NCBI GenBank assembly: GCA_944390825.1
Contig: CALXRG010000012.1
Location: 1 to 64,000 of the forward strand
Length of the DNA: 64,000 bases
Direction of reading: 5' to 3'
Source of the DNA: an uncultured Akkermansia sp.
GTDB taxonomy: Bacteria > Verrucomicrobiota > Verrucomicrobiia > Verrucomicrobiales > Akkermansiaceae
The position numbers and the translations under genes are program-made. The stretch's first letter is position 1, and every line of letters begins with the position of its first letter. Below, piece by piece: positions 1 to 64,000 of the stretch. The notes beneath the pieces were generated by a model. That model did not search any database. It worked only from the letters and a program-made list of their open reading frames with translations, and had not been told where the DNA came from.

Positions 1-174
1 TGCTGGTTGTCCTTGTTTTGCTGGTCCTGCTGGTTCTGCTGGTTGTCCTTGTTTTGCTGGTCCTGCTGGTTCTGCTGGTTGTCTTTGTTTTGCTGGTCCT
101 GCTGGTTCTGCTGGTTGTCCTGATTTTGCTGGTCCTGCTGGTTCTGTTGGTTGTCCTGATTTTGCTGATTTTCC
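1..174 (-). repeat. 36-bp tandem repeat coding for a Q/N/D-rich 12-residue unit
   Basis: A 36-bp unit (plus-strand reading TTGTCCTTGTTTTGCTGG and so on) starts at 7, 43, 79, 115 and 151. The later copies carry point changes, and the array continues beyond the left edge. It encodes a repeating QNQQDQQNKDNQ unit in the BatB-BatC-like protein. In-frame repeats like this can change copy number. Confidence 0.9.
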
Positions 175-1658
175 AGTCGCTTGATTTCTTCCTCCAGTAT
201 GTTGATGAGGTTGTTGACTTTATCTATGTTATGTTGCGCGACCGCCAGCGATGGAGCTGCCGTAAGGGCGTCCTGGTAGGGGACGATGTCTTTTTTGAGT
301 TGCCCGACGATGCCTTTTAACGCCTCGGGTGTTACTTGCTGCCCTTGTGGCTGGGGTGCGGCACTGAGGCTGCCGCCGCTGTCCTGCCCATCGGCCGGCT
401 GTCCGTAGAGTTGACGGAGCTGATCAAAGGTCGCCAGAGTGTTGAGCTGGCCGAGTTGGTAGTGCGCGGCTGCCTGGAGCTCGGGATCCTCGTCCTGCAA
501 GGCTCGCGAAAAGGCCTCCCTGGCCTTGGCTGGATCTTCTGTTTGCAGATCCAGCCCCTGTTGAAAGGCCTCAATGGAGTCCCGGGCCGGCGCCGCCTCC
601 GCCCGCGCCCCCAGCCACAGCAAAGCCGCCAGCGCAAGCAGCGGCGTGTGCCGGAAACTGCGGGCCCGGCGCCACTCCGTGCTCAGCAGGATGGCCGCTG
701 TCAGGAGAAGAAGTGCCGCTGCGGCAAAGTACATGAAAAGGTCGTTGGGCACTTTGTGGAGTGATACGGTGTCCTCGTGGGCTTCCAGCTGGGAGACTGC
801 TTTCTTGGCAAATGCAGCCAGATCAGAGCCGTTGCGCATCAGGAAGAAGCTGCCGCCTGTCGCGTTGGAGAAGCGCTGCAGTGACTGGGCATCCAGCCGG
901 CTGATGACATGCTTGCCCTCGGCGTCGCGGAAGAGTCCGTTTTCGCTCGTGGGGTCAGGCACGGAGTCCCCCTCCGGCGTGCCAATGCCCACCGTGATGA
1001 TGAGCAGCTGGCGCTTGCGGGCTTCTTCCGCCAGTTCCAGGGAGGTGTCGACGGTGTCCTCCCCGTCGCTGAGAATGACAAGAGCATTGGTGCCGTCCGG
1101 TGCGCTGCGCTCGAAGTTGCGTATGGCGGTGCGCAGAACAAGACCGAAATTGGTCCCGCCGTAGCCTGCCCAGCTGCGATCCACCTGGGCAATCGCGTCG
1201 CGCAGGGCGTCGTGGTCGTACGTGAGCGGAACAACCAGATCCGCTTCGCCGGAGAAGACGATGAGGCCGATTTTGTCGTTGGGTAATGCGTCAATGAGTT
1301 CGTAGGCCGCTGCGCGCGCTTCTTCCAGACGGGAGGGGGTGACGTCCTTGGTTTCCATGGAGCGCGAGATGTCCAGCGCAATAAGAAGGTTCCGTCCGGT
1401 GGCGGTGCTGCTGCCTTCCCCGTAGCCATAGATGGGTCTCGCCGCTCCCAGAATAGCGCAGCTGAGGGCGAGCAGTGCAAGTGCGGCAGGCAGAACGGTA
1501 CGCCATGCGGCGCGGCGGCGTACCAGCTCGTGCTCATGCCCGGCAGATACCAGCCGCTTCCAGGCAGAACCTGCCCGGCGGTGCGCCAGGACGGCTGCTA
1601 CGGCCAGCAGAAGCGGCAGCAGAAGTGCTGTCAGGACGGAGGGATAGAGAAAGGTCAT
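1..1658 (-). CDS. BatB-BatC-like VWA/TPR protein (partial, continues past the left edge)
   Basis: The frame is open from an ATG at 1658 to the window edge (552 codons visible). It starts with two membrane segments (about residues 3-25 and 55-72), followed by a von Willebrand A domain with the MIDAS motif DISRS at residues 96-100. A third membrane segment lies near residue 330 and a TPR-like stretch near 360-400. It then enters a Gln/Asn/Asp-rich repeat with a 12-residue period. A VWA domain followed by TPRs is the BatB and BatC pair of the Bacteroides aerotolerance (Bat) family, here apparently fused. It is last of the visible genes in the moxR-DUF58-batA operon, 33 bp after batA. In this family membrane VWA proteins act with MoxR ATPases in envelope stress tolerance; the exact role is unknown. 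The C-terminus is outside the window. Confidence 0.85.
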   Translation of the reverse strand, partial: MTFLYPSVLTALLLPLLLAVAAVLAHRRAGSAWKRLVSAGHEHELVRRRAAWRTVLPAALALLALSCAILGAARPIYGYGEGSSTATGRNLLIALDISRSMETKDVTPSRLEEARAAAYELIDALPNDKIGLIVFSGEADLVVPLTYDHDALRDAIAQVDRSWAGYGGTNFGLVLRTAIRNFERSAPDGTNALVILSDGEDTVDTSLELAEEARKRQLLIITVGIGTPEGDSVPDPTSENGLFRDAEGKHVISRLDAQSLQRFSNATGGSFFLMRNGSDLAAFAKKAVSQLEAHEDTVSLHKVPNDLFMYFAAAALLLLTAAILLSTEWRRARSFRHTPLLALAALLWLGARAEAAPARDSIEAFQQGLDLQTEDPAKAREAFSRALQDEDPELQAAAHYQLGQLNTLATFDQLRQLYGQPADGQDSGGSLSAAPQPQGQQVTPEALKGIVGQLKKDIVPYQDALTAAPSLAVAQHNIDKVNNLINILEEEIKRLENQQNQDNQQNQQDQQNQDNQQNQQDQQNKDNQQNQQDQQNKDNQQNQQDQQNKDNQ

Positions 1659-1691
1659 CGCAGGGGTGGGGAAGGGGGTCGAATGAGGGGG

Positions 1692-2789
1692 TTAGGGGGC
1701 TGGACGGGGACGCACGAAGCTCATACCGGCTCCGATGCTCATGAGCAGGCAGGCGAGACTGAGCGGGTAGATGAAGATTTCGTCGTAGCTGATGAGCGTG
1801 CGGCGTTTGGCATCGGTCTTTTCCAGTTTGTCGATGCTGGCGAATGCTTTCTGGAGTTCGGTGCCGCTGCTGGCGCGGTAGTAGCGGCCGCCCGTGATGT
1901 CGGCGATTTCTTTGAGGGTTTCTTCATCGATGCTGTCCACTTGGGCGGTATAACTGGAAAGCCGCTCGTCCTGGCCGATGGCGATGGGGAAGATTTTGAT
2001 GCCAAGCTCAGCGGCCTGCCGGGCGGCGTCCTGTGGGGTGATGGAGCCGCGGTTGCTGACGCCGTCGGTGACGAGAATGATGACCTTGGATTTGGTTTCC
2101 TGGCGTTCGTTGAGTCGGGTGGCTGCGGAGGCGATGGCGGTACCGATGGCCGTGCCGTCTTCACTGATGTAGCCGGGGCGGGCCCGCCGGGCAAAGCCGC
2201 CGGGATCGGCAAGGTAGAACTGGTCGATGATGTAGCGCACCAGTGTGTGATCAAGGGTCAGCGGGCTGCATTGTTTCGCTTTGCCGGCGAAGGCTACCAG
2301 GCCGATGCGGTCGTTGGGACGGCCGTCGATGAAGGTGTTCATGACGTATTTGGCGGCGCTGAGGCGGTCGACGGTGCGGCGGATGGTGCGTCCGCGCTCG
2401 TCTTTGCCGGTGAACATCATGTCCTGGGAGGCCATGGAGCCGGAGAGGTCACAGGTGATCATGATGTCGATGCCGCTGACTTTCTGCTCTTCATACCGGT
2501 TCATCCAGCGCGGCCGGGCGAGGGCGACGATGAGGCAGGCTGCTGCCAGTGCCAGGCAGAGGGGACCGAGTCGACCCGCCAGTGTTGCCGGGCGGGGAAG
2601 AAGGTTTGAGACGATGCGAATAGTGGGGTGGGTGATGCACGCAGCGGTGCCGCGCCGCCGCCGGAGAAGCAACAGCAGAGGGATGAGAGCGAGCAGGGTG
2701 AGTACCCACGGGTGGGCAAAACCAAACTCGCGTGTGGGTTCGGGGGTTGCATCTGCTGCCGCCAGAATCTGTGGAAGGAGGGGGTACAT
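1692..2789 (-). CDS. batA: BatA-like membrane VWA protein
   Basis: This 365-residue protein has membrane segments near residues 28-42, 73-92 and at the C-terminus (about 338-358). Between them lies a VWA domain with a complete MIDAS motif, DLSGS at 114-118. That is the BatA/BatB layout: a metal-binding VWA domain held at the membrane. The gene sits 2 bp after the small membrane protein gene and 33 bp before the BatB-BatC-like gene, so it is co-transcribed and probably co-translated. In this family VWA proteins are thought to form complexes serviced by the MoxR ATPase encoded at the operon start. The substrate or partner cannot be read from the sequence. Confidence 0.88.
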   Translation of the reverse strand: MYPLLPQILAAADATPEPTREFGFAHPWVLTLLALIPLLLLLRRRRGTAACITHPTIRIVSNLLPRPATLAGRLGPLCLALAAACLIVALARPRWMNRYEEQKVSGIDIMITCDLSGSMASQDMMFTGKDERGRTIRRTVDRLSAAKYVMNTFIDGRPNDRIGLVAFAGKAKQCSPLTLDHTLVRYIIDQFYLADPGGFARRARPGYISEDGTAIGTAIASAATRLNERQETKSKVIILVTDGVSNRGSITPQDAARQAAELGIKIFPIAIGQDERLSSYTAQVDSIDEETLKEIADITGGRYYRASSGTELQKAFASIDKLEKTDAKRRTLISYDEIFIYPLSLACLLMSIGAGMSFVRPRPAP

Positions 2790-2791
2790 GG

Positions 2792-3355
2792 TTATTGTTT
2801 GAGTTTGGCAAACTCGGCTGCGGCGGCTTGGGCTTGCCGCTGCGCTTCGGCGATGCGCGATATCAGGGAGCGGGCGCGGTCGGTCATGGGTCGCAGGGGC
2901 ATGGATGCATGCGCGATGCCGGCGGTGTATTTGAGCCGGGCCAGTTCGTCCAGGAGTTGTGTCGCGTCGTTGCGGCAGTCTGCGGGGATGCCGGAGAGGG
3001 CGTCCATGCGGCGGCTGAATTCCTCGTGGGTTTCGAAGAGCGCGGGATCCTGGGTTTCGCCGGTGAGGAATTCGCGCACGATCAGGGAGAGTTGCAGGCT
3101 GAAGGCTTTCGGCGAGAGGGTTGTGCTGTCGAGGTGGTCAAGGGCACGGAGCGCGATTTCCTCGGCGGTGGGGGGCGGCTGGGGGGCTTTGCGGCGCAGT
3201 CTGCGCAGTATGAGCAGCCCTATGATGAGAAGCAGCAGGATGCCGGCCGCAAGGGCGACCAGCCAGCCGTACTCTGCGGCGTGGAAGGTGCTGGCGGGGA
3301 TGTTGTCCTCCAGTTGTGGGATGGATTCGAGTATGTTGGGCGCGGATTCAAACAT
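2792..3355 (-). CDS. Small single-pass membrane protein of the Bat operon (DUF4381-like)
   Basis: This 187-residue protein has a short extracytoplasmic N-terminus, one strong membrane helix near residues 30-51 followed by a basic stop-transfer run (RRLRRK), and a helical cytoplasmic domain. The start at 3355 was chosen because the frame upstream of it is Pro/Arg-rich and overlaps the end of the DUF58 gene, whereas this ATG leaves an 8-bp gap. A gene of this size and topology between the DUF58 and batA genes is typical of Bat operons, where it is annotated DUF4381 or hypothetical. No enzymatic motif is visible. Confidence 0.8.
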   Translation of the reverse strand: MFESAPNILESIPQLEDNIPASTFHAAEYGWLVALAAGILLLLIIGLLILRRLRRKAPQPPPTAEEIALRALDHLDSTTLSPKAFSLQLSLIVREFLTGETQDPALFETHEEFSRRMDALSGIPADCRNDATQLLDELARLKYTAGIAHASMPLRPMTDRARSLISRIAEAQRQAQAAAAEFAKLKQ

Positions 3356-3363
3356 GGCGGGGC

Positions 3364-4251
3364 TCAGCGGGCAAAGAGGCGGCTGCGGCGGGCAAAAAGC
3401 TGCCGCAGGGCAGGGATGAAGTCGGCGGTGGTTTGGAGGTCCAGGGCGTCGATGCCGAGTTGGACGAAGACTTTGTCCCATAGCTCACGGTGCTGTTTCA
3501 TGGCTGTGGCATGGGCAGCGCGAAGTCCGCCGGTGAGTTTGGCTTCGTAGAGTTCGCCGGTTTCGGGGTCGCGCAGGTAGGCGCGTCCGGCTTCCGGCAG
3601 GGAGAGTTCGGCGGGGTCCTGGACGCGTACGGGGATGAGTTCGTGGCGGAAGTTGAGTTTGCCGATGGCTTTTTTGTCCGGTTGCTCCAGGAAGTCGCTG
3701 ATGAGGAAGGTCATGGCGCTTTTGCGCTGGGTGATGAGGATCTCGTTGGCGACGGCTTCGATGGTGTCGTCTTTCCCCTCCGGGGGGGTGGAGAGGATTT
3801 CCCGGACGATGCGCAGGCACTGTTTCATGCCTTTGGCCGGGGGCAGGTAGAAGTGTGGCTGGCGTCCGAAGAGCAGCAGACCGACTTTGTCGCCGTTTTG
3901 TGCGCCACTGTAGGCCAGAACTGCAGCGATGCGGGCGGCATATTCGAGTTTGGTGTCGGGGACGCCGGCGGACGCGTAGCCCATGGAGCCGCTGGCATCT
4001 ACGGCGAGCAGCAGAACCTGTTCGCGTTCTTCGTGGAAGCGGCGGACGTAGGGTGTGCCGGTGCGTGCGGTGACCTTCCAGTCGATGAAGCGGGGTTCGT
4101 CCCCGGGGGCATATTCGCGGAAATCATCAAAGTCCAGCCCCTGGCCCCGGAAGCTGGAGCGGTACTGTCCGGCAAAGGTCGCCGTGGCGAGTTTGCGCGC
4201 TTGCATTTCGATGCGGCGCACTTTTTGCATGATTTCCTGTGTTTTGTCCAT
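3364..4251 (-). CDS. DUF58 family protein (VWA-like)
   Basis: This 295-residue protein has the DUF58 signature region (YAPGDEPRFIDWKVTART, residues 47-64) followed by a VWA-like fold with an intact metal site, DASGS at 85-89. DUF58 proteins are cytoplasmic and nearly always encoded next to moxR and bat genes, as here. They are presumed partners of the MoxR ATPase. The moxR gene lies 123 bp upstream on the same strand and no promoter is evident in that gap, so it is most likely in the moxR transcript. Confidence 0.9.
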   Translation of the reverse strand: MDKTQEIMQKVRRIEMQARKLATATFAGQYRSSFRGQGLDFDDFREYAPGDEPRFIDWKVTARTGTPYVRRFHEEREQVLLLAVDASGSMGYASAGVPDTKLEYAARIAAVLAYSGAQNGDKVGLLLFGRQPHFYLPPAKGMKQCLRIVREILSTPPEGKDDTIEAVANEILITQRKSAMTFLISDFLEQPDKKAIGKLNFRHELIPVRVQDPAELSLPEAGRAYLRDPETGELYEAKLTGGLRAAHATAMKQHRELWDKVFVQLGIDALDLQTTADFIPALRQLFARRSRLFAR

Positions 4252-4374
4252 GATGCGTGGCGGTGTGTGTTGTCGGGCCCGAGGGGGGAGGTGATCCCGT
4301 GGCTGGGACAGGCGTGGCGGCTTTTCCCCGGGTGAGGTGCCGGGCTTCCTGTCCCCGCCGGGTGCCTGGGGGGC

Positions 4375-5358
<984 letters not shown>

Positions 5359-5376
5359 GGTCGTTTGTCGTTGCTT

Positions 5377-5404
5377 ACTCTAGCACGTTGGCGGCTGGAA
5401 TCAA
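5377..5404 (-). promoter_or_regulatory. Sigma70-type promoter of the moxR-bat operon
   Basis: On the minus strand, TTGATT (5404-5399), a 16-base spacer and TAGAGT (5382-5377). The moxR ATG is 18 bases beyond the -10 box. Confidence 0.6.
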
Positions 5405-5524
5405 GCTTTCATCCAGTCTTACTGACGTGACAAACGGATTTGCTGTTCAATATCGTGACAAAGTTATTGTGTCACATGTTATGAAAAATGTTCGCAGGAG
5501 CTTCATCCTGTGTCAACATACGGC

Positions 5525-5553
5525 TTGACGCGCTGCCCTAAATCGGGTAAGAT
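5525..5553 (+). promoter_or_regulatory. Sigma70-type promoter of ilvH, predicting a near-leaderless mRNA
   Basis: TTGACG (5525-5530), 17 bases, TAAGAT (5548-5553). Transcription should begin near 5560, and the chosen ATG is at 5564. The alternative ATG at 5552 lies inside the -10 box and cannot be used from this promoter. Confidence 0.7.
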
Positions 5554-5563
5554 GCTTCCCGCC

Positions 5564-6067
5564 ATGGAAAACATCCTGCCGAACAGTGAACATACGCATA
5601 CGCTTTCCGTCTTAGTGGAAAACAAGTTTGGCGTGCTTTCTCGCGTGGCTGGCCTTTTCTCAGGCCGTGGGTATAATATCCATTCTCTCAACGTCGCTCC
5701 GTGCGAGGATCCCCGTTTCTCCCGCATGTCCATCGACGTGAATGAGCATCGCGAAAAGCTCGACCAGGTGATCAAGCAGCTCAGCAAGCTAGTGAACGTG
5801 GTCGAGGTGACCGACTTCCGCTCCGTGCCCACGGTCTACCGCGAGATTGTGCTGCTGCGTGTGCGCTTCGGCGACAAAAAGCAGGAGATCCTCGAGCTTT
5901 GCAATATCTTTGGGGCTAAGGTGCTGGATGCCACCCGCGAGAATCTGACCATTGAGATTTCCGGCGGTGAGTTCCGGCTGGCACGTTTCCTTAACCTCAT
6001 GGAGGATTACGACGTGGACATGATTTCCCGCTCCGGCAAAATCGCGGTGGTTAAGCCGCGTCATTGA
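5564..6067 (+). CDS. ilvH: Acetolactate synthase small (regulatory) subunit
   Basis: This 167-residue protein has an N-terminal ACT domain (HTLSVLVENKFGVLSRVAGL, then GYNIHSLNV) and the C-terminal IlvH domain. It is the regulatory subunit that gives valine feedback control to acetolactate synthase, the first common step of branched-chain amino acid synthesis. The start at 5564 is set by the promoter at 5525-5553; upstream in-frame codons would lie within the promoter. It stands alone here: no catalytic ilvB or ilvC gene is adjacent, so the large subunit must be encoded elsewhere. A strong two-way terminator follows. Confidence 0.93.
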   Translation: MENILPNSEHTHTLSVLVENKFGVLSRVAGLFSGRGYNIHSLNVAPCEDPRFSRMSIDVNEHREKLDQVIKQLSKLVNVVEVTDFRSVPTVYREIVLLRVRFGDKKQEILELCNIFGAKVLDATRENLTIEISGGEFRLARFLNLMEDYDVDMISRSGKIAVVKPRH

Positions 6068-6135
6068 AGCCCCGGCCAGCCGGAATCTTTTCTTAGCCGT
6101 TTCCCGGTGTCACAGGAGCCGGGATGGCGTTTACC

Positions 6136-6168
6136 AAAAACGGAGAGGTGATACACCTCTCCGTTTTT
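6136..6168. terminator. Bidirectional rho-independent terminator
   Basis: A perfect 15-bp stem (AAAAACGGAGAGGTG and its complement) with a 3-base loop. A-tracts and T-tracts on both sides suit termination of ilvH (+) and of the FHA/GT25 transcript (-). Confidence 0.9.
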
Positions 6169-6192
6169 ATGGTTGACGTGGAGCAGCGGGTA

Positions 6193-6642
6193 TCACTCCC
6201 CGATGCGAATGACCTTCCTGAGCAGTCGGCGCATGCGGAGTTTGCCTATCGAGTAGTGCCATGTAGCCAAACGTCTGCGAAGAAGTTGGGTAAGACTTTC
6301 GCGGCCGTCTTCTGAGAAACGGACTCGCGGGACCTCGGACGTATCGATGGTGCTTTGGCCGGAAGAAGAATTGGTAATCCCCATGATGTTGGGGTAGACG
6401 CCGCAGATCGGCACGCCTTTATCAAGACAACTGCGCACCAGGTGGTAATCGAATGAGGCGCTGTAGTGTTTGAAAAACTCCAAGGCTTGTTTTGCGCCTT
6501 CGCGTGTGTACAGGATGCCGGCGGGGGCTCGTGTGCACGACTCCCAGTGACACCGCCTCAAGTTGATGCAGCGACAGCTGATGGAGGCATTGCGTTTCTC
6601 GTGCCAGTGTGTGGGAGTGGCAGAGAAAGCTGATTCAGTCAC
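6193..6642 (-). CDS. Putative glycosyltransferase family 25 C-terminal fragment
   Basis: This 149-residue frame resembles only the C-terminal half of GT25 (LPS glycosyltransferase) proteins: a segment like TREGAKQALEFF, then SFDYHLVRSCLDKGVPICGVYPNI and a DTSEVPR tail. The N-terminal donor-binding half, normally another hundred residues or more, is absent. The first 40 residues are Cys/Arg-rich and unlike the family. The GTG start overlaps the FHA gene stop by 4 bp (GTGA), implying translational coupling. It may be a decayed gene kept behind the FHA gene, or a short independent protein. The family call is tentative. Confidence 0.5.
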   Translation of the reverse strand: MTESAFSATPTHWHEKRNASISCRCINLRRCHWESCTRAPAGILYTREGAKQALEFFKHYSASFDYHLVRSCLDKGVPICGVYPNIMGITNSSSGQSTIDTSEVPRVRFSEDGRESLTQLLRRRLATWHYSIGKLRMRRLLRKVIRIGE

Positions 6643-7397
6643 ACGAGGAGCTCGACCCGGATGGCAACTTCACCCAGATTGATCGTGCTCCCATCCGTCA
6701 GAGGGTACTGGCGGTCATAGCGGGTAAGGGCGTGGTCGTCAACAGTCGTGCCGTTGCGTGAACCAAGATCGGAAATAGCTAATCCCTCGTTTGTCATCTG
6801 CAGCAAAGCGTGCCGGCGCGATACACTGTCCTCCGAGATGACAATGGTGCACTCGCTCGGATCCCGGCCGATGATCGCGCCGGTCGGCGAGGCTTCAAGC
6901 TCGCTAATGGAGAGTCTTGCTTCCCAGGGAGCGCCCGAGGGTAGCATCCCGTAAAGCCGCAGGCTGCCGCTCTTCCTGTCCGGGGCTCCTCCTACCGCCA
7001 GCCTGCGCTGCTCCTCCTCCGATAGCGTTGCTACGTTTGGCAAGCCGTTGCCAAGCCCCCACTTAATCCGCAGCGCATCCTGTCGCGGCAAAGGCATCAG
7101 CATGATTTCCGGGTAAGGATTGTCCCCTTCCTGCAATGGATCGGGAACTTTCCGCCGGTGCTTGTCGGAAGGCGCCTGAGCTGGGGGCTGCACGGCGTCC
7201 TCCCGTGTATCCCCGTCGTCTCCCATGCTGGCCAAAATCGATGAGAGGGAGCCGGACGCATCCGGGAAACATGCCTCCTCAGCTGATTCTCCCACGTCGG
7301 CATCACCGGGGAGTGCCGCGGGGGCATCCCCTGCGGGAATAGTCGGGCTCGGCGGGGCGTTGCCGGCGAGATCTTTTGTCAGTGAAGCCTGCTCCAT
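6639..7397 (-). CDS. FHA domain protein
   Basis: This 252-residue protein has a long, low-complexity acidic/Pro/Ala N-terminal region (about 1-95), a middle linker, and a C-terminal forkhead-associated domain (about 170-250). The domain has the phosphothreonine-binding signature: GRDPSECTIVI, SVSRRHA and LGSRNGT. It should read Ser/Thr phosphorylation; no kinase gene lies in the window. It has a textbook promoter at 7431-7459 and is followed, with a 4-bp overlap, by the GT25-like fragment. No membrane segment is seen, so it is cytoplasmic. Confidence 0.88.
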   Translation of the reverse strand: MEQASLTKDLAGNAPPSPTIPAGDAPAALPGDADVGESAEEACFPDASGSLSSILASMGDDGDTREDAVQPPAQAPSDKHRRKVPDPLQEGDNPYPEIMLMPLPRQDALRIKWGLGNGLPNVATLSEEEQRRLAVGGAPDRKSGSLRLYGMLPSGAPWEARLSISELEASPTGAIIGRDPSECTIVISEDSVSRRHALLQMTNEGLAISDLGSRNGTTVDDHALTRYDRQYPLTDGSTINLGEVAIRVELLV

Positions 7398-7430
7398 GGT
7401 GGCTATTTCAGAGATGAACGGTTGTGCTGC

Positions 7431-7459
7431 ACTCTATCAGATAAATACGGCGCTGTCAA
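7431..7459 (-). promoter_or_regulatory. Sigma70-type promoter of the FHA gene
   Basis: On the minus strand, TTGACA (7459-7454), 17 bases, TAGAGT (7436-7431). The ATG follows 33 bases after the -10 box. Confidence 0.75.
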
Positions 7460-7498
7460 TGGCAAGGCCAGGCAGTCCGGGGTGCGCTGCCGGGGGAA

Positions 7499-8581
7499 TC
7501 AGAGCTTGTGGCCAAAGTCATCCTCCGGGGAAAGCGAGCGGATGAAAGCCACCAGCAGCTCAATGCAGGCCTGGACGTCATCCAGGTCAGCCGTTTCTAC
7601 CGGGCTGTGCATGTAGCGCAGGGGCAGGGAGAGGTTGGTGGCCGGTACGCCCGCGCGGGAGCGGAAGATCTGGTCGGTGTTGGTGCCGGTGGTGCGGCCG
7701 GAGGTCTCCCGCTGCATGGGGATGCCGTTCTCCAGAGCGGCAAGCTCGAGTCGGGCGTTGAGATTGGGGTGACAGGCTGGACCAATGCAGAGGCAACCGC
7801 CTTTGCCGAGGCGTACATCGCCGTAGCGGCCTTTGTCGAGCCCCGGGGAATCGGTGGCGTGTGTCACATCCAGGCAGATTGCCGCTTGGGGGCGGATGCG
7901 GTAGGTGAGCATGGCTGCACCGATGCAGCCCACTTCCTCCTGGACGGTGTTGGCAAAGACGATGTTCCAGGCGGGTCTGATGCCGCGCTCGCTGAGAGCT
8001 CTCGCCACTTCGGCTGTGATGAACCCGCAAAGACGGTCATCGAGAGCCCGGCAGACGAGGCGTTTGCCGCCGTTGAGCATGAGCGGACCATCGCAGTAGA
8101 CGCCCCGGTCACCCACGCGCAGTCCGAGCGACTCCACCTCCTGGCGGGAGTCGCAGCCGAAGTCGACGTACAGATCCCAGAGTTTGGGGGCTTTGTCGCT
8201 GTCCTCCCGGATATGGATGGCCGTGTTGCCGGTGATGCCGATGACCTCGCCGTCCGTGCCTTGGAAGCGGATGCGGCGACCGCGGGCAATGGCGACATCG
8301 GAACCGCCGAGACGCTCGACGCGCACGAAACCGTTGTCCTCAATGTGGCGGATGGAAAAGCCGATTTCGTCGGCATGGGCATCCAGCATCAGGGTGGGTG
8401 CTCCGGGCTCGGCAGCGTGGAGCACGGCCCAGGTGGAGCCGTAGGCGTCGCAGTGCTGCTCGTCGGTGAAGGGGGCGATGTAGGCGGCCCAGAGGCGCTG
8501 GGCGTCCATCTCCAACCCGGTGGGTGCCGGGGTATCGAGGATTTGGGTCAGGAATTCGGAGGCTTCTTCGGTGAGGTTCAT
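7499..8581 (-). CDS. M42 family metallopeptidase (aminopeptidase)
   Basis: This 360-residue protein carries the M42 metal-site motifs in order: MLDAHADEIGF, a long insert, LDDRLCG, VQEEVGCIGA (catalytic Glu pair), LDVTHATDSPG and LRYMHSPVE. The family forms large cytoplasmic dodecamers that trim short peptides from the N-terminus using two zinc or cobalt ions. It lies 52 bp after purD on the same strand with no promoter between them, so the two are probably co-transcribed. The pairing has no obvious metabolic logic. Confidence 0.92.
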   Translation of the reverse strand: MNLTEEASEFLTQILDTPAPTGLEMDAQRLWAAYIAPFTDEQHCDAYGSTWAVLHAAEPGAPTLMLDAHADEIGFSIRHIEDNGFVRVERLGGSDVAIARGRRIRFQGTDGEVIGITGNTAIHIREDSDKAPKLWDLYVDFGCDSRQEVESLGLRVGDRGVYCDGPLMLNGGKRLVCRALDDRLCGFITAEVARALSERGIRPAWNIVFANTVQEEVGCIGAAMLTYRIRPQAAICLDVTHATDSPGLDKGRYGDVRLGKGGCLCIGPACHPNLNARLELAALENGIPMQRETSGRTTGTNTDQIFRSRAGVPATNLSLPLRYMHSPVETADLDDVQACIELLVAFIRSLSPEDDFGHKL

Positions 8582-8633
8582 GGTGGGGAAGGGGGGAGGG
8601 GAGTAAGGATCGCAGGTTGCGGGTGATGATCAG

Positions 8634-9878
8634 TTACATGTTTTTGTAGGCGATGTCGGAGCGGCGCTGAGACCCGTCGAAGTCGACCTTGGCGGCTTCG
8701 GTATGGGCTCGGGTACGGGCTTCATCCAGTGTGGCGCCTCCTGCGACGATGGCCAGCACCCGCCCGCCGTTGGTCACCCAGCCGGCGTCCGTCTTCCGGG
8801 TGCCGCAGTGGAAGACGCGGGCCCCGCATTGTTCCAGTCCGGTGATGAGATCTCCCGAGTGGGAGGAGGCGGGGTAGCCAGCGGAGGCCAGAATGCAGCA
8901 GACGCTCCATCCCCCGTCGAAGCTGATGAGCTCCGGCGCGAAGTCACCCCGCGCACCCCGCAGGCAGAAGGAGGCAAGATCGCCGCGCAGCAGCGGCATG
9001 ACGGCTTCGCATTCCGGGTCGCCGAAACGGCAGTTGTACTCGATGACTTTCGGACCGTCCGGGGTGAGCATCAGACCAAAGTAGAGGAATCCGCGGTAGG
9101 GCAGACCATCAGCCTGAAGGCCCCGGACGGTGGGAGCAACAATGGTGTCCTCGATGGTTTTGAGCAGTTCCGGGGACGCAAGCTGCCGGGAAGCGACTGC
9201 ACCCATGCCCCCGGTGTTGGGGCCTTCATCGCCGTCCCGGAGGCGTTTGTAGTCACGTGCGGGGCAGAGGATGAGGTAGTGATCGTCGCAGATGGCACCG
9301 AAGATGGAAATCTCCGGGCCTGTCAGATATTCCTCCACCAGGAGACGGCCTTCGCCAAAGCGCTTCTGGATGAAGACCTCGTTGAGAAAAGCCTCGGCAT
9401 CGGCCGCGGTCCCGCAGACGGCTACTCCCTTGCCTGCGGCTAAACCGTCGAACTTGAGGACGGTCGGGTAGTTGCCGCCAATGGCTGCGAGTGCTTCTTC
9501 GTAGCCGGCGACGGCGGTCGCTTTGCCGGTGGGGATGCCATGGCGAACGAGGAAGTCTTTCGCGAATTCCTTGCTTGCTTCGAGCTGGGCGCTTTCCTTG
9601 GTGGGGCCCCAGCAGGGGATGCCCGCGCGCGCGCAGCGGTTAGCCAGGCCGTCTTCTTTGACCAAGTAGCTTTCTTCGCCGGCGACGCAGAGGTCGATGT
9701 GGTGGTCCACCATCCAGCTGATCAGCTCATCAAAGCTGCCGGTGGGGATGGCTTGGGCGGTTTGCCGGATGGCATCGCTGCCGGGGTATGTGTAAAGCTC
9801 AGGCTTGCAAGGGCTTGCAGCCAATGTCTCCACGAGCGCCTGCTCGCGGCCACCTTTTCCGATGACGGCTATTTTCAT
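8634..9878 (-). CDS. purD: Phosphoribosylamine-glycine ligase
   Basis: This 414-residue protein starts with MKIAVIGKGGREQAL and contains the GARS ATP-grasp domain (for example LKFDGLAAGKGV and EYNCRFGDPECEAVMP). PurD joins glycine to phosphoribosylamine in the second step of purine synthesis. The frame is open well upstream, but the start at 9878 matches the family N-terminus and sits 9 bases after the -10 box of its promoter, so longer starts would lie in or before the promoter. Confidence 0.95.
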   Translation of the reverse strand: MKIAVIGKGGREQALVETLAASPCKPELYTYPGSDAIRQTAQAIPTGSFDELISWMVDHHIDLCVAGEESYLVKEDGLANRCARAGIPCWGPTKESAQLEASKEFAKDFLVRHGIPTGKATAVAGYEEALAAIGGNYPTVLKFDGLAAGKGVAVCGTAADAEAFLNEVFIQKRFGEGRLLVEEYLTGPEISIFGAICDDHYLILCPARDYKRLRDGDEGPNTGGMGAVASRQLASPELLKTIEDTIVAPTVRGLQADGLPYRGFLYFGLMLTPDGPKVIEYNCRFGDPECEAVMPLLRGDLASFCLRGARGDFAPELISFDGGWSVCCILASAGYPASSHSGDLITGLEQCGARVFHCGTRKTDAGWVTNGGRVLAIVAGGATLDEARTRAHTEAAKVDFDGSQRRSDIAYKNM

Positions 9879-9887
9879 GCTGGGGCT

Positions 9888-9915
9888 ATTGTAGCAGTTT
9901 GGGCTGTGTTTGCAA
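9888..9915 (-). promoter_or_regulatory. Sigma70-type promoter of purD, predicting a leaderless mRNA
   Basis: On the minus strand, TTGCAA (9915-9910), 16 bases, TACAAT (9893-9888), then only 9 bases to the purD ATG at 9878. Confidence 0.65.
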
Positions 9916-10068
9916 GGATAAAGGCGGCCTTGGAGGTCGCTTCCGGCGGATGCGTCAGGGTGGGACGGCGTGAGAACCGGGGGGATGGATGGAGCTTGGA
10001 GGGATGCGTTTCCTGTCGCAGCTTTCGATGAGGTGGTTCGGGGGAGGGCGTGGATGGGCACTTTAGGC

Positions 10069-10097
10069 TTCACGGGGAGGTTGCTTTTGTGTATAAT
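10069..10097 (+). promoter_or_regulatory. Sigma70-type promoter of ychF, predicting a leaderless mRNA
   Basis: TTCACG (10069-10074), 17 bases, consensus TATAAT (10092-10097), then 10 bases to the ATG at 10108. The nearer ATG at 10096 overlaps the -10 box. Confidence 0.7.
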
Positions 10098-10107
10098 GCG
10101 CGGCGTT

Positions 10108-11229
10108 ATGTTACAAGCTGGTATCGTCGGACTTCCGAATGTGGGCAAATCCACTCTTTTTAATGCTGTGACGCGCTCCCGCAAGGCGGAGGCCGCCAAT
10201 TATCCGTTCTGCACGATTGATCCGAATGTGGGGATGGTCGAGGTGCCGGATCCGCGCCTGGCGGTGCTGGCGGAGATGAGCAAGAGTGAACGCATCGTAC
10301 CGGCCGCGATTGAGTTTGTGGATATTGCCGGACTGGTCAAGGGCGCGGCTGAGGGTGCCGGGCTTGGTAATAAGTTCTTGTCCAATATCCGTGAGACAGA
10401 CGCGATCGTTCAGGTGGTGCGCTGTTTTGAGAATGACGACATCATCCATGAACTGGGCTCCGTCGATCCCGTGCGTGATATAGAGATTATCAACGACGAG
10501 CTGATTCTTGCGGATCTGGCCGCGATGGAGAAACGCAAGGAAAGCCGTATCAAAAAGGCCAGGGGCGGGGACCGGGAGGCTAAGGAAGAAATCGCGCTGA
10601 TCGAGAAACTGATCCCGCATCTGGATGCCGGCAGGCCCGCGATTACGCTGGAACTGAACGATGAGGAACGCAAGCTGCTCAAGAGTTTTTTCCTGCTGTC
10701 CAACAAGAAGAGCATCTTCGCCTGCAATGTGAGCGAGGATGAGCTGGCGGAGGCCGTCGCGAACCCGGATGCTCATCCCTATGTGTCAGCGGTGCGCAAG
10801 TACGTGGCGGAGCATCATCACGCCGAGGCTGTGGTTATCTCCGCCCGTATTGAGGAAGAACTTTGCGAGCTCGATCCGGAGGAAGCCCGCGAGTTTCTGC
10901 GTGACCTCGGGGCAGAGGATTCCGGCGTCAGCGAGCTGATCAAGGCGGTGTACCACCTGCTGGGACTGCGCACGTATATCACCACCGGTGTGAAGGAGAC
11001 GAAAGCATGGACGATCCCGGCGGGAGCGAAGGCACCCCAGGCTGCCGGCGTCATTCATACTGACTTTGAGCGTGGTTTCATTGCGGCTCAGGTTGTCTCG
11101 TACGAGGATCTGGTCGCCTGCGGCTCGCTTGCCAAGGCGAAGGAGCAGGCGAAGCTGCGCATCGAGGGTAAGGATTACGTCGTCAAGGACGGAGACGTGA
11201 TCGAGTTCCGCTTTAACGTCAGCAAGTAG
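10108..11229 (+). CDS. ychF: Redox-regulated ATPase YchF (Obg-like)
   Basis: This 373-residue protein has a G1 motif GLPNVGKS (8-15), a G3 motif DIAGLVKGA, and the NVSE motif in place of the GTPase NKxD. That replacement marks the YchF/OLA1 family, which prefers ATP. A central coiled coil (about 110-170) and a C-terminal TGS domain (PQAAGVIHTDFERGFIAAQV) complete the usual layout. YchF binds ribosomes and is linked to oxidative stress control. The start was set by family N-terminus and promoter position. A hairpin at 11300-11333 lies downstream. Confidence 0.96.
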   Translation: MLQAGIVGLPNVGKSTLFNAVTRSRKAEAANYPFCTIDPNVGMVEVPDPRLAVLAEMSKSERIVPAAIEFVDIAGLVKGAAEGAGLGNKFLSNIRETDAIVQVVRCFENDDIIHELGSVDPVRDIEIINDELILADLAAMEKRKESRIKKARGGDREAKEEIALIEKLIPHLDAGRPAITLELNDEERKLLKSFFLLSNKKSIFACNVSEDELAEAVANPDAHPYVSAVRKYVAEHHHAEAVVISARIEEELCELDPEEAREFLRDLGAEDSGVSELIKAVYHLLGLRTYITTGVKETKAWTIPAGAKAPQAAGVIHTDFERGFIAAQVVSYEDLVACGSLAKAKEQAKLRIEGKDYVVKDGDVIEFRFNVSK

Positions 11230-11299
11230 AGCCGTTGGCAGCGCTGCCGGCGGCGTTTGGCTGCTGCGCTCGCTTGCGTATCGGATTGGCTGTAAAGGC

Positions 11300-11333
11300 A
11301 AGGCGCCGTCGGTTGTGAAACCGGCGGCGCCTT
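11300..11333. terminator. Bidirectional hairpin between ychF and tRNA-Gly(CCC)
   Basis: A 15-bp stem with one G-T pair (AAGGCGCCGTCGGTT and its partner) and loop GTGA. The T-tract is poor, so termination may be partial. Confidence 0.65.
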
Positions 11334-11348
11334 ACTCTACGCTTTGCG

Positions 11349-11419
11349 TACGGGCGACGGGAATCGAACCCGTGTCTCATGCTTGGGAAGCACGCGTCCT
11401 ACCATTGAACGACGCCCGC
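11349..11419 (-). tRNA. tRNA-Gly (anticodon CCC)
   Basis: The cloverleaf reads on the minus strand from 11419: acceptor GCGGGCG, anticodon stem CGTGC/GCATG with loop TTCCCAA (anticodon CCC), and T-loop TTCGATT. The first acceptor pair is G-U. No CCA is encoded. It closely resembles E. coli tRNA-Gly(CCC). Confidence 0.95.
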
Positions 11420-11432
11420 AAGGAACGGCGGT

Positions 11433-11461
11433 ATTTTACAATGGACGGTGCGTTTCGTCAA
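11433..11461 (-). promoter_or_regulatory. Promoter of tRNA-Gly(CCC)
   Basis: On the minus strand, TTGACG (11461-11456), 17 bases, TAAAAT (11438-11433). Confidence 0.75.
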
Positions 11462-11498
11462 GAAAAAAAGAAAAAAAGGGCAAGGGGTAAGTTTTTTC

Positions 11499-11526
11499 TT
11501 GCCAAGTGCACACTTTTTGCTATGAT
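11499..11526 (+). promoter_or_regulatory. Promoter of tRNA-Gly(TCC) and probably of the operon behind it
   Basis: TTGCCA (11499-11504), 16 bases, TATGAT (11521-11526); the tRNA begins 14 bases later. No other promoter is seen before the gene at 11637. Confidence 0.7.
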
Positions 11527-11539
11527 GCTCTCGGAGCAC

Positions 11540-11610
11540 GCGGGTATAGCTTAATGGTAAAGCTCCAGCCTTCCAAGCTGATTATGCGGGTTCGATTCCC
11601 GCTACCCGCT
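11540..11610 (+). tRNA. tRNA-Gly (anticodon TCC)
   Basis: Acceptor GCGGGTA pairs with TACCCGC. The anticodon loop is CTTCCAA (TCC), the T-loop is TTCGATT and the discriminator base is T. The top anticodon-stem pair is a C-A mismatch. No CCA is encoded. Only 26 bases separate it from the next ATG. Confidence 0.96.
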
Positions 11611-11636
11611 CTTAACCATCTTACCACGATATTACC

Positions 11637-12140
11637 ATGAACAAAACGGTGCTGATGAGCTTGTTGGTTGCGGCGGGGTGTCTCTCGACGTCTTTCGCCG
11701 ATACCGCAGTAGAAGAGAAGGCCGCGGAGATTAGCAAGCTTGCTAGCGATCCCTCGGTTTCCATGAGCGACCTGAGTAAGGCCGTGTATGAGGCTGCCAA
11801 GGCCAACCCCGAGGGTTCGGACCTGTACCTGAAGATTGTGTTTGATGCGCGGTCGGCTACAAGCTCTTCTGTCGAGCTGAATACGGCTGTGCAGGCTGTG
11901 TTGGCTGCGGTGCCTGAGGTGGCGCAGAACTTTGCCAAAGCGGTTCAGGCACAGATGAATAACGAGGTCCTTCCTGTCTCGATGACGGGCACCAGCAGTG
12001 ATTTGACTACGCGTGTCGTCAGTGTTGTGTTCAGTAATGCGGGTGTCCTGAGTCAGGTGGTGACTCAGCAGCCAAACGAGCCTGCGATTACGCCTACGCC
12101 TGTTCTCCCTGTCCCGGATGATACATCCGCTTCCTACTAA
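11637..12140 (+). CDS. Secreted hypothetical protein heading the exopolysaccharide operon
   Basis: This 167-residue protein has a clear signal peptide (about residues 1-21, cleavage after SFA). A helical, Ala/Val/Ser-rich middle follows, and the tail is Pro/Thr-rich. I recognise no domain. It begins 26 bp after tRNA-Gly(TCC) with no room for its own promoter, and the beta-barrel gene follows after 18 bp. Position suggests an exported accessory protein for polysaccharide secretion. No Shine-Dalgarno sequence precedes the ATG. Confidence 0.8.
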   Translation: MNKTVLMSLLVAAGCLSTSFADTAVEEKAAEISKLASDPSVSMSDLSKAVYEAAKANPEGSDLYLKIVFDARSATSSSVELNTAVQAVLAAVPEVAQNFAKAVQAQMNNEVLPVSMTGTSSDLTTRVVSVVFSNAGVLSQVVTQQPNEPAITPTPVLPVPDDTSASY

Positions 12141-12158
12141 TTCTGACAGATTGATGCC

Positions 12159-13346
12159 ATGAAATCATATGCTTACACTACTTTGCTGGCGGGTGGACTC
12201 CTGCTGCCTGTGACTCAGGCTGCATCCCTGTATGATACGGCGCCGCCCATTGGCCTGCCTGTTTCCCATGCTGTCCAGTACGCCGCCTACATCAATGCCG
12301 GCTGGGATTCCAACACGAACTCCTGGCACGATGGCAAGGGTAGTGCTTATACGAGCTTTGGCGTGCGAGCTACTTACGCTGAGTATGAGTCGGTGACTAA
12401 GGCGGCATACAATGCCAATATCGGTGGCACGTACTATTTCAAGGATGCATACGGTACTGATCAGAAGCTGTTTTCGGACATCAATCTGACGGGTAGTCTT
12501 TCCCACCATATGGGGTCAGGCTCAGTCCTGAATATGAGTGGAAACATCGGTTACCGTGCCGAGCCGAATTATGCCAGCGGCATTTCAAGTGCCCGAGCCC
12601 AAGGTGATGTCTTCACGTGGGGGCTGAATATGGATTATTCTCAGCCGATGGATGCCCGTTGGAGCTGGAACATTGGTGCCAGCACTGATGGCTATTACTA
12701 CACTGAAAAGGCTTATAGGATTGACGACCGATTCTATGTCGGTGCCCGGACAGGGTTGTCTTACAAGTACACGGAGCGCACATCGTTCAGCGGTAATCTT
12801 TCCTGGCGTTATGATGGCCGTGAGCATGGTTACGATGCCAACAACGTCTATGCTGGCTTGAGTGTAGCTCACTCGATTGATGCTGTATCCAGTGTTAGTG
12901 CCGGTGTCAATGCTCAGCTGAAGTTCATCGATGGCGAGTGCAATGTGTACCCGAATGTGCGTTTCGGTTATAACCGCAGGCTTACCGATGTGCTCAATAT
13001 GAGTCTTTACGTCTCACTCGATAACGAGAACGTCAATACTTACCTGGGCGAGAATTACAACTACCTCTCCAACGCCACGTGGCGCGGAGGCCTCACCATC
13101 ACTTACCACATTACGCCTCAGGTGTCTGTCTTCGGTGGCGCTGACCTCATGTTCTGCGACTACTCGAAGGGAACCAATGGCCTTGCCAGTTCCGATCAGC
13201 GTACCTACTCTGTCAATGTCGGTTTCTCGTACGCCGTGACAAAGAGTTTGGCTTGGAGCGCCTCGTACAAGTACACTCAGGGTAATAAGGCCGCGGGCGA
13301 TTATACCCGTAACATCATCCAAAGTGGTCTTACCTACAGCTTCTGA
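12159..13346 (+). CDS. Outer membrane beta-barrel protein (exopolysaccharide cluster)
   Basis: This 395-residue protein has a signal peptide (cut after about residue 21, VTQA) and then repeated amphipathic strands rich in Tyr, Ser, Asn and Gly. It ends in Phe (LTYSF), the usual outer membrane barrel ending. It resembles the EpsL-like outer membrane proteins found next to Wzc/Wza genes in exosortase-bearing bacteria. It probably acts as an outer membrane channel or scaffold for polymer export. The gene lies between the secreted protein and the tyrosine autokinase. The family call rests on context and architecture. Confidence 0.8.
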   Translation: MKSYAYTTLLAGGLLLPVTQAASLYDTAPPIGLPVSHAVQYAAYINAGWDSNTNSWHDGKGSAYTSFGVRATYAEYESVTKAAYNANIGGTYYFKDAYGTDQKLFSDINLTGSLSHHMGSGSVLNMSGNIGYRAEPNYASGISSARAQGDVFTWGLNMDYSQPMDARWSWNIGASTDGYYYTEKAYRIDDRFYVGARTGLSYKYTERTSFSGNLSWRYDGREHGYDANNVYAGLSVAHSIDAVSSVSAGVNAQLKFIDGECNVYPNVRFGYNRRLTDVLNMSLYVSLDNENVNTYLGENYNYLSNATWRGGLTITYHITPQVSVFGGADLMFCDYSKGTNGLASSDQRTYSVNVGFSYAVTKSLAWSASYKYTQGNKAAGDYTRNIIQSGLTYSF

Positions 13347-13420
13347 TGATATAAGCTGAACGTTTAGGGGTGGATCCAACTGTTAACAGCTTGGACCCAC
13401 CCCATTTCAATATAGTAGAC

Positions 13421-15676
13421 ATGGCAGGCACAGGCACAGAAGGCGGCAGCAGGGAAAGCATGCTGCACGCCCAGGATTACCTCAAAATTCTGAGAAGTCG
13501 CTATAAGTTGATTCTCACGGTGTTCATCGTCATATTCGCAACTAGTATTGTGGTGACTCGGACGATGACTCCTCAGTATATTAGCACGGCTAGCTTTGAA
13601 ATTAAGCCCCCCGGAGATCTGATCCGCTTTACGGCAGAAGGGGACAATAATCCTATCCAGGTGGCCGAGGGTGGCGTCGCCTGGAGGGAGACTCAGTATG
13701 ATGTCCTGGTGTCGGAGAAGAATCTTAGGGTGGTAGCGCAAAATTTAAAGCTTCCTGAGGAGTGGGGAGTTGATGAGCTGACTGCTGTGAATATGCTGCG
13801 GGGAATGATTTCGGTGAAGCCTCGCATTGATACGAATATCATCGACGTGATTGTGCAGCATTCCGATCCGCGTGTCGCCCAGCAGATCTGTGCTTCGGTG
13901 CCGGAGTCGTATCGGGAGATGCGTGAGGAGAAGGAGAATCAGCAGATTGGAATTGCCATTTCCGAGCGCGAAAACATGCTCAAAAAGCTCAGCAAGACGC
14001 TTCAGGATAAGAAGGATGCTGTGCGTGCCTACATCAGGGAGGGTAAGTATATTTCCCTGAATATTAATCAGGGAGGAAGTGCCACTCCCAGTTCTGCGGG
14101 TGCAGAGGAGAAGACATATGACCAGCTTCATACCAATATGCTCGCGCTGGAGTCTGAGATCGCGCAGATGCAGGTGCATATCGAGAAGCTCCACGATCTT
14201 CGCGATGCAGACTTGCTGAGCTACGTGACCCGCACGGGTCTGCTTACGGCAGAGTCATATTGCTCTGCTAAGGTGAGAAGCCTGAACGATAAATATAACG
14301 AGGAAAAGGACACCCGGGATCAGCTGTTGCTCAGCGGTTACGGTGAGCGCCATCCCAAGGTGCTGATGCTCGATCAACAGCATGAGAGCACGCAGAAGGA
14401 TCTTTTCGCCGAGCTGGTGGGCATGCGCGATGCAATGATTGACCAGCTAGACGTGAAAAAGAAGGAGCTCGACGATGTGAACCTGCGTTTGAAAAACGCT
14501 GAGGGGGCTCTGCGCGCCAAGACGGAGGAAGATCAGAAGGTGCAGCAGGCTCTCCAGGAGTACACTCAGGAAAAAGCCCGTTATGATCGCCTGGAGAGCG
14601 ATTTGATAGCTGACAAGATGCGCATGAGCGCTCCGCGGCTCTCTATTGAGATTTATAACAACGCGACGTTGCCGGTCGTCCCGAGTAAGCCGAATTATAA
14701 GCTCAATCTTGCCATCGGCGCAGTTGCCGGCCTGGTGGCTGGAATTCTGGCGGCTCTTATTTTCCAGTATTTTGATACTTCGGTCAAGACGCTGGAGGAT
14801 GCGGAGCAGCACCTGGGGCTTCCCGTATTGGGTGTCATCCCCCGGGATGTGGGACTGCTGATGCTGCAGCAGGGAAACAGCCCGGATGCAGAGGCTTACC
14901 GGATTTTGCGTACGAATATTGAACTCAAGCGCACACTGCTTAATGCTTCCGTGTTCGTTGTGACGTCATCGAACGCCGGTGAGGGTAAGTCGACAACTGT
15001 GAGCAATCTGGCCTACGTTTGCGCAACCTCCGGCTACAGCACCCTGATGATAGACGGCGATATGCGCCGCCCCCGCTTGGCGCGCTATGCTGAGATGCAG
15101 AGCTCGCGCGGTCTTTCTGACTACTTGAGTCATGATGATGTGGAGCTGAAAGATGTCGTCTTCCGCTCCGAGGTACCCAATCTTTACCTGCTGCCGGCCG
15201 GTGCGACGCCAGCAGATCCTTCCGGCCTGATTTCTTCATCGTACCGGATGGACCGTTTGTTGGAAGAGGCACGTCGACGCTTCGACATCGTGCTCGTGGA
15301 CTCGCCTCCTGTCTTGGGCGTCAGTGATGCGTCTCTGCTGGTGAGCAAGGGCGACGCGACGCTGATGGTGCTGCAGCCGCGGCGCATGCCCTTGAAGGCT
15401 TTGTTGCGCGCAAAGAGCGTGATAGAAGGCGCTGGTGGCCGCCTGATTGGATTGGTCATGAATAATGTCGATATCAGCGGTGATACACAGTATCAGTATT
15501 ATACGACGTATTATTCTTACTATCAGGATGACACGAAGGGGAAAGGCAACTCTTCGACGGCATCGGGCGCAGGTCGCGCAGGTGCGCGGAAGCAAGTTGC
15601 TTCCAACGGGAAGGCAACAGAGAATGCGGCCGGAAGCCAGCACTCGGCTCACCATGGTGATGAAGAATTGTACTAA
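13421..15676 (+). CDS. Polysaccharide co-polymerase / tyrosine autokinase (Wzc-like)
   Basis: This 751-residue protein has an N-terminal Wzz domain between two membrane helices (about 30-48 and 425-445) and a long periplasmic coiled coil. The C-terminal BY-kinase domain carries Walker A (NAGEGKSTT), Walker A' (LMIDGDMRRP) and Walker B (VLVDSPP). Near the C-terminus is a tyrosine cluster (QYQYYTTYYSYYQ), the autophosphorylation site of this family. It controls chain length and export of a polysaccharide together with the Wza-like protein downstream. The start at 13421 (MAGTGTEGG) was preferred over 13370, which would place an odd peptide before the cytoplasmic tail. Confidence 0.93.
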   Translation: MAGTGTEGGSRESMLHAQDYLKILRSRYKLILTVFIVIFATSIVVTRTMTPQYISTASFEIKPPGDLIRFTAEGDNNPIQVAEGGVAWRETQYDVLVSEKNLRVVAQNLKLPEEWGVDELTAVNMLRGMISVKPRIDTNIIDVIVQHSDPRVAQQICASVPESYREMREEKENQQIGIAISERENMLKKLSKTLQDKKDAVRAYIREGKYISLNINQGGSATPSSAGAEEKTYDQLHTNMLALESEIAQMQVHIEKLHDLRDADLLSYVTRTGLLTAESYCSAKVRSLNDKYNEEKDTRDQLLLSGYGERHPKVLMLDQQHESTQKDLFAELVGMRDAMIDQLDVKKKELDDVNLRLKNAEGALRAKTEEDQKVQQALQEYTQEKARYDRLESDLIADKMRMSAPRLSIEIYNNATLPVVPSKPNYKLNLAIGAVAGLVAGILAALIFQYFDTSVKTLEDAEQHLGLPVLGVIPRDVGLLMLQQGNSPDAEAYRILRTNIELKRTLLNASVFVVTSSNAGEGKSTTVSNLAYVCATSGYSTLMIDGDMRRPRLARYAEMQSSRGLSDYLSHDDVELKDVVFRSEVPNLYLLPAGATPADPSGLISSSYRMDRLLEEARRRFDIVLVDSPPVLGVSDASLLVSKGDATLMVLQPRRMPLKALLRAKSVIEGAGGRLIGLVMNNVDISGDTQYQYYTTYYSYYQDDTKGKGNSSTASGAGRAGARKQVASNGKATENAAGSQHSAHHGDEELY

Positions 15677-15703
15677 GATGTACTAAGAGCAAAATCCAGA
15701 AAT

Positions 15704-16336
15704 ATGCTGAAGCAAATGAGAAAGGTTACAGTTGCCCTGTTAGTCGCTTTAGTGACTGCTGCATCTGCGTTGCATGAGGCAGTTGCACAGGATGTCACGG
15801 AGGCCCGTGCCGTTAAGGGTGGGGTCGTGACGATTACGCTGAAAAACATTCCGGCCGAGGATGTGGGTAATGTCAATGGCGAGTACCCGGTGAGCCAGTC
15901 GGATGGCACAATCGCACTCCCCTACTTGGAAAAGCGTCTCTACGTGGCCGGTAAGACGTCGCGCCAGGTAGAGGAGATGGTGCAGAGTCAGTACGTCAGC
16001 CAGAAAATATACAGCCAACCTATCGTTCAGGCCGCCGTGGCCAGCAAGGAGGAGGCTGTCGAGGCGATGACGCGTTATGTCATGGTGACGGGGTATGTCG
16101 GCAGTAAGCGCAATCTGCGTTACCGCAAGGGTATGACTCTGATTGAGGCTCTGCTTGAGTGTGGCGATATTACGGATTTCGGCTCGCGCCGCATCCAGGT
16201 AACCCGTAAAAACATCACCCGTACTTATGATTATTTCAGTGCGCGGGATCGCGATCTGAAGCTTCAGCCGGATGATAAGATTTATGTGCAGAAGCGAGGC
16301 GTTCTGGAAGGACGCCCAGGATCTATCGGTCCCTAG
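15704..16336 (+). CDS. Polysaccharide export protein (Wza/GumB family)
   Basis: This 210-residue secreted protein has a signal peptide (about 1-28). A Poly_export-type region follows (DGTIALPYLEKRLYVAGKTSRQVEEMV), then one SLBB-like domain (VMVTGYVGSKRNLRYRKGMTLIEALLECGDI) and the closing DDKIYVQKRG motif. At 210 residues it resembles the short GumB type rather than full-length Wza. It should form the periplasmic or outer membrane part of the export path with the Wzc-like kinase 27 bp upstream. No lipobox Cys is evident. Confidence 0.88.
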   Translation: MLKQMRKVTVALLVALVTAASALHEAVAQDVTEARAVKGGVVTITLKNIPAEDVGNVNGEYPVSQSDGTIALPYLEKRLYVAGKTSRQVEEMVQSQYVSQKIYSQPIVQAAVASKEEAVEAMTRYVMVTGYVGSKRNLRYRKGMTLIEALLECGDITDFGSRRIQVTRKNITRTYDYFSARDRDLKLQPDDKIYVQKRGVLEGRPGSIGP

Positions 16337-16358
16337 TTTTTCCTTCAAGCGAAGAGGG

Positions 16359-16389
16359 ACCCTGACTGTACGGTCAGGGTTCTTTGTTT
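16359..16389 (+). terminator. Rho-independent terminator after the Wza-like gene
   Basis: An 8-bp stem ACCCTGAC/GTCAGGGT with loop TGTACG and tail TCTTTGTTT. It sits just before the glycosyltransferase gene, so read-through may set the lower level of the downstream genes. Confidence 0.7.
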
Positions 16390-16413
16390 AGGATAAATGC
16401 CACAGGAAAGACG

Positions 16414-17526
16414 GTGCCACAGGGAAGACGGAAAGCACTGCTGTTGAGTGTCGGGTATGGTCAGGGTCACCACTCGGCTGCCCGGGCTTTGGCTGAGGAG
16501 CTGGAGACCCGAGGATGGACGACGACGATGCACGATCCCTGTGCCGAGACGTACCCGCGCTTGTTCCGTCTGACGCAGCGTTACTATCATTTTTGTGTTC
16601 GCAAGGCTCCCTGGCTGTGGGGGGTGACGTATGCGCTGACAGATACCGCTGATTGGCGGCGTCAGGTGGAGGGTATGCTGTTGCGCCGGTGTACGGCTTA
16701 TGTGGAGGAGTTGCTCCGCCGGGAGAATCCGGATGCAGTGCTGTGTACTTACCCGCTTTTTGCGTATATGCTGGATGCTCTCACCGACAGTGCCCGGGTA
16801 TGTGTGCCCTACGCCGTGGTGGTGACCGATGCAATCGAAATCAGCCGGCCGTGGATGAAAACTCATGCCCCGCTGGTCTGTGTGACCGATGAGCTTTCTG
16901 AAGCAATGGTACGCGAGCGCTACGCTCTCACTGATGACCAGGTTGCGTGCACGGGTTTTCCCGTGCGGAGCGCGTTCCACCGGGTGGCAATGGTGCCTCG
17001 CGATGTCGGTGGGGCGAGTGTGAGACTTTTGTACGCCGCGTATAAGGACACACGCAGCGTGTGCCGGGAGGTTAGAGCTCTCTTGTCGGAGTTCCCAGGT
17101 ATGCATGTTACTCTGTTGGGGGGGGAGAGGGCCGATGAATTGCGGGGTGCGATGGCTCAGGAGGTTGGGCGTCGGAGGGTCTCCATCGAAGCGTTTAGCC
17201 GGGATATGCCGTCACTGTTTGCTCAGCACCATATCTATGTGGGCAAGGCTGGAGCTGCGACTGTGTTCGAGGCATATGCCGCCGGTTTGCCGATGATTGT
17301 CAACTATTCGCTTCCTGGTCAGGAGCAGGGTAATCTGCAATTGGTGTTGCATGATCGTTGCGGGTTCTACGCCGAAAATACGTGTGCGCTGCTGGCTGCC
17401 ATCCGTGGGATGATGATGAATGGGTGGCGCTGCTGGCACGAGATCCGGCGGATGATGGCCGCATCCAGTCGATCGCAAGGCGCGCCGCGTATTGCGGATT
17501 TGATTGAAAGGCGATTCTTCACATGA
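16414..17526 (+). CDS. MGDG synthase/UgtP-like glycosyltransferase (GT28 type)
   Basis: This protein is about 370 residues. Its N-terminus (LLLSVGYGQGHHSAARAL) is the glycine-rich entry of the MGDG synthase and processive diacylglycerol glucosyltransferase group. The C-terminal half holds the nucleotide-sugar-binding region (YVGKAGAATVFEAYAAGLPMIV, then PGQEQGN). Members transfer a sugar to a lipid at the inner membrane, which fits glycolipid or lipid-linked glycan synthesis. The GTG at 16414 is preceded by AGGAAAG, a rare Shine-Dalgarno match here. A TTG at 16384 would fall in the terminator. It overlaps coaX by 4 bp (ATGA). Confidence 0.85.
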   Translation: MPQGRRKALLLSVGYGQGHHSAARALAEELETRGWTTTMHDPCAETYPRLFRLTQRYYHFCVRKAPWLWGVTYALTDTADWRRQVEGMLLRRCTAYVEELLRRENPDAVLCTYPLFAYMLDALTDSARVCVPYAVVVTDAIEISRPWMKTHAPLVCVTDELSEAMVRERYALTDDQVACTGFPVRSAFHRVAMVPRDVGGASVRLLYAAYKDTRSVCREVRALLSEFPGMHVTLLGGERADELRGAMAQEVGRRRVSIEAFSRDMPSLFAQHHIYVGKAGAATVFEAYAAGLPMIVNYSLPGQEQGNLQLVLHDRCGFYAENTCALLAAIRGMMMNGWRCWHEIRRMMAASSRSQGAPRIADLIERRFFT

Positions 17527-18275
17527 GCCAGAATAAAAACGAACGCGTCCTCCTGGTGGACAACTCAAACACGCGCACGAAGTTCGTGTTGCAGATCAAT
17601 GGACAGTTGCAGCCCTGCCAGCGTGTGCTGCCTACGGCGTCGATTACCCCCGTGGCGGTGGCCCGCCTCCTGCGCGGTTGGCGCTACGACCGTGCGGAGA
17701 TCTGTTCGGTGGTCCCGAATCGGGTGGCTGCTCTCGAGGATGGCGTGGCTTGCCCGGTCCGCTTGCTTAATCGTCATTCCAAGCTGAATATTCAGCTCGA
17801 CTATGAAGGAGTCGCCACGCTCGGTGCTGATCGCATCGCCAATGCGATGGCTGCCGCTGCTCTGTGCCCCCTGCCGTGCGTGGCCGTGGATCTGGGGACG
17901 GCGGTGACATTTGATGTTGTCGTGGCCGGGGATCCCTTGCCCCGTTTTATCGGGGGTGTGATTGCTCCCGGACTGGCCGGTATGACGCAGTACCTCTCAC
18001 GCAATACCGCGCAGCTGCCGGCTATTGAGCCTGAGGAGCCCCAGCACGCGATCGGGCGCAATACGTCCGAGGCTCTGCGTGCCGGTACCGTTTATGGGTA
18101 CCGCGGGCTGATTCGCGAGATCCTGTCGTCCATTGAGGCGGAGCTCGGTGATAAACCGTATGTGATCGCGACGGGAGGCGATGCCGTGCTGCTTGCCTCC
18201 CAGTTGGAGGAAATCAATGCGGTGGATCCCCTGCTGACTTTTCGCGGAATAGCGCTGGCGGCTAACCTCGCCTGA
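17523..18275 (+). CDS. coaX: Type III pantothenate kinase
   Basis: This 250-residue protein opens with the phosphate-binding motif (LLVDNSNTRTKF). It has the CoaX substrate motif GADRIANAMAA and the second phosphate motif AVDLGTAVTFDVV, then GGVIAPGL and ATGGDA. It phosphorylates pantothenate in the first step of coenzyme A synthesis. The start overlaps the glycosyltransferase stop (ATGA), so the two are translationally coupled. acpP, whose product needs CoA-derived phosphopantetheine, follows 93 bp later under its own promoter. Confidence 0.94.
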   Translation: MSQNKNERVLLVDNSNTRTKFVLQINGQLQPCQRVLPTASITPVAVARLLRGWRYDRAEICSVVPNRVAALEDGVACPVRLLNRHSKLNIQLDYEGVATLGADRIANAMAAAALCPLPCVAVDLGTAVTFDVVVAGDPLPRFIGGVIAPGLAGMTQYLSRNTAQLPAIEPEEPQHAIGRNTSEALRAGTVYGYRGLIREILSSIEAELGDKPYVIATGGDAVLLASQLEEINAVDPLLTFRGIALAANLA

Positions 18276-18308
18276 CATAAGTTTTTTCGCTATGCCGGCA
18301 AATTTGGG

Positions 18309-18337
18309 TTGCATGAAACCGCAAGCTAAGGTAGAAT
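18309..18337 (+). promoter_or_regulatory. Sigma70-type promoter of acpP
   Basis: TTGCAT (18309-18314), 17 bases, TAGAAT (18332-18337). The predicted leader is about 25 bases. Confidence 0.7.
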
Positions 18338-18368
18338 ACCGGTACCTTAAAACTCAGTCATACATCTT

Positions 18369-18608
18369 ATGTCCGACAACATCGAATCCCAGGTAAAAGA
18401 CATCATCGTCGAGCAACTCGGCGTTGAAGCAGATAAAGTAACTCTCGACGCTAAGTTCATTGAGGATCTTGGTGCTGACTCTCTTGACATCGTTGAGCTC
18501 ATCATGGCTTTCGAGGAGAAGTTCTCCATCGAGGTGCCGGAGGATGCCGCAGAGGGTCTCAAGTCCGTCAGCGACGTCATTGAGTTCATCAACAAGAGCA
18601 AGGCCTAA
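18369..18608 (+). CDS. acpP: Acyl carrier protein
   Basis: This 79-residue acidic four-helix protein has the GADSLD motif; Ser38 is the attachment site for 4'-phosphopantetheine. It carries growing acyl chains in fatty acid synthesis. The usual fabD/fabG/fabF neighbours are absent; coaX lies upstream. It has its own promoter and a terminator immediately after it. Confidence 0.97.
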
Positions 18609-18628
18609 TCGGCTGAGTCTTTCCCAAT

Positions 18629-18668
18629 GGGCGGTCCTCCTGGCAGAAGGTGGGGCCGCCCTTTGTGT
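18629..18668 (+). terminator. Terminator after acpP
   Basis: Stem GGGCGG/CCGCCC, extended by weaker pairs, with tail TTTGTGTTT. The next gene starts 12 bases later and may depend on read-through. Confidence 0.65.
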
Positions 18669-18679
18669 TTATTGGCGCG

Positions 18680-19219
18680 ATGAGCAGCGGACACTTGGAT
18701 GACAATCGCATCGCGTATGCTATGCAGCAGACGCGTGTGCTGTATGTGCCTGACCGGCGTATCGATACGTTCGGTGATACGAGGTTCCGCTTTTCTCTGG
18801 TCTCAGAGCTCATGGATACGGTGGGCTGCTGCCGGGTGCGGACCGGGTTTGTGGAGGCTCACCGCCCGCGCATCCTCCGGCCGGCGGATTTGCGTTCCAT
18901 TGAGACGGAGGGGTTCCGAAAGGATGTCGCGCGTATTTTCGAGTGGTTGGCTCAGCATGGTGCCAAGTTGCAGCCCTTGCTCAATTATGGTTTTCAGTTT
19001 GTGCGCAGCAGTGTGGAGGAAGAGTTGGTGCATGAGCCGGTGCGGGTGGTGGAGGACAGGGTGGTGAGCGAAGCTCTGCATTCTGGCGATCCCTTACGCG
19101 CTGTGATTGCCGGGGTGGATGATGATTGGGAGGTGTCGCTGCTGAGGTTTATGCTGGAAATGATTCAGAAGTCTCATGAAATCAACGTGTTCGATTTTAA
19201 GCGCCGCGGTCTTTTGTAG
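18680..19219 (+). CDS. Conserved hypothetical protein
   Basis: This 179-residue soluble protein of mixed charge has no signal peptide, membrane segment or motif I recognise. The start at 18680 (MSSGHLDDN) was preferred over 18650, which falls in the acpP terminator. It overlaps the LysM gene at 19176 by 44 bp in another frame, which suggests the pair is expressed together. A role in the envelope can only be guessed from the neighbour. Confidence 0.7.
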   Translation: MSSGHLDDNRIAYAMQQTRVLYVPDRRIDTFGDTRFRFSLVSELMDTVGCCRVRTGFVEAHRPRILRPADLRSIETEGFRKDVARIFEWLAQHGAKLQPLLNYGFQFVRSSVEEELVHEPVRVVEDRVVSEALHSGDPLRAVIAGVDDDWEVSLLRFMLEMIQKSHEINVFDFKRRGLL

Positions 19220-20042
19220 TCTGTTGCTGGACGGACGGGCCGGGGCAGAGAATTATTCCCTGTGGCCAAGGCGTCCGGCGGAGTTGCAGCAGGCGCGTAT
19301 GCTCATGGCTGAAGGCAAGGGGAGTGAAGCCATTTACCTCCTGCGGCCGTACTGGCGCGCCAAGGGGGTGACAGGTCAGGAGGCCAGGCTTCTGACTGCT
19401 CATGTCAATGTGCCCAGGTATCTGACCCGCAATCACCCCGGCATCACGATTTACACAGTCAGACGTGGTGATACCATGCCCAGGGTGGCCCGCAACAGCG
19501 CGTGTCCGCAGGACTTGGTGATGCTGCTCAATGGCATCGTGGAGCCCTCCAACCTGAAGGTGGGCCAGAAGCTGGCGGTTGTTCCCATGAAGCAGCATCT
19601 CGAGATTCATCTGCCTTCCAAGGAGCTTTGCGTATGGGATGAAGACAGCCTCGTGGCAACCTACCGCATCGAGGCGCTGGATGGGGTGCCTTTGCGCGGC
19701 GGGAATACAGACACCTGTGTCAAATCCCGTGAGGTGTACCAAGGGGGAAGTCGGGTACGTGCTGGAGCTTCTGCTTCGTCGGATCGGGCTCTCCTGCTGG
19801 AAAATGGCCTGCTGATCACGGGTGATAAGCAGATGAGAGGGCAGGTGATTCTCATGAATCAGCGCGATCTCAACGAGCTGGTTCTCCTGGTGGGGGAAAA
19901 GGCACCTGTGTTCTTGGTGCGTGATGAGAAGAAGTTCCTGGATGGACTCGAGGCGGGCGCGGCTCAACAGCCCTCTACAGGTGACAAGACACCAGCTGTA
20001 AAGCCAACTTCAGCTCCTCCTGCCAGTACCTCATCTGACTGA
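19176..20042 (+). CDS. LysM protein with an L,D-transpeptidase-like domain lacking the catalytic residues
   Basis: This 288-residue protein has a signal peptide (about 1-24) and a LysM domain (91-136: TIYTVRRGDTMPRVARN and so on) that should bind peptidoglycan. Residues 142-250 follow the YkuD layout, beginning HLEIHLPSKELCVWDEDSL. The expected catalytic HGCIR-type motif aligns with RGQVIL (221-226), so the active-site His, Cys and Arg appear to be lost. The tail is Pro/Ser/Thr-rich. It probably acts as a non-catalytic peptidoglycan-binding protein. The first 44 bp overlap the upstream gene. Confidence 0.75.
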   Translation: MKSTCSILSAAVFCSLLLDGRAGAENYSLWPRRPAELQQARMLMAEGKGSEAIYLLRPYWRAKGVTGQEARLLTAHVNVPRYLTRNHPGITIYTVRRGDTMPRVARNSACPQDLVMLLNGIVEPSNLKVGQKLAVVPMKQHLEIHLPSKELCVWDEDSLVATYRIEALDGVPLRGGNTDTCVKSREVYQGGSRVRAGASASSDRALLLENGLLITGDKQMRGQVILMNQRDLNELVLLVGEKAPVFLVRDEKKFLDGLEAGAAQQPSTGDKTPAVKPTSAPPASTSSD

Positions 20043-20173
20043 GTGAGCGCGTTGCTGAGTGCCGCAGACAGCAGCAGACCGTGGTGATTGACAAGCAGGG
20101 TGATTGCTGTACCGGGTGATTGATGAGCGAGGCTGGGGGTCCGCCCGCGCTGGCTGTTCCCCCGTTGGCTGCG

Positions 20174-20956
20174 CTAGTTGTTCGCTGCGCGGTGCTCCGG
20201 CGTTCTCGTGCGCTGTTTGATGCCGACGTAGTTGCGTACGGGTTTGCTGGCTGGGAGTGAAACTCCGCTGCCAGTATCCAGAAAGGCGGAGGAACTGCCT
20301 CCATCCAGGTTCAGGGCGGTGCTGATGCGGAAGGGGGCGAGAGCGCCCTGCCGGAGCCAGCAGGCCAGCTCGTGGAGGGTCATGCTGCTGCATACGCCTA
20401 TACACCATTGTCCCCGGCCGTCTGTCGCTACAAAGGTACGGGAGGCGCGGCGGGTGTTGTTGAGTCCTTTGACGATGTTTCCTTTCTCGATGAGAAAGGG
20501 GCCTCCCTGAATGGCTTCCTGCATGTGTTTGGGTGCGTGCGTGAGATTTCTGCTGCGCTCTAAAAAAATGCCGTTCCCCGTATCGTAGAGTACGCCGGAC
20601 ACGGTGAAGCCGCGGGTGGCAAGCGGTGAAATCTGCCGGCCACGGTGGATGACAAGCCCCAGAGGGGATGACTGAGGGTCGGCCGCGAAATACCCGCCGT
20701 TGACTCCAGCCATGCAGCCGCTCGCATTGACGGCTTGCCGCAGCGAGCCGAAGCGACGGGGAACACCCTCGTCCAGAACGCACAGACCGTGAGTGCCGGA
20801 GCGGAAGAAGAAGGCGTGTATGCGGTCCTCCGGAAGGAAGGCGGCAAGAATCCCGCTATGCGCCGGAGGGCGTGTGACTTGACGGTATTGCGCCGTGACC
20901 GTGGGGGAAACCAGGAGGCTGAGGCTGGCCAGAAACACCGGGAGCTTGTGCATCAT
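20174..20956 (-). CDS. Secreted phosphodiester glycosidase (NAGPA/DUF2233 family)
   Basis: This 260-residue protein has a signal peptide (about 1-22) and the family hallmarks: VNGGYFAADPQSSPLGLVI, an IQGGPFLI segment, RRASRTFVATDGRGQ and LNLDGGSSSAF. The family includes the enzyme that uncovers mannose-6-phosphate by removing N-acetylglucosamine from a phosphodiester. Bacterial members probably trim phosphodiester-linked sugars from cell-wall polymers or host glycans. The chosen start gives the signal peptide; the longer frame adds an unlikely leader overlapping the divergent promoter region. It converges on the LysM gene. Confidence 0.85.
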   Translation of the reverse strand: MMHKLPVFLASLSLLVSPTVTAQYRQVTRPPAHSGILAAFLPEDRIHAFFFRSGTHGLCVLDEGVPRRFGSLRQAVNASGCMAGVNGGYFAADPQSSPLGLVIHRGRQISPLATRGFTVSGVLYDTGNGIFLERSRNLTHAPKHMQEAIQGGPFLIEKGNIVKGLNNTRRASRTFVATDGRGQWCIGVCSSMTLHELACWLRQGALAPFRISTALNLDGGSSSAFLDTGSGVSLPASKPVRNYVGIKQRTRTPEHRAANN

Positions 20957-21042
20957 ACCCTGAGGGTACCATGCGACGGCGGGATTACCAGCGGGGATTG
21001 CGTCAGCGCTGCAGGAAATCTCTCCGGAAAGCGCAAATGTGC

Positions 21043-21071
21043 TTGCCATGGGTAGGGGAAATTGGTACACT
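21043..21071 (+). promoter_or_regulatory. Sigma70-type promoter of the DUF3472 gene
   Basis: TTGCCA (21043-21048), 17 bases, TACACT (21066-21071). It leaves a leader of about 50 bases. Confidence 0.65.
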
Positions 21072-21126
21072 GCGCGGAGAGGGAGGGCAGGTTGCTTTCC
21101 CCAACATGCTAACACCATACAACGTC

Positions 21127-22095
21127 ATGAAGTTTATTCCTTTTGCTCTGGCTGGGGTTTTGGCCGTGTCCGCGGTATGCGCGACGCGCCTCGACGCGGA
21201 TGTCGCAGATGATTACTGGTCTCCCGAGAATATGGCCGCACGTCAATGCACGTCCGTTCATCTGTGGTATCTGCCGCAGATTGATCACTCAGCGGCCTAT
21301 CAGGAGATGGTCGTCGAGAAGAGCGCTCCCGGTACTTATTTCGCCGCAAATTGTTTCTCTCGTGGTTACATCGGCGTGCAGGAGCTTAATCCAGGACCTG
21401 ATGGTAAGTGTGAGCGCATTGCGATTTTCTCGGTTTGGGATGCGAAGGAAAGTGGGGACAATCCTCACGCGGCGGCGGAGGAGGACCGCGCGAAACTTGT
21501 TCAGCGCGGCGAGGGTGTGGTGACGCAGCGGTTCGGTGGTGAGGGGACGGGAGGCAAGTCGATGCGTCTGTTCCCATGGAAGGAGGGTGACGTGATTCGT
21601 ACGCTGGTGGTTGAGAAACCGGACGGTGAGGATTTCCGGCAGGTTTCCGGGTACCTGTATAATCCGGAGACGAAGAAGTGGGAGTTGTTGAGTTGTTGGC
21701 GTATTCAGGCTTTGTCGCGCGGGCTGAAAGCCGGGAGCGGTTTTGTCGAGGATTTCCGACGCAATGTGGAGTCCAAAACCATGGAACGCCGGGCGACGTT
21801 TGGGCCTGCTTTCCGGTGGACGGGGGAGAGGTGGGACCAGGCTACGGCGTTCCGTTTTACCAAGGACGGTAATCTGAATATGAATATCAACTGCCGCTTG
21901 AATCCTAAGCTGGGTTACTTTTCGCTGGGAACAGGCGGGAACCTGAGCCCCGAGAAGGATTTCCCCGTTTTCGCGGAGCGGAAGCTTACCCCCTTGCCTG
22001 CGGCTCAGGAGCCGGGCAGTGATGTCATGGAAATCATCACAGCTCCGAAGTTGGAAGCAGTGGAGTATCAGGACAACGGCAGTTTTAAGAACTGA
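21127..22095 (+). CDS. Secreted DUF3472-domain protein
   Basis: This 322-residue protein has a signal peptide (about 1-18). A DUF3472-type region follows: SVHLWYLP, then VQELNPGPDGKCERIAIFSVW, FPWKEGDVIRTLV and a WELLSCWRI segment. It continues into a beta-rich C-terminal part. DUF3472 proteins are extracellular, often next to carbohydrate-acting enzymes, and of unknown activity. The divergent phosphodiester glycosidase fits a shared role on glycans, but that is inference. It has its own promoter and a strong terminator. Confidence 0.82.
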   Translation: MKFIPFALAGVLAVSAVCATRLDADVADDYWSPENMAARQCTSVHLWYLPQIDHSAAYQEMVVEKSAPGTYFAANCFSRGYIGVQELNPGPDGKCERIAIFSVWDAKESGDNPHAAAEEDRAKLVQRGEGVVTQRFGGEGTGGKSMRLFPWKEGDVIRTLVVEKPDGEDFRQVSGYLYNPETKKWELLSCWRIQALSRGLKAGSGFVEDFRRNVESKTMERRATFGPAFRWTGERWDQATAFRFTKDGNLNMNINCRLNPKLGYFSLGTGGNLSPEKDFPVFAERKLTPLPAAQEPGSDVMEIITAPKLEAVEYQDNGSFKN

Positions 22096-22414
22096 GTTTT
22101 CCGGCGTTGGTTTCACTGATGAAAGGACGGGCGGTGGCGCGGTATGCGTCGCCGCCCGTTGCCGTTGTTTACCGGATGCGGTAGGGAGGTAAGGTGTGTA
22201 AAGGTGCGGCCTGGTGCTGGCTATGGCTACCGATTCCCCGTGGGCCGCAGGCAGCGTGATGGGGGTGTTTGGATTTGAGTGTCTCCTGCTGTCTCTTTTC
22301 CCTCACAGCGTTGCGGGGCGGAGGCTTTGAGCGTCAGGTGGCGCTGCGTGTGGGCGATCAGGTCTTGACTCTCCCTCGCGTGAGCATTGGCAAAGGGGCG
22401 GCAGGGAAAGAGTT
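22096..22414. other. Convergent intergenic region without a gene
   Basis: These 319 bp lie between the stops of the DUF3472 gene (+) and the PutA-like gene (-). Apart from the hairpin at 22127-22170 I see no gene, promoter or clear repeat. Confidence 0.6.
22127..22170 (+). terminator. Terminator after the DUF3472 gene
   Basis: A 13-bp stem (22127-22139 with 22147-22159, two G-T pairs), 7-base loop, tail TGCCGTTGTTT. Confidence 0.8.
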
Positions 22415-25400
22415 TTATTCTGTCTCGTCGTTCAGACAGCCGTTGCGCGCGGTGCGATGGGTGATGACTTGTTCGCGCAGGCAGTTCAGCAGTTCAATGC
22501 GACCGTTCGCTACGACGTCTGCGGTGCAGACGGGCAGACGGTGTTCGGCCGCGAGGTTGAGGGTCTCCGGGGTGGCGGCGATGTCCCGCACGTGGACGCC
22601 GTTGAGAGCAAGCTCAGCGAACCGGGCTTCGTAGGCGCCGCGGGATTCTTCCCTCAGGATGACGCCGAGCGGGGCCAGGACGCGCAGCATCCAGGGGCGG
22701 GCTTCATCGCAGCTGACCTGGACATCGCAGCCGGCCCGCAGCGCGGCCATGAGCATGATGCTCAGGTCGATGTCGGAGCCTTGTTTCTCGAGTCTCAGGC
22801 AAAGGGGAACGGGGCGGTAGACGAGTTCGGTGGTTTCTCCCGGTTTGGGGTCAAGCAGGTGGGCGCAACCAAACTCCTGCTCCCACCAGTAGGAGATGGA
22901 ATCGGCGGCGGCTGTCAGTCGTGTGAAGTCGTCGGGACTGGGCTTGGGTGAGAGGCTTTCCCAAGGGGCAAACGGCATGTTGCGCTGGTTGCCTCGTTTC
23001 TGGGGTCTGCCGGTTTCACTCCACTTGCTCAGTGCCAGCAGGAAGTTGGGGCCGCCGGCTTTGGGAACAGAGCCCCAGCTCGAGGCTCCCCATCCTCCGT
23101 AGGGGATGCGACCGGGCTGGCCTTTCGGGCAGCAGTTGATGCCGATGTTGCCGGCGATGATGTGCTTGCGCCAGAGTGCGAGCTCATCGCGGTTGAGTGT
23201 GTAGATAATGGCTGCTTGGCCACGGCTGAGTTTGTTCTGCAGTTTGGCGGCCTGAACGGTGTCGGGCACCCGGATGAGACTCAGGAGGGGAAGCTCGTGG
23301 GCTTTGCTGAGGAAGTTGCCTTTGGTGGTGACGGAACTGCGTACCCCGGGAGTCCAGAGCAGGGAGGCGATTTCGGCCGGGTGCGGTTGTACGAGCCAGG
23401 CGCCTTCGAGTTCCTGGCCGCTGAGGGCTTGCAGGGCTTCCGGGCTGAGGGCGTGCGCCAGTGGGCCGAGCTGGGCGCCGGGTACCCACCCCGGCTGTGC
23501 GGTGCAGGTGGAGACGGCGTCCTTGAGCGCATTCATGAAATGCTGGTTGTCGTAGAGCGATGCGTGGATGGCGATGATGCGCGGGCATGAGGCATCCTGT
23601 CCGGAGCGGGCAAAGGCTGCGGCCGGGATGTCCCGCACGGCTTGCCGCCAGTCGCACTGGGGGGCAAGGTAGACGACGGTTTGACCTGCCATGGCGGAGA
23701 GCAGGCGCCGGTTGCCGGCTGCGGTGCCGGTGCGCACGAGGGCTTCTTCGCTGATGGAGGAGATGGAAGCGGCGACCCTGCGGTCGTTCATGAGCTTGGA
23801 GGCCATCTGGTTGTCCATGCAGGGGACGAACTGGAGGCGGGGTTCGCTGAAGCCGAGGCCGCGCAGCATTTCGACCAGCCGGTAGCCCAGCAGCGTCGAG
23901 TGCATGGAGGGTTTGTAGACGACGACGTTGCCTGTGATCCAGGCTGCGGCTATGCCGCCAATGGCTTCTTCGACAGGGTGCGCAGCGGAGGGGATAACGG
24001 TGACCACGCCGAGCGCGGTGGCTTGTGTGCCGTCCTGCAGGCCGTCGAGGTCGGAGTTGTCGACGTAGTAGCGGCAGTAGTCGATGGCGTTGCGCAGCTC
24101 GATGTCAGCGTCCTGCATGGTGAAACCGGCGTCACGCGCCATGATGCCGGCGAGTTTTTCGCGTTGTTTTTCGAGTTCTGAGGCGAGTCGCAGGACCATC
24201 TGGCAGCGCTCTTCGTAGGGGAGCGGCTCGGCGATGGTGGCGTTGAGCGCCTGCTGCATGATGAGGTCAATGGCTTCGTAATCGACTACGGTGAAGCGGT
24301 ATTCGGCAAGCCCCGGTACGGTCAGTGAGCGGTGAATGCAGGTGAAGGGGCTGTCGTAGGGTTTCCCATTGACGAGGAGGGGCAGTGTGTCCTGCTTGCG
24401 CTCATGCTCTTCCCTGGCTTCATGGTACAGAGCGTCGATGTGTGAGCGGTCTTTGATGCAGTGCAGGGAGCTGCTGGGGAAGGTGCCGGTTTGGCGGGTG
24501 GTGCGGCCGGCGTCTTCGCGTCCGCTCATCGAGGCCAGAAACTGCTTGCGCATGCGTCCCCAGCCCATGGAGTCGGGGGCGACGGAATAGCCCGAGGTCA
24601 GTATGCCATCCGGCCGGGAGAGGTCGTTGAGCAGGGTCAGCAGGAACACTTCAAACTCGGAGTCTCCCCCTTCGGCCAGCGCACTGATGGAGAGGGTGAC
24701 GTCCGCGCCTTTCCTGGCCAGCATGCGTCCTGTGTGGTTGCCGAGTCCCGCCTGGAGCATGAGGGCCGGCAGGCCGCTGTGGCCGCAGCGTGCCCAGTCC
24801 AGCAGGGCGTAGGAGAGGTCGAAGTAATTGTGGGTGCCGACCAGCGGGACGATGCTGTCTTTGCCGTCCTTGAAGGCTTGGTGAATGAGTTGCTTGAAGC
24901 GGGTGTCGGTTTCGAGTTTGCTGCGGCAGAGTTCGTCCTCGCTGTCCAGGGTGTAGGCGAGATTCTGCTCTTCAGCCAGCCGTGCACCTTTGAGCAGGGC
25001 GACTTTGAGGGGAGCTGCGTTTTTGGCGCAGCGGGCTTTGGACCAGCGAATCAGCTCAGCCAGCTGGTTTTGACTGCTGGAGAGGTAGGCCGGCAGCTCC
25101 AGGATAACGTCGGCGGTGTTGTATTCCTTTGGTGCCAGGGAGAGTTTGAGTGCTTCGATGACGATGGGAAGGGTCAGGCAGTTGCCGGCTCGGATGTAGA
25201 GGCGCTTTTTCTTGCCGGAGGCCGAGGGCTGGCCTGCACCCTGGGCGAGGGAAAGAAGTTTTTTGAAGTCGGAGGCCAGCGCCTGGGCTCCCTGCTCGGG
25301 CGCGTAGACGCTGAGCATCGGGCAGAGTCGCCATGGCTGGATTTCAACACCGGCATCCTGTTGCTTGCTCAGGATGGACTCGAGGTTGCGCATGTATTTC

Positions 25401-25927
25401 TCTGCCGATTTCTTTCCGTAGACATCCGGCCCCAACGGGTTGATGACGGGTACAAGCCCTTCTTTGGTCAGGGATTTGATTTTGCGGTTGATTTTGTCCA
25501 GCTCCGGGGGCAGGGTTAGTTCGCCAAAGGTGGATTTGAAGACGCGGCGTACTTCTTTCATCGCTGCGGCCTGCATGCTGCCGGCTGCCATGGCTGCGGC
25601 CTTGAGCCGGAGCTTGCCCATGGTGCTGAAGAGATTGGGAATACCGTCGTATTGTGCAATCAGCTGACGCAGTTGCGCCGACTGGGTAGTGAGATCTGAG
25701 CTGTGGAATACGCGTGAGCAGAGTGCCCGGATGAAGAGGCGGTTGCGCTTTTCCGATACCAGGCGGCTTAGGGCGGCAAGCAGGGTGCGCTCATCGGAGT
25801 TTAGGCACTTCAGAGCGGCCGCCTGTAGCTCGGAGGCCATGTCGGCGGCATGCTGGGCCAGCGTGCGGTCATCCATTTTCCGCTTGCGGGCTTCCGCCAA
25901 CTCAGAGCTGATCGTGTCTGCTGCCAT
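22415..25927 (-). CDS. putA: PutA-like protein: proline dehydrogenase-like plus aldehyde dehydrogenase-like domains, active sites altered
   Basis: This 1170-residue protein has the length and order of bifunctional PutA, which oxidises proline to glutamate: a helical N-terminus, a TIM-barrel proline dehydrogenase region (about 170-470) and an aldehyde dehydrogenase region (about 560-1010). The end of the latter (PYGGWGASSWG, KAGGPNFLL) is well conserved. Key motifs are not. The Arg pair of YLVRRLLEN is missing, the AETGG glutamate position reads SAMAG, and the GQRCSA cysteine loop reads GQDASC, with Cys shifted by two. It may be a diverged or non-catalytic relative. Transcribed from 25952-25981. 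Confidence 0.78.
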   Translation of the reverse strand: MAADTISSELAEARKRKMDDRTLAQHAADMASELQAAALKCLNSDERTLLAALSRLVSEKRNRLFIRALCSRVFHSSDLTTQSAQLRQLIAQYDGIPNLFSTMGKLRLKAAAMAAGSMQAAAMKEVRRVFKSTFGELTLPPELDKINRKIKSLTKEGLVPVINPLGPDVYGKKSAEKYMRNLESILSKQQDAGVEIQPWRLCPMLSVYAPEQGAQALASDFKKLLSLAQGAGQPSASGKKKRLYIRAGNCLTLPIVIEALKLSLAPKEYNTADVILELPAYLSSSQNQLAELIRWSKARCAKNAAPLKVALLKGARLAEEQNLAYTLDSEDELCRSKLETDTRFKQLIHQAFKDGKDSIVPLVGTHNYFDLSYALLDWARCGHSGLPALMLQAGLGNHTGRMLARKGADVTLSISALAEGGDSEFEVFLLTLLNDLSRPDGILTSGYSVAPDSMGWGRMRKQFLASMSGREDAGRTTRQTGTFPSSSLHCIKDRSHIDALYHEAREEHERKQDTLPLLVNGKPYDSPFTCIHRSLTVPGLAEYRFTVVDYEAIDLIMQQALNATIAEPLPYEERCQMVLRLASELEKQREKLAGIMARDAGFTMQDADIELRNAIDYCRYYVDNSDLDGLQDGTQATALGVVTVIPSAAHPVEEAIGGIAAAWITGNVVVYKPSMHSTLLGYRLVEMLRGLGFSEPRLQFVPCMDNQMASKLMNDRRVAASISSISEEALVRTGTAAGNRRLLSAMAGQTVVYLAPQCDWRQAVRDIPAAAFARSGQDASCPRIIAIHASLYDNQHFMNALKDAVSTCTAQPGWVPGAQLGPLAHALSPEALQALSGQELEGAWLVQPHPAEIASLLWTPGVRSSVTTKGNFLSKAHELPLLSLIRVPDTVQAAKLQNKLSRGQAAIIYTLNRDELALWRKHIIAGNIGINCCPKGQPGRIPYGGWGASSWGSVPKAGGPNFLLALSKWSETGRPQKRGNQRNMPFAPWESLSPKPSPDDFTRLTAAADSISYWWEQEFGCAHLLDPKPGETTELVYRPVPLCLRLEKQGSDIDLSIMLMAALRAGCDVQVSCDEARPWMLRVLAPLGVILREESRGAYEARFAELALNGVHVRDIAATPETLNLAAEHRLPVCTADVVANGRIELLNCLREQVITHRTARNGCLNDETE

Positions 25928-25951
25928 GTGCACTATATTTCAATCCGGGCG

Positions 25952-25981
25952 ATTGTACCACTCCGGGAGGGGGGCTTGCAA
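25952..25981 (-). promoter_or_regulatory. Sigma70-type promoter of the PutA-like gene
   Basis: On the minus strand, TTGCAA (25981-25976), 18 bases, TACAAT (25957-25952). The ATG at 25927 follows 24 bases later, so a GTG two codons upstream is possible but unneeded. Confidence 0.6.
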
Positions 25982-26018
25982 GTCTAATGTTAGCAGGGTG
26001 ACGCAGGAAATGGTGTCT

Positions 26019-27857
26019 TTAGGGCTTGAGAAGACTGTTATTCAGGAGTCGGGGAAGAAGTTGCCCAATCAGATTGCGGACGTCCTTGTCCATTTTGGCC
26101 GCTGCGGTGGAATCTCTGTGCTCACAGGAGGTTCCGACCTGAAAGTAGGCCCAGCGCTGGGTGTAACCGCGCACGATACGGTCGTAGACGTCGTGAAGGG
26201 TTCGTGAGTAGTGCGAGGGACAAATGGCGTCATTGCCCACGAAAACGTAGTAGTGGATGTAGTCGTAGGCCGTTTCGTGCCCGTTTTCTTCGGAGACGAC
26301 GGTGGAGTCGAGGCGTGTACAGGGCAGGCGCATCCCGTTGGACAGTGTGATGACGGAGGCGGATGCCTGCAACTGGCGGTGCCCCTGGGCGGGAAGGCAG
26401 CGTTCGGGGCGGTGGATGGAAGAGTTCATGTCGTTGCCGGAGTAGACGATGGAGACAGTGATGGGGGCGCCTTCGGCCTGGTCGGTGATGCGGTTGATGC
26501 GTTGGTAGATGCCTTTGCTGAACTTGGTGTCTGCGGCCAGCACGTTGCGTTCAATTTCGCTTTCCTGGGTACGGACGCCGTACCAGCCGGGGAGTGATGA
26601 GCCGACGGGGAGTTCCGGGCTGATGGCGGATTCCCGGAGCTTGACTTCATGGGGGATGAACCAGACCAGTGACATCATGGCAGTCAGCAGAATGGGTGGC
26701 AAAATCAGTGCCGCAAGCGTCGTGCGCGGGTAGGAGTCTGCGGATGGCCGGGGAATGGCGTTGGCCGGTTGTTTTCCCGGGGTGGCTGCTTCGGAAGGGC
26801 TGGTGCTTGCCTGTCTGAGTTCCGATGCGGGTGGTGACGGGACAGACGCCGGGGTAGAGGGCACAGAGGGTGAGGCGACGGAGGCCGGAGTGTCTGCGGT
26901 GTGCTGCCTTGTGTCTGCAGTGTGCCGCCTGGTCACCGTCCGGCGCCGGGAGCAGAAGGGCAGCTCCCCCGCCAGCAGGGCATGCAGGAGGGCGAGACCA
27001 ATCAGGCTGGCAGGGAAAAAGAACAGAAGCCCCGACCAGTCATGCCAGGTTTTGCTGGCAAAGACCGGGTTGATGTATTCGGCGCACACGAAAATGCTGG
27101 CGACGCGGAAGGCGTTGGCGATGATGGAAAGGGGAATCGCGGAAAGAGCCAGAACGCAGCGTTTCCAGAGGCTCAGCCGGTCTGCCAGGTAGCCCCAGGC
27201 CGCGGAGATCATGATCAGCGCCATCAGGGAGCGCATGCCGGAGCAGCCGCCTGCGATGTCGAAGGCGTCCCAATTTCCGGTTGCGGAGCTGATATTGGTG
27301 CCTTCCAGAATGGTTTGGACGCCGCACCATCCGGCTAGCGTATGGGCTGCCTGGGAGGCGAGCAGTTGCATGCCTACTGTCGCTTGCTGAAAGCCAGGCA
27401 GGGGAATGGCCAGCCACAGGAAAAAGCAGGGAAAAAGGCAGTGCCATGCGGCGCGGCCTCCTTTGTAACACCAGATGAGGCCGCAGAGCATAAAAGGAAG
27501 TGCGGCAATCGCAATGCGTCCCTGCATCGTGCGTACCGCCAACAGGTAGAGCAGGGCGCCGAACGCGATGGACAAAAGTCCGTACAGACTCGGCTTTTGC
27601 GGGATGCTCTTCATGCTTCCCCATGCGTGGTACAGCATGTACAGGGCGAAAAGCGGTATCAGCCAGCCATGCTCGTAGTCGTTTTCCGTATTCCACGTCG
27701 AGCGCAGCCAGAAAAATGCGCTGCAAAGCCCTTCAACAAATATCTGAAGCCAGCCATAAAAAAAGAAAATAACTGCAAGGGCAAGTGCGCAGCTTATGTA
27801 AGTAACTAACTTTAAATGCGTTTTGGTGTTTTTGTACGGTGCTTTGTCTTGGCTCAT
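26019..27857 (-). CDS. Exosortase fused to an EpsI (DUF3485) domain
   Basis: This 612-residue protein begins with an eight-helix exosortase domain holding the catalytic triad of the family: Cys205 (GGCSGMRS), Arg251 (ANAFRVAS) and His272 (WHDWSG). A Pro/Ser/Thr/Ala-rich linker (about 305-385) leads to another membrane helix (about 388-408) and an EpsI/DUF3485 domain (about 410-612; IHRPERCLPAQG). Exosortases cut PEP-CTERM tails and hand the protein to the envelope, usually alongside exopolysaccharide export. A PEP-CTERM protein ends at 63609 and an export operon lies at 11637-17526. Its promoter is at 27888-27915. Confidence 0.93.
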   Translation of the reverse strand: MSQDKAPYKNTKTHLKLVTYISCALALAVIFFFYGWLQIFVEGLCSAFFWLRSTWNTENDYEHGWLIPLFALYMLYHAWGSMKSIPQKPSLYGLLSIAFGALLYLLAVRTMQGRIAIAALPFMLCGLIWCYKGGRAAWHCLFPCFFLWLAIPLPGFQQATVGMQLLASQAAHTLAGWCGVQTILEGTNISSATGNWDAFDIAGGCSGMRSLMALIMISAAWGYLADRLSLWKRCVLALSAIPLSIIANAFRVASIFVCAEYINPVFASKTWHDWSGLLFFFPASLIGLALLHALLAGELPFCSRRRTVTRRHTADTRQHTADTPASVASPSVPSTPASVPSPPASELRQASTSPSEAATPGKQPANAIPRPSADSYPRTTLAALILPPILLTAMMSLVWFIPHEVKLRESAISPELPVGSSLPGWYGVRTQESEIERNVLAADTKFSKGIYQRINRITDQAEGAPITVSIVYSGNDMNSSIHRPERCLPAQGHRQLQASASVITLSNGMRLPCTRLDSTVVSEENGHETAYDYIHYYVFVGNDAICPSHYSRTLHDVYDRIVRGYTQRWAYFQVGTSCEHRDSTAAAKMDKDVRNLIGQLLPRLLNNSLLKP

Positions 27858-27887
27858 GGGAAAAAAAGTGCTCCGATACGTGCATTT

Positions 27888-27915
27888 AGTATTGCTATTT
27901 TCGCCAAAATGTCAA
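27888..27915 (-). promoter_or_regulatory. Sigma70-type promoter of the exosortase gene
   Basis: On the minus strand, consensus TTGACA (27915-27910), 16 bases, AATACT (27893-27888). The predicted leader is about 24 bases. It overlaps the divergent prs upstream region. Confidence 0.65.
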
Positions 27916-27950
27916 GAATAGACGGCGCACACCCCCACGTATACAACGGT

Positions 27951-28880
27951 ATGAAGATTATCAGCGGTACAGCACACCCCGAGTTGGCCAAGGGCATCGC
28001 GCGTGAATTGGGGCTTCCCCTTTGCAATGCCAAGGTTAACACTTTCCCCGACGGCGAAAGTTTTGTTCAGATTGAGGAATCCATCCGCGGCGAGGATGTT
28101 TTCATTGTTCAGCCCACATGCCCGCCGACGAACCATAACCTGATGGAGCTTCTGGTGATGGTGGATGCCGTGCGCCGTGCGAGCGCAAGCCGCATCACGG
28201 CCGTGATGCCGTTCTACGGCTACGCCCGCCAGGATCGCAAGGACAAGCCGCGTGTGCCGATCACCTCCAAGCTGGTCGCCAACCTCCTGACAGCTGCGGG
28301 CGTCAACCGCGTGCTGACGATGGATCTTCATGCGGCTCAGATTCAGGGCTTCTTCGAGATTCCCGTCGATCACCTCGTGTCTGTGCCCGTCCTCATCAAG
28401 CACCTGCGTGAGCATTACGTGAAGAACCTCGACAATCTCGTGGTCGTTTCTCCCGATATTGGTGGTGTCAAGAACGCCAAGAGCTACGCTAACCTTCTTG
28501 GAACTCAGCTGGCCATCGTCGCCAAGCAGCGCATCTCCGCCACGGAGGTGGATGCCCACGCGGTGATCGGCGATGTGGAGGGCAAGGACGTCCTGATGGT
28601 GGATGACATGACTGAGTCCGGCGGTACGCTGTGCGCGGCTGCCGATGTGCTCAAGCAGCATGGCGCCGCCCGTATTTTTGCCGGGGTTTCCCACGGCGTG
28701 CTTAACAAGGAAGCCCGTAAGCGCCTGCTGGAAAGCCCGATCGAGCGCCTGCTCTGCTCGGATTCCGTGCCGATGGCGTGGGGCGACCACGTCGATACGG
28801 TGAGCATCGCTCCCCTCTTTGCTCAGGCCATTCGCAACATCCATGACAACGCCTCGGTGACCCATCTGTTTGAGGTCTGA
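27951..28880 (+). CDS. prs: Ribose-phosphate pyrophosphokinase (PRPP synthase)
   Basis: This 309-residue protein starts MKIISGTAHPEL. It has the FPDGES loop, the ATP motif FYGYARQDRK, the flexible-loop DLHAAQIQGFF region and the PRPP site DVLMVDDMTESGGT. It makes PRPP for nucleotide, histidine and tryptophan synthesis. The start at 27951 matches the family. An ATG at 27909, in frame, would add 14 residues and sits 7 bases after a possible extended -10 (TGCTATTTT, 27894-27901), so a leaderless longer form is possible. Confidence 0.95.
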   Translation: MKIISGTAHPELAKGIARELGLPLCNAKVNTFPDGESFVQIEESIRGEDVFIVQPTCPPTNHNLMELLVMVDAVRRASASRITAVMPFYGYARQDRKDKPRVPITSKLVANLLTAAGVNRVLTMDLHAAQIQGFFEIPVDHLVSVPVLIKHLREHYVKNLDNLVVVSPDIGGVKNAKSYANLLGTQLAIVAKQRISATEVDAHAVIGDVEGKDVLMVDDMTESGGTLCAAADVLKQHGAARIFAGVSHGVLNKEARKRLLESPIERLLCSDSVPMAWGDHVDTVSIAPLFAQAIRNIHDNASVTHLFEV

Positions 28881-28941
28881 TGCTGCGTGCGTCTGGTGCC
28901 AGGGCGCTTGCGGTATTTCTGCCGGTGTCTGGTTTATTTTC

Positions 28942-28977
28942 AAAAACGCCGTCCTGTACAGGACGGCGTTTTTTTCG
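28942..28977. terminator. Bidirectional terminator between prs and the sulfatase gene
   Basis: A near-perfect palindrome, AAAAACGCCGTCCTG, TA, then its complement followed by a T-run. It serves both convergent genes. Confidence 0.93.
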
Positions 28978-29003
28978 TGAATGTGTCGTTGCCGGGGTTG
29001 GGC

Positions 29004-30518
29004 TTAGTTTGCCCCGCGGTTTCGGATTTCACGGAGCCGTTGCTGGAGCCGCTGTACGATTTCCGGGTACTCGGCCGCGATGTTTTGTTTTTCGCCGGCA
29101 TCGGTAGCGAGGTTGTAGAGGCGCGGTTTGGCACCGGGAAAGAACTTCCAGGGGCCGGAGCGCAGCGCCAGGTTGTTTCCAAAGGCTTGTTCCACGAGAT
29201 CGGTGCGCCCAACGGGATCATGGCCGAGCAGCGCAGGGAGCTGATTCTGGCTGTCGGGCATGGCATGGGCCGGCACCTCCACGCCCACCAGGGCCGCCAG
29301 CGAGCGGGGGAGATCCACCTGGCTGATCAGAGCTGCGCTCTCTCCCCGACGTACCTTGCCCGGCCAGCAGACGATGAAAGGCAGGCGCGTGCCCCCTTCC
29401 AGCAGGGTGTACTTGCCGCCCGAGAAGGGAGCCGCCGGATTGTGACCGGCGCAGTCCTGCTCCGAGTTGTCGAGGTAGCCGTCATTGATGACGGGACCGT
29501 TGTCGCTGGTGAAGATAAAAAGGCAGTCATCCGCGTAGCCGGCTTGCTCAAGAGCCTCCCTCACCCGTCCGAGGCAGTCATCCATTTGCAGGGTCACATC
29601 ACCGCGGATGCCCAGCCCGCTCTTGCCTACGAAACGCTTGTGCGGATCCCGCGGTACGTGAATATCATTGGTGGCAAAGTAGAGGAAGATGGGGTGCCCG
29701 GCGTTTTCCCGGATGAAATTGACCGCTTCGCGGGTGATGTCATCTGCCAGATCCTGATCGTGCCACAGCGCCGCTGTGCCGCCCCGCATGTGGCCGATGC
29801 GTGAAATGCCGTCGATGATGGTACAGGCATGCTGCCGATTGCGCGGTTGTCCCCATGGTTTGAGCAGCTCAGGGTGAGAGGTCGCCGTCTTCTCTCCCGG
29901 GAAGGCTGAACTGTAGCTGACCTCGATCGGATCGCTGGGATCCAGACCGACGACGACACCGTTGCGGAGGTAAACGCAGGGTACGCGGTCCGCAGTAGCC
30001 GCCAGGATGAAGGAGTAATCGAAGCCTGTCTCCCGCGGACCGGGAGAGATCGGTTTGTTCCAGTCGATGGGAGTATCGCCCCGGCCGAGTCCCAGGTGCC
30101 ACTTGCCAATGGCTGCGGTGCGGTAGCCGGCCTGCTGCATCATGCTTCCCAGCGTCATGCACTCATCCTTCGTGGGAAGGATGAGCTTGGCATCGCCCGG
30201 CAGGATGCCGGTGCCTTGCCGGCGCCAGGCGTACTGGCCCGTGAGCAGGGAAAAGCGCGAGGGGGTGCATACGGAAGTAGTGCTGTGAGCATCCGTAAAC
30301 TTCAGCCCCTCCTGTGCGAGTTGATCCAGATGAGGGCAGGGGACTTTGTCGCATCCGTAGGTGGAGGTGTCGTGGTAGCCCAGATCGTCTGCGATGAAGA
30401 TGACCACGGCCTTGGGTTTATCCGGTACCGAGGGGGCCGCCCCGGGTTGTCCCGTGGCGAGGAGCGGGCAGGTGAGAGCTGCGAGGGCTGCGAGGAAAAG
30501 CTGTCTCAGGAAGAACAT
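29004..30518 (-). CDS. Secreted sulfatase (formylglycine type)
   Basis: This 504-residue protein has a signal peptide (about 1-22). The N-terminal metal site is FIADDLGYHDTS, and the sulfatase signature CTPSR has Cys84, which is converted to formylglycine by the maturase. Further conserved parts are GKWHLGLG and FTSDNGPVINDGY. It removes sulfate from sugars; in mucin-degrading relatives such enzymes act on mucin glycans, so export to the periplasm or surface is expected. The ATG lies 6 bases after the -10 box. No maturase gene is in the window. Confidence 0.94.
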   Translation of the reverse strand: MFFLRQLFLAALAALTCPLLATGQPGAAPSVPDKPKAVVIFIADDLGYHDTSTYGCDKVPCPHLDQLAQEGLKFTDAHSTTSVCTPSRFSLLTGQYAWRRQGTGILPGDAKLILPTKDECMTLGSMMQQAGYRTAAIGKWHLGLGRGDTPIDWNKPISPGPRETGFDYSFILAATADRVPCVYLRNGVVVGLDPSDPIEVSYSSAFPGEKTATSHPELLKPWGQPRNRQHACTIIDGISRIGHMRGGTAALWHDQDLADDITREAVNFIRENAGHPIFLYFATNDIHVPRDPHKRFVGKSGLGIRGDVTLQMDDCLGRVREALEQAGYADDCLFIFTSDNGPVINDGYLDNSEQDCAGHNPAAPFSGGKYTLLEGGTRLPFIVCWPGKVRRGESAALISQVDLPRSLAALVGVEVPAHAMPDSQNQLPALLGHDPVGRTDLVEQAFGNNLALRSGPWKFFPGAKPRLYNLATDAGEKQNIAAEYPEIVQRLQQRLREIRNRGAN

Positions 30519-30524
30519 GATGCT

Positions 30525-30553
30525 ACTCTAACATGAATCGGCAGCTGTGGCAA
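30525..30553 (-). promoter_or_regulatory. Sigma70-type promoter of the sulfatase gene, predicting a leaderless mRNA
   Basis: On the minus strand, TTGCCA (30553-30548), 17 bases, TAGAGT (30530-30525), then 6 bases to the ATG at 30518. Confidence 0.7.
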
Positions 30554-30694
30554 CCCCTAAGAAGCGGGAATAGGCAGTTATCTGCCGCGGCCCGAGGAAA
30601 GTGCGCTGTTTTCCCGGCCGGGGGAGATTTTGCCCGCTGTGTTTCCGTGGGGAAGGGAGCTCAGCGCAGTGCCTGCCGCGGCCGGGTGCGGAGC

Positions 30695-31933
30695 TTACAT
30701 GTCAAAGTCTTCTTCAGCAGCCTGCGGCCTGCTGCTTTGGCCTCTCTTACCGTTTCGCTGGCCTTCCTGGTCACTCTGATCCTGTTCGCCACTTAAATCC
30801 TGATTGCCACTTAAATCCTGTTTGCCCATGGCAGTGTTTTTGCCCTGGGGGTGATCATCGTTCCCGAGCAGGTGATCCAGAAAACCACAGGCGATGCTTT
30901 GGTCATAGTCCACTTTCCACACCAGACTGTCTTTCTCGAACTCAGGACATTCCAGGATTTTTCCGACCCGATAATCCACGCCATTGAACTTCAGGGCTTC
31001 GATGAGCTTTTCTCGCGTGGGGTAGGAGCGGTTCGTGCGGAAGAGATGAAGCTTGGGTTCCGGGTTGCCGATGTGAAATCCGCTGCTCGGGGTGTCCCCT
31101 ACCTCCTCCAGCAGGAGCGCATAGCCAAACTCTTCACCCGGAATTTCGGAAATGAGCACTTCGATTGGGTACTCGCAGCCTCTTTTGACTTCAAAGACCT
31201 TGCCGCTGGAGAGGCCACCAATTTTCTCATTCCAGTGCGGGGTGTCGTCAAATTGGAACAGTGCCCGGGGCTCCTTGGGGCGGGAGGTGATTTCGTACCA
31301 GTAGCCGGGGTGGGTGCCGAGGGTCATCTTGTTGCGTGACGGAATGCTCCAGCCGTATTCGAAAACCGTTTTGTTGTTGAAGCGCACCAGCAGCGTATCA
31401 TCCCCCATGCCGACAAAGCGGAACTTCCCGGTTTTCGGTGCTTTCACGACACCTCTGTACAGCGCTACCCAGCAGCTGGGCCGGACGTTCTGATCCTCGC
31501 ACTGAAAGGCAACCGGTGCATAGCTGGCCTTGCATCGGGGCAGGTAGAAGTACGGCGCATACAGCCGAACCTTGGGCGAATAGTACTGCTCCAGAAAACG
31601 GGTATCCCAGCCGGTCTTGACGAAGTGCCGGATCAGGGAAACGGTCGAGTGCGGCGTGGCCGCCCGTGCTCCGGTTTCCGGCAGGGGTTGCTTGAGGTCG
31701 TAGAACGTGCCGATCAGCGCCGAGCGCTCATCCACCTCCTCACCGAAGAGCCGTTGCAGGTATTCGTTCGGTTCCAGTTCTTCCCAAGCCTCCCGGATTT
31801 TGTCGGAGAGGTCTGCAACCTCGTCCGAGGCGTAATCCTTCACTTTTTGCCAGGTGTCGCTCCAATCCGCCTGCGCCGGCAGGGCCAGCAGGCTGAGGGT
31901 GAGGCTGAGTGCAGTAAGCAGGGGATGTTTCAT
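30695..31933 (-). CDS. Secreted protein with a PA14-like domain
   Basis: This 412-residue protein has a signal peptide (about 1-22) and an acidic helical region. A central beta-rich part resembles a PA14 or GLEYA fold: ALYRGVVKAPKTGKFRFVGMGDDTLLVRFNN, then further strands. PA14 domains bind carbohydrates. The C-terminus is a hydrophilic Gln/Asp/Ser-rich tail with short direct repeats (QDLSGNQDLSGEQD). It follows the MetS-like gene by 27 bp with no visible promoter, so it is probably in the symporter transcript. The fold call rests on pattern only. Confidence 0.72.
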   Translation of the reverse strand: MKHPLLTALSLTLSLLALPAQADWSDTWQKVKDYASDEVADLSDKIREAWEELEPNEYLQRLFGEEVDERSALIGTFYDLKQPLPETGARAATPHSTVSLIRHFVKTGWDTRFLEQYYSPKVRLYAPYFYLPRCKASYAPVAFQCEDQNVRPSCWVALYRGVVKAPKTGKFRFVGMGDDTLLVRFNNKTVFEYGWSIPSRNKMTLGTHPGYWYEITSRPKEPRALFQFDDTPHWNEKIGGLSSGKVFEVKRGCEYPIEVLISEIPGEEFGYALLLEEVGDTPSSGFHIGNPEPKLHLFRTNRSYPTREKLIEALKFNGVDYRVGKILECPEFEKDSLVWKVDYDQSIACGFLDHLLGNDDHPQGKNTAMGKQDLSGNQDLSGEQDQSDQEGQRNGKRGQSSRPQAAEEDFDM

Positions 31934-31960
31934 GTAGAGAAGGGGAGATGGGAGAAAGGG

Positions 31961-32074
31961 TTATGAGTTTTTATCTTCGTTTTTTTTGCTGCAGAGTCGC
32001 AGCATACAGGCGATGAGCAACGCCCATACGGCTGTGAGGGAGAGAACCATCGAGATGATACCGGCTGTTGTCAT
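31961..32074 (-). CDS. MetS-like small subunit of the NSS transporter (37 residues)
   Basis: A tiny frame on the minus strand, ATG at 32074 to TAA at 31961. It begins MTTAGIISMVLSLTAVW, contains a single membrane helix (about residues 4-26), and ends with a polar, charged tail (KKNEDKNS). This is the size and layout of MetS-type small subunits, which accompany sodium:neurotransmitter-symporter family importers such as the methionine/alanine transporter MetP. It lies 38 bp after exactly such a transporter gene. Such subunits are needed for transport although their mechanism is unclear. Confidence 0.75.
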   Translation of the reverse strand: MTTAGIISMVLSLTAVWALLIACMLRLCSKKNEDKNS

Positions 32075-32112
32075 GGAAGGAAAGACGGGGGATGAGAGGG
32101 GAGAGAGAGAAA

Positions 32113-33843
32113 TCAGGACTGTTTGTCGCGCGGGGATTTGTGATAGTAGTTTGACGTCCTCACGACAAACGCCATGAACAGAGTGATCAGCAGGAACCAG
32201 GCCAGGGGGAAAATCGCCCCGGGTTCACCGCGGAGAACATTGCGGATTTGCGGGCAGATTTCCACGAAGGCGTTTTGGTACACCCAGGAGCCGAAAATGC
32301 AGAAAAGAATGGCGGGAGTCACCCAGTTGACCACGAAGCCCAGGCCCCGGGGGAGGGGAATCAGTGAGCCGCGGGCCAGCTCGCGCAGGCCGTTGCGGGT
32401 GCCCCAGATGAAGCGGAACAGGATCAGATAAAGCGACGAGATGAAGTACAGGCACATCGTGCCGGCCCAGAAATCCATCGTGTCGAGTGCCATCAGATTG
32501 CCATCGGTAAACCACGACACGATGACCGAGCCTCCGGCCATCATCATGGCGACCACGACGGTGCTTTGCGAGCGCTTGAGATTCCAGAATTCTTCTACAA
32601 AAGCCATCGAAGGCTGGAGGATGGAGATCGAACTGGTGACGGCAGCCAGGGACAGCAGCCCGAAGAACAGGGCGCCGAAGAACTGCCCGCCCGGCATCGA
32701 GGCAAATACCTGAGGCAGGATATTGAACCCCAGACCAAACGTGCTGGCGCCCGCTGCTGCCGCTACACCCAGGAAGGAGACGGTGGCCGGCACGATCATC
32801 ATCCCTGCAATGCCGACCTCCACCACCTCATTGGCGGCATTGGCCGTTAGCGAGCTGAGCGCGATGTCTTTGCCGCGTCCGACATAACTCGCATAGGTGC
32901 AGACAGTCCCGAAGCCAATGGAGAGAGAGAAGAAGATCTGCCCGGCTGCCGTGATCCAGAGCTGCGGGTTCATGAGGCTTTCCAGCAGGGAGAGCTTGCG
33001 CTCGCTGATGGTTGCCTGAGGGTACTCCGCCCGGGCCCGGGTGAGCATTTCCTGCCGCTGTTGCTCGTCGGCCGTATGCGGGATCATGTTGACGGTTTTC
33101 TCGATGCTCTTGCCGTCCTGTTCTTCGGTGGCGATGATGAGTGTCTTGGCGGGATTCCACATGTAGCCGAGGCCTTCGTTCACGTTGCGCTCAGGCAGGT
33201 GGGCGTCAGGTGTGCCGAGCGTGAGCACCCGCACCATGATGACGATAGCCGTCAGCAGCAGGACGGGCATGCTCCATTTGCAAAACCATTCGATACCTTT
33301 CGTGATGCCCCGGTAGAGCAGGAAGAAGTTCAGCAGCATCGCCAACAGAAAGAAAAAGAGCAGCGTGCTCTTCTGCACGTCAAAAGCGGCTCCATCCTGC
33401 CCCATGCCGACAAAATTCGCGAAAAATGCCCCGTACTGCTCGCTGTTTTCCAGGTTGAGATCGCCCACGGCCATGTGGTACGTGTAGCCCAGCGTCCAGC
33501 CTTCGAGGTACATGTAGTACATGCCGATGCCCAGCGGCGCCACAACACCGAAGATCCCCAGGTATTTCCACAGGTGGGAGTGCGTGATATTCAGGAAGAT
33601 GGAGGCGCAGGAATGCCCGCCGTAGATGCCTCCTCTGCGGCCGATCGTCCACTCTATCCAGCACAGCGGAATGCCGAGAAACAGAAACGCACAGAAATAC
33701 GCAATCATGAAAGCTCCTCCGCCGTACTGGGCTGCCAGCCCGGGAAAACGGAGGAAATTGCCGAAGCCTATCGCGCTGCCTGCGACGGCAAGAACGACGC
33801 CGAGTTTCGAGTTCCAGTTCTCTGATGTGCGTTTGCCGGACAT
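32113..33843 (-). CDS. Sodium-dependent amino acid symporter (NSS/SNF family)
   Basis: This 576-residue membrane protein opens with the NSS signature SENWNSKLGVVLAVAGSAIGFGNFLRFP, in which helix 1 binds sodium and substrate. About twelve hydrophobic helices follow. It imports an amino acid with sodium. The MetS-like subunit downstream suggests a methionine/alanine-type substrate, though specificity cannot be read reliably. A charged loop of about 60 residues (near 255-310) is longer than usual. The start at 33843 is fixed by the promoter: earlier ATGs lie within the -10 box. Confidence 0.92.
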   Translation of the reverse strand: MSGKRTSENWNSKLGVVLAVAGSAIGFGNFLRFPGLAAQYGGGAFMIAYFCAFLFLGIPLCWIEWTIGRRGGIYGGHSCASIFLNITHSHLWKYLGIFGVVAPLGIGMYYMYLEGWTLGYTYHMAVGDLNLENSEQYGAFFANFVGMGQDGAAFDVQKSTLLFFFLLAMLLNFFLLYRGITKGIEWFCKWSMPVLLLTAIVIMVRVLTLGTPDAHLPERNVNEGLGYMWNPAKTLIIATEEQDGKSIEKTVNMIPHTADEQQRQEMLTRARAEYPQATISERKLSLLESLMNPQLWITAAGQIFFSLSIGFGTVCTYASYVGRGKDIALSSLTANAANEVVEVGIAGMMIVPATVSFLGVAAAAGASTFGLGFNILPQVFASMPGGQFFGALFFGLLSLAAVTSSISILQPSMAFVEEFWNLKRSQSTVVVAMMMAGGSVIVSWFTDGNLMALDTMDFWAGTMCLYFISSLYLILFRFIWGTRNGLRELARGSLIPLPRGLGFVVNWVTPAILFCIFGSWVYQNAFVEICPQIRNVLRGEPGAIFPLAWFLLITLFMAFVVRTSNYYHKSPRDKQS

Positions 33844-33850
33844 GCGCCTC

Positions 33851-33879
33851 ATCATACGCAATGCTTTGTGCCAAGTCAA
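33851..33879 (-). promoter_or_regulatory. Sigma70-type promoter of the symporter operon, predicting a leaderless mRNA
   Basis: On the minus strand, TTGACT (33879-33874), 17 bases, TATGAT (33856-33851), then 7 bases to the ATG at 33843. Confidence 0.72.
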
Positions 33880-33990
33880 GCGTTCATAACTACCGGCCTT
33901 CGCGGCAGGTTAACTTTTTCGTGTTTTTTGACCCGCGCCGGTTTGTCTGAACCGCAGCTCCGGGTGGCAGATAGAGGCAGGAAGGGACAG

Positions 33991-34027
33991 AAAAGAGACG
34001 CACGGCCGCTGCTGCAGCCGCGCGTCT
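33991..34027 (-). terminator. Terminator after fba
   Basis: On the minus strand, stem AGACGCGCGGC/GCCGTGCGTCT (one G-T pair) followed by CTTTTCT. Confidence 0.8.
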
Positions 34028-34052
34028 GTTAAAGACATCCTGAGCGGGAAGC

Positions 34053-35078
<1,026 letters not shown>

Positions 35079-35102
35079 GATCGTATGAGGTTAGATGTTT
35101 TC

Positions 35103-35131
35103 TGTGTGCCTTGCAGTGTGCGGAGGCACAC
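35103..35131 (-). promoter_or_regulatory. Hairpin in the fba mRNA leader
   Basis: Arms GTGTGCC/GGCACAC enclose about 14 bases inside the predicted 60-base leader. It might affect mRNA stability or translation; no known riboswitch consensus is visible. Confidence 0.4.
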
Positions 35132-35144
35132 CTTTTGCGGCTGT

Positions 35145-35173
35145 ATTTTATCGCGCCCAGGCGCCTTTGGCAA
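35145..35173 (-). promoter_or_regulatory. Sigma70-type promoter of fba
   Basis: On the minus strand, TTGCCA (35173-35168), 17 bases, TAAAAT (35150-35145). Confidence 0.72.
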
Positions 35174-35258
35174 GTATTATTTGGTGGCTTGTGCCACATT
35201 GTGGCGGCTGAATGTGAGTGCGCAGACTGGGGTGCGGTACTGGTGCAAGAGGAGAAGT

Positions 35259-35299
35259 AACGGAGAGGGCGCCATCCGTTGAGTGGCGCCCTCTCCGTT
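35259..35299 (-). terminator. Terminator of the tRNA-Tyr/tRNA-Val transcript
   Basis: A perfect 16-bp stem (35259-35274 with 35284-35299), 9-base loop, tail ACTTCTCCTCTT on the minus strand. Confidence 0.75.
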
Positions 35300-35325
35300 G
35301 CTCTTTCCGAGCTTCACTGATGCGA

Positions 35326-35398
35326 TACGGGGGATAGGACTCGAACCTACGACCTCCACCATGTCAAGGTGTTGCTCTACCAACTGAGCTACCTCCGC
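35326..35398 (-). tRNA. tRNA-Val (anticodon GAC)
   Basis: Read from 35398: acceptor GCGGAGG, D-arm GCTC AGTTGGTA GAGC, anticodon loop TTGACAT (GAC), T-loop TTCGAGT. Two imperfect pairs are seen: A-C in the acceptor stem (5-68) and A-G at the top of the anticodon stem. No CCA is encoded. Confidence 0.93.
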
Positions 35399-35408
35399 TT
35401 TAAGAAAA

Positions 35409-35491
35409 TGGGCAGGGATGGATTCGAACCATCGAAAGCAAACGCTAGCAGATTTACAGTCTGCCCCCTTTGACCGCTCGGGAACCTACCC
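35409..35491 (-). tRNA. tRNA-Tyr (anticodon GTA)
   Basis: Class II tRNA with a long variable arm. Acceptor GGGTAGG pairs with CCTGCCC, the anticodon loop is CTGTAAA (GTA) and the T-loop is TTCGAAT. It lies 10 bases before tRNA-Val in the same transcript. Confidence 0.95.
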
Positions 35492-35530
35492 ATTCTGTTT
35501 TGCAGGCCACCGGAAGTGGCGTGCGACGGC

Positions 35531-35559
35531 ATTATACGCTCCCGGTGACGCTAAAGCAA
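35531..35559 (-). promoter_or_regulatory. Promoter of the tRNA-Tyr/tRNA-Val operon
   Basis: On the minus strand, TTGCTT (35559-35554), 17 bases, consensus TATAAT (35536-35531). Confidence 0.8.
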
Positions 35560-35663
35560 GTCTTTTTTTGCTTTTTTTTGTATGCAGGGGGAAGAGTCGA
35601 TTTTTATCGGTTCTTCTATTATGCCATAATAGACTCCTTGTCAAGCAATAAGATGTGCTTGTA

Positions 35664-36650
35664 TCAGATATCTGCCTGTGATTTTCCTTGTTTCCGCAGA
35701 GCAAATACCAGGAAACCGATGCCCAGCAAAGCCAGGGCAAAGGACAGGTACTGCCCTCGTGTGATGCCGTACCAGACGGCCTCCTGCGGTTCTTTCAGGT
35801 ATTCAACGGTGATGCGCACAACGGCGTAGAGGAGGCAGAAGATGGCACAGAAAATGCCGTTGGGAGCTTTCTTCCAGCAGAGCCTTACCGTGATGAGCAC
35901 GGTGAAAAGGAGGAGGCCCTCGCCTGCTGCTTCAAAGAGTTGCGTGGGGATGCGCGGCGCGAGGAAGGGCTCCAGGGCTTCGCGGGCTGCTTCGTTTGCC
36001 CGGGTAGCCGCGATGATGGCCGCGTTCTCACTCCCGTCTCCCAGCAGCGGGATGTGGACAACGTTGTTGACCTCGGCATACATGGCCCACCATTGTTTGG
36101 ATGCAAAACTGTAGATCTCCTGTGGGAATTTCATCGCCAGCGGGTTTGCAGCATCAGTGATGCGGCCGTAAAGCTCACCGTTGATGAAATTGGCGATACG
36201 TCCGAAAAATAACCCGATGGGAGAGACGATGGCCAGCCCGTCCAGCACTGCCGTAAACGAAAGCGCGTGCCGGCGCGCGTAGAAATACGACACCAGTATA
36301 ACGCAGAGCATGCCGCCGTGCGAGGCCATGCCCCCTTCCCATACGCGCAGCACCCAGAGGGGATCAGCCAGAAAGCCATCCACTCCTTTTTCCGGCAGCC
36401 AGTAAAAGAAAAACTCGCCCAACCGGCCGCCCGCGAGCACACCCAGAAGGCAGACTAAGGTGATGAAATCTCCCAGCTTGTCTTCCGAAATGCAATAGAG
36501 TTTGCGCTCTGCTAGCCATTTGAGCATCAGGTAGCCCAGGATAAAACCCGCAATATAGGCCAGACCGTACCAGCGGATGGCCAGAGGTGTGCCCGGTATT
36601 TCCCAGAGCACCGGATCGATGTGGTGAACATAGGTGGCAAGCGTCGTCAT
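35664..36650 (-). CDS. lgt: Prolipoprotein diacylglyceryl transferase
   Basis: This 328-residue polytopic membrane protein has the Lgt signature GRIANFINGELYGRITD, plus IRWYGLAYIAGF near the N-terminus and EGGMASHGGML. It moves diacylglycerol from phosphatidylglycerol to the lipobox Cys, the first step of lipoprotein maturation; the Sel1 lipoprotein at 61861 is one likely substrate. It carries an extra loop (about 205-245), longer than in E. coli. The start at 36650 is set by its promoter, 9 bases upstream. Confidence 0.94.
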   Translation of the reverse strand: MTTLATYVHHIDPVLWEIPGTPLAIRWYGLAYIAGFILGYLMLKWLAERKLYCISEDKLGDFITLVCLLGVLAGGRLGEFFFYWLPEKGVDGFLADPLWVLRVWEGGMASHGGMLCVILVSYFYARRHALSFTAVLDGLAIVSPIGLFFGRIANFINGELYGRITDAANPLAMKFPQEIYSFASKQWWAMYAEVNNVVHIPLLGDGSENAAIIAATRANEAAREALEPFLAPRIPTQLFEAAGEGLLLFTVLITVRLCWKKAPNGIFCAIFCLLYAVVRITVEYLKEPQEAVWYGITRGQYLSFALALLGIGFLVFALRKQGKSQADI

Positions 36651-36659
36651 CCTGCAGAG

Positions 36660-36689
36660 CTTATAGCACAGCAGGGCTTCTTTCCTCAA
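36660..36689 (-). promoter_or_regulatory. Sigma70-type promoter of lgt, predicting a leaderless mRNA
   Basis: On the minus strand, TTGAGG (36689-36684), 18 bases, TATAAG (36665-36660), then 9 bases to the ATG at 36650. Confidence 0.65.
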
Positions 36690-36813
36690 GCCAATTTTTG
36701 TCCGAAGGTGTCCCGACACACAGTCGCGAGCGGATTTACGTTGCATTTTTTCCCGCTCTTTCAAAAAAAATGAAGCGCAGGCAAGATTCTTCTCGCCAAA
36801 TGCAGGGGAGCTA

Positions 36814-36822
36814 TGCTATAAA
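36814..36822 (+). promoter_or_regulatory. Extended -10 promoter of the Amuc_1102-1098-like operon
   Basis: TGC-TATAAA (36814-36822) with no good -35 box; the ATG at 36849 is 26 bases downstream. Confidence 0.5.
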
Positions 36823-36848
36823 TATAGCCACACATTTGAAATTTCTCC

Positions 36849-37664
36849 ATGAAGACATTCCTGCTTACTGCTGTGGCCGCGCTCTTTGGTTTTTCCTCGA
36901 TGCTTTCTGCTCAGGATGTTACAAGTGCGTTTGTGTTCCTCCCCAAAACACTCAAAGACCTTCCGAAAGTGTCCCCCGTATCGGAGGACAGCGCTTGGTA
37001 TGTGGTCAATGTGCCTGTGAGCTTCGAGGCTAAGGCACCCGCCAGCGAGAAACTCAAGCAGGTTTGGATTAAGGACATCCAGTTGCGTATCCACCTCGTG
37101 TTCGAGACGGAAAAGGGTAAGAGGATTTACCTGACCAAGGATGTAGCCCTGTCGGATGTGGCCCTCAAGCAGGAAAAGACAGCCGGGACCTACGGCGCTA
37201 CCTGCAACGTTGGCGTGTATCTCTCCCCCCGCTCGATGCACGTGCTGTTCAAGAAGGGCGAAGGCAAGGATGAGCTGAAGAGCAACCTCGTCGCGGTGGC
37301 CGTGCAGGGCAGTATCGATGGGACGCTGTGTAAGGTTGGGACGCGGGCCGACAAGAATGTTGCTCAGAAGAGCGCAAAAGGCGGTCGCTTTGACGACAAA
37401 TGGTATGTGAAGGGTATGAAAAAGGCGGAAACCAGCGCAGAACTGTTTGCTGTGTCTGAGACTCCTTTTGCCGGGACTCAAACCGGCAATTTCCGCTGCA
37501 AGCCCGTTTTTGGCGCTCCTGAGGTAGACGGCTCGGTGTTTGGCGACACTTCGTCGGCTTCGTCCGCATCCGGCAGCACCTCTTCATCAGCGGCTTCTTC
37601 TTCGGCAAGCTCTGCCGGTGCGGATTCTTCTGCTGATTCCGGCTCAGAGGATAGCGCAGAGTAA
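36849..37664 (+). CDS. Secreted Amuc_1102-like protein
   Basis: This 271-residue protein has a signal peptide (about 1-21, SAQ cleavage). A beta-rich domain (about 25-190) follows, then a Ser/Ala/Asp/Gly-rich tail (about 225-271). Size, position and layout match Amuc_1102 of A. muciniphila, first in the same five-gene order. Function in that species is unresolved; a part in the pilus- or secretin-like machine is inferred from linkage. No Shine-Dalgarno sequence precedes the ATG. pilM-like follows after 53 bp. Confidence 0.78.
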   Translation: MKTFLLTAVAALFGFSSMLSAQDVTSAFVFLPKTLKDLPKVSPVSEDSAWYVVNVPVSFEAKAPASEKLKQVWIKDIQLRIHLVFETEKGKRIYLTKDVALSDVALKQEKTAGTYGATCNVGVYLSPRSMHVLFKKGEGKDELKSNLVAVAVQGSIDGTLCKVGTRADKNVAQKSAKGGRFDDKWYVKGMKKAETSAELFAVSETPFAGTQTGNFRCKPVFGAPEVDGSVFGDTSSASSASGSTSSSAASSSASSAGADSSADSGSEDSAE

Positions 37665-37717
37665 GGGAACCAACGTTCCTGCTGCGATTTTTTCGATAAT
37701 CACTACACACAAAACAT

Positions 37718-39574
37718 ATGTCTGATTTCAAAACAACTGTTGCGTTGGAGATCGGCGCACAGAGTGTGACCATGGCCGTTTTTGTGCCGGCCGGCAAGGG
37801 CTTTTCCCTGTCGCGTTACGCTCGCCGCGATGTGCTGCTTGACCCGGTTGAGGAAGGCATGCGCATGGACTACGTGAGCAATGCCATAGCGGAATTGGTG
37901 GAGGAACTCAAAGTGCGCGGGAGCGAGGTGCACAACGTCGTTTCCGGTCAGCAGGTGTTCATGCGCTTCATCAAGCTGCCGGCGCTTGACATGGACGACC
38001 TGGCTGAACAGGTGGGTTACGAAGCCCAGCAGCATATACCCTTTCCCATTGAGGACATCGTCTACTCCTACCAGGAGCTGTCCTCCGGCGCCGATTCTGG
38101 CGAGCGTGAGGTTTTGCTTGTGGCGATCAAGAAAGACGTGTTGGATAACCTCAACACCCAAGTGGAAAGCAACGGCCTGAGCACCACGTCGGTCGACTGC
38201 TCCATCACTTCTCTCTTCAATGCCTACCGCGTTAGCTACCCCGGGGATACGCAGTCAGTCGTTATCCTGGACATCGGCGCGAAGACGACAGACATTATCT
38301 TCTCGGATAACGGCCGTTTCTTCACCCGGTCGGTCACGGCAGCGGGCTCCTTCATCACCAATTCCATAGCACGTGAATTTGGCCTGAGCTTCCGCGACGC
38401 GGAAAAACTCAAAGTCGAGCGCGGTCAGGTCTCGCTGGGTAACGGGCACACGGATGCCATGAGCGCCGAGGACGCATCCCTGGCCACCGTGATACGTACC
38501 TCCATGGGCCGACTGAGTTCGGAAGTGCAGCGCACCATCAATCACTATCGGGCGCAGTACAAAGGCAACACCCCGGTCAAGGCCTATATCTGTGGTGGTG
38601 GCGCGCGCATGCCCTTCGCCCAGGAGTTCCTCCAGACTGCCCTGAATATCCCGGTGGAGTTCCTTAATCCTCTGGTGCCGTTCAGCATCGGCAAGAAGGT
38701 AGACACCGCTGCGCTGGAGATGGATGCCCTCTGCCTCGGCCCCGTGGCTGGTGCTGCTGTGACCGGTGCGAAGTTCGGCGAGTTCAATATTGACCTCGTA
38801 CCGACCAGCGTCGGCAAGGAACGTGCCGAGAAGCAGCTTGTCCCCTGGGTGATTGCCGCCGGCGTGATTGCGCTTGCCGGTGCTGCTGTTTTCGCCTATG
38901 GGGCGCAGAAAGATGCTGAGGACGTGGAAAAACTCATCAGCTCAGTTTCCGGGGAGCACAAGAAGCTCATGAAGGTCCAGAGCGAGATCGAAGATTTGCA
39001 GAGCGATTACGACCGCGATGTCCGCAGTATTGAGAAGATCGCATCCAAGCTGGATGAGCGTTTCTCCTATGCCAAGCTTTTGGCTCCTCTCGCAGAAAAG
39101 ACCGTCTCCTACAAGTACTGGGTCAAGGAATTCGCGCCTCTGGTCAACTATGACGTCCAGGCGGTTGATCCCCAGAAAATAGCCCAGTACCGTCTCCTGA
39201 AGGACAAACCCGTGCGCGGTACGGCCGTGCAGCGCCCGAAGGACTCGGAGGATCCCGAGCGCAACCGCAAGGATCCGATGGTGACCGCTATCTACCTCTC
39301 CGGCTATACGGTGAGGGACCCCCGTATCGAGAGTAGCACCGAGCACCAGAACGTCGTGCGCAACGCCATTGCGGAGCGCCTGCACGCGACGGATCCGGAC
39401 TCCCCCTTCAACTTCACGAAGGAACAGCTCGACAACAACGTGCGCCTCTACATTCAGTTCGAGCTTCCGGCGAAGGACAACCGCTCCGCCTCCTCCGTGC
39501 CGGATTATCTGCAGCGCTTCCACGTCGTTCTGCCTCTCAAGCAGCCCATTCCCGTGCCTGAGCTGGCCCGCTAA
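37718..39574 (+). CDS. PilM-PilN-like fusion (Amuc_1101-like)
   Basis: This 618-residue protein has an N-terminal actin-like PilM domain (about 1-350): ALEIGAQSV, then VVILDIGAKTTDIIF (phosphate loop) and KAYICGGGARMPF. One membrane helix (about 370-390) follows, then a coiled coil (about 395-445) and a periplasmic PilN-like domain. In type IV pili PilM is cytoplasmic and binds the tail of the membrane protein PilN; here both are in one chain. It should anchor the inner membrane part of the machine made with the next three genes. Confidence 0.88.
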   Translation: MSDFKTTVALEIGAQSVTMAVFVPAGKGFSLSRYARRDVLLDPVEEGMRMDYVSNAIAELVEELKVRGSEVHNVVSGQQVFMRFIKLPALDMDDLAEQVGYEAQQHIPFPIEDIVYSYQELSSGADSGEREVLLVAIKKDVLDNLNTQVESNGLSTTSVDCSITSLFNAYRVSYPGDTQSVVILDIGAKTTDIIFSDNGRFFTRSVTAAGSFITNSIAREFGLSFRDAEKLKVERGQVSLGNGHTDAMSAEDASLATVIRTSMGRLSSEVQRTINHYRAQYKGNTPVKAYICGGGARMPFAQEFLQTALNIPVEFLNPLVPFSIGKKVDTAALEMDALCLGPVAGAAVTGAKFGEFNIDLVPTSVGKERAEKQLVPWVIAAGVIALAGAAVFAYGAQKDAEDVEKLISSVSGEHKKLMKVQSEIEDLQSDYDRDVRSIEKIASKLDERFSYAKLLAPLAEKTVSYKYWVKEFAPLVNYDVQAVDPQKIAQYRLLKDKPVRGTAVQRPKDSEDPERNRKDPMVTAIYLSGYTVRDPRIESSTEHQNVVRNAIAERLHATDPDSPFNFTKEQLDNNVRLYIQFELPAKDNRSASSVPDYLQRFHVVLPLKQPIPVPELAR

Positions 39575-39596
39575 ACCTTAACTCTCCATTTCATCC

Positions 39597-40502
39597 ATGA
39601 ACATTAGTGAAAACAAGCGCATTGCCGGCATTACCGTTCTTTTCGCCATTGCCTTTGGCGGCCTGATGTATTACGGGTTTGACTGTGCCGGACAGGCCGA
39701 TGAATCCATGGCCAAGCTGGACAACATTCGCAATGACTACAGCGGTTTCGAGGAAGCGGATATCCAACCTTCCCCGGAGAACGTCAAGGCATTGAGAAAA
39801 ATATGCGACGAGGCAAAGGCCAAGCGTCAGGAGCTTGAGACCCTGATGGACGGCTACAAGAAAGTCTGCACTGGTGATGGCGTCAGCATGGCGGCCACCG
39901 ACTATCTGGTACGCATCAAGCAGGATCGCGCTGAGGTGAAGAAAAAGGCCGATGCGAAGAAATGCAACCTTGCCGGCAATGCCGCCTCCTTCGGCAAGGA
40001 GGACCGCGACTTTGAGACCGCTCCGGAATCCGTGCGCGTGGCACCGCTTTTCTTCCAGCACCGCGTTGTCAGTTCCCTCGTCAACAAACTGGTAGATGCC
40101 GGTGCGTCCGCGGTGGAGAGCATTTACTGCGCGCCCCTTCCTGAAGCGACTTACGGCGAAGGCGACGACTGGGAAACCGAGCCGATGAGCTTTGAGATTG
40201 ATTTCCGTGTGCCGCGTGGCGTGCTTGCCTCGGTGCTCAACGATATCATGTCGAGCCGCGAGTATTTCATGACCATCACTGGCATGTACGTGAACAACGA
40301 GAACTCGCTGCCTGCCATGGATGCTTTCACGGCCCCGGTGGCGCCGGCAGCGGATTCTGCCGCGGCTCCGGCCGGTGGTGCGGCTGCTGATCCGGCTGCT
40401 GCTCAGGCTCCTGTGGCGGTTCTCAAGACCGGAGCAGACTCAGAAACCGTCCGGGTACACCTCAACATTCAAGTCCTCTATTTCAACCCCAAGGCTCACT
40501 AA
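39597..40502 (+). CDS. Amuc_1100-like envelope protein (PilO-like)
   Basis: This 301-residue protein has an N-terminal membrane helix (about 9-26). A coiled coil (about 32-85) follows, containing DIQPSPENVKALRK, similar in style and place to the Amuc_1100 segment before its globular domain. The rest is an alpha/beta periplasmic domain with an Ala/Pro-rich insert (about 245-275). Amuc_1100 of A. muciniphila is the abundant envelope protein known for TLR2 signalling and metabolic effects in the host. Sequence identity looks low, so host activity should not be assumed. It is in an operon with its neighbours, 22 bp after the PilM-PilN-like gene. Confidence 0.82.
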   Translation: MNISENKRIAGITVLFAIAFGGLMYYGFDCAGQADESMAKLDNIRNDYSGFEEADIQPSPENVKALRKICDEAKAKRQELETLMDGYKKVCTGDGVSMAATDYLVRIKQDRAEVKKKADAKKCNLAGNAASFGKEDRDFETAPESVRVAPLFFQHRVVSSLVNKLVDAGASAVESIYCAPLPEATYGEGDDWETEPMSFEIDFRVPRGVLASVLNDIMSSREYFMTITGMYVNNENSLPAMDAFTAPVAPAADSAAAPAGGAAADPAAAQAPVAVLKTGADSETVRVHLNIQVLYFNPKAH

Positions 40503-40538
40503 GACCCAAGGTTCACAAACTTTAGCGCATTTGATATT

Positions 40539-41645
40539 ATGTCAGAAAACTCAATTTCACACGCGAAAACGATCGCCATCGTCTCAGGCGTCGTCTTGGG
40601 ACTGGTAGGGGTGGGCATGGGGATTCCCCACCTGATTGATGACCCGACCAAGCGTCCCTCAGCAGCGATCGGCTCGATGGAAGAGGAACAGCGCAGCGAG
40701 CTTGAAGCACCACTTCAGGCTGCCACCAGGAGCATGGGCCTGAAGGCCGCACTCGGCGATCATGTGCCGCGTGGCTCCAAGGAAGACCGCGTGGCTCCCT
40801 TGTTCTTCGCTCCTCAGCTCTGGCAGGTAACGCTCTCAGACCGCAACGCCATCATCGATATCTACGACCCGAACGCCCCGAACATCCATGCAGAAGTGCC
40901 CAACAGCTGGTTTATTGCCAATGGGCTTTTGGCTGACATGGGCAAGAAAGATGCCTTGGCCGTGGACAGCGATGGGGATGGCTTCTCCAACTTTGAGGAA
41001 TACCAGGGCAATACCAAACCGAATGACCCCAATTCCTATCCTCCGCTTGTCACGACGGAACGTGCCAAGCTTGAGGCTATTGCCATCATCACGAAGCGTG
41101 CCCGCATCGAGGTGGAGGGTATGTTCGGTATCCAGGAGCAAACACCGGACTCTGTCAACATCACTGTAACTCAGCTGACCAAAAAAGGTGAGCTCACGGC
41201 CAACAAAACGAAGAAGGCCTACAAAGTGGGTGATGATATTGACGTGCTCGACGACGCCAAGCGCTTCAAGGTGGAGTCGTTCGCCAAAAAGGAGTTTGGC
41301 ACGTCCTACGGCGGTAAGAGCAACGAAAACGTCGTTGTGCTGAAGGATAATGCACTTCCCGATGTGCCGGCGATTACCGTGCGTGCGGGCACACCCCGTG
41401 CTCATGAGACCCATCCCGGTGTCCGTCGCGCCTATGACATGGAAGACACGAAGGTGAAGTTCCGCGTCACGGCCGGGAAAACGGCCAAGAACGAGTTCAC
41501 CGTCCGCGTAGGCGAAGGCTTTACCCTGCCGAATGCGGATGGAAGCAACACCGAGTGCAAGCTCGAGGACGTCAATGAGCGCCAAAACTCTGTCAACATC
41601 AGCGTGAAGGGGATGGAAAGCCCCATCGCAGTCCCCAAAGTTTGA
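40539..41645 (+). CDS. Amuc_1099-like membrane-anchored protein
   Basis: This 368-residue protein has one N-terminal membrane helix (about 9-26). A region follows with an EF-hand/thrombospondin-3-like calcium loop (DSDGDGFSNFEEY, about residues 144-156), then two beta-rich domains. It fills the PilP-like place between the Amuc_1100-like protein and the secretin, and could couple the inner membrane complex to the secretin. Function is inferred from order only. No Shine-Dalgarno sequence is seen in the 36 bp upstream. Confidence 0.78.
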   Translation: MSENSISHAKTIAIVSGVVLGLVGVGMGIPHLIDDPTKRPSAAIGSMEEEQRSELEAPLQAATRSMGLKAALGDHVPRGSKEDRVAPLFFAPQLWQVTLSDRNAIIDIYDPNAPNIHAEVPNSWFIANGLLADMGKKDALAVDSDGDGFSNFEEYQGNTKPNDPNSYPPLVTTERAKLEAIAIITKRARIEVEGMFGIQEQTPDSVNITVTQLTKKGELTANKTKKAYKVGDDIDVLDDAKRFKVESFAKKEFGTSYGGKSNENVVVLKDNALPDVPAITVRAGTPRAHETHPGVRRAYDMEDTKVKFRVTAGKTAKNEFTVRVGEGFTLPNADGSNTECKLEDVNERQNSVNISVKGMESPIAVPKV

Positions 41646-41716
41646 CCTTTCGGGCAATGTTACCCCACAAAATCGAACAAAAAACATGCGAAATCCCATT
41701 TTTTAAAACTGTAGAC

Positions 41717-41745
41717 TTTACAACCCGATAGATTTCTGTCATAAA
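41717..41745 (+). promoter_or_regulatory. Possible internal promoter of the secretin gene
   Basis: TTTACA (41717-41722), 17 bases, CATAAA (41740-41745). The ATG is 12 bases beyond, so the leader would be very short. Confidence 0.45.
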
Positions 41746-41757
41746 TAAGACATTACC

Positions 41758-44508
41758 ATGAACCACGCACCTCTGAATATCACGAAGCGGACTCTCTCCA
41801 TCATGGCCATCGCTGCAACCTGCCAGTTTGCACAGGCCAACACCGATGGATATCTGAGTACCTCCTCCGCAGCCGGCACCAGCGCTGTAGGTCCCACAGC
41901 CGTCATTGGCGACTCCTCACAGACCAGTATCGACGCCCGGGAAAAAGCACGCCGTAAAGCAAAGATGGATGCAGCTCTTCAGCTTCTGCAGGAAGGGCGC
42001 TCCGCATACGAAGCCAAGAAGTATACACGAGCCCTGGAGAAGTTCCAGAATGCCTGGGCGGAGATTCCCAAGGCTCCCGCGACAGTCAAGTGGCAGGAGC
42101 ACATCATCGACTGCATTGGGGATGCCTCGATCGCCGTGTCGATGGAGTACGCTAAGATCGGCCGCTATGACGAAGCTGAGCAGCTCCTGCTCGATGTACT
42201 CAGCCGGGATCCCAAGAATCGCCTGGCGGCACGCCGCCTCGAGGAACTCCGTGACCCGATCCGCAACAACCCTGCGCTGACACCCGAGCACGTCAAGAAT
42301 GTAGAGGAAGTGCAACGCCTTCTGACATTGGGCTGGGGGTACTACAACCTCGGTGACCTTGACGCCGCATACGATTCTTTCAATCAGGTGCTGGAAATTG
42401 ACAAGTACAACAGCGCTGCCCGCCGTGGACAGGAAGCAGTCAGCAAGCGCCGCATGGTCTACTACGAAAGCGCCCGCGATGCATTCCGCGCCCGCGCCCT
42501 TGCCGAGGTTGATGCCTCGTGGCAGGAAGCTTTACCGAAGGAAATTGCCGATATCGAATTCGGTGGAGCTGTGACGGAGACCCTTTCTCCCAACCAGCTG
42601 CGCAACGAAGAGATGCTCTCCTCGATGCGCGTATCAGAGGTGGTGCTCCAGGAGGCTCCGATGGCTGAAGCCCTCGACATCCTCCGCGCCGAGGCCAAGA
42701 AGAACAACATGACGCTCAACTTCATCTTTGAGCGCCCCAAAGCAGCCCCTGCGCCCGCACCTGCTCCTGCAGCCGACGAAGACGAAGTTGACGAAGACGA
42801 GGGTGATGAAGACAGCGAGGGCGGAAGCGAAGAGAGCGTCGCCCCGGCTCCCTTGGCTCAGGCCCCTGCCGAGGCCATGATTACCGAGCTGAAGGTAAGC
42901 GACGTCAGCGGTAAAGACCTGCTGGATCTGATGTGCGCCGATGCCGGCTGTCAGTATCGCGTCGAAGACAACGCCATCGTGGTCTACCAGACGGGCTCGA
43001 GCGAGAAGATGTTCCGCCGTCAGTGGAAAGTTGCGCCAAGCTTCTTCAAATCCCGCTCCGATGGAGAAGAAGAGGAGTTGTTTGACGAAGACACCGGCAT
43101 GTCCGCGGCTGCTCCCAAGAAGCTTGAGCCCAAGAGCGTACTGCTCAGCGCCGGCGTCACCTTCCCCCGCGGGGCTGAAGCCCGCTACTCCGAGGCCACG
43201 GGAATGCTGACTGTCACCAATACTCCGGAAAACCTCGATGCTGTGGAAGACGCCATTGCCGAGTTCCGCCGCAACATGCCGCAGATGGTCAAAGTGAGCA
43301 CCAAGTTCATTGAGGTCTCGCAGACCAACGAAGAGGAACTTAGTTTTGACTGGGTTGTCAACCCGTTCTCCATCAACAACTCAGGGAACACCTACGTCGG
43401 CGGTGTCAACGGAACCTCGTCCAACCCGCTTCGCAAGCCGGGCGACTTCGTCACCTCCGGTGGCAACGCCTATGCCAACAACTACAGCGGCAACGGCTCG
43501 TGGCCGATCTCGTCCAACACGACCAACGCCACAGATGCCATCACCAACGGCTTGGTCACTGGCGGCCTGCGCTCCGGCTCATCTGCCCTCTCGGCCAGCC
43601 AGCTCGACACCCTGCTGTCCAACGGCAGCATCGGCTCGAGTGCAGCAACCTCGCCGGCTCCAGGCATCCTCTCCCTCACGGGTATCTTCGACAGCGGCTC
43701 CTACCAGATGATCATGCGTGGTCTCTCCCAGAAGAAAGGCGTCGACGTCATGTCCGCCCCGAGTCTGGTCTCCCGTCCCGGTGGAGTGGAGTGGTCCCCC
43801 GAGCCTGACCCGCTGGCCAGCGACCAGGGTGGCGACAACAACTGCGCCAAGATTGAAATGATCCGCCGCTTCGTCTACCCCTCCGCTTACGATGCACCCC
43901 AGATTCAGAGTAACTCCGGCAACAACAACAACGACAACAACACAGCCGGCCTTCCGATTGCCGCCCCTGCCAACCCCAGCGAGTGGTCAGTGGAAGAAGT
44001 CGGTATCATGATGCGCTTCAAGGTTGCCGAGTTCGATACCGATGCCGATATCATCAAGTTCGAGCAGTTCGAGATTCGCGTAGTGGACTTCGAGGGCTTC
44101 ATCAACTACGGCTCTCCCATCACTGCCGGTATTGCCAACAATACCTCCATCGAGCACATCACCCTCACCGATAACCGCATCGACATGCCGGTGTTCAGCC
44201 GCCGCTACGTCAACAGCAACCCCTGCATCTATGATGGTTACACCATCGCCGTCGGTGGCATGATCGAGGACAACGTGCAGAAAGTGGAAGACCGTGTGCC
44301 TGTGTTTGGCGATCTGCCGCTCATTGGTCAGTTCTTCCGCAGCAACGCCGAATCCCACATCCGCCGCAACCTGGTGGTATTCGTCACCGCCGAGAAGATT
44401 GACCCGACTGGCAAGCCCACGCGCCTCCGCGAAAAGGGCACGGGTGATAATCCTACGGCCTCCAATGCTCCCAGCCTGTTCCCGGATGACGGCTTGGCCA
44501 ATCCGTAA
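41758..44508 (+). CDS. Secretin with N-terminal TPRs (PilQ/GspD-like, Amuc_1098-like)
   Basis: This 916-residue outer membrane protein has a signal peptide (about 1-27). TPR-like helices (about 60-240) follow, then an STN/N-domain region split by an acidic low-complexity insert (about 335-365, DEDEVDEDEGDED). The C-terminal secretin pore ends with VPVFGDLPLIGQFFRS and RRNLVVFVTAEKI. Secretins form multimeric outer membrane gates for pili or type II secretion. It is the last gene of the Amuc_1102-1098-like block and is followed by a strong terminator. No pilin, prepilin peptidase or motor ATPase is in the window. Confidence 0.92.
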   Translation: MNHAPLNITKRTLSIMAIAATCQFAQANTDGYLSTSSAAGTSAVGPTAVIGDSSQTSIDAREKARRKAKMDAALQLLQEGRSAYEAKKYTRALEKFQNAWAEIPKAPATVKWQEHIIDCIGDASIAVSMEYAKIGRYDEAEQLLLDVLSRDPKNRLAARRLEELRDPIRNNPALTPEHVKNVEEVQRLLTLGWGYYNLGDLDAAYDSFNQVLEIDKYNSAARRGQEAVSKRRMVYYESARDAFRARALAEVDASWQEALPKEIADIEFGGAVTETLSPNQLRNEEMLSSMRVSEVVLQEAPMAEALDILRAEAKKNNMTLNFIFERPKAAPAPAPAPAADEDEVDEDEGDEDSEGGSEESVAPAPLAQAPAEAMITELKVSDVSGKDLLDLMCADAGCQYRVEDNAIVVYQTGSSEKMFRRQWKVAPSFFKSRSDGEEEELFDEDTGMSAAAPKKLEPKSVLLSAGVTFPRGAEARYSEATGMLTVTNTPENLDAVEDAIAEFRRNMPQMVKVSTKFIEVSQTNEEELSFDWVVNPFSINNSGNTYVGGVNGTSSNPLRKPGDFVTSGGNAYANNYSGNGSWPISSNTTNATDAITNGLVTGGLRSGSSALSASQLDTLLSNGSIGSSAATSPAPGILSLTGIFDSGSYQMIMRGLSQKKGVDVMSAPSLVSRPGGVEWSPEPDPLASDQGGDNNCAKIEMIRRFVYPSAYDAPQIQSNSGNNNNDNNTAGLPIAAPANPSEWSVEEVGIMMRFKVAEFDTDADIIKFEQFEIRVVDFEGFINYGSPITAGIANNTSIEHITLTDNRIDMPVFSRRYVNSNPCIYDGYTIAVGGMIEDNVQKVEDRVPVFGDLPLIGQFFRSNAESHIRRNLVVFVTAEKIDPTGKPTRLREKGTGDNPTASNAPSLFPDDGLANP

Positions 44509-44534
44509 GGAACACGACGTTCATGGTTGTTTTT

Positions 44535-44573
44535 CACCCCGTTCTGCTGCGGCAGGGCGGGGTGTTCTTTTTT
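44535..44573 (+). terminator. Terminator after the secretin gene
   Basis: Stem CACCCCG/CGGGGTG with an internal stem and tail TTCTTTTTTC. Confidence 0.88.
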
Positions 44574-44846
44574 CACCGTGCTACCCTGTTTCCGGCGATG
44601 TGCAGCAAGGTAAGAGCAGTATAAGCGTATGCACTCAACCGGAAACATCGTAAGCCGCCAACGAGACTGCCACCCGTGTCAGCGAGGTGACCCCGTTGAC
44701 TGCTTACCCTGAAACCGGACGCCTGATAGCCTCCATTTGCGGCGTACTTCGGTGCTGCCGGACTGCGGGAACAGTCACCCGGGCGAGGGTAGAAGGGCCT
44801 GCGACTCCAGTGCGCCGTGTGATTTACAATGGGATGGCACGCAATA
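44574..44846. other. Structured intergenic region of unknown role
   Basis: No gene fits here, but inverted repeats are dense. GTTTCCGG (44588-44595) pairs with CCGGAAAC (44639-44646); GACTG/CAGTC lies at 44761-44776; ACCC/GGGT lies at 44777-44790. This could be an unannotated structured RNA or a regulatory site. I could not match it to RNase P, tmRNA, SRP RNA or a cobalamin riboswitch. Confidence 0.4.
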
Positions 44847-44885
44847 CAAAACCCGCTTTCCTTTCTTCGCAAAAGGAAAGCGGGT
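44847..44885 (-). terminator. Terminator after the phoB-like gene
   Basis: An 11-bp stem ACCCGCTTTCC/GGAAAGCGGGT; on the minus strand it is followed by TTTGTATT. Confidence 0.78.
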
Positions 44886-44930
44886 AGCTGCGCTTGCCGC
44901 AGGGGCGGCTGGGGCACAGTCACTGCCTGA

Positions 44931-45629
44931 TCAGGAGGAGGGAGTTGGGTTTCCGTCCTCCGGGCGGAAGAAATACCCCGTACCGCGCTCGGTGCCGATG
45001 CAGGACGCGAGGTCTCCGAGCTTTTGGCGCAAACGCTTGATGTGAGTATCCAGGGCGCGTGACTGGGTCGTATCGGCGTAACCGAAGAGAGTTTTTTGGA
45101 GCTCATAGCGGTCCTGTACCTTGCCGGGGCGTTCCATCAGGTAGGCGAGGAGCTTGAACTCCGCCGTGGTGAGATCGACCGGTTCGCCTCTGACTGTTGC
45201 GTGCAGTGTGTTTTTGTCCAGCACGATCGACCCGGAGCGGACGATGAGCCGCGCATTGCCGGCACTGGTGCGGGCGAGGATGTTGCGCACGCGCAGCACC
45301 AGCTCTTTTGGGCTGAAAGGCTTGGTCATGTAATCATCCGCCCCGAGCTTCAGACCCGCCAGGCGATCCTCCAGCTGAGCGCGTGCGGTGAGGAAAAGCG
45401 TCGGGATTTGATCTGTGATGGGGCTGGATTTCATCGCGCGGTAAACATCCAGACCATCCATGCCCGGCAGCATAATATCCAGGATCACCAGGTCTGGGCA
45501 AAGCAAGCGGATTTGCTCCAGTCCCTCAGTGCCGTCATGTACCACGGCCGTTTCCCAGCCCTGGCGTTCAAGATTGAAAGCAACGAGATCCGCGATGTCC
45601 TCGTCATCTTCGACGATGAGAATCTTCAT
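44931..45629 (-). CDS. phoB: PhoB-like response regulator (OmpR family)
   Basis: This 232-residue protein has a receiver domain with the acidic pocket Glu7/Asp8/Asp9, phospho-acceptor Asp51 (LDIMLPG), Thr81 and Lys103 (MTKPF). A winged-helix domain follows (ALDTHIKRLRQKLG, then GTGYFF). It follows phoU by 23 bp, which argues for phosphate control; no histidine kinase gene is adjacent in the window. A -10-like TATACT (45641-45636) lies 6 bases before the ATG, so it may also have its own start site. Confidence 0.88.
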   Translation of the reverse strand: MKILIVEDDEDIADLVAFNLERQGWETAVVHDGTEGLEQIRLLCPDLVILDIMLPGMDGLDVYRAMKSSPITDQIPTLFLTARAQLEDRLAGLKLGADDYMTKPFSPKELVLRVRNILARTSAGNARLIVRSGSIVLDKNTLHATVRGEPVDLTTAEFKLLAYLMERPGKVQDRYELQKTLFGYADTTQSRALDTHIKRLRQKLGDLASCIGTERGTGYFFRPEDGNPTPSS

Positions 45630-45652
45630 AGCTTCAGTATAGCAGAGTCAGG

Positions 45653-46315
45653 TTAAATTGCACACTTTTTGTTGTGTCTTGGCGCGACGCAACTGTTGGT
45701 GAGCAGGTAGAAGGAGGGGATGGCCAGCTGCTTGGCATGGTCACCGATGCGTTCAATGGCCCGCAGAATAAAGAGCAGGGCCGTGCCCGTCTGGAAATTG
45801 TAGAACATGGCCGAGGAGGTATTGTGAAAGATCCGCTCCATCTCAGCCGCATAAAGCTGGTCGAGCTCCTCGTCTTTCTTCTGGACGCCGTAGGCCAGCT
45901 GCTCATCCTCACGCAGAATCGAAAGCACCGCATCCTGCAGCTCCACCTCCGCCATGAGGTAGATGGGCTTGAACGCCGCTACATCCTCCGTATCAACCTG
46001 ACCGGCGATCTCCAGGACATTCTGCACGATCTGCTGAGCCTGGTGCACGATACGGCCCAAGCGGCTGCAGCGCTGAGCGCAGCGCACGAGGTGCAGCCGG
46101 CTGTCCGCATCCGTCATGCCGATGAGGAGATTGGAATGGCAATCACCCTCCGCCTTGCGGGTCTCATGCAGCAGCGCCGCGCACTCCGCCGCCAGGCGGT
46201 GGCAAAGCGTGACATCGAGCGTAAAAAGCGCATCACGCACGCGGCTGACAAGGTCAAGCACCTTGCGGCTCAGCTCAGGGAAATAGTCAGGCGTATCATT
46301 GAATCGTATATCCAT
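45653..46315 (-). CDS. phoU: PhoU family phosphate regulator
   Basis: This helical protein of about 220 residues has the PhoU pattern of two three-helix bundles, with the metal-binding style motif RAIERIGDHAKQLA near the end. PhoU dampens PhoR/PhoB signalling and limits phosphate uptake. It is divergent from the PiT transporter gene and upstream of the phoB-like gene in one operon. The start at 46315 (MDIRFND) is preferred over 46339, which would add a basic leader. Confidence 0.88.
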   Translation of the reverse strand: MDIRFNDTPDYFPELSRKVLDLVSRVRDALFTLDVTLCHRLAAECAALLHETRKAEGDCHSNLLIGMTDADSRLHLVRCAQRCSRLGRIVHQAQQIVQNVLEIAGQVDTEDVAAFKPIYLMAEVELQDAVLSILREDEQLAYGVQKKDEELDQLYAAEMERIFHNTSSAMFYNFQTGTALLFILRAIERIGDHAKQLAIPSFYLLTNSCVAPRHNKKCAI

Positions 46316-46373
46316 TTTCTTCTTTCGTCTTTGTTGCATCTTGTCTCAGGGATTTCGCCCGTCGACACCCCTA

Positions 46374-46401
46374 TTTATACCCATGAGCCGCCAAAACGCA
46401 A
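46374..46401 (-). promoter_or_regulatory. Sigma70-type promoter of phoU-phoB
   Basis: On the minus strand, TTGCGT (46401-46396), 16 bases, TATAAA (46379-46374). Confidence 0.55.
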
Positions 46402-46504
46402 GAACGCTACCGTGAATAAACAGCCACAGAGCACGGCCCGCCGCGTGACAAAAACGCCACAGAGCAGACGTACCGTCCCCCGTGGCCAAAAGAACATATT
46501 TTTC

Positions 46505-46533
46505 TTGCATAGCAAGGGCATTCATGGTAATCA
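46505..46533 (+). promoter_or_regulatory. Weak promoter of the PiT gene
   Basis: TTGCAT (46505-46510), 17 bases, TAATCA (46528-46533), then 10 bases to the ATG at 46544. Confidence 0.4.
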
Positions 46534-46543
46534 GTTCGTGAAC

Positions 46544-48760
46544 ATGGATACGACCTACTACGTCATCTACGGAATGCTCCTACTCCTCTCAGTCTTTGGC
46601 CTGGTGGTAGGTGTGAGCAACGACGCCTGCAATTTCCTGAACTCATCGCTGGGCTGCAAAGCCGGCAACTACGTCCAGGTCGCGGCCGTAGCCGCCGTCG
46701 GTGTGCTGCTGGGAGCCAGCTTCTCCAACGGCATGATGGAGATAGCCCGCAGCGGCGTGATGAACCCCTCCATGTTCACCTTCAACGAGGTGATGCTGCT
46801 CTTCCTCGCGGTCATGGTGGCCAACGTCATCCTGCTGGACATCTTCAACACCCTGGGGCTGCCCACCTCCACGACCGTCTCGCTTGTCTTCTCCCTCTTG
46901 GGCTCAGCACTCGGCATGGCCGTCTACAGCATGGAGCAGGCTCCCGTGCACGCAGGGCTCGCGGAATACATCAACACCGACACCGCCATCGTCATCGTCT
47001 CCGGCATCTTCAGCTCCGTGCTCATTGCCTTCCTCTGCGGCACGACCGTCATGTGGTTTGCGCGTCTGCTCTTCAGTTTCCATTACCAGCGCTCATTCTT
47101 CTACATTGGGCCACTGTGGTGCGGCGGCGCCCTGACCGCCATCTGCTACTTCGCCATCTTTAAAGGCCTCAAGAGCAGCCCCATCGTCGACCCGGATTTC
47201 CTTGCCTGGATGGAAGCCAATCTCTCGATGCTCGTCCTGGGGGCCTTTGTCGTATGGACCCTCATTTCAGCCTTTCTCCAGCACATATGCCACATCAACA
47301 CCCTGCGCATCATCGTGCTGGCCGGCACCGGAGCCCTGGCACTCGCCTTTGCCGGAAACGACCTCGTTAACTTCATCGGCGTCTTCATGGCGGCAGACGC
47401 CTCCATGGACATCGCCCAAGCCCACCTTGCCTCCGGCGGGGATCTCGCCAGCCTGCACATGGGCGACCTGACCAAACCCGTGCAGACCGACTTCATCTAC
47501 CTGCTGCTGGCGGGCGTCATCATGGTCGGAGCGCTCTTCTTCTCCAAGAAGGCACGCAAAGTCACCGAAACCGAGCTGAAACTCTCCTCGGCCAGCACCG
47601 TGAGCCGCGAGCGCTTCGGCTCCAGCCCGCCCGCCCGCGTCATGGTGCGCCAGACCCTCAACATCGTACGCTTCGTGCAGCGCATCACCCCGGAACCCAT
47701 AGCGCGATTTGTCGGCTCCCGCTTCGTACCCCTGCGCCCCGAAGAAGAAACCGGCGCCCTCTACGATCAGATCCGCGGCTCAGTCAACCTCACCCTGGCG
47801 GCCCTGCTCATCTCCGTGGCCACCTCACTCAAACTGCCCCTCTCCACCACCTACGTCACCTTCATGGTCGCCATGGGCTCCTCGCTGGCAGACCGCGCCT
47901 GGGGGAGAGACAGTGCCGTCTACCGCATCACAGGCGTGCTCACCGTCGTCGGCGGGTGGTTCATCACCGCACTGGGCGCCTGCTTTGCCGCCTTTCTGGT
48001 TGCCCTCTGCATGAGCTTCGGCGGCTTCTGGGGCATTGTCATCATGCTCACGCTCAGCGGAGCTTTGCTCATCAAATCCACCTTCTTCGTACGCGGCGAG
48101 AAGCAGGAAATCAAACTGCTGGACGTCAACAACGAAGCCGCCGTGCACGACTTTGGCTCCGCCGCAGCCGGCCGCCTGGGCCGCATGGTCGGCATCTACA
48201 AAGCCATGGTCAAAGCCCTGCTGGAGGAAGACCTCGACAGCCTCAAACGCCTGCGCAAAAAGACCCGCGAAATCAAGAAAACCATCGAAGCCATCCGCGA
48301 AAACGAAGTCCTGCCCACCCTGCGCGGCATCCCGAAGGAACTCGCCGACCGCGGTCAGCTCATCTTCCGCATCACCGAGATTTCCTCCGCCACCTGCGAG
48401 CGCCTCCTCACCCTCGTGAAAGCCAGCTACAACCACATCGACAACAACCACGCCGGCCTCAACGAAGAGCAGGGCAAGGACCTGCTCGCCCTCACCGACA
48501 AAATCGGCCGCTTCTACCCGAACCTCACCGACATGCTCGTGCAGGGAGACTACGCCGACATCGACAAAATGGTCAGTGAGTCCGCCACCCTGGGGGACGA
48601 CTTCGCCAGCTGCATCACACGCCACCTCATGCACAACGCCGAGGACGAAAGCAGCATGCGCAACGGCATTCTCTACCTCACCCTCCTCAACGAAACGAGA
48701 GCCATGGTAAGCCACGCCTTCTCGCTCATCAACCGCATCAAAGAACTCTACGAGGACTGA
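46544..48760 (+). CDS. PiT family inorganic phosphate transporter with a C-terminal PhoU-like domain
   Basis: This 738-residue protein carries the paired PiT motifs: GVSNDACNFLNSSLG near the N-terminus, and FAGNDLVNFIGVFMA with STTYVTFMVAMGSSLADRAWG in the second half. About ten membrane helices are present. The last 220 residues form a PhoU-like helical domain in the cytoplasm. It imports phosphate by ion symport, with the PhoU-like part probably regulatory. The frame is open for 290 codons upstream, but that part is antisense to phoU. MDTTYYVIYG at 46544 is the natural start. Confidence 0.92.
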   Translation: MDTTYYVIYGMLLLLSVFGLVVGVSNDACNFLNSSLGCKAGNYVQVAAVAAVGVLLGASFSNGMMEIARSGVMNPSMFTFNEVMLLFLAVMVANVILLDIFNTLGLPTSTTVSLVFSLLGSALGMAVYSMEQAPVHAGLAEYINTDTAIVIVSGIFSSVLIAFLCGTTVMWFARLLFSFHYQRSFFYIGPLWCGGALTAICYFAIFKGLKSSPIVDPDFLAWMEANLSMLVLGAFVVWTLISAFLQHICHINTLRIIVLAGTGALALAFAGNDLVNFIGVFMAADASMDIAQAHLASGGDLASLHMGDLTKPVQTDFIYLLLAGVIMVGALFFSKKARKVTETELKLSSASTVSRERFGSSPPARVMVRQTLNIVRFVQRITPEPIARFVGSRFVPLRPEEETGALYDQIRGSVNLTLAALLISVATSLKLPLSTTYVTFMVAMGSSLADRAWGRDSAVYRITGVLTVVGGWFITALGACFAAFLVALCMSFGGFWGIVIMLTLSGALLIKSTFFVRGEKQEIKLLDVNNEAAVHDFGSAAAGRLGRMVGIYKAMVKALLEEDLDSLKRLRKKTREIKKTIEAIRENEVLPTLRGIPKELADRGQLIFRITEISSATCERLLTLVKASYNHIDNNHAGLNEEQGKDLLALTDKIGRFYPNLTDMLVQGDYADIDKMVSESATLGDDFASCITRHLMHNAEDESSMRNGILYLTLLNETRAMVSHAFSLINRIKELYED

Positions 48761-48771
48761 GCCGGCAACTA

Positions 48772-49836
48772 TCATCCCCTCCGGTACCAGTCGCCTGATT
48801 CCCCCGGAGGAGGCGGCCCCCCGTGCCAGAACCGGTGAGCATCCTCGGCGCGGATCCCACGCATATTCACGTAGCGGGTGCGCAGCAAGTGGGGGTTGCT
48901 GTGCCCCATGAACAACTGGAGCGCATTCAGATCACGGTAACTTTTCGCGAAATAGCTCGCAAACGTGTGCCTCAGCGCATCCTGCTGCCACTGGCCGAAA
49001 CCCGCCTCCCGCCGCAGTTCGCGCCACTTATTCAACCAATTTGCCGGGCAGATGCTGCGGTCCGGGCCCAGCGTGGAGCGTGAGCGCAAAATTGCGTGCA
49101 GCGCCGGGCAAATCGGGATATGACGCCCACCCCCGGTTTTACTGTGCTCAGGGGGGACGATGACCTCCCCCTCATCCAAATCCACATCCCGCCAGTGCAG
49201 CCGCTCCGTCTCCCGCGGCCGTACTCCCGCATACAGCATCAGCCCCACCGCCGCCAGGCAGGATCCATCGTGGTACCGAGCCGCAACATCCAAAAGCCGC
49301 GCGATCTCCCCCAGCTCCAGCGCCCGGATTTCCCGCTCTCGGATCCGGGGTATCTCGATGTGCTTCACCGGGTTTTCCCGGCACCAGTCCCGCCGGATCC
49401 CTTCATTGAACAGGACACTCAGCACCGCCCTCGCCTTCGTACGCCGCGTAGGCTGTGGAAAAACCTGCTCCAGCCTGCGCGCGCACTCCTCTCGCGTAAT
49501 CGTACTCAGCAGCCTCCTGTCCCATCCCTGCGCACCCTTCCCCAGCCGCCGCAGACATTGGCGGATATCCTGCCGCGTGCGTGCCGAGCGGCCCGACTTG
49601 ATCACCAACAGCCGCTCAACAGCCTCCGCATACGTCACGCTCCCCTGCCTGCTCGTCCATGCCGTCACACCCAGCCTCAGGCAATCCCGCAGGACATGGG
49701 CCGGTTTCTGGTCCTGAACTTCCTCGGGCAGCATATCGAGAGCATCCAGCACGAGCCTCACACACTGAGAGAGGGAAATCCCTCTATCCTGCAGCAGGAA
49801 CTGTGCCGCTTGTTTCTCCTGTAATTTCGTGCGCAT
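48772..49836 (-). CDS. Tyrosine recombinase (phage-integrase family), candidate DNA invertase
   Basis: This 354-residue protein has an N-terminal SAM-like DNA-binding domain (about 65-150) and the catalytic domain. Visible active-site residues are Arg206 (AGVRPRE), Lys233 (HSKTGGG), Arg289 (LRHTFASY), His312 (MGHSN) and nucleophile Tyr322 (TRYVNM). The first catalytic His is Asp286 here. The start codon lies inside the left inverted repeat (49832-49852), and a perfect copy in inverse orientation lies at 50253-50273. That placement suggests it inverts the segment between itself and the autotransporter gene and thereby changes its own upstream sequence. Confidence 0.9.
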   Translation of the reverse strand: MRTKLQEKQAAQFLLQDRGISLSQCVRLVLDALDMLPEEVQDQKPAHVLRDCLRLGVTAWTSRQGSVTYAEAVERLLVIKSGRSARTRQDIRQCLRRLGKGAQGWDRRLLSTITREECARRLEQVFPQPTRRTKARAVLSVLFNEGIRRDWCRENPVKHIEIPRIREREIRALELGEIARLLDVAARYHDGSCLAAVGLMLYAGVRPRETERLHWRDVDLDEGEVIVPPEHSKTGGGRHIPICPALHAILRSRSTLGPDRSICPANWLNKWRELRREAGFGQWQQDALRHTFASYFAKSYRDLNALQLFMGHSNPHLLRTRYVNMRGIRAEDAHRFWHGGPPPPGESGDWYRRG

Positions 49837-49852
49837 GTTATAAGCGTAGTCA
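49832..49852 (+). repeat. Left 21-bp inverted repeat (candidate recombination site)
   Basis: Contains ATGTTATAAGCGTAGTCA, preceded by CGC. It is a perfect inverse copy of 50253-50273. The recombinase start codon (49836-49834, minus) is inside it. Confidence 0.95.
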
Positions 49853-49898
49853 ATAGCTTTTTTTATAAAAAATGGTTTTTCTTATCCCTGGAGCTTCC

Positions 49899-50075
49899 AT
49901 GGAGAGAGAAACTGTGTACTATCCTGATTATCAAACTTCTGTATATACAGTAAAGTATATGGCAAAGCTGATGGAGGATAACCGGCAGGGTCTAGCAACT
50001 ACTTTACCTGAACCAGTGCAGACGTCGAGCTTTTCTCGCCGGAGCAAAACCGTTCTGCGTGTAATCCTTAGATAA
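49899..50075 (+). CDS. Small reading frame inside the invertible segment (58 residues, doubtful)
   Basis: ATG at 49899 is preceded by GGAG five bases upstream, one of the few Shine-Dalgarno matches in the window. The product (starting MERETVYYPDYQTSVYTVKY, ending basic) has no recognised domain. A hairpin (ATCCTTA/TAAGGAT, 50064-50082) surrounds the stop codon, as a weak terminator might. It could be a small regulator of recombination or chance. Confidence 0.25.
   Translation: MERETVYYPDYQTSVYTVKYMAKLMEDNRQGLATTLPEPVQTSSFSRRSKTVLRVILR
49927..49954 (-). promoter_or_regulatory. Possible promoter facing the recombinase gene, with a palindrome in its spacer
   Basis: On the minus strand, TTTACT (49954-49949), 16 bases, GATAAT (49932-49927). 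The palindrome CTGTATATACAG (49939-49950) overlaps the spacer and -35 end, a classic operator position. Confidence 0.35.
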
Positions 50076-50135
50076 TAAGGATGTTATAAAATTGCTGTTT
50101 TCGTGTGTCAGTTTGTTTGAAAAAAGAGCGGATTC

Positions 50136-50165
50136 TTGGTGTCAAAGAAGCACAATTCATATATT
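50136..50165 (+). promoter_or_regulatory. Possible promoter facing the autotransporter gene
   Basis: TTGGTG (50136-50141), 18 bases, TATATT (50160-50165). In the opposite orientation it would face the recombinase gene. Confidence 0.4.
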
Positions 50166-50252
50166 CATGGTGGGATATAAGACTCAATCTATTTAGAAAC
50201 AGTATATTAGAATGTAAACAACGGGATCTCAGGTGTCATTTAGCAGTATAAC

Positions 50253-50273
50253 TGACTACGCTTATAACATGCG
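50253..50273 (-). repeat. Right 21-bp inverted repeat (candidate recombination site)
   Basis: A perfect inverse copy of 49832-49852, 61 bp before the autotransporter ATG. On the plus strand it creates ATG CGG TAA, a two-codon frame in the leader. Confidence 0.95.
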
Positions 50274-50285
50274 GTAAGCTAATCT

Positions 50286-50311
50286 AAGCCGGACGCAGGT
50301 AGTGCCGGCTT
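50286..50311 (+). promoter_or_regulatory. Hairpin in the autotransporter mRNA leader
   Basis: AAGCCGG (50286-50292) pairs with CCGGCTT (50305-50311), 22 bases before the ATG and outside the invertible segment, so it is present in either orientation. Confidence 0.45.
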
Positions 50312-50333
50312 CAACAACAAGAAACTCCTAAAA

Positions 50334-53300
50334 ATGAAATTACACCTTCCCGTGAAATTGCGTGCGAGCGTGCTCGCAGCCATCGTGGCGGTACCCGCCC
50401 TCCTTTACAACCAGGCCTTTGCAGCGCAAACGGCAAGCAGCGTGGCCGACCTGACACCTGTCTCGGATGGCGTCTATACCTCCGGTCAGGACCTGACCAT
50501 TAGTGGTGTTGTTAATGCCTCCGGCTTAGACTTGTCGGAAATCCAAGTGACCGCTGGCGGCTCGGAAGCTGGCGACCTCACGATTCAGAGCACCGGTGCT
50601 CTCATGAATGTCGCTACCGTCACCGTCGCGAACGACATGACCGTCGCCGGTAGCGTCAGCGATGTATCAGCTATCACCGTGGCCGGAACCGCTACCCTTC
50701 AGAATACAGCTCAGCTGGACAACGTCAGCCTGACCGCCGCGACAATCTCGGGAGCTGACGCCGTGACCTCGCTGACGGATTCCACCCTGACGCAAACCCT
50801 TGGAAATTGGTCACTTTCCTCGGTGAAAGCGGGAAATACCTACATCAATATGGGCGGAGAAATCACAGTGACGGGTGCTATTACTGGGGCCGGTGCGACC
50901 TTGCAAACAGACAGCAATAACATCAATCTGAACGGAGCAATCAACGCTGGAGTTACGATTGATTCCGGAAATTGGATCCAGGTGTCGGGAACTACCATCG
51001 CGGCAGGGCAGATATGGAGCGCCGCTTCTGATATCCGCTTCAATGCCGCGAATAACCCTAGCATTACAGTCTCGAATTCCCAGTTGAGCGCGGGTGGAGC
51101 GCTGTATGGCGGGGCCAAATTGACGTTACAGAACTGCTCAGGCCTTGAAGGAACGGAGACCGTTTCCGTCGGATCCGTAAATCTCCATTCTCTCATCCTA
51201 GATAATACCGATTTGACATCGACCGGAAGTGTCTTGGTGTTCGGTGATAATAACGGACCGGCAAAGTTGAGTGTCAAAAATGGCTCAGTCGCCGACTTTG
51301 CTTCGATTGCCAGAAGTAACTCTTCAGGCCGTACGGTAGATGTACTGGTTGATGGGGCAGGGAGCGTCCTCTCAATCAGGCAGAGCTCCACGATTGCTGG
51401 TACCGTAACGGTTCAGGATGGGGCGACTCTCCAGGCAGCCGGTGGGCTGACGCTAGACGGCGCGATTAAGGATGACGGCAAGATCATCGGTTCCACTCTG
51501 ACAACAACCGGCGATTCCATCACCTCCGACGGCTTAGGGGCGGATGAGAGCGGTAATACACTCACGGCAGCTACGGGGATTACAGTAAGAGGAGCCATAG
51601 AAGGCACGGGCAACACACTCACGACCACCGGCACGGATGCCGGCATCGAACTCCAGGGGAATGTGGACGCTGCCGTCACAGTCTCAGCAGCGGGCGAACT
51701 CACCCTGACGAACGGCGTCTCCTCCGTCGCCTCCGGGCAGAACTGGACGGCTGACAGCCTGGCAATCCAGGCCGTAAACGCTGTCACGCTGGGCAATTCG
51801 ACCGTCTCAATCACGGAGGCCGTAACGTCGCAGAATGACCTGACCATCAGCGGTGGCACTAGTCTTACCGCAGAGGGCGTCGACGTGGGAGACAACACGC
51901 TCACCTTGAGTGGTTCCAGCACAACCGTTGCGACAAGCGACAACAGTAAGGTGGAACTCACGGCAGACACCGTAGCGCTCGAGAATGGTATGGCGCTGGC
52001 GAACGCCGTGGTCAACGCCTCCACGTTCACCCAAGAGGAGGGTACAAGTTACAGTGGCGTGACGTTTGCCATGAGCGGAGCGCAAGACTTCGGGGATGTG
52101 ACGACGGACGATAATACGTACTCGAGTGATGGTACCCTGTCATTCGGAACCATCTCTGGAGACGACAACAGCGCAACCAGCTCTGTGGCCAACGCCGACG
52201 CCATTGTGGTGGGAGGAGAGATCAGCGGTAACAATACGCAGCTCACCGCCACGGGTGACGGTGGGGCCATCTCGGTCAACTCCATTGGGGGTACAGGCAC
52301 CACCATCAGCACCACCTCCGGCGATATCACCGTCAACGGGGCCATTACAGGAGCAGACACCTCCATCAGCACCACAGGCGGCAAGATCACCGTCAACGGC
52401 GCCATCACCGCAGCCTCCACAATCGAGACCACAAATGGCGGCGACGTGGAGTTGCATGCCGACGTGACGGCTTCCGCCATCACCTCATCGGGTGATCTGA
52501 ATATCATCAGGGACGGAGGTGTGACAATCTCTGACTCTGATTTGGGTGTTACAGGGGCCATCACCGGCAACGCCCTGACGCTCACCGGCTCCAAAACTCC
52601 TGACCGGGAGCACACCGCCGGCAGCGTGGATAACGACGCCCTGACCGTCAGCACGGATACCTCTCTGAATGTCGCAAATACTGTTAACACCGGCGCTCTC
52701 GCCGTGGCTGGCACTCTGGAGGCGGGTGGCGATGTCACAGGTGCTGGGGGTTCCGATATTTCCGGTGCTCTTTCGTCGACCGCCGGCAACATCAGCCTGA
52801 CAGAGGCGACGGTTTCCGGTGATGTTTCAACGATTGCCGGCGACATCAGCCTGACAGAGGCGACGGTTTCCGGTGATGTTTCAACGATTGCCGGCGACAT
52901 CAGCCTGACAGGCGGAACCGTGACCGGGGGCACCCTCAGTGCGGGCCGCGGCACCGATGGAGGCGACCTGATTCTGGATAACGAGTCCGTTTCCGGGGCA
53001 GATCTGACCATCGCGAACGATCTGCAGATGACCAATAGCTCCAGCATCACCGATGTTACAGATGTGACCGCTGGGAACAGCATCTCGGTAGACAACTCGA
53101 CGATTTCCGGCGTCACCGCAGATGGCGTAGTGGCTCAGGCTGGCAGCATCAGCGTGACGAACGGCGGCATCATCGGCTCCACTGCGGAGGCAGATTCAAT
53201 AGTCGGCGATGTCAGTGCTGCAACCACCATCACCGTCGACAGTGGCAGCATCGCGAACGTGACGGGTAGCGTCGAGGCCCAAGGTGGCAAGCTCAGTGTT

Positions 53301-56300
53301 CAGGACGGCGGTACCATCGCCACCGTAGGCGGCAGTGTCACCTCCGCCGCTGCGATTGAAGTGACAGGTGCGGGCAGCTCCATCGCCACCGTGGGCGGCG
53401 ACGTGACCGCGCAGACCGACATCAGCGTGACCAACGGCAGCATCACCGGCATCACCCGTGATGTGACCGCGACAACCGGCGCCATCACCGTTGACAACGG
53501 CAGCATCGCGAACGTGACGGGCAGTGTCGCGGCCAAAGGTGACGCGCTCAGTGTTCAGAACGGCGGCACCATCGCCACGGTGGGCGGCAGTGTCACCTCC
53601 GCCGCTGCGATTGAAGTGACAGGCACGGACAGCTCCATCACGAACGTGACGGGCGATGTCGCAGCTCAGGGTGAGCTCAGTGTCCGGAACGGTGGCTCCG
53701 TAGCTACGGTGGGCGGCAGTGTCACCTCCCAGGATGCCATTGAAGTGACGGGTGCCGACAGCTCCATCACGAACGTGACGGGCGATGTCGTGACGGGTAC
53801 TGACAAGGATATGACCATCACCGGAGGCGGTTCTGTTTCCGCCGTGGCCGGAACGGTGAGCGTTGGCAAGGATCTGATCATCGGTCAGGATACGGCCGCC
53901 AAGGATGGCAGCTCCCTGAGTGACGTTGGAACGCTGGCGGTTGCCGGTGATATGACGGTGACCGGTGGCGATGTATCCTCCGTTGCGGGTGGCACCGTCG
54001 GTGGTACGCTGACCTTGCAGGACAGCTCGACCATGAAGAGCACCCAGCTGACCGTCACAGGTGATATCACCGTGGATGCTACATCCGACATTGGTGGTAC
54101 GGAGGCTGATGCCGTTGAGCTCACTTCCACCGAAGGTAATATCGCAGTGGATCACATCGGTTCCGATGCTGCTGGGTCGGATGGCAACGTTCTGACCTCT
54201 GAGAAGGGGTACGTGGCAATCACGCAGGGTATCACAGGCAGTAAGAATGTATTGACTGCGGCCCAGAACATCACGACGGGGGCAGTCATCGCTGGAAATG
54301 AGAACCAGCTCTCAGCTGGAGGTGATATTGAATTGGGTGCCACCGATGGAACATCCATCGAGGGTAATAACAATGTCGTGATTGCACAGGGTAATGTGAC
54401 CCTTCAGGGCAGCATGGGCGAGAACAACACCGTCAAGGCTTACACCGGCGGCATCAATGTCCAGACGGATATCTCCGGCACGGGCGGCGTGTACAAGGCG
54501 GGCGGCCAGGTAGTGGTTCAAGGTTCTGTGACCGGTTCGAACCACACGCTGCTTTCCTATGGCAAGGGTGTGGGCCTGGATGACGTTGCAGTGAGCATTG
54601 GCGGGTTCAGTGCTCAGGGATCCACGGTTGGGATTGCTACCGAGAATGACGAAGATCCGGGCTATGGAACTCCCATCAATCAGGGTTCGGTCAGCATTGG
54701 CGCGATGACGGGGCCTGCTGACGTCGATGCGACCCTCATGAACTCCATCTATGCCGCCGGCAATGTGGAGATTGGCTCCTTGACGGGCTTCTCCGCCTAC
54801 ACCACCATCGAGGCCGGTAAAACGATCGGGGTGGGTGCAGAAAGCTCGGCCAGCAACCAAACCTGGCAGGCCTCAGATCTCTCTATTGGGACAGGAGGCC
54901 TGACGCTGACCAACTCGACACTCAACATCGCGAACAGCATCAGCGGAAGCAGCCTCACGCTGACAGCCGACTCAGGCACCCCGGCGGCGGATTCCATGAC
55001 CCGCTATTCCAGTGTTGTGTCCAGCGTGAATCTGACCAATCTGAGCCTCAGTGGCACCTTCGTGAAGGCGGATGCAGATGCTGGTACCGTAGGGCAGGAT
55101 GACAGCGTCTCGCTGACGGTGACGGGCAATCTCACCGTGACCGGTGAGCTCACGATCACGAACAATGCCTTGCTGAAGGTGGATGGCACGGCAACCATTG
55201 GCTCGCTGACGCTGGATGGCGAGTGGGCCACGTTGCTTGGCTCGGATGTGACGGTCGATTCGCTGACGCTGCTGAACGGCGCAACCTATGACAGCACGAA
55301 GCTGTCTGCCTCAGAGCTCACCCTGAGCGGTCCCGGCACGATGAACCTGACCGATCTGGAGCTCAAGGGCGTCATGAGCCTGACGGCGGAGAACAGCCTC
55401 ATCCTGACCGTGACGGGTGATCGCGGGCTCGTCAATCTGTCTGGCGACGTAACCGCGCAGAATAATTCGCAGATCCAGGTCACGGATGATCTGGAGACGA
55501 GTGCCTCCATCGCATCCAACGGTGGAGCGGATGGTGCTTCGCTGATTTCTGCGTCCAGCATCAGCGCAGGTGAAACGATTACGGCTGAGGGCGGCAACAT
55601 CACTTCGACGATCGGCGGCATCACCGCAGGCACGGGTGTGAGCGCCACGGGCGGTACTATCAGTTCGGCGGATGCTATTACCGCGACGACGGGTGATGTG
55701 ACGGCCAGCGAGGGTGGCAGCATCACGGCTGCGGGTGACATCTCCGCGAGCGATGGCTCCGTGAGCGCCAACGGCGGCACCATTACCACGCAGGGAGCTA
55801 TTTCCGCGACCGCCGGCACGGTGACAGGGTCGGGCGCGGTGAGTGCAACCGAGGGTGGCAGCATCAGCAGCGGAAGCATCATGGCCGACGCGGGTGTGAG
55901 TGCCACGGGTGGTAGTACCATCAGCTCGGCGGGCGCCATCACCGCGACCACGGGTGATGTGGCGACCGGTGAGGGCGGCAGCATCACCGCAGAGGGTGCC
56001 ATCTCCGCGATCGCCGGCTCGGTGAGCGCTACGGGCGGCAGCATCGCTGCGACCACGGGTGATGTGACAGCGGCGGGCGCAGTGAGTGCCACGCAGGGCG
56101 GCAGCATCAGCGGCGGCAGCATCACGGCCGGTGGCTCGTTGACGGCTAACGGCGGCAGCATCAGCTCGACCACCGGCGGCATCACCGCGGGCACGGGTGT
56201 GAGCGCCACGAACGGCACGATCAGCTCGGCGGGCGCCATTACCACAGACACGGGTGATGTGACAGCCAGCACAGACGGAACCATCACGGCTGAGGGTGCG

Positions 56301-59300
56301 ATCTCCGCGATCGCCGGCTCGGTGACGGCCAACGGTGGCAGCATCAGCGGCGGCAGCGTCACCTCCAGCGGCTCGATGAGCGTTTCCGACGGCGGCACGA
56401 TTGCTGCCACGTCTGGCAGCGTGACGGCTCAGAACGGAATCTCCGGCACGGACGGCTCGATTGCTGCTGCGTCCGATATAGCGGTGACCGGTTCGGTGAC
56501 CAACACCGGCACAGACACCGGCTTGGAGCTGACGGCCGGCGGTGCCATCACCGTCTCCGCGGGCGTCTCGGGCGGTCAGGTGGCGATGCAGGCAGATTCC
56601 ATCAGCATCACCGGTGACCTCGGCGACAACAGCAATGATCTGGACTCTCAGACGGATATCAGCATTACGGGCTCCATCGCGGGCGACAGCAATACGTTGG
56701 ATGCTGTGGCCGGCGATATCACAGCCGCAGCCGTTGCCGGTACGGGCAACACGCTGACGGCTGGCGGTGCCATTGACGTCGCCGGAGCTGTGGCTGCCGG
56801 CAACACGCTGACGGCGGACGGCAATATCGATGCGGGCTCTCTGGCCGGCTCTGATATGCTGACCTCCGCCCAGGGAGACATTACGGTGGATGGCACTGTG
56901 AATGGCGGCAGCAATACGCTGTCCGCAGTCACCGGCGATATCACGGTCGGCTCTGTAGCTGCGACGACGGAGGATGCGAAGAACGTCCTGACGGCTCAGC
57001 AGGGTACGGTCACCATCAAGTCCTTGGTGGACGGCGGTGATTACACGGAGGTGCTGGCGAAGAATATCGTCATCGGCGAAGCCAATGGCACTGCTCTGAC
57101 GGCAGAGCATCAGACCTGGGACGGTGTGAACCTGTCGATCGCCGGAGCGGGTCTGGAGCTGGTGGATTCCCACCTGAGCCTGACGGGTACCATCTCCGGT
57201 ACCAGCCTCACGCTGACGAACTCGGGTACGGCGACGCTCTCTTACAGCGCACAAAATATCGCCTTGGATAGTCTGACGCTCAATAGAAACAATTCGCTGA
57301 CACTGACAGGTGATGCACATGTGACCGACCTGACGATCAACGACAAGGCCAGCATGACGGTGGATGGATATGCGACGATTGAGACGTTGACTCTGAACGG
57401 AGACAGCGCGATCTTCCAGGCGACGGGTTCTACCATCACCAGCCTGATCCTGCAGAATGGTGCCCACTACGACGGCGTGATCGCGACGGTTACGGGGGTC
57501 ACCTTTGAAAACGGCGGCACCGTGACGGTGGAGGCTTTGGACGGTATTACCAACCTGAAAGTCGGTGGCAACACCTTCGTGTACGTGACCGGCAACCAGG
57601 GCCTGACTCAGCTGGAGGAAGATCTCCATGTGACGGGTGAATCCCTGCTGGCGGTCTCCGGCAGCCTGGCAACGGATAAAAACATCCTGGCCTCCGGTAG
57701 CTCTTCGATCTCCGGCGCGGACATCACGGCCGACGGCTCGTTGACGGCCAACGACGGCAGCATCAGCTCGACCACCGGCGGCATCACAGCAGGCACGGGC
57801 GTGAGCGCCACGAACGGCACCATCAGCTCGGCGGCGGCCATTACCACAGACACGGGCAATGTGACAGCCAGCACGGGCGGCAGCATCACGGCTGCGGGTG
57901 CGATCTCCGCAACAGCCGGCTCGGTGACAGCTAACGGCGGCAGCATCAGCTCGACCACCGGCGGCATCACCGCCGGCACGGGTGTGAGCGCCACGAACGG
58001 CACCATCAGCTCGGAGGCTGCGATTACCGCGACGACGGGCGATGTGACGGCCAGCGCGGGCGGCACGATCACAGCCGCAGGTGCTATCACGGCTACGACC
58101 GGATCGGTGGCAACCACAGGCGGCACCATTGAGGCTGCGGGTATTGCGGCCGGCGCGGATGTGGCTGCCGAGGGCGGCAGTATTTCCTCGACCTCGGGTG
58201 ATGTGACAGCGGCGGGTGCGGTGAGTGCGACGGATGGTGGCAGCATCTCTGTCACCGGCGGTGGTATCACCACCGGGACGCCGGCTCTTGACGCTGATCC
58301 GGCCATTGACGGCAGCATCACCGCCGAGGGTGGCAGCATCACGGCCACGGGCGCCATCACTGCGACGACGGGTGATGTGACGGCTGATGCCGGCAGCATT
58401 GCGGCGGGTGACGCCCTTGAAATTGCGGAGGGCGATCTGACTCTCTCCAACAAGGGCAGCGTCTCTGCTCAGAACGGTATCACCTTGGAGAAGGGCAGTG
58501 TAACGGCTACTGACGGCAGCATCAACGGTGATCTTACTCTCAATGGTGAGGGGGTGAGCGTCAGCCTGACGGGTACGACGGTGGACGGCAGTGTGAGCTT
58601 CACCGACGCCAATGCGGGTGTCCAGATGGATAACTCGCTGGTGACCGGTGACATCACCGGTGCCAATTCCCTGCTGATTACTAACAGCTCGGAGGTTCTC
58701 GGCGATGTGGCACTGACGGGTGATGGCGTGCTCACGATCAGTCAGTCTGTCATCCACGGCACGGTGAGTGGTGTCAATGAGGTAGGTATCGTTGATACCG
58801 TTGTGACCGAGAGTGTCACGAGCGGCAAGGATCTGACCATCATCGGTGGTGAGGTGCAGGGCATGATTACCATCACTGACCCGGCCGCTCCGGATCAGAC
58901 ACCCGGCAGCGTGACGCTGGTGAACACCACCGTCGGCACAAGCAACGGACTGGACCTCTCAGATCCCGATCATCCCGTAGTGACACCCAGCACAGGCCTC
59001 TCTGTGGATGGCGCTTACAGCCTTGATGCCAGCGGCACCACGCTCAAGGGTGGTGTGGCGCTGGAAGGCGGTGAGGCAACGCTGTCGGCAACGAGTGTCG
59101 GTGCTGATAAGGATGGCAACAGCCTCACCGGTGCTTCCTCGCTGGAGGCTACGAAGGGTACCTCGCTTGCCGGTGATGTGACACTGGTGCAGGATGCGGC
59201 AGGCAATGCCACCGCCTCGCTGGATGCCTCTGCGGTGCAGGGCAGCATCACGGGTGCAACGGCGCTGGAGGCTGCTAAGGGCTCCACCGTTGGCGGTGAT

Positions 59301-61697
59301 GTGACGCTGGTGCAGGATGCCGATGGCAATGCCACCGCCTCGCTGGATGCCTCTGCGGTGCAGGGCAGCATCACGGGTGCAACGGCGCTGGAGGCTGCTA
59401 AGGGCTCCACCGTTGGCGGTGATGTGACGCTGGTGCAGGATGCCGATGGCAATGCCACCGCCTCGCTGGATGCCTCTGCGGTGCAGGGCTCGATTACCGG
59501 CGCTACCGAGGCTGCTATCACCGGAGGATCGGTGACGGGCGCCATCGTGGATGCCGGTACGGTAACCGTGGCTGACTCCACTACGGGCGACATCTCCGCG
59601 ACTGGGGACGTTGAGCTGACCAAGGCCAGCACAGGTGCCGTGACGACGGTTGGCGGTGATGTCACTGTCACTGGTGCGGTGCTTGCCGACAGCGTGAGCG
59701 GCCTTGGCCTGACGGTGAATAAGTATGGCAGCCTCACCGCTGAAACGGGTGATGTGAGCGCGGATGGCGTGATCACGATCGCTGGCGAGCTGACCGCTCA
59801 GAAGGGTAGCATCGTGCTTGACGGTGATGCCACCTCTGCTATTACCGCCGATGTGGCGGCAGAGCAGAACGTGACGCTCAAGGGCGGGATCGCAGCTTCC
59901 GGCACGGAGGCGAAGCCCATCGAGATAGCGGCCAGCGCGGGTGATGTCACCCTGGACGGCTCGCTGGATACGGCGTACGTGGCGATCAGCGGTGACGACA
60001 TCGCGGTAAACGGCACGCTGAATGCCGGTGCGGGCACCGTGCTTGCCGGTACGGTCTCCGGTGCGGGCACTATCAATAAGACGGGCGGCGACGAACTCGT
60101 GCTGGCGGCTGACACCAACATGGCCGGCGGTACGGTGAACGTGAGCGATGGCTCGACCCTCAAGGCCGAAGGCGGCCACCTGGGCGCCATCACTGTGGCT
60201 GAGGGCTCTACCCTGGTCGTGGGCGGAGATTCCAGCGTGGCCACAGAGCTGCTGACCGACAGTCTCACCATGGATGCCGGCAGTAAGCTCCAGGCTACGC
60301 TCAACCTGGCAGACGCCAAGGCAGACAAGGTGACATCGGCTGGCAATGTGGATCTGAAGGGGGCTACCCTGGTGCTGGACAGCACCGTGGCCGCCGAGGA
60401 GGCTGCTATTGCGGATGGCACGCGTCACACCGTTGTCGGCTGCACGGTGCTCAGCGGACTCAATGAAGACGTCGAGCACTCCATGGAGACGCTCAATGCT
60501 CATGTGGAGAACTTCGGCGACCACGTCGACGTGGTCCTCAGCAAGAACTACAAGGGTGCGGCCAAGACCCCGAATCAGAAGCAGGTGGCAGCAGCGCTGC
60601 AAACCATCAACCCCTCTGAAGTCGAGGGCAGCACGATGGGCGACGTACTGGATGCCCTGGCTCACACTCGCTCGGAGTCGGACGCCAAGGCGGCCCTGGA
60701 TACCCTGGGAGGCGCCGGACTGGCGGCTATCCAGAAGGTGATCGCTGAGGAATCCCGCGAGCACATGCAGACCCTGCGCCAGACACTTACCGGCCTGAAT
60801 CAGGGCATTGCCCGCCGCATTGCGGAGGATGGCAGTGTGCTGCCCGGTATTAATTCCAGCGCTGTAGCTGCCTCGATCACGGGAGGAACCTCCAATGTGA
60901 GCGGTGATGGCAACGTGCGTGATTACTCGCGCAGCAGCATGGGCTTCATCCTGACCGGTGTCCACGCCGTGAATCGCAACTGGAGCTTCGGCGGCGGATT
61001 TGCCTGGAGTTCCAGCACTGCTTCCTGTGGTAGTGTGGATACTGACTCCGATGCCTTCTACTTCGATGCGGCGGTGATGTACAACAAGGGCCGCCTGCAT
61101 CAGACCGGCACCGTTGGCGTTGGTTTCTACGGCTTCGATACGGATCGCAACCTTGCCGTCATCGCCGCCGGGCATGACTATGCCGGACGCGCCAATGGAA
61201 GCACCTCTGCGACCGCTGTCAACCTCTCCTACGAGGTGTCTTATGACCTGATCATCAGCAGGGACGGGCACCACACCTTCTCTCCGGTAGGTGTTGCGGA
61301 AGCGACATTTGCCCAGGTGAAGGACCTGAAGGAGAGTGGCGTCGGCAATGCCGGGCTCAATTCCAGGTTCGATGATGTGCAGAGTCTGACCGTGGGCGGC
61401 GGTGCCCGCTACACCTACAGCTTCGAGCATGGTGGGGAGCGCGGCTTCGTCAGTGCCGAGGCTCTGGTGCTGGGCTCGGCCGGAGACGACACGATGATGG
61501 TGCGCAACAACTTCATCGCGGGAGGAACAGCCTTCGAGATGGCTGGGCCGAAGGCTGGTGGCGTTGGGCTGCGCCTCAACGTGAATGCTCTCGTGCCGAT
61601 CGATGATCAGTGGGCGATTATCGGAAATGTGGCGTCCGAGTTCCGCTCTGATCAGTCCGCGGTGAGCGGATCGCTCGGTGTGAAGTACTCGTTCTGA
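50334..61697 (+). CDS. Giant autotransporter adhesin-type protein (3787 residues)
   Basis: This 3787-residue protein has a signal peptide (about 1-31, ending NQAFA). The passenger of about 3470 residues is a Gly/Ser/Thr/Ala/Asp-rich beta-helix type built from short repeated strands. A linker (about 3390-3520) leads to a C-terminal autotransporter beta-barrel (about 3530-3787) ending in LGVKYSF. The barrel inserts in the outer membrane and the passenger should be exposed. Cys is almost absent from the passenger. It contains near-identical DNA repeats at several scales. Expression may be switched by the invertible segment upstream. Ligand unknown; adhesion to mucus or neighbouring cells is only a guess from type. 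Confidence 0.93.
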   Translation: MKLHLPVKLRASVLAAIVAVPALLYNQAFAAQTASSVADLTPVSDGVYTSGQDLTISGVVNASGLDLSEIQVTAGGSEAGDLTIQSTGALMNVATVTVANDMTVAGSVSDVSAITVAGTATLQNTAQLDNVSLTAATISGADAVTSLTDSTLTQTLGNWSLSSVKAGNTYINMGGEITVTGAITGAGATLQTDSNNINLNGAINAGVTIDSGNWIQVSGTTIAAGQIWSAASDIRFNAANNPSITVSNSQLSAGGALYGGAKLTLQNCSGLEGTETVSVGSVNLHSLILDNTDLTSTGSVLVFGDNNGPAKLSVKNGSVADFASIARSNSSGRTVDVLVDGAGSVLSIRQSSTIAGTVTVQDGATLQAAGGLTLDGAIKDDGKIIGSTLTTTGDSITSDGLGADESGNTLTAATGITVRGAIEGTGNTLTTTGTDAGIELQGNVDAAVTVSAAGELTLTNGVSSVASGQNWTADSLAIQAVNAVTLGNSTVSITEAVTSQNDLTISGGTSLTAEGVDVGDNTLTLSGSSTTVATSDNSKVELTADTVALENGMALANAVVNASTFTQEEGTSYSGVTFAMSGAQDFGDVTTDDNTYSSDGTLSFGTISGDDNSATSSVANADAIVVGGEISGNNTQLTATGDGGAISVNSIGGTGTTISTTSGDITVNGAITGADTSISTTGGKITVNGAITAASTIETTNGGDVELHADVTASAITSSGDLNIIRDGGVTISDSDLGVTGAITGNALTLTGSKTPDREHTAGSVDNDALTVSTDTSLNVANTVNTGALAVAGTLEAGGDVTGAGGSDISGALSSTAGNISLTEATVSGDVSTIAGDISLTEATVSGDVSTIAGDISLTGGTVTGGTLSAGRGTDGGDLILDNESVSGADLTIANDLQMTNSSSITDVTDVTAGNSISVDNSTISGVTADGVVAQAGSISVTNGGIIGSTAEADSIVGDVSAATTITVDSGSIANVTGSVEAQGGKLSVQDGGTIATVGGSVTSAAAIEVTGAGSSIATVGGDVTAQTDISVTNGSITGITRDVTATTGAITVDNGSIANVTGSVAAKGDALSVQNGGTIATVGGSVTSAAAIEVTGTDSSITNVTGDVAAQGELSVRNGGSVATVGGSVTSQDAIEVTGADSSITNVTGDVVTGTDKDMTITGGGSVSAVAGTVSVGKDLIIGQDTAAKDGSSLSDVGTLAVAGDMTVTGGDVSSVAGGTVGGTLTLQDSSTMKSTQLTVTGDITVDATSDIGGTEADAVELTSTEGNIAVDHIGSDAAGSDGNVLTSEKGYVAITQGITGSKNVLTAAQNITTGAVIAGNENQLSAGGDIELGATDGTSIEGNNNVVIAQGNVTLQGSMGENNTVKAYTGGINVQTDISGTGGVYKAGGQVVVQGSVTGSNHTLLSYGKGVGLDDVAVSIGGFSAQGSTVGIATENDEDPGYGTPINQGSVSIGAMTGPADVDATLMNSIYAAGNVEIGSLTGFSAYTTIEAGKTIGVGAESSASNQTWQASDLSIGTGGLTLTNSTLNIANSISGSSLTLTADSGTPAADSMTRYSSVVSSVNLTNLSLSGTFVKADADAGTVGQDDSVSLTVTGNLTVTGELTITNNALLKVDGTATIGSLTLDGEWATLLGSDVTVDSLTLLNGATYDSTKLSASELTLSGPGTMNLTDLELKGVMSLTAENSLILTVTGDRGLVNLSGDVTAQNNSQIQVTDDLETSASIASNGGADGASLISASSISAGETITAEGGNITSTIGGITAGTGVSATGGTISSADAITATTGDVTASEGGSITAAGDISASDGSVSANGGTITTQGAISATAGTVTGSGAVSATEGGSISSGSIMADAGVSATGGSTISSAGAITATTGDVATGEGGSITAEGAISAIAGSVSATGGSIAATTGDVTAAGAVSATQGGSISGGSITAGGSLTANGGSISSTTGGITAGTGVSATNGTISSAGAITTDTGDVTASTDGTITAEGAISAIAGSVTANGGSISGGSVTSSGSMSVSDGGTIAATSGSVTAQNGISGTDGSIAAASDIAVTGSVTNTGTDTGLELTAGGAITVSAGVSGGQVAMQADSISITGDLGDNSNDLDSQTDISITGSIAGDSNTLDAVAGDITAAAVAGTGNTLTAGGAIDVAGAVAAGNTLTADGNIDAGSLAGSDMLTSAQGDITVDGTVNGGSNTLSAVTGDITVGSVAATTEDAKNVLTAQQGTVTIKSLVDGGDYTEVLAKNIVIGEANGTALTAEHQTWDGVNLSIAGAGLELVDSHLSLTGTISGTSLTLTNSGTATLSYSAQNIALDSLTLNRNNSLTLTGDAHVTDLTINDKASMTVDGYATIETLTLNGDSAIFQATGSTITSLILQNGAHYDGVIATVTGVTFENGGTVTVEALDGITNLKVGGNTFVYVTGNQGLTQLEEDLHVTGESLLAVSGSLATDKNILASGSSSISGADITADGSLTANDGSISSTTGGITAGTGVSATNGTISSAAAITTDTGNVTASTGGSITAAGAISATAGSVTANGGSISSTTGGITAGTGVSATNGTISSEAAITATTGDVTASAGGTITAAGAITATTGSVATTGGTIEAAGIAAGADVAAEGGSISSTSGDVTAAGAVSATDGGSISVTGGGITTGTPALDADPAIDGSITAEGGSITATGAITATTGDVTADAGSIAAGDALEIAEGDLTLSNKGSVSAQNGITLEKGSVTATDGSINGDLTLNGEGVSVSLTGTTVDGSVSFTDANAGVQMDNSLVTGDITGANSLLITNSSEVLGDVALTGDGVLTISQSVIHGTVSGVNEVGIVDTVVTESVTSGKDLTIIGGEVQGMITITDPAAPDQTPGSVTLVNTTVGTSNGLDLSDPDHPVVTPSTGLSVDGAYSLDASGTTLKGGVALEGGEATLSATSVGADKDGNSLTGASSLEATKGTSLAGDVTLVQDAAGNATASLDASAVQGSITGATALEAAKGSTVGGDVTLVQDADGNATASLDASAVQGSITGATALEAAKGSTVGGDVTLVQDADGNATASLDASAVQGSITGATEAAITGGSVTGAIVDAGTVTVADSTTGDISATGDVELTKASTGAVTTVGGDVTVTGAVLADSVSGLGLTVNKYGSLTAETGDVSADGVITIAGELTAQKGSIVLDGDATSAITADVAAEQNVTLKGGIAASGTEAKPIEIAASAGDVTLDGSLDTAYVAISGDDIAVNGTLNAGAGTVLAGTVSGAGTINKTGGDELVLAADTNMAGGTVNVSDGSTLKAEGGHLGAITVAEGSTLVVGGDSSVATELLTDSLTMDAGSKLQATLNLADAKADKVTSAGNVDLKGATLVLDSTVAAEEAAIADGTRHTVVGCTVLSGLNEDVEHSMETLNAHVENFGDHVDVVLSKNYKGAAKTPNQKQVAAALQTINPSEVEGSTMGDVLDALAHTRSESDAKAALDTLGGAGLAAIQKVIAEESREHMQTLRQTLTGLNQGIARRIAEDGSVLPGINSSAVAASITGGTSNVSGDGNVRDYSRSSMGFILTGVHAVNRNWSFGGGFAWSSSTASCGSVDTDSDAFYFDAAVMYNKGRLHQTGTVGVGFYGFDTDRNLAVIAAGHDYAGRANGSTSATAVNLSYEVSYDLIISRDGHHTFSPVGVAEATFAQVKDLKESGVGNAGLNSRFDDVQSLTVGGGARYTYSFEHGGERGFVSAEALVLGSAGDDTMMVRNNFIAGGTAFEMAGPKAGGVGLRLNVNALVPIDDQWAIIGNVASEFRSDQSAVSGSLGVKYSF
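52791..52898 (+). repeat. 54-bp tandem repeat in the autotransporter passenger
   Basis: Two identical copies (52791-52844 and 52845-52898) plus the first 12 bases of a third. It encodes an 18-residue unit containing ISLTEATVSGDVSTIAGD. Confidence 0.95.
55560..58420 (+). repeat. Dispersed near-identical blocks in the autotransporter passenger
   Basis: A block encoding SSTTGGITAGTGVSATNGTI recurs with few base changes at about 56160-56225, 57762-57825 and 57948-58012, and in more diverged form near 55610. Surrounding GGSI- and TTGDV-type units repeat throughout. Confidence 0.85.
59154..59522 (+). repeat. 123-bp tandem repeat (three copies) in the autotransporter passenger
   Basis: Units start at 59154, 59277 and 59400. 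Units 2 and 3 are identical to about 59489; unit 1 is diverged in its first half. Each encodes 41 residues containing GGDVTLVQDADGNATASLDA. Confidence 0.93.
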
Positions 61698-61708
61698 TGA
61701 GTACTCCG

Positions 61709-61741
61709 GCTCACCCCTGTCCGTGCGGGGCGGGGGTGAGC
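61709..61741 (+). terminator. Terminator after the autotransporter gene
   Basis: A 9-bp stem GCTCACCCC/GGGGTGAGC, 15-base loop, weak T-rich tail. Confidence 0.65.
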
Positions 61742-61756
61742 TTGGTTGGGAACTTT

Positions 61757-61842
61757 GGGAGGGAATCCGCTCTGTCTTGATGAACTTTGGTTGTTTCTTT
61801 TTCATCACATGCAGAAGCCAGGTGGATTCCCTCCCTTTTTTT
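61757..61842 (+). promoter_or_regulatory. Two-layer hairpin ending in a T-run before the Sel1 gene (attenuator-like or small RNA)
   Basis: A perfect 12-bp outer stem (GGGAGGGAATCC, 61757-61768, with 61824-61835) encloses an inner 7-bp stem (TGATGAA 61778-61784, TTCATCA 61801-61807). It is followed at once by seven T. It lies 18 bases before the Sel1 lipoprotein ATG. Confidence 0.6.
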
Positions 61843-61860
61843 GTAAACAGGTAGTAGAGA

Positions 61861-63285
61861 ATGTGGATGATAGAATCGAGACGATGGGGATGGTGCGTCC
61901 TGCTGGGTATGATGCTCCTGGGCGCTTGTGGTAATAACGAAAGTGAGGGTCAAAAGGAACAAAAGATAGAGCAAGACATGAAGGAACAGGAGAATCAGCG
62001 GCTTTTTGAGGAAGCTCAGGCCGCATGGAGAGAAGGCCGGAGTCAGGAGGGAGCTGACCTGATGCAGCGGGCGGCGCAGCAGGGGGATGTACGGGCCATG
62101 GAGGCCTGGGCGCAGATCCTGCTGAATGGTGCCCCGGGGATTCCGGGCAATGCGGGTGAAGGTGTCACTTGGTTACATAAGGCTGCCGACGCGGGCAGTT
62201 CGGCAGCTTTGGCGGCTTTGGGCGATTGTGCGGACCGTGGAGTGGGGATGGAGAAGGATCCCCGGCAGGCTGTGACGTATTACCGACAGGGAGCCGAGGC
62301 TGGGAGCGTTCGCGCTCAGGTAATGCTGGGCTTGGCATACAGGGACGGATACGGCGGCTTGCCGAAGGATTTCGAACTTTCGTACAGGTGGATGCTTAGG
62401 GCTGCGGAGAAGGGGAGTGCTGACGCTTGCTATTACCTGGCAGAGTGCTATGATGCCGGGTTGGGGGTGAAAGCGGATCAGGCTGTGGCGCTGACCCATG
62501 CGCTCCGTGCTGCCGATATGGGGCAGCCGATGGCCTGTGTGTTCATGGGCAAGGCCTCCCTGCGCTCTTATGGCGGGCAGGCGAGGGATGATGCACGGGC
62601 TGCGGCTTACTTCCGGAGGGCGGCCGCAGCCGGAGTGCCGGAAGCTTTGTGCCTCCTGGGCAAACTGTATGCGGGAGGCAACGGTGTAGAGAAAGACCTG
62701 AAGAAGGCCGCTGACTATTTTGAGCAGGCCGCGAAGAAAGGTGACCTGGAAGCTATGAATTGTCTGGCGATTTGCTATGATACCGGTGCGGGTGTGGAGT
62801 GCAAGCCAGCCGCGGCCGCTGAGTGGTGGAAGCGGTCGGCTTCGCGTGGTCACGGAGCGTCCCTGTATTATCTGGGGCGTTGTGTTGAGTTGGGTCATGG
62901 CGTCCAGCAGGATCCAGCCACAGCATGCAAGCTCTACGAGTGCGCGGCGGTACGGGGGAATACAGATGCCATGGTGGCCTATGGGCGCTGTCTGATCAAT
63001 GGTATCGGGGTCGGACGTCAGGATCAGGCCGGGCTGGAATGGTGGAAGCGTGCTGCCGCTGCCGGCCACACGGAAGCGGCTAAGCTGGTGGCCGCTGCGG
63101 CCAGTCCGGAAGCATCCGACGTCGCTGTGGCCGAAGATGAGCCAGCCCCCGTTGCAGAGGAACAGCCGGAAGCTTCGGCCGCGAAGAAACCTGAAGCCGC
63201 GAAGAAACCGGAAGCTGCGAAGAAACAGTCTGCACGCCGGAAACAAGCAGCCTCGACCGGTTCGAAGAGGTCCAAAGCGTCATAA
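61861..63285 (+). CDS. Sel1-repeat lipoprotein
   Basis: This 474-residue protein has a lipoprotein signal with lipobox LLGAC (Cys23). An acidic/Gln-rich spacer follows, then about nine Sel1-like TPR repeats (about 50-420), each with the pattern GxxxAxxxLGxxYxxGxGVxxD. The tail is Ala/Lys/Glu-rich with a KKPEA repeat. Sel1 repeats are protein-protein adaptors, so it is probably a periplasmic scaffold attached to a membrane. Lgt (35664-36650) would modify Cys23. An attenuator-like hairpin lies just upstream. Confidence 0.9.
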   Translation: MWMIESRRWGWCVLLGMMLLGACGNNESEGQKEQKIEQDMKEQENQRLFEEAQAAWREGRSQEGADLMQRAAQQGDVRAMEAWAQILLNGAPGIPGNAGEGVTWLHKAADAGSSAALAALGDCADRGVGMEKDPRQAVTYYRQGAEAGSVRAQVMLGLAYRDGYGGLPKDFELSYRWMLRAAEKGSADACYYLAECYDAGLGVKADQAVALTHALRAADMGQPMACVFMGKASLRSYGGQARDDARAAAYFRRAAAAGVPEALCLLGKLYAGGNGVEKDLKKAADYFEQAAKKGDLEAMNCLAICYDTGAGVECKPAAAAEWWKRSASRGHGASLYYLGRCVELGHGVQQDPATACKLYECAAVRGNTDAMVAYGRCLINGIGVGRQDQAGLEWWKRAAAAGHTEAAKLVAAAASPEASDVAVAEDEPAPVAEEQPEASAAKKPEAAKKPEAAKKQSARRKQAASTGSKRSKAS

Positions 63286-63608
63286 CTGTAAGCTCTCCGC
63301 CAGGCCCGCGCAGACGAGTCAGCGGGTGGTGTACCTGCTTGCGTCGGAGAACACGGTGCGGTGCCGGGTACTGGCTACCAAAAAGTATCAGGGTCGAGGT
63401 AGCAGAAGTTCCAGGGCATCCGCAGCCGCGACGTCCTCCAGCCGCATTGTACAGCGGCTGGAGGTTTTTTGCTGCGCTGAGCTGAGAAGCCTTTCCGCGA
63501 GGCTCGGAAACTGACGGTGGGAAAGAGGAAAGGAAAATCGACGGGAGGAGCCCTCGTGCTCGATGAGGGTGAGGGCAAGAATCACAGGAGCCGCGCATTC
63601 GGTAGGCT
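63286..63608. other. Convergent intergenic region without a gene
   Basis: Between the Sel1 gene (+) and the PEP-CTERM gene (-). Apart from the terminator at 63435-63470 I see no supported gene; an open frame here runs through the terminator stem. Confidence 0.6.
63435..63470 (+). terminator. Strong terminator after the Sel1 gene
   Basis: An 11-bp perfect stem CCTCCAGCCGC/GCGGCTGGAGG, loop ATTGTACA, six T. Confidence 0.92.
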
Positions 63609-64000
63609 TTACTTGCGGCGGCGGCGGGCGCAGAGGCCGGCTAGGGCCAGCAGGCTCAGGGTGGCTGTAGCTGGCTCCGGGATGGCAGGGGTGCCGCCTG
63701 TGGCGCTGATGGCGAAGGCGTTGATGTTACCTTTGGCGCCGGCTTCGTCTGCAGCGATGGTGACAGAACTTTGATCTGCGGTGAAGCTCCACTTTACCAG
63801 TGCCCAGTGTTTGCCAATGTTGCTTGTGCTGTTGTTGAATTCGTAGGAGATCAGAGAGGTGCCTGCCAGTTTTGATCTGGTGTCGGAGGCTCCCAGCAGT
63901 GTAGCGGTCAGATCGGTGGCACCAGCGAGCGTATAGGTGGCGGTGGGTTTCGTACTGGACGTGTTGGTGGTGCTGTTAAGCCCACGGCCTGTAAGCATGT
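63609..64000 (-). CDS. PEP-CTERM sorting-domain protein (partial, continues past the right edge)
   Basis: The last 130 or so residues of a secreted protein. A beta-sandwich-like region is followed by the PEP-CTERM signal: IPEPATATLSLLALAGL, then the basic end CARRRRK. This tail is recognised by exosortase, which is encoded at 26019-27857. An internal ATG at 63998 exists, but the real start is most likely outside the window. The rest of the domain is not recognised. Confidence 0.85.
   Translation of the reverse strand, partial: MLTGRGLNSTTNTSSTKPTATYTLAGATDLTATLLGASDTRSKLAGTSLISYEFNNSTSNIGKHWALVKWSFTADQSSVTIAADEAGAKGNINAFAISATGGTPAIPEPATATLSLLALAGLCARRRRK

Follow-up and report, generated by a model that had tools for sequence, protein, structure and literature searches.

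Genes and repeats at the locus

The window, i.e. the whole stretch of 64,000 nucleotides of Akkermansia DNA analysed here, contains a tyrosine recombinase gene and a divergently oriented autotransporter gene, separated by a short segment bounded by inverted repeats. The features are listed below; L042 denotes the closest paralog of the recombinase, which is encoded in the same genome.

48772-49836, minus strand: tyrosine recombinase of 354 aa, the putative invertase of the adjoining segment (PF00589, E = 1.8e-16)
49832-49852, plus strand: inverted repeat arm on the recombinase side, which holds the recombinase ATG (49834-49836); L042 is arranged alike
49848-49853, minus strand: putative -35 box TTGACT, which in this assembly lies at the recombinase end of the segment, 5 bp of it shared with the arm
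49853-50252: segment predicted to flip (400 bp, 37.5% GC), with inversion seen at the level of the family
49858-49872, minus strand: A/T tract that immediately precedes the -35 box, a possible UP element; L042 has a similar one in this position
50252-50257, plus strand: position at which the -35 box would dock on the autotransporter side, CTGACT as assembled and predicted to be TTGACT when inverted
50253-50273, minus strand: inverted repeat arm on the autotransporter side, the inverse of the other arm
50275-50280, plus strand: putative fixed -10 box TAAGCT, outside the segment and 17 bp from the docked -35 box
50286-50311, plus strand: hairpin predicted for the 5' end of the leader of the autotransporter (-14.7 kcal/mol, z = -2.1)
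50334-61697, plus strand: autotransporter of 3787 aa with a signal-peptide-like N-terminus, MKLHLP... (PF03797, E = 8.5e-22)
about 60870-61628, plus strand: C-terminal barrel of the autotransporter (PF03797)

The anatomy described in an earlier, sequence-only reading of this DNA is borne out. The two arms are identical in inverse at 21/21 positions with 400 bp between them, whereas none of 300 first-order Markov shuffles of the 2 kb around them gave a perfect inverted repeat longer than 14 bp; with 3 mismatches allowed, the arm 21-mer has two sites only in the 2.3-Mb genome. The segment is AT-rich, as had been claimed (37.5% GC vs 59.1% in the window), and the confirmed open reading frames and their domains (PF00589 and PF03797) place it between a tyrosine recombinase and a divergent protein of 3787 residues. 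The arm sequence, CGCATGTTATAAGCGTAGTCA, has a 6-3-6 layout with the core CGCATG-TTA-TAAGCG.

With its C-terminal PF03797 beta-domain and an N-terminus, MKLHLPVKLRASVLAAIVAVPALL, that looks like a signal peptide, the large protein is a type Va autotransporter. The assignment of the barrel uses the PF03797 match; an AlphaFold model of it, built without an alignment, has a pLDDT of 31. The recombinase contains the Phage_integrase domain (PF00589) of tyrosine site-specific recombinases. Its ATG (49836-49834) lies within the left arm and is the earliest possible start codon of the open frame.

Related modules and their inversion

Homologs of the window recombinase are present in all but 5 of 59 relatives and, at a strict cut-off, in 64 of the 76 genomes of the genus. 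A single genome encodes up to 23 of them, and the window's genome has eight full copies. Recombinase searches of wider genome contigs retrieved only distant integrases, mostly actinobacterial, and searches of viral contigs for the inverted repeat pattern retrieved none. We compiled a family set of 98 distinct recombinase genes with upstream DNA. The catalytic R, K, R, H-III and Y are invariant in 98/98 of the encoded proteins; the usual position of the H-II catalytic histidine is occupied by aspartate (D), likewise in 98/98. For 57 of the 98 genes, one arm of an inverted repeat pair scoring >=13 lies at the start of the gene, against 0.4 expected from shuffles. The window locus is one member of this genus-wide family of modules, composed of a recombinase, its own pair of inverted repeats and a divergent cargo gene.

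The arms vary between modules (e.g. CGGATTCGAAATCCG, CGTATTCATAAGCCG, CATTGTAAATG and CGCATGTTATAAGCG), but are built alike, with 3 bp flanked on either side by a half-site of about 6 bp. Arm sequences and recombinases have diversified together: the distance between arms correlates with that between recombinases (Mantel r = 0.78, and 0.58 among distant pairs), whereas control DNA beside the arms gives r = 0.03-0.08 among distant pairs. This tracking of recombinase sequence by arm sequence speaks for each site having a private recombinase. Many of the cargo genes are divergent and code for surface proteins starting with MKLHLP, including autotransporters and PEP-CTERM proteins. L042 (65% identity) copies the arrangement of the window, with inverted repeats 353 bp apart, an ATG in the repeat and a divergent autotransporter. 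Two further relatives of the window recombinase (62-64% identity), L049 (G000 C16:7-297) and L050 (G000 C22:179-289), are cut at contig ends, so that modules of this subfamily in the window's genome probably number four. One module, L032, faces a gene whose N-terminus resembles that of the type I restriction-modification protein HsdM, which indicates that the cargo is not restricted to surface proteins.

The sequence-only reading had singled out as unusual the start codon of the recombinase lying inside its own recombination site. The placement is real, yet not unique to the window. Among 66 modules, the first in-frame ATG lies at a median of 8 nt from the arm end and falls within the arm in 10; in 54 of the 66, the window's among them, the recombinase starts inside the arm or at most 20 nt away. 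In L042 the ATG is also within the repeat, with a stop codon just upstream. A flip would swap all sequence upstream of the recombinase start. The position of the start codon in the repeat implies no more than this exchange, and not by itself the opposite states of recombinase and surface protein that the sequence-only reading proposed. When we looked for a recombinase promoter in both orientations, we found no systematic signal, and promoter scores toward the recombinase did not differ between orientations (p = 0.26).

Inversion could be followed by comparing homologous loci. In two species the loci L236 and L244 have cargo flanks that are 97% and recombinase flanks that are 93% identical, and the segments between them are 97% identical when one is reversed but 51% identical when both are read forward. 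Likewise, the segment of L083 is reversed relative to those of L104, L106 and L087. Altogether, 13 of 108 homologous segment pairs are in opposite orientation, which means that the family does invert. The proposed check for reversed segments in relatives was thus positive for homologous loci and uninformative for the window segment, which has no homolog: a comparison of its DNA with 76 congeneric genomes returned the segment itself and one 46-bp match at chance level, and nothing else. Since the segment lacks a homolog in the other genomes searched, we infer the inversion of the window locus from the behaviour of its family, and the adjoining recombinase is the probable agent. The window locus is represented by one assembly of the species and by a single orientation. 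One orientation only is what would be expected of a decayed or locked module, in which the repeats persist and the segment inverts no longer, but this explanation is very improbable: the arms agree without a mismatch over 21 bp, the recombinase has every catalytic residue of the family, and its reading frame, which starts in the repeat, is intact.

Distribution of putative -35 and -10 boxes around the recombination sites

When both arms are read outward, 44 modules have TTGAC at one, and only one, of the two inner edges. We mirrored the position of this -35 element to both sides of the segment and tested TAnnnT at all spacings from 8 to 33. On the cargo side, 39 of the 44 modules have TAnnnT outside the segment at 17 bp; on the recombinase side none of the 44 does, and other spacings yield at most 6. 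After removal of related recombinases the ratio is 17/21 on the cargo side vs 0/21 on the recombinase side (Fisher, 5e-8). A held-out set of 24 modules, which had not been used in forming the idea of a split promoter, gave 19/24 vs 0/24, with at most 1 at any other spacing. The base counts of the site (n = 44: T 41, A 41, x, A 22, A/C, T 39) are those of a -10 box. Furthermore, TTGAC-17-TATnnT has 44 matches in the window's genome, where the reversed pattern has 3 and the version spaced by 12 bp has 9, so that it counts as a normal promoter form of this genome. Docked forms with CGGATT-N3-AATCCG as the spacer number 30 in the genus vs 0 for the reversed pattern.

Another possible explanation is that the outer TA..T belongs to an asymmetric recombinase site and that the switch acts otherwise, e.g. 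by exchange of a terminator or leader. Core sites are quasi-palindromic (TACG...CGTA), and the outer TA could therefore mirror the inner TA. However, the recombinase-side arm of the same pair is without TA..T in 44/44 and 24/24 modules, neither the final T (39/44) nor the A-rich middle has a mirror image on the inner side, and the spacing is the same as in general promoters of the genome. In addition, a terminator-like hairpin was sought in the window segment and none was found. We consider this explanation improbable.

The window follows the pattern of the other modules, with TTGACT on the recombinase side and CTGACT-17-TAAGCT on the cargo side. Upon inversion the docked promoter would go from 7.7 bits (CTGACT) to 10.5 bits (TTGACT-17-TAAGCT), the best score in that direction; inversion of L042 would raise its docked promoter from at most 6.9 to 10.1 bits. 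In the window the inversion alters just the first base of the -35 box, plus the upstream tract, because the repeat itself includes TGACT. The -10 box TAAGCT matches the consensus at 3/6 positions (T, A and the final T). The contrast between ON and OFF states of the window switch may be modest. An alternative in which the arm itself carries the -10 box (TATAAC in the arm) was dropped, since L042 is without TATAAC. The state present in the assembly is predicted from these motifs to be OFF or low for the autotransporter, as it is in 64 of 68 modules. RNA of the autotransporter would be predicted to begin near 50286-50288, at the leader hairpin; in L042 the corresponding position, near the predicted 5' end, is occupied by a different hairpin.

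We consider it likely that the window holds a phase-variation module in which a split promoter is completed through inversion by the adjoining recombinase. The recombinase would bind both repeats, each with 6-bp half-sites around 3 bp, and invert the 400-bp segment between them. The segment would carry TTGACT, preceded by the A/T tract, at one inner edge, while TAAGCT would stay fixed outside, ahead of the autotransporter. Only the inverted form would bring TTGACT to 17 bp from TAAGCT and make the recombination site the spacer between the two, forming a stronger promoter and turning the autotransporter ON. In the assembled form the -35 box would be parked against the recombinase gene and followed by no -10 box, leaving the autotransporter OFF or weakly expressed. 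Transcription presumably follows this predicted promoter. For the genus as a whole, it is fairly likely that Akkermansia has a class of switches in which the -35 box moves, the -10 box stays and the site is the exact 17-bp spacer, the recombinase starts at a site that co-diversifies with it, and each surface gene has a private, orthogonal switch.

The sequence-only reading had proposed promoter inversion beside a surface gene in its established form. An invertible segment with an adjoining recombinase, in a family that inverts, agrees with that proposal, but a whole promoter seems to be missing from the segment. Such a classical arrangement, in which the segment holds a complete promoter and the autotransporter and the recombinase are in opposite states, is known from fimS and ipuS. 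It would fit with the AT-richness of the segment, with some promoter-like matches that point at the recombinase as the segment is now oriented (e.g. ATGACA-17-TACATT) and with an internal TATAAT promoter-like sequence in one subclade. Consensus scans of 29 dereplicated segments, however, did not detect more complete promoters than scans of shuffles, whichever direction was read (mean z = 0.02 and 0.16), and those in the window segment did not exceed shuffles (z = -0.0 and -0.6 by direction), so that a complete internal promoter of the fimS/ipuS type was not found in the window. Classical inversion also leaves unexplained the fixed -10 box outside the segment at exactly 17 bp, and we regard it as unlikely. 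The subclade in question comprises L083, L087, L104 and L106, whose segments have a conserved internal CTGNNA-18-TATAAT facing away from the TTGAC end. Depending on the state of the switch, this sequence may act as a promoter for the recombinase or for the cargo, and the 'OFF' state of the subclade may not be silent. Another promoter-like sequence, the 29-mer TTGACGCAGCGCGGCGTTTTCTGTATACT, is found at G000 C1:40-68, C7:5-33, C7:108841-108869 and C38:5-33. Its location near several contig ends suggests a repeated element that probably breaks the assembly.

Relationship to known switches

Promoters assembled by recombination are known from IS-circle junctions, where a -35 box and a -10 box that are otherwise apart become joined, the junction arising in transposition. 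The split promoter proposed for the window is similar in that recombination joins separate -35 and -10 boxes, but differs in that the inversion would be site-specific and reversible, with the recombination site as the spacer. In Bacteroides, tyrosine or serine recombinases (Tsr/Mpi) flip promoter segments of surface loci; unlike in the window model, these promoters are whole inside the segment. An Akkermansia promoter motif was reportedly named by Jiang et al. 2019. A search of literature other than that study yielded no description of a promoter split by a recombination site.

In uropathogenic E. coli, the tyrosine recombinase IpuA and the invertible element ipuS control the autotransporter UpaE (PMC6083910). 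As in the window, the recombinase adjoins the element that controls an autotransporter, and one repeat is inside the recombinase gene. However, in ipuS this repeat lies in the 3' end of ipuA, such that inversion truncates the protein, the start site determined by 5' RACE and the predicted promoter are inside the element, the inverted repeats are of 7 bp, and several recombinases act on the element (PMC6083910).

Invertons of Akkermansia near autotransporter and PEP-CTERM genes and a capsule locus are described in the available text of two reports (PMC11892184, PMC13343947), including the A. muciniphila inverted repeat motif CGGATT..AATCCG, named 'group 138' (PMC11892184), and a cps1 inverton (PMC13343947); the same text does not mention a promoter interrupted by the recombination site. 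These invertons resemble the window in genus, in their short segments bounded by inverted repeats beside surface genes and in the 6-3-6 core. The window arm is without the group-138 core CGGATT-N3-AATCCG and has CGCATG-TTA-TAAGCG in its place: the layout is equal, the half-sites differ. The window segment is also longer (400 bp vs about 110-290 bp in the available text on the published invertons), and in the window the recombinase adjoins the segment and has its ATG in the repeat. Split-promoter inversion would be a variant on a known kind of promoter inversion, in a genus whose invertons near surface genes were already known. According to the available text of PMC11892184, the known Akkermansia motif failed a promoter-orientation cut-off. 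A split promoter could explain this failure, because only half of the promoter would be in the segment.

Inverton sites with CGGATT..AATCCG do occur in the genus. In genome G059 (2,664,102 bp), orphan invertons have, like the window, TTGAC at one inner edge; this end is clear, and the -10 box is weaker. The 3-bp centre of the CGGATT-NNN-AATCCG pairs in G059 is the same within each listed pair and different between pairs, as would suit an address specific to each pair, and a later search for pairs in G059 required matching centres. A published A. muciniphila inverton near two autotransporters was not at its published coordinates in G059. A pair with nearly the same arm spacing lies 1966 bp from these coordinates, beside two autotransporters, and is probably the published inverton.

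Invertons are numerous in Akkermansia, a major gut symbiont, and a split promoter would allow ON and OFF states to be read from sequence or metagenomic reads. Each module would pair a recombinase with its site, and such private pairs could serve as orthogonal switches. In related switch modules, PEP-CTERM-like tails occur on some of the cargo proteins. Elsewhere in the window, an exosortase of the XrtA/EpsH type with an EpsI-like C-terminus is encoded at 26022-27857 (minus strand), and pilus genes of the Amuc_1101, 1099 and 1098 family occupy 37718-44505, about 4 kb from the recombinase on the side away from the autotransporter.
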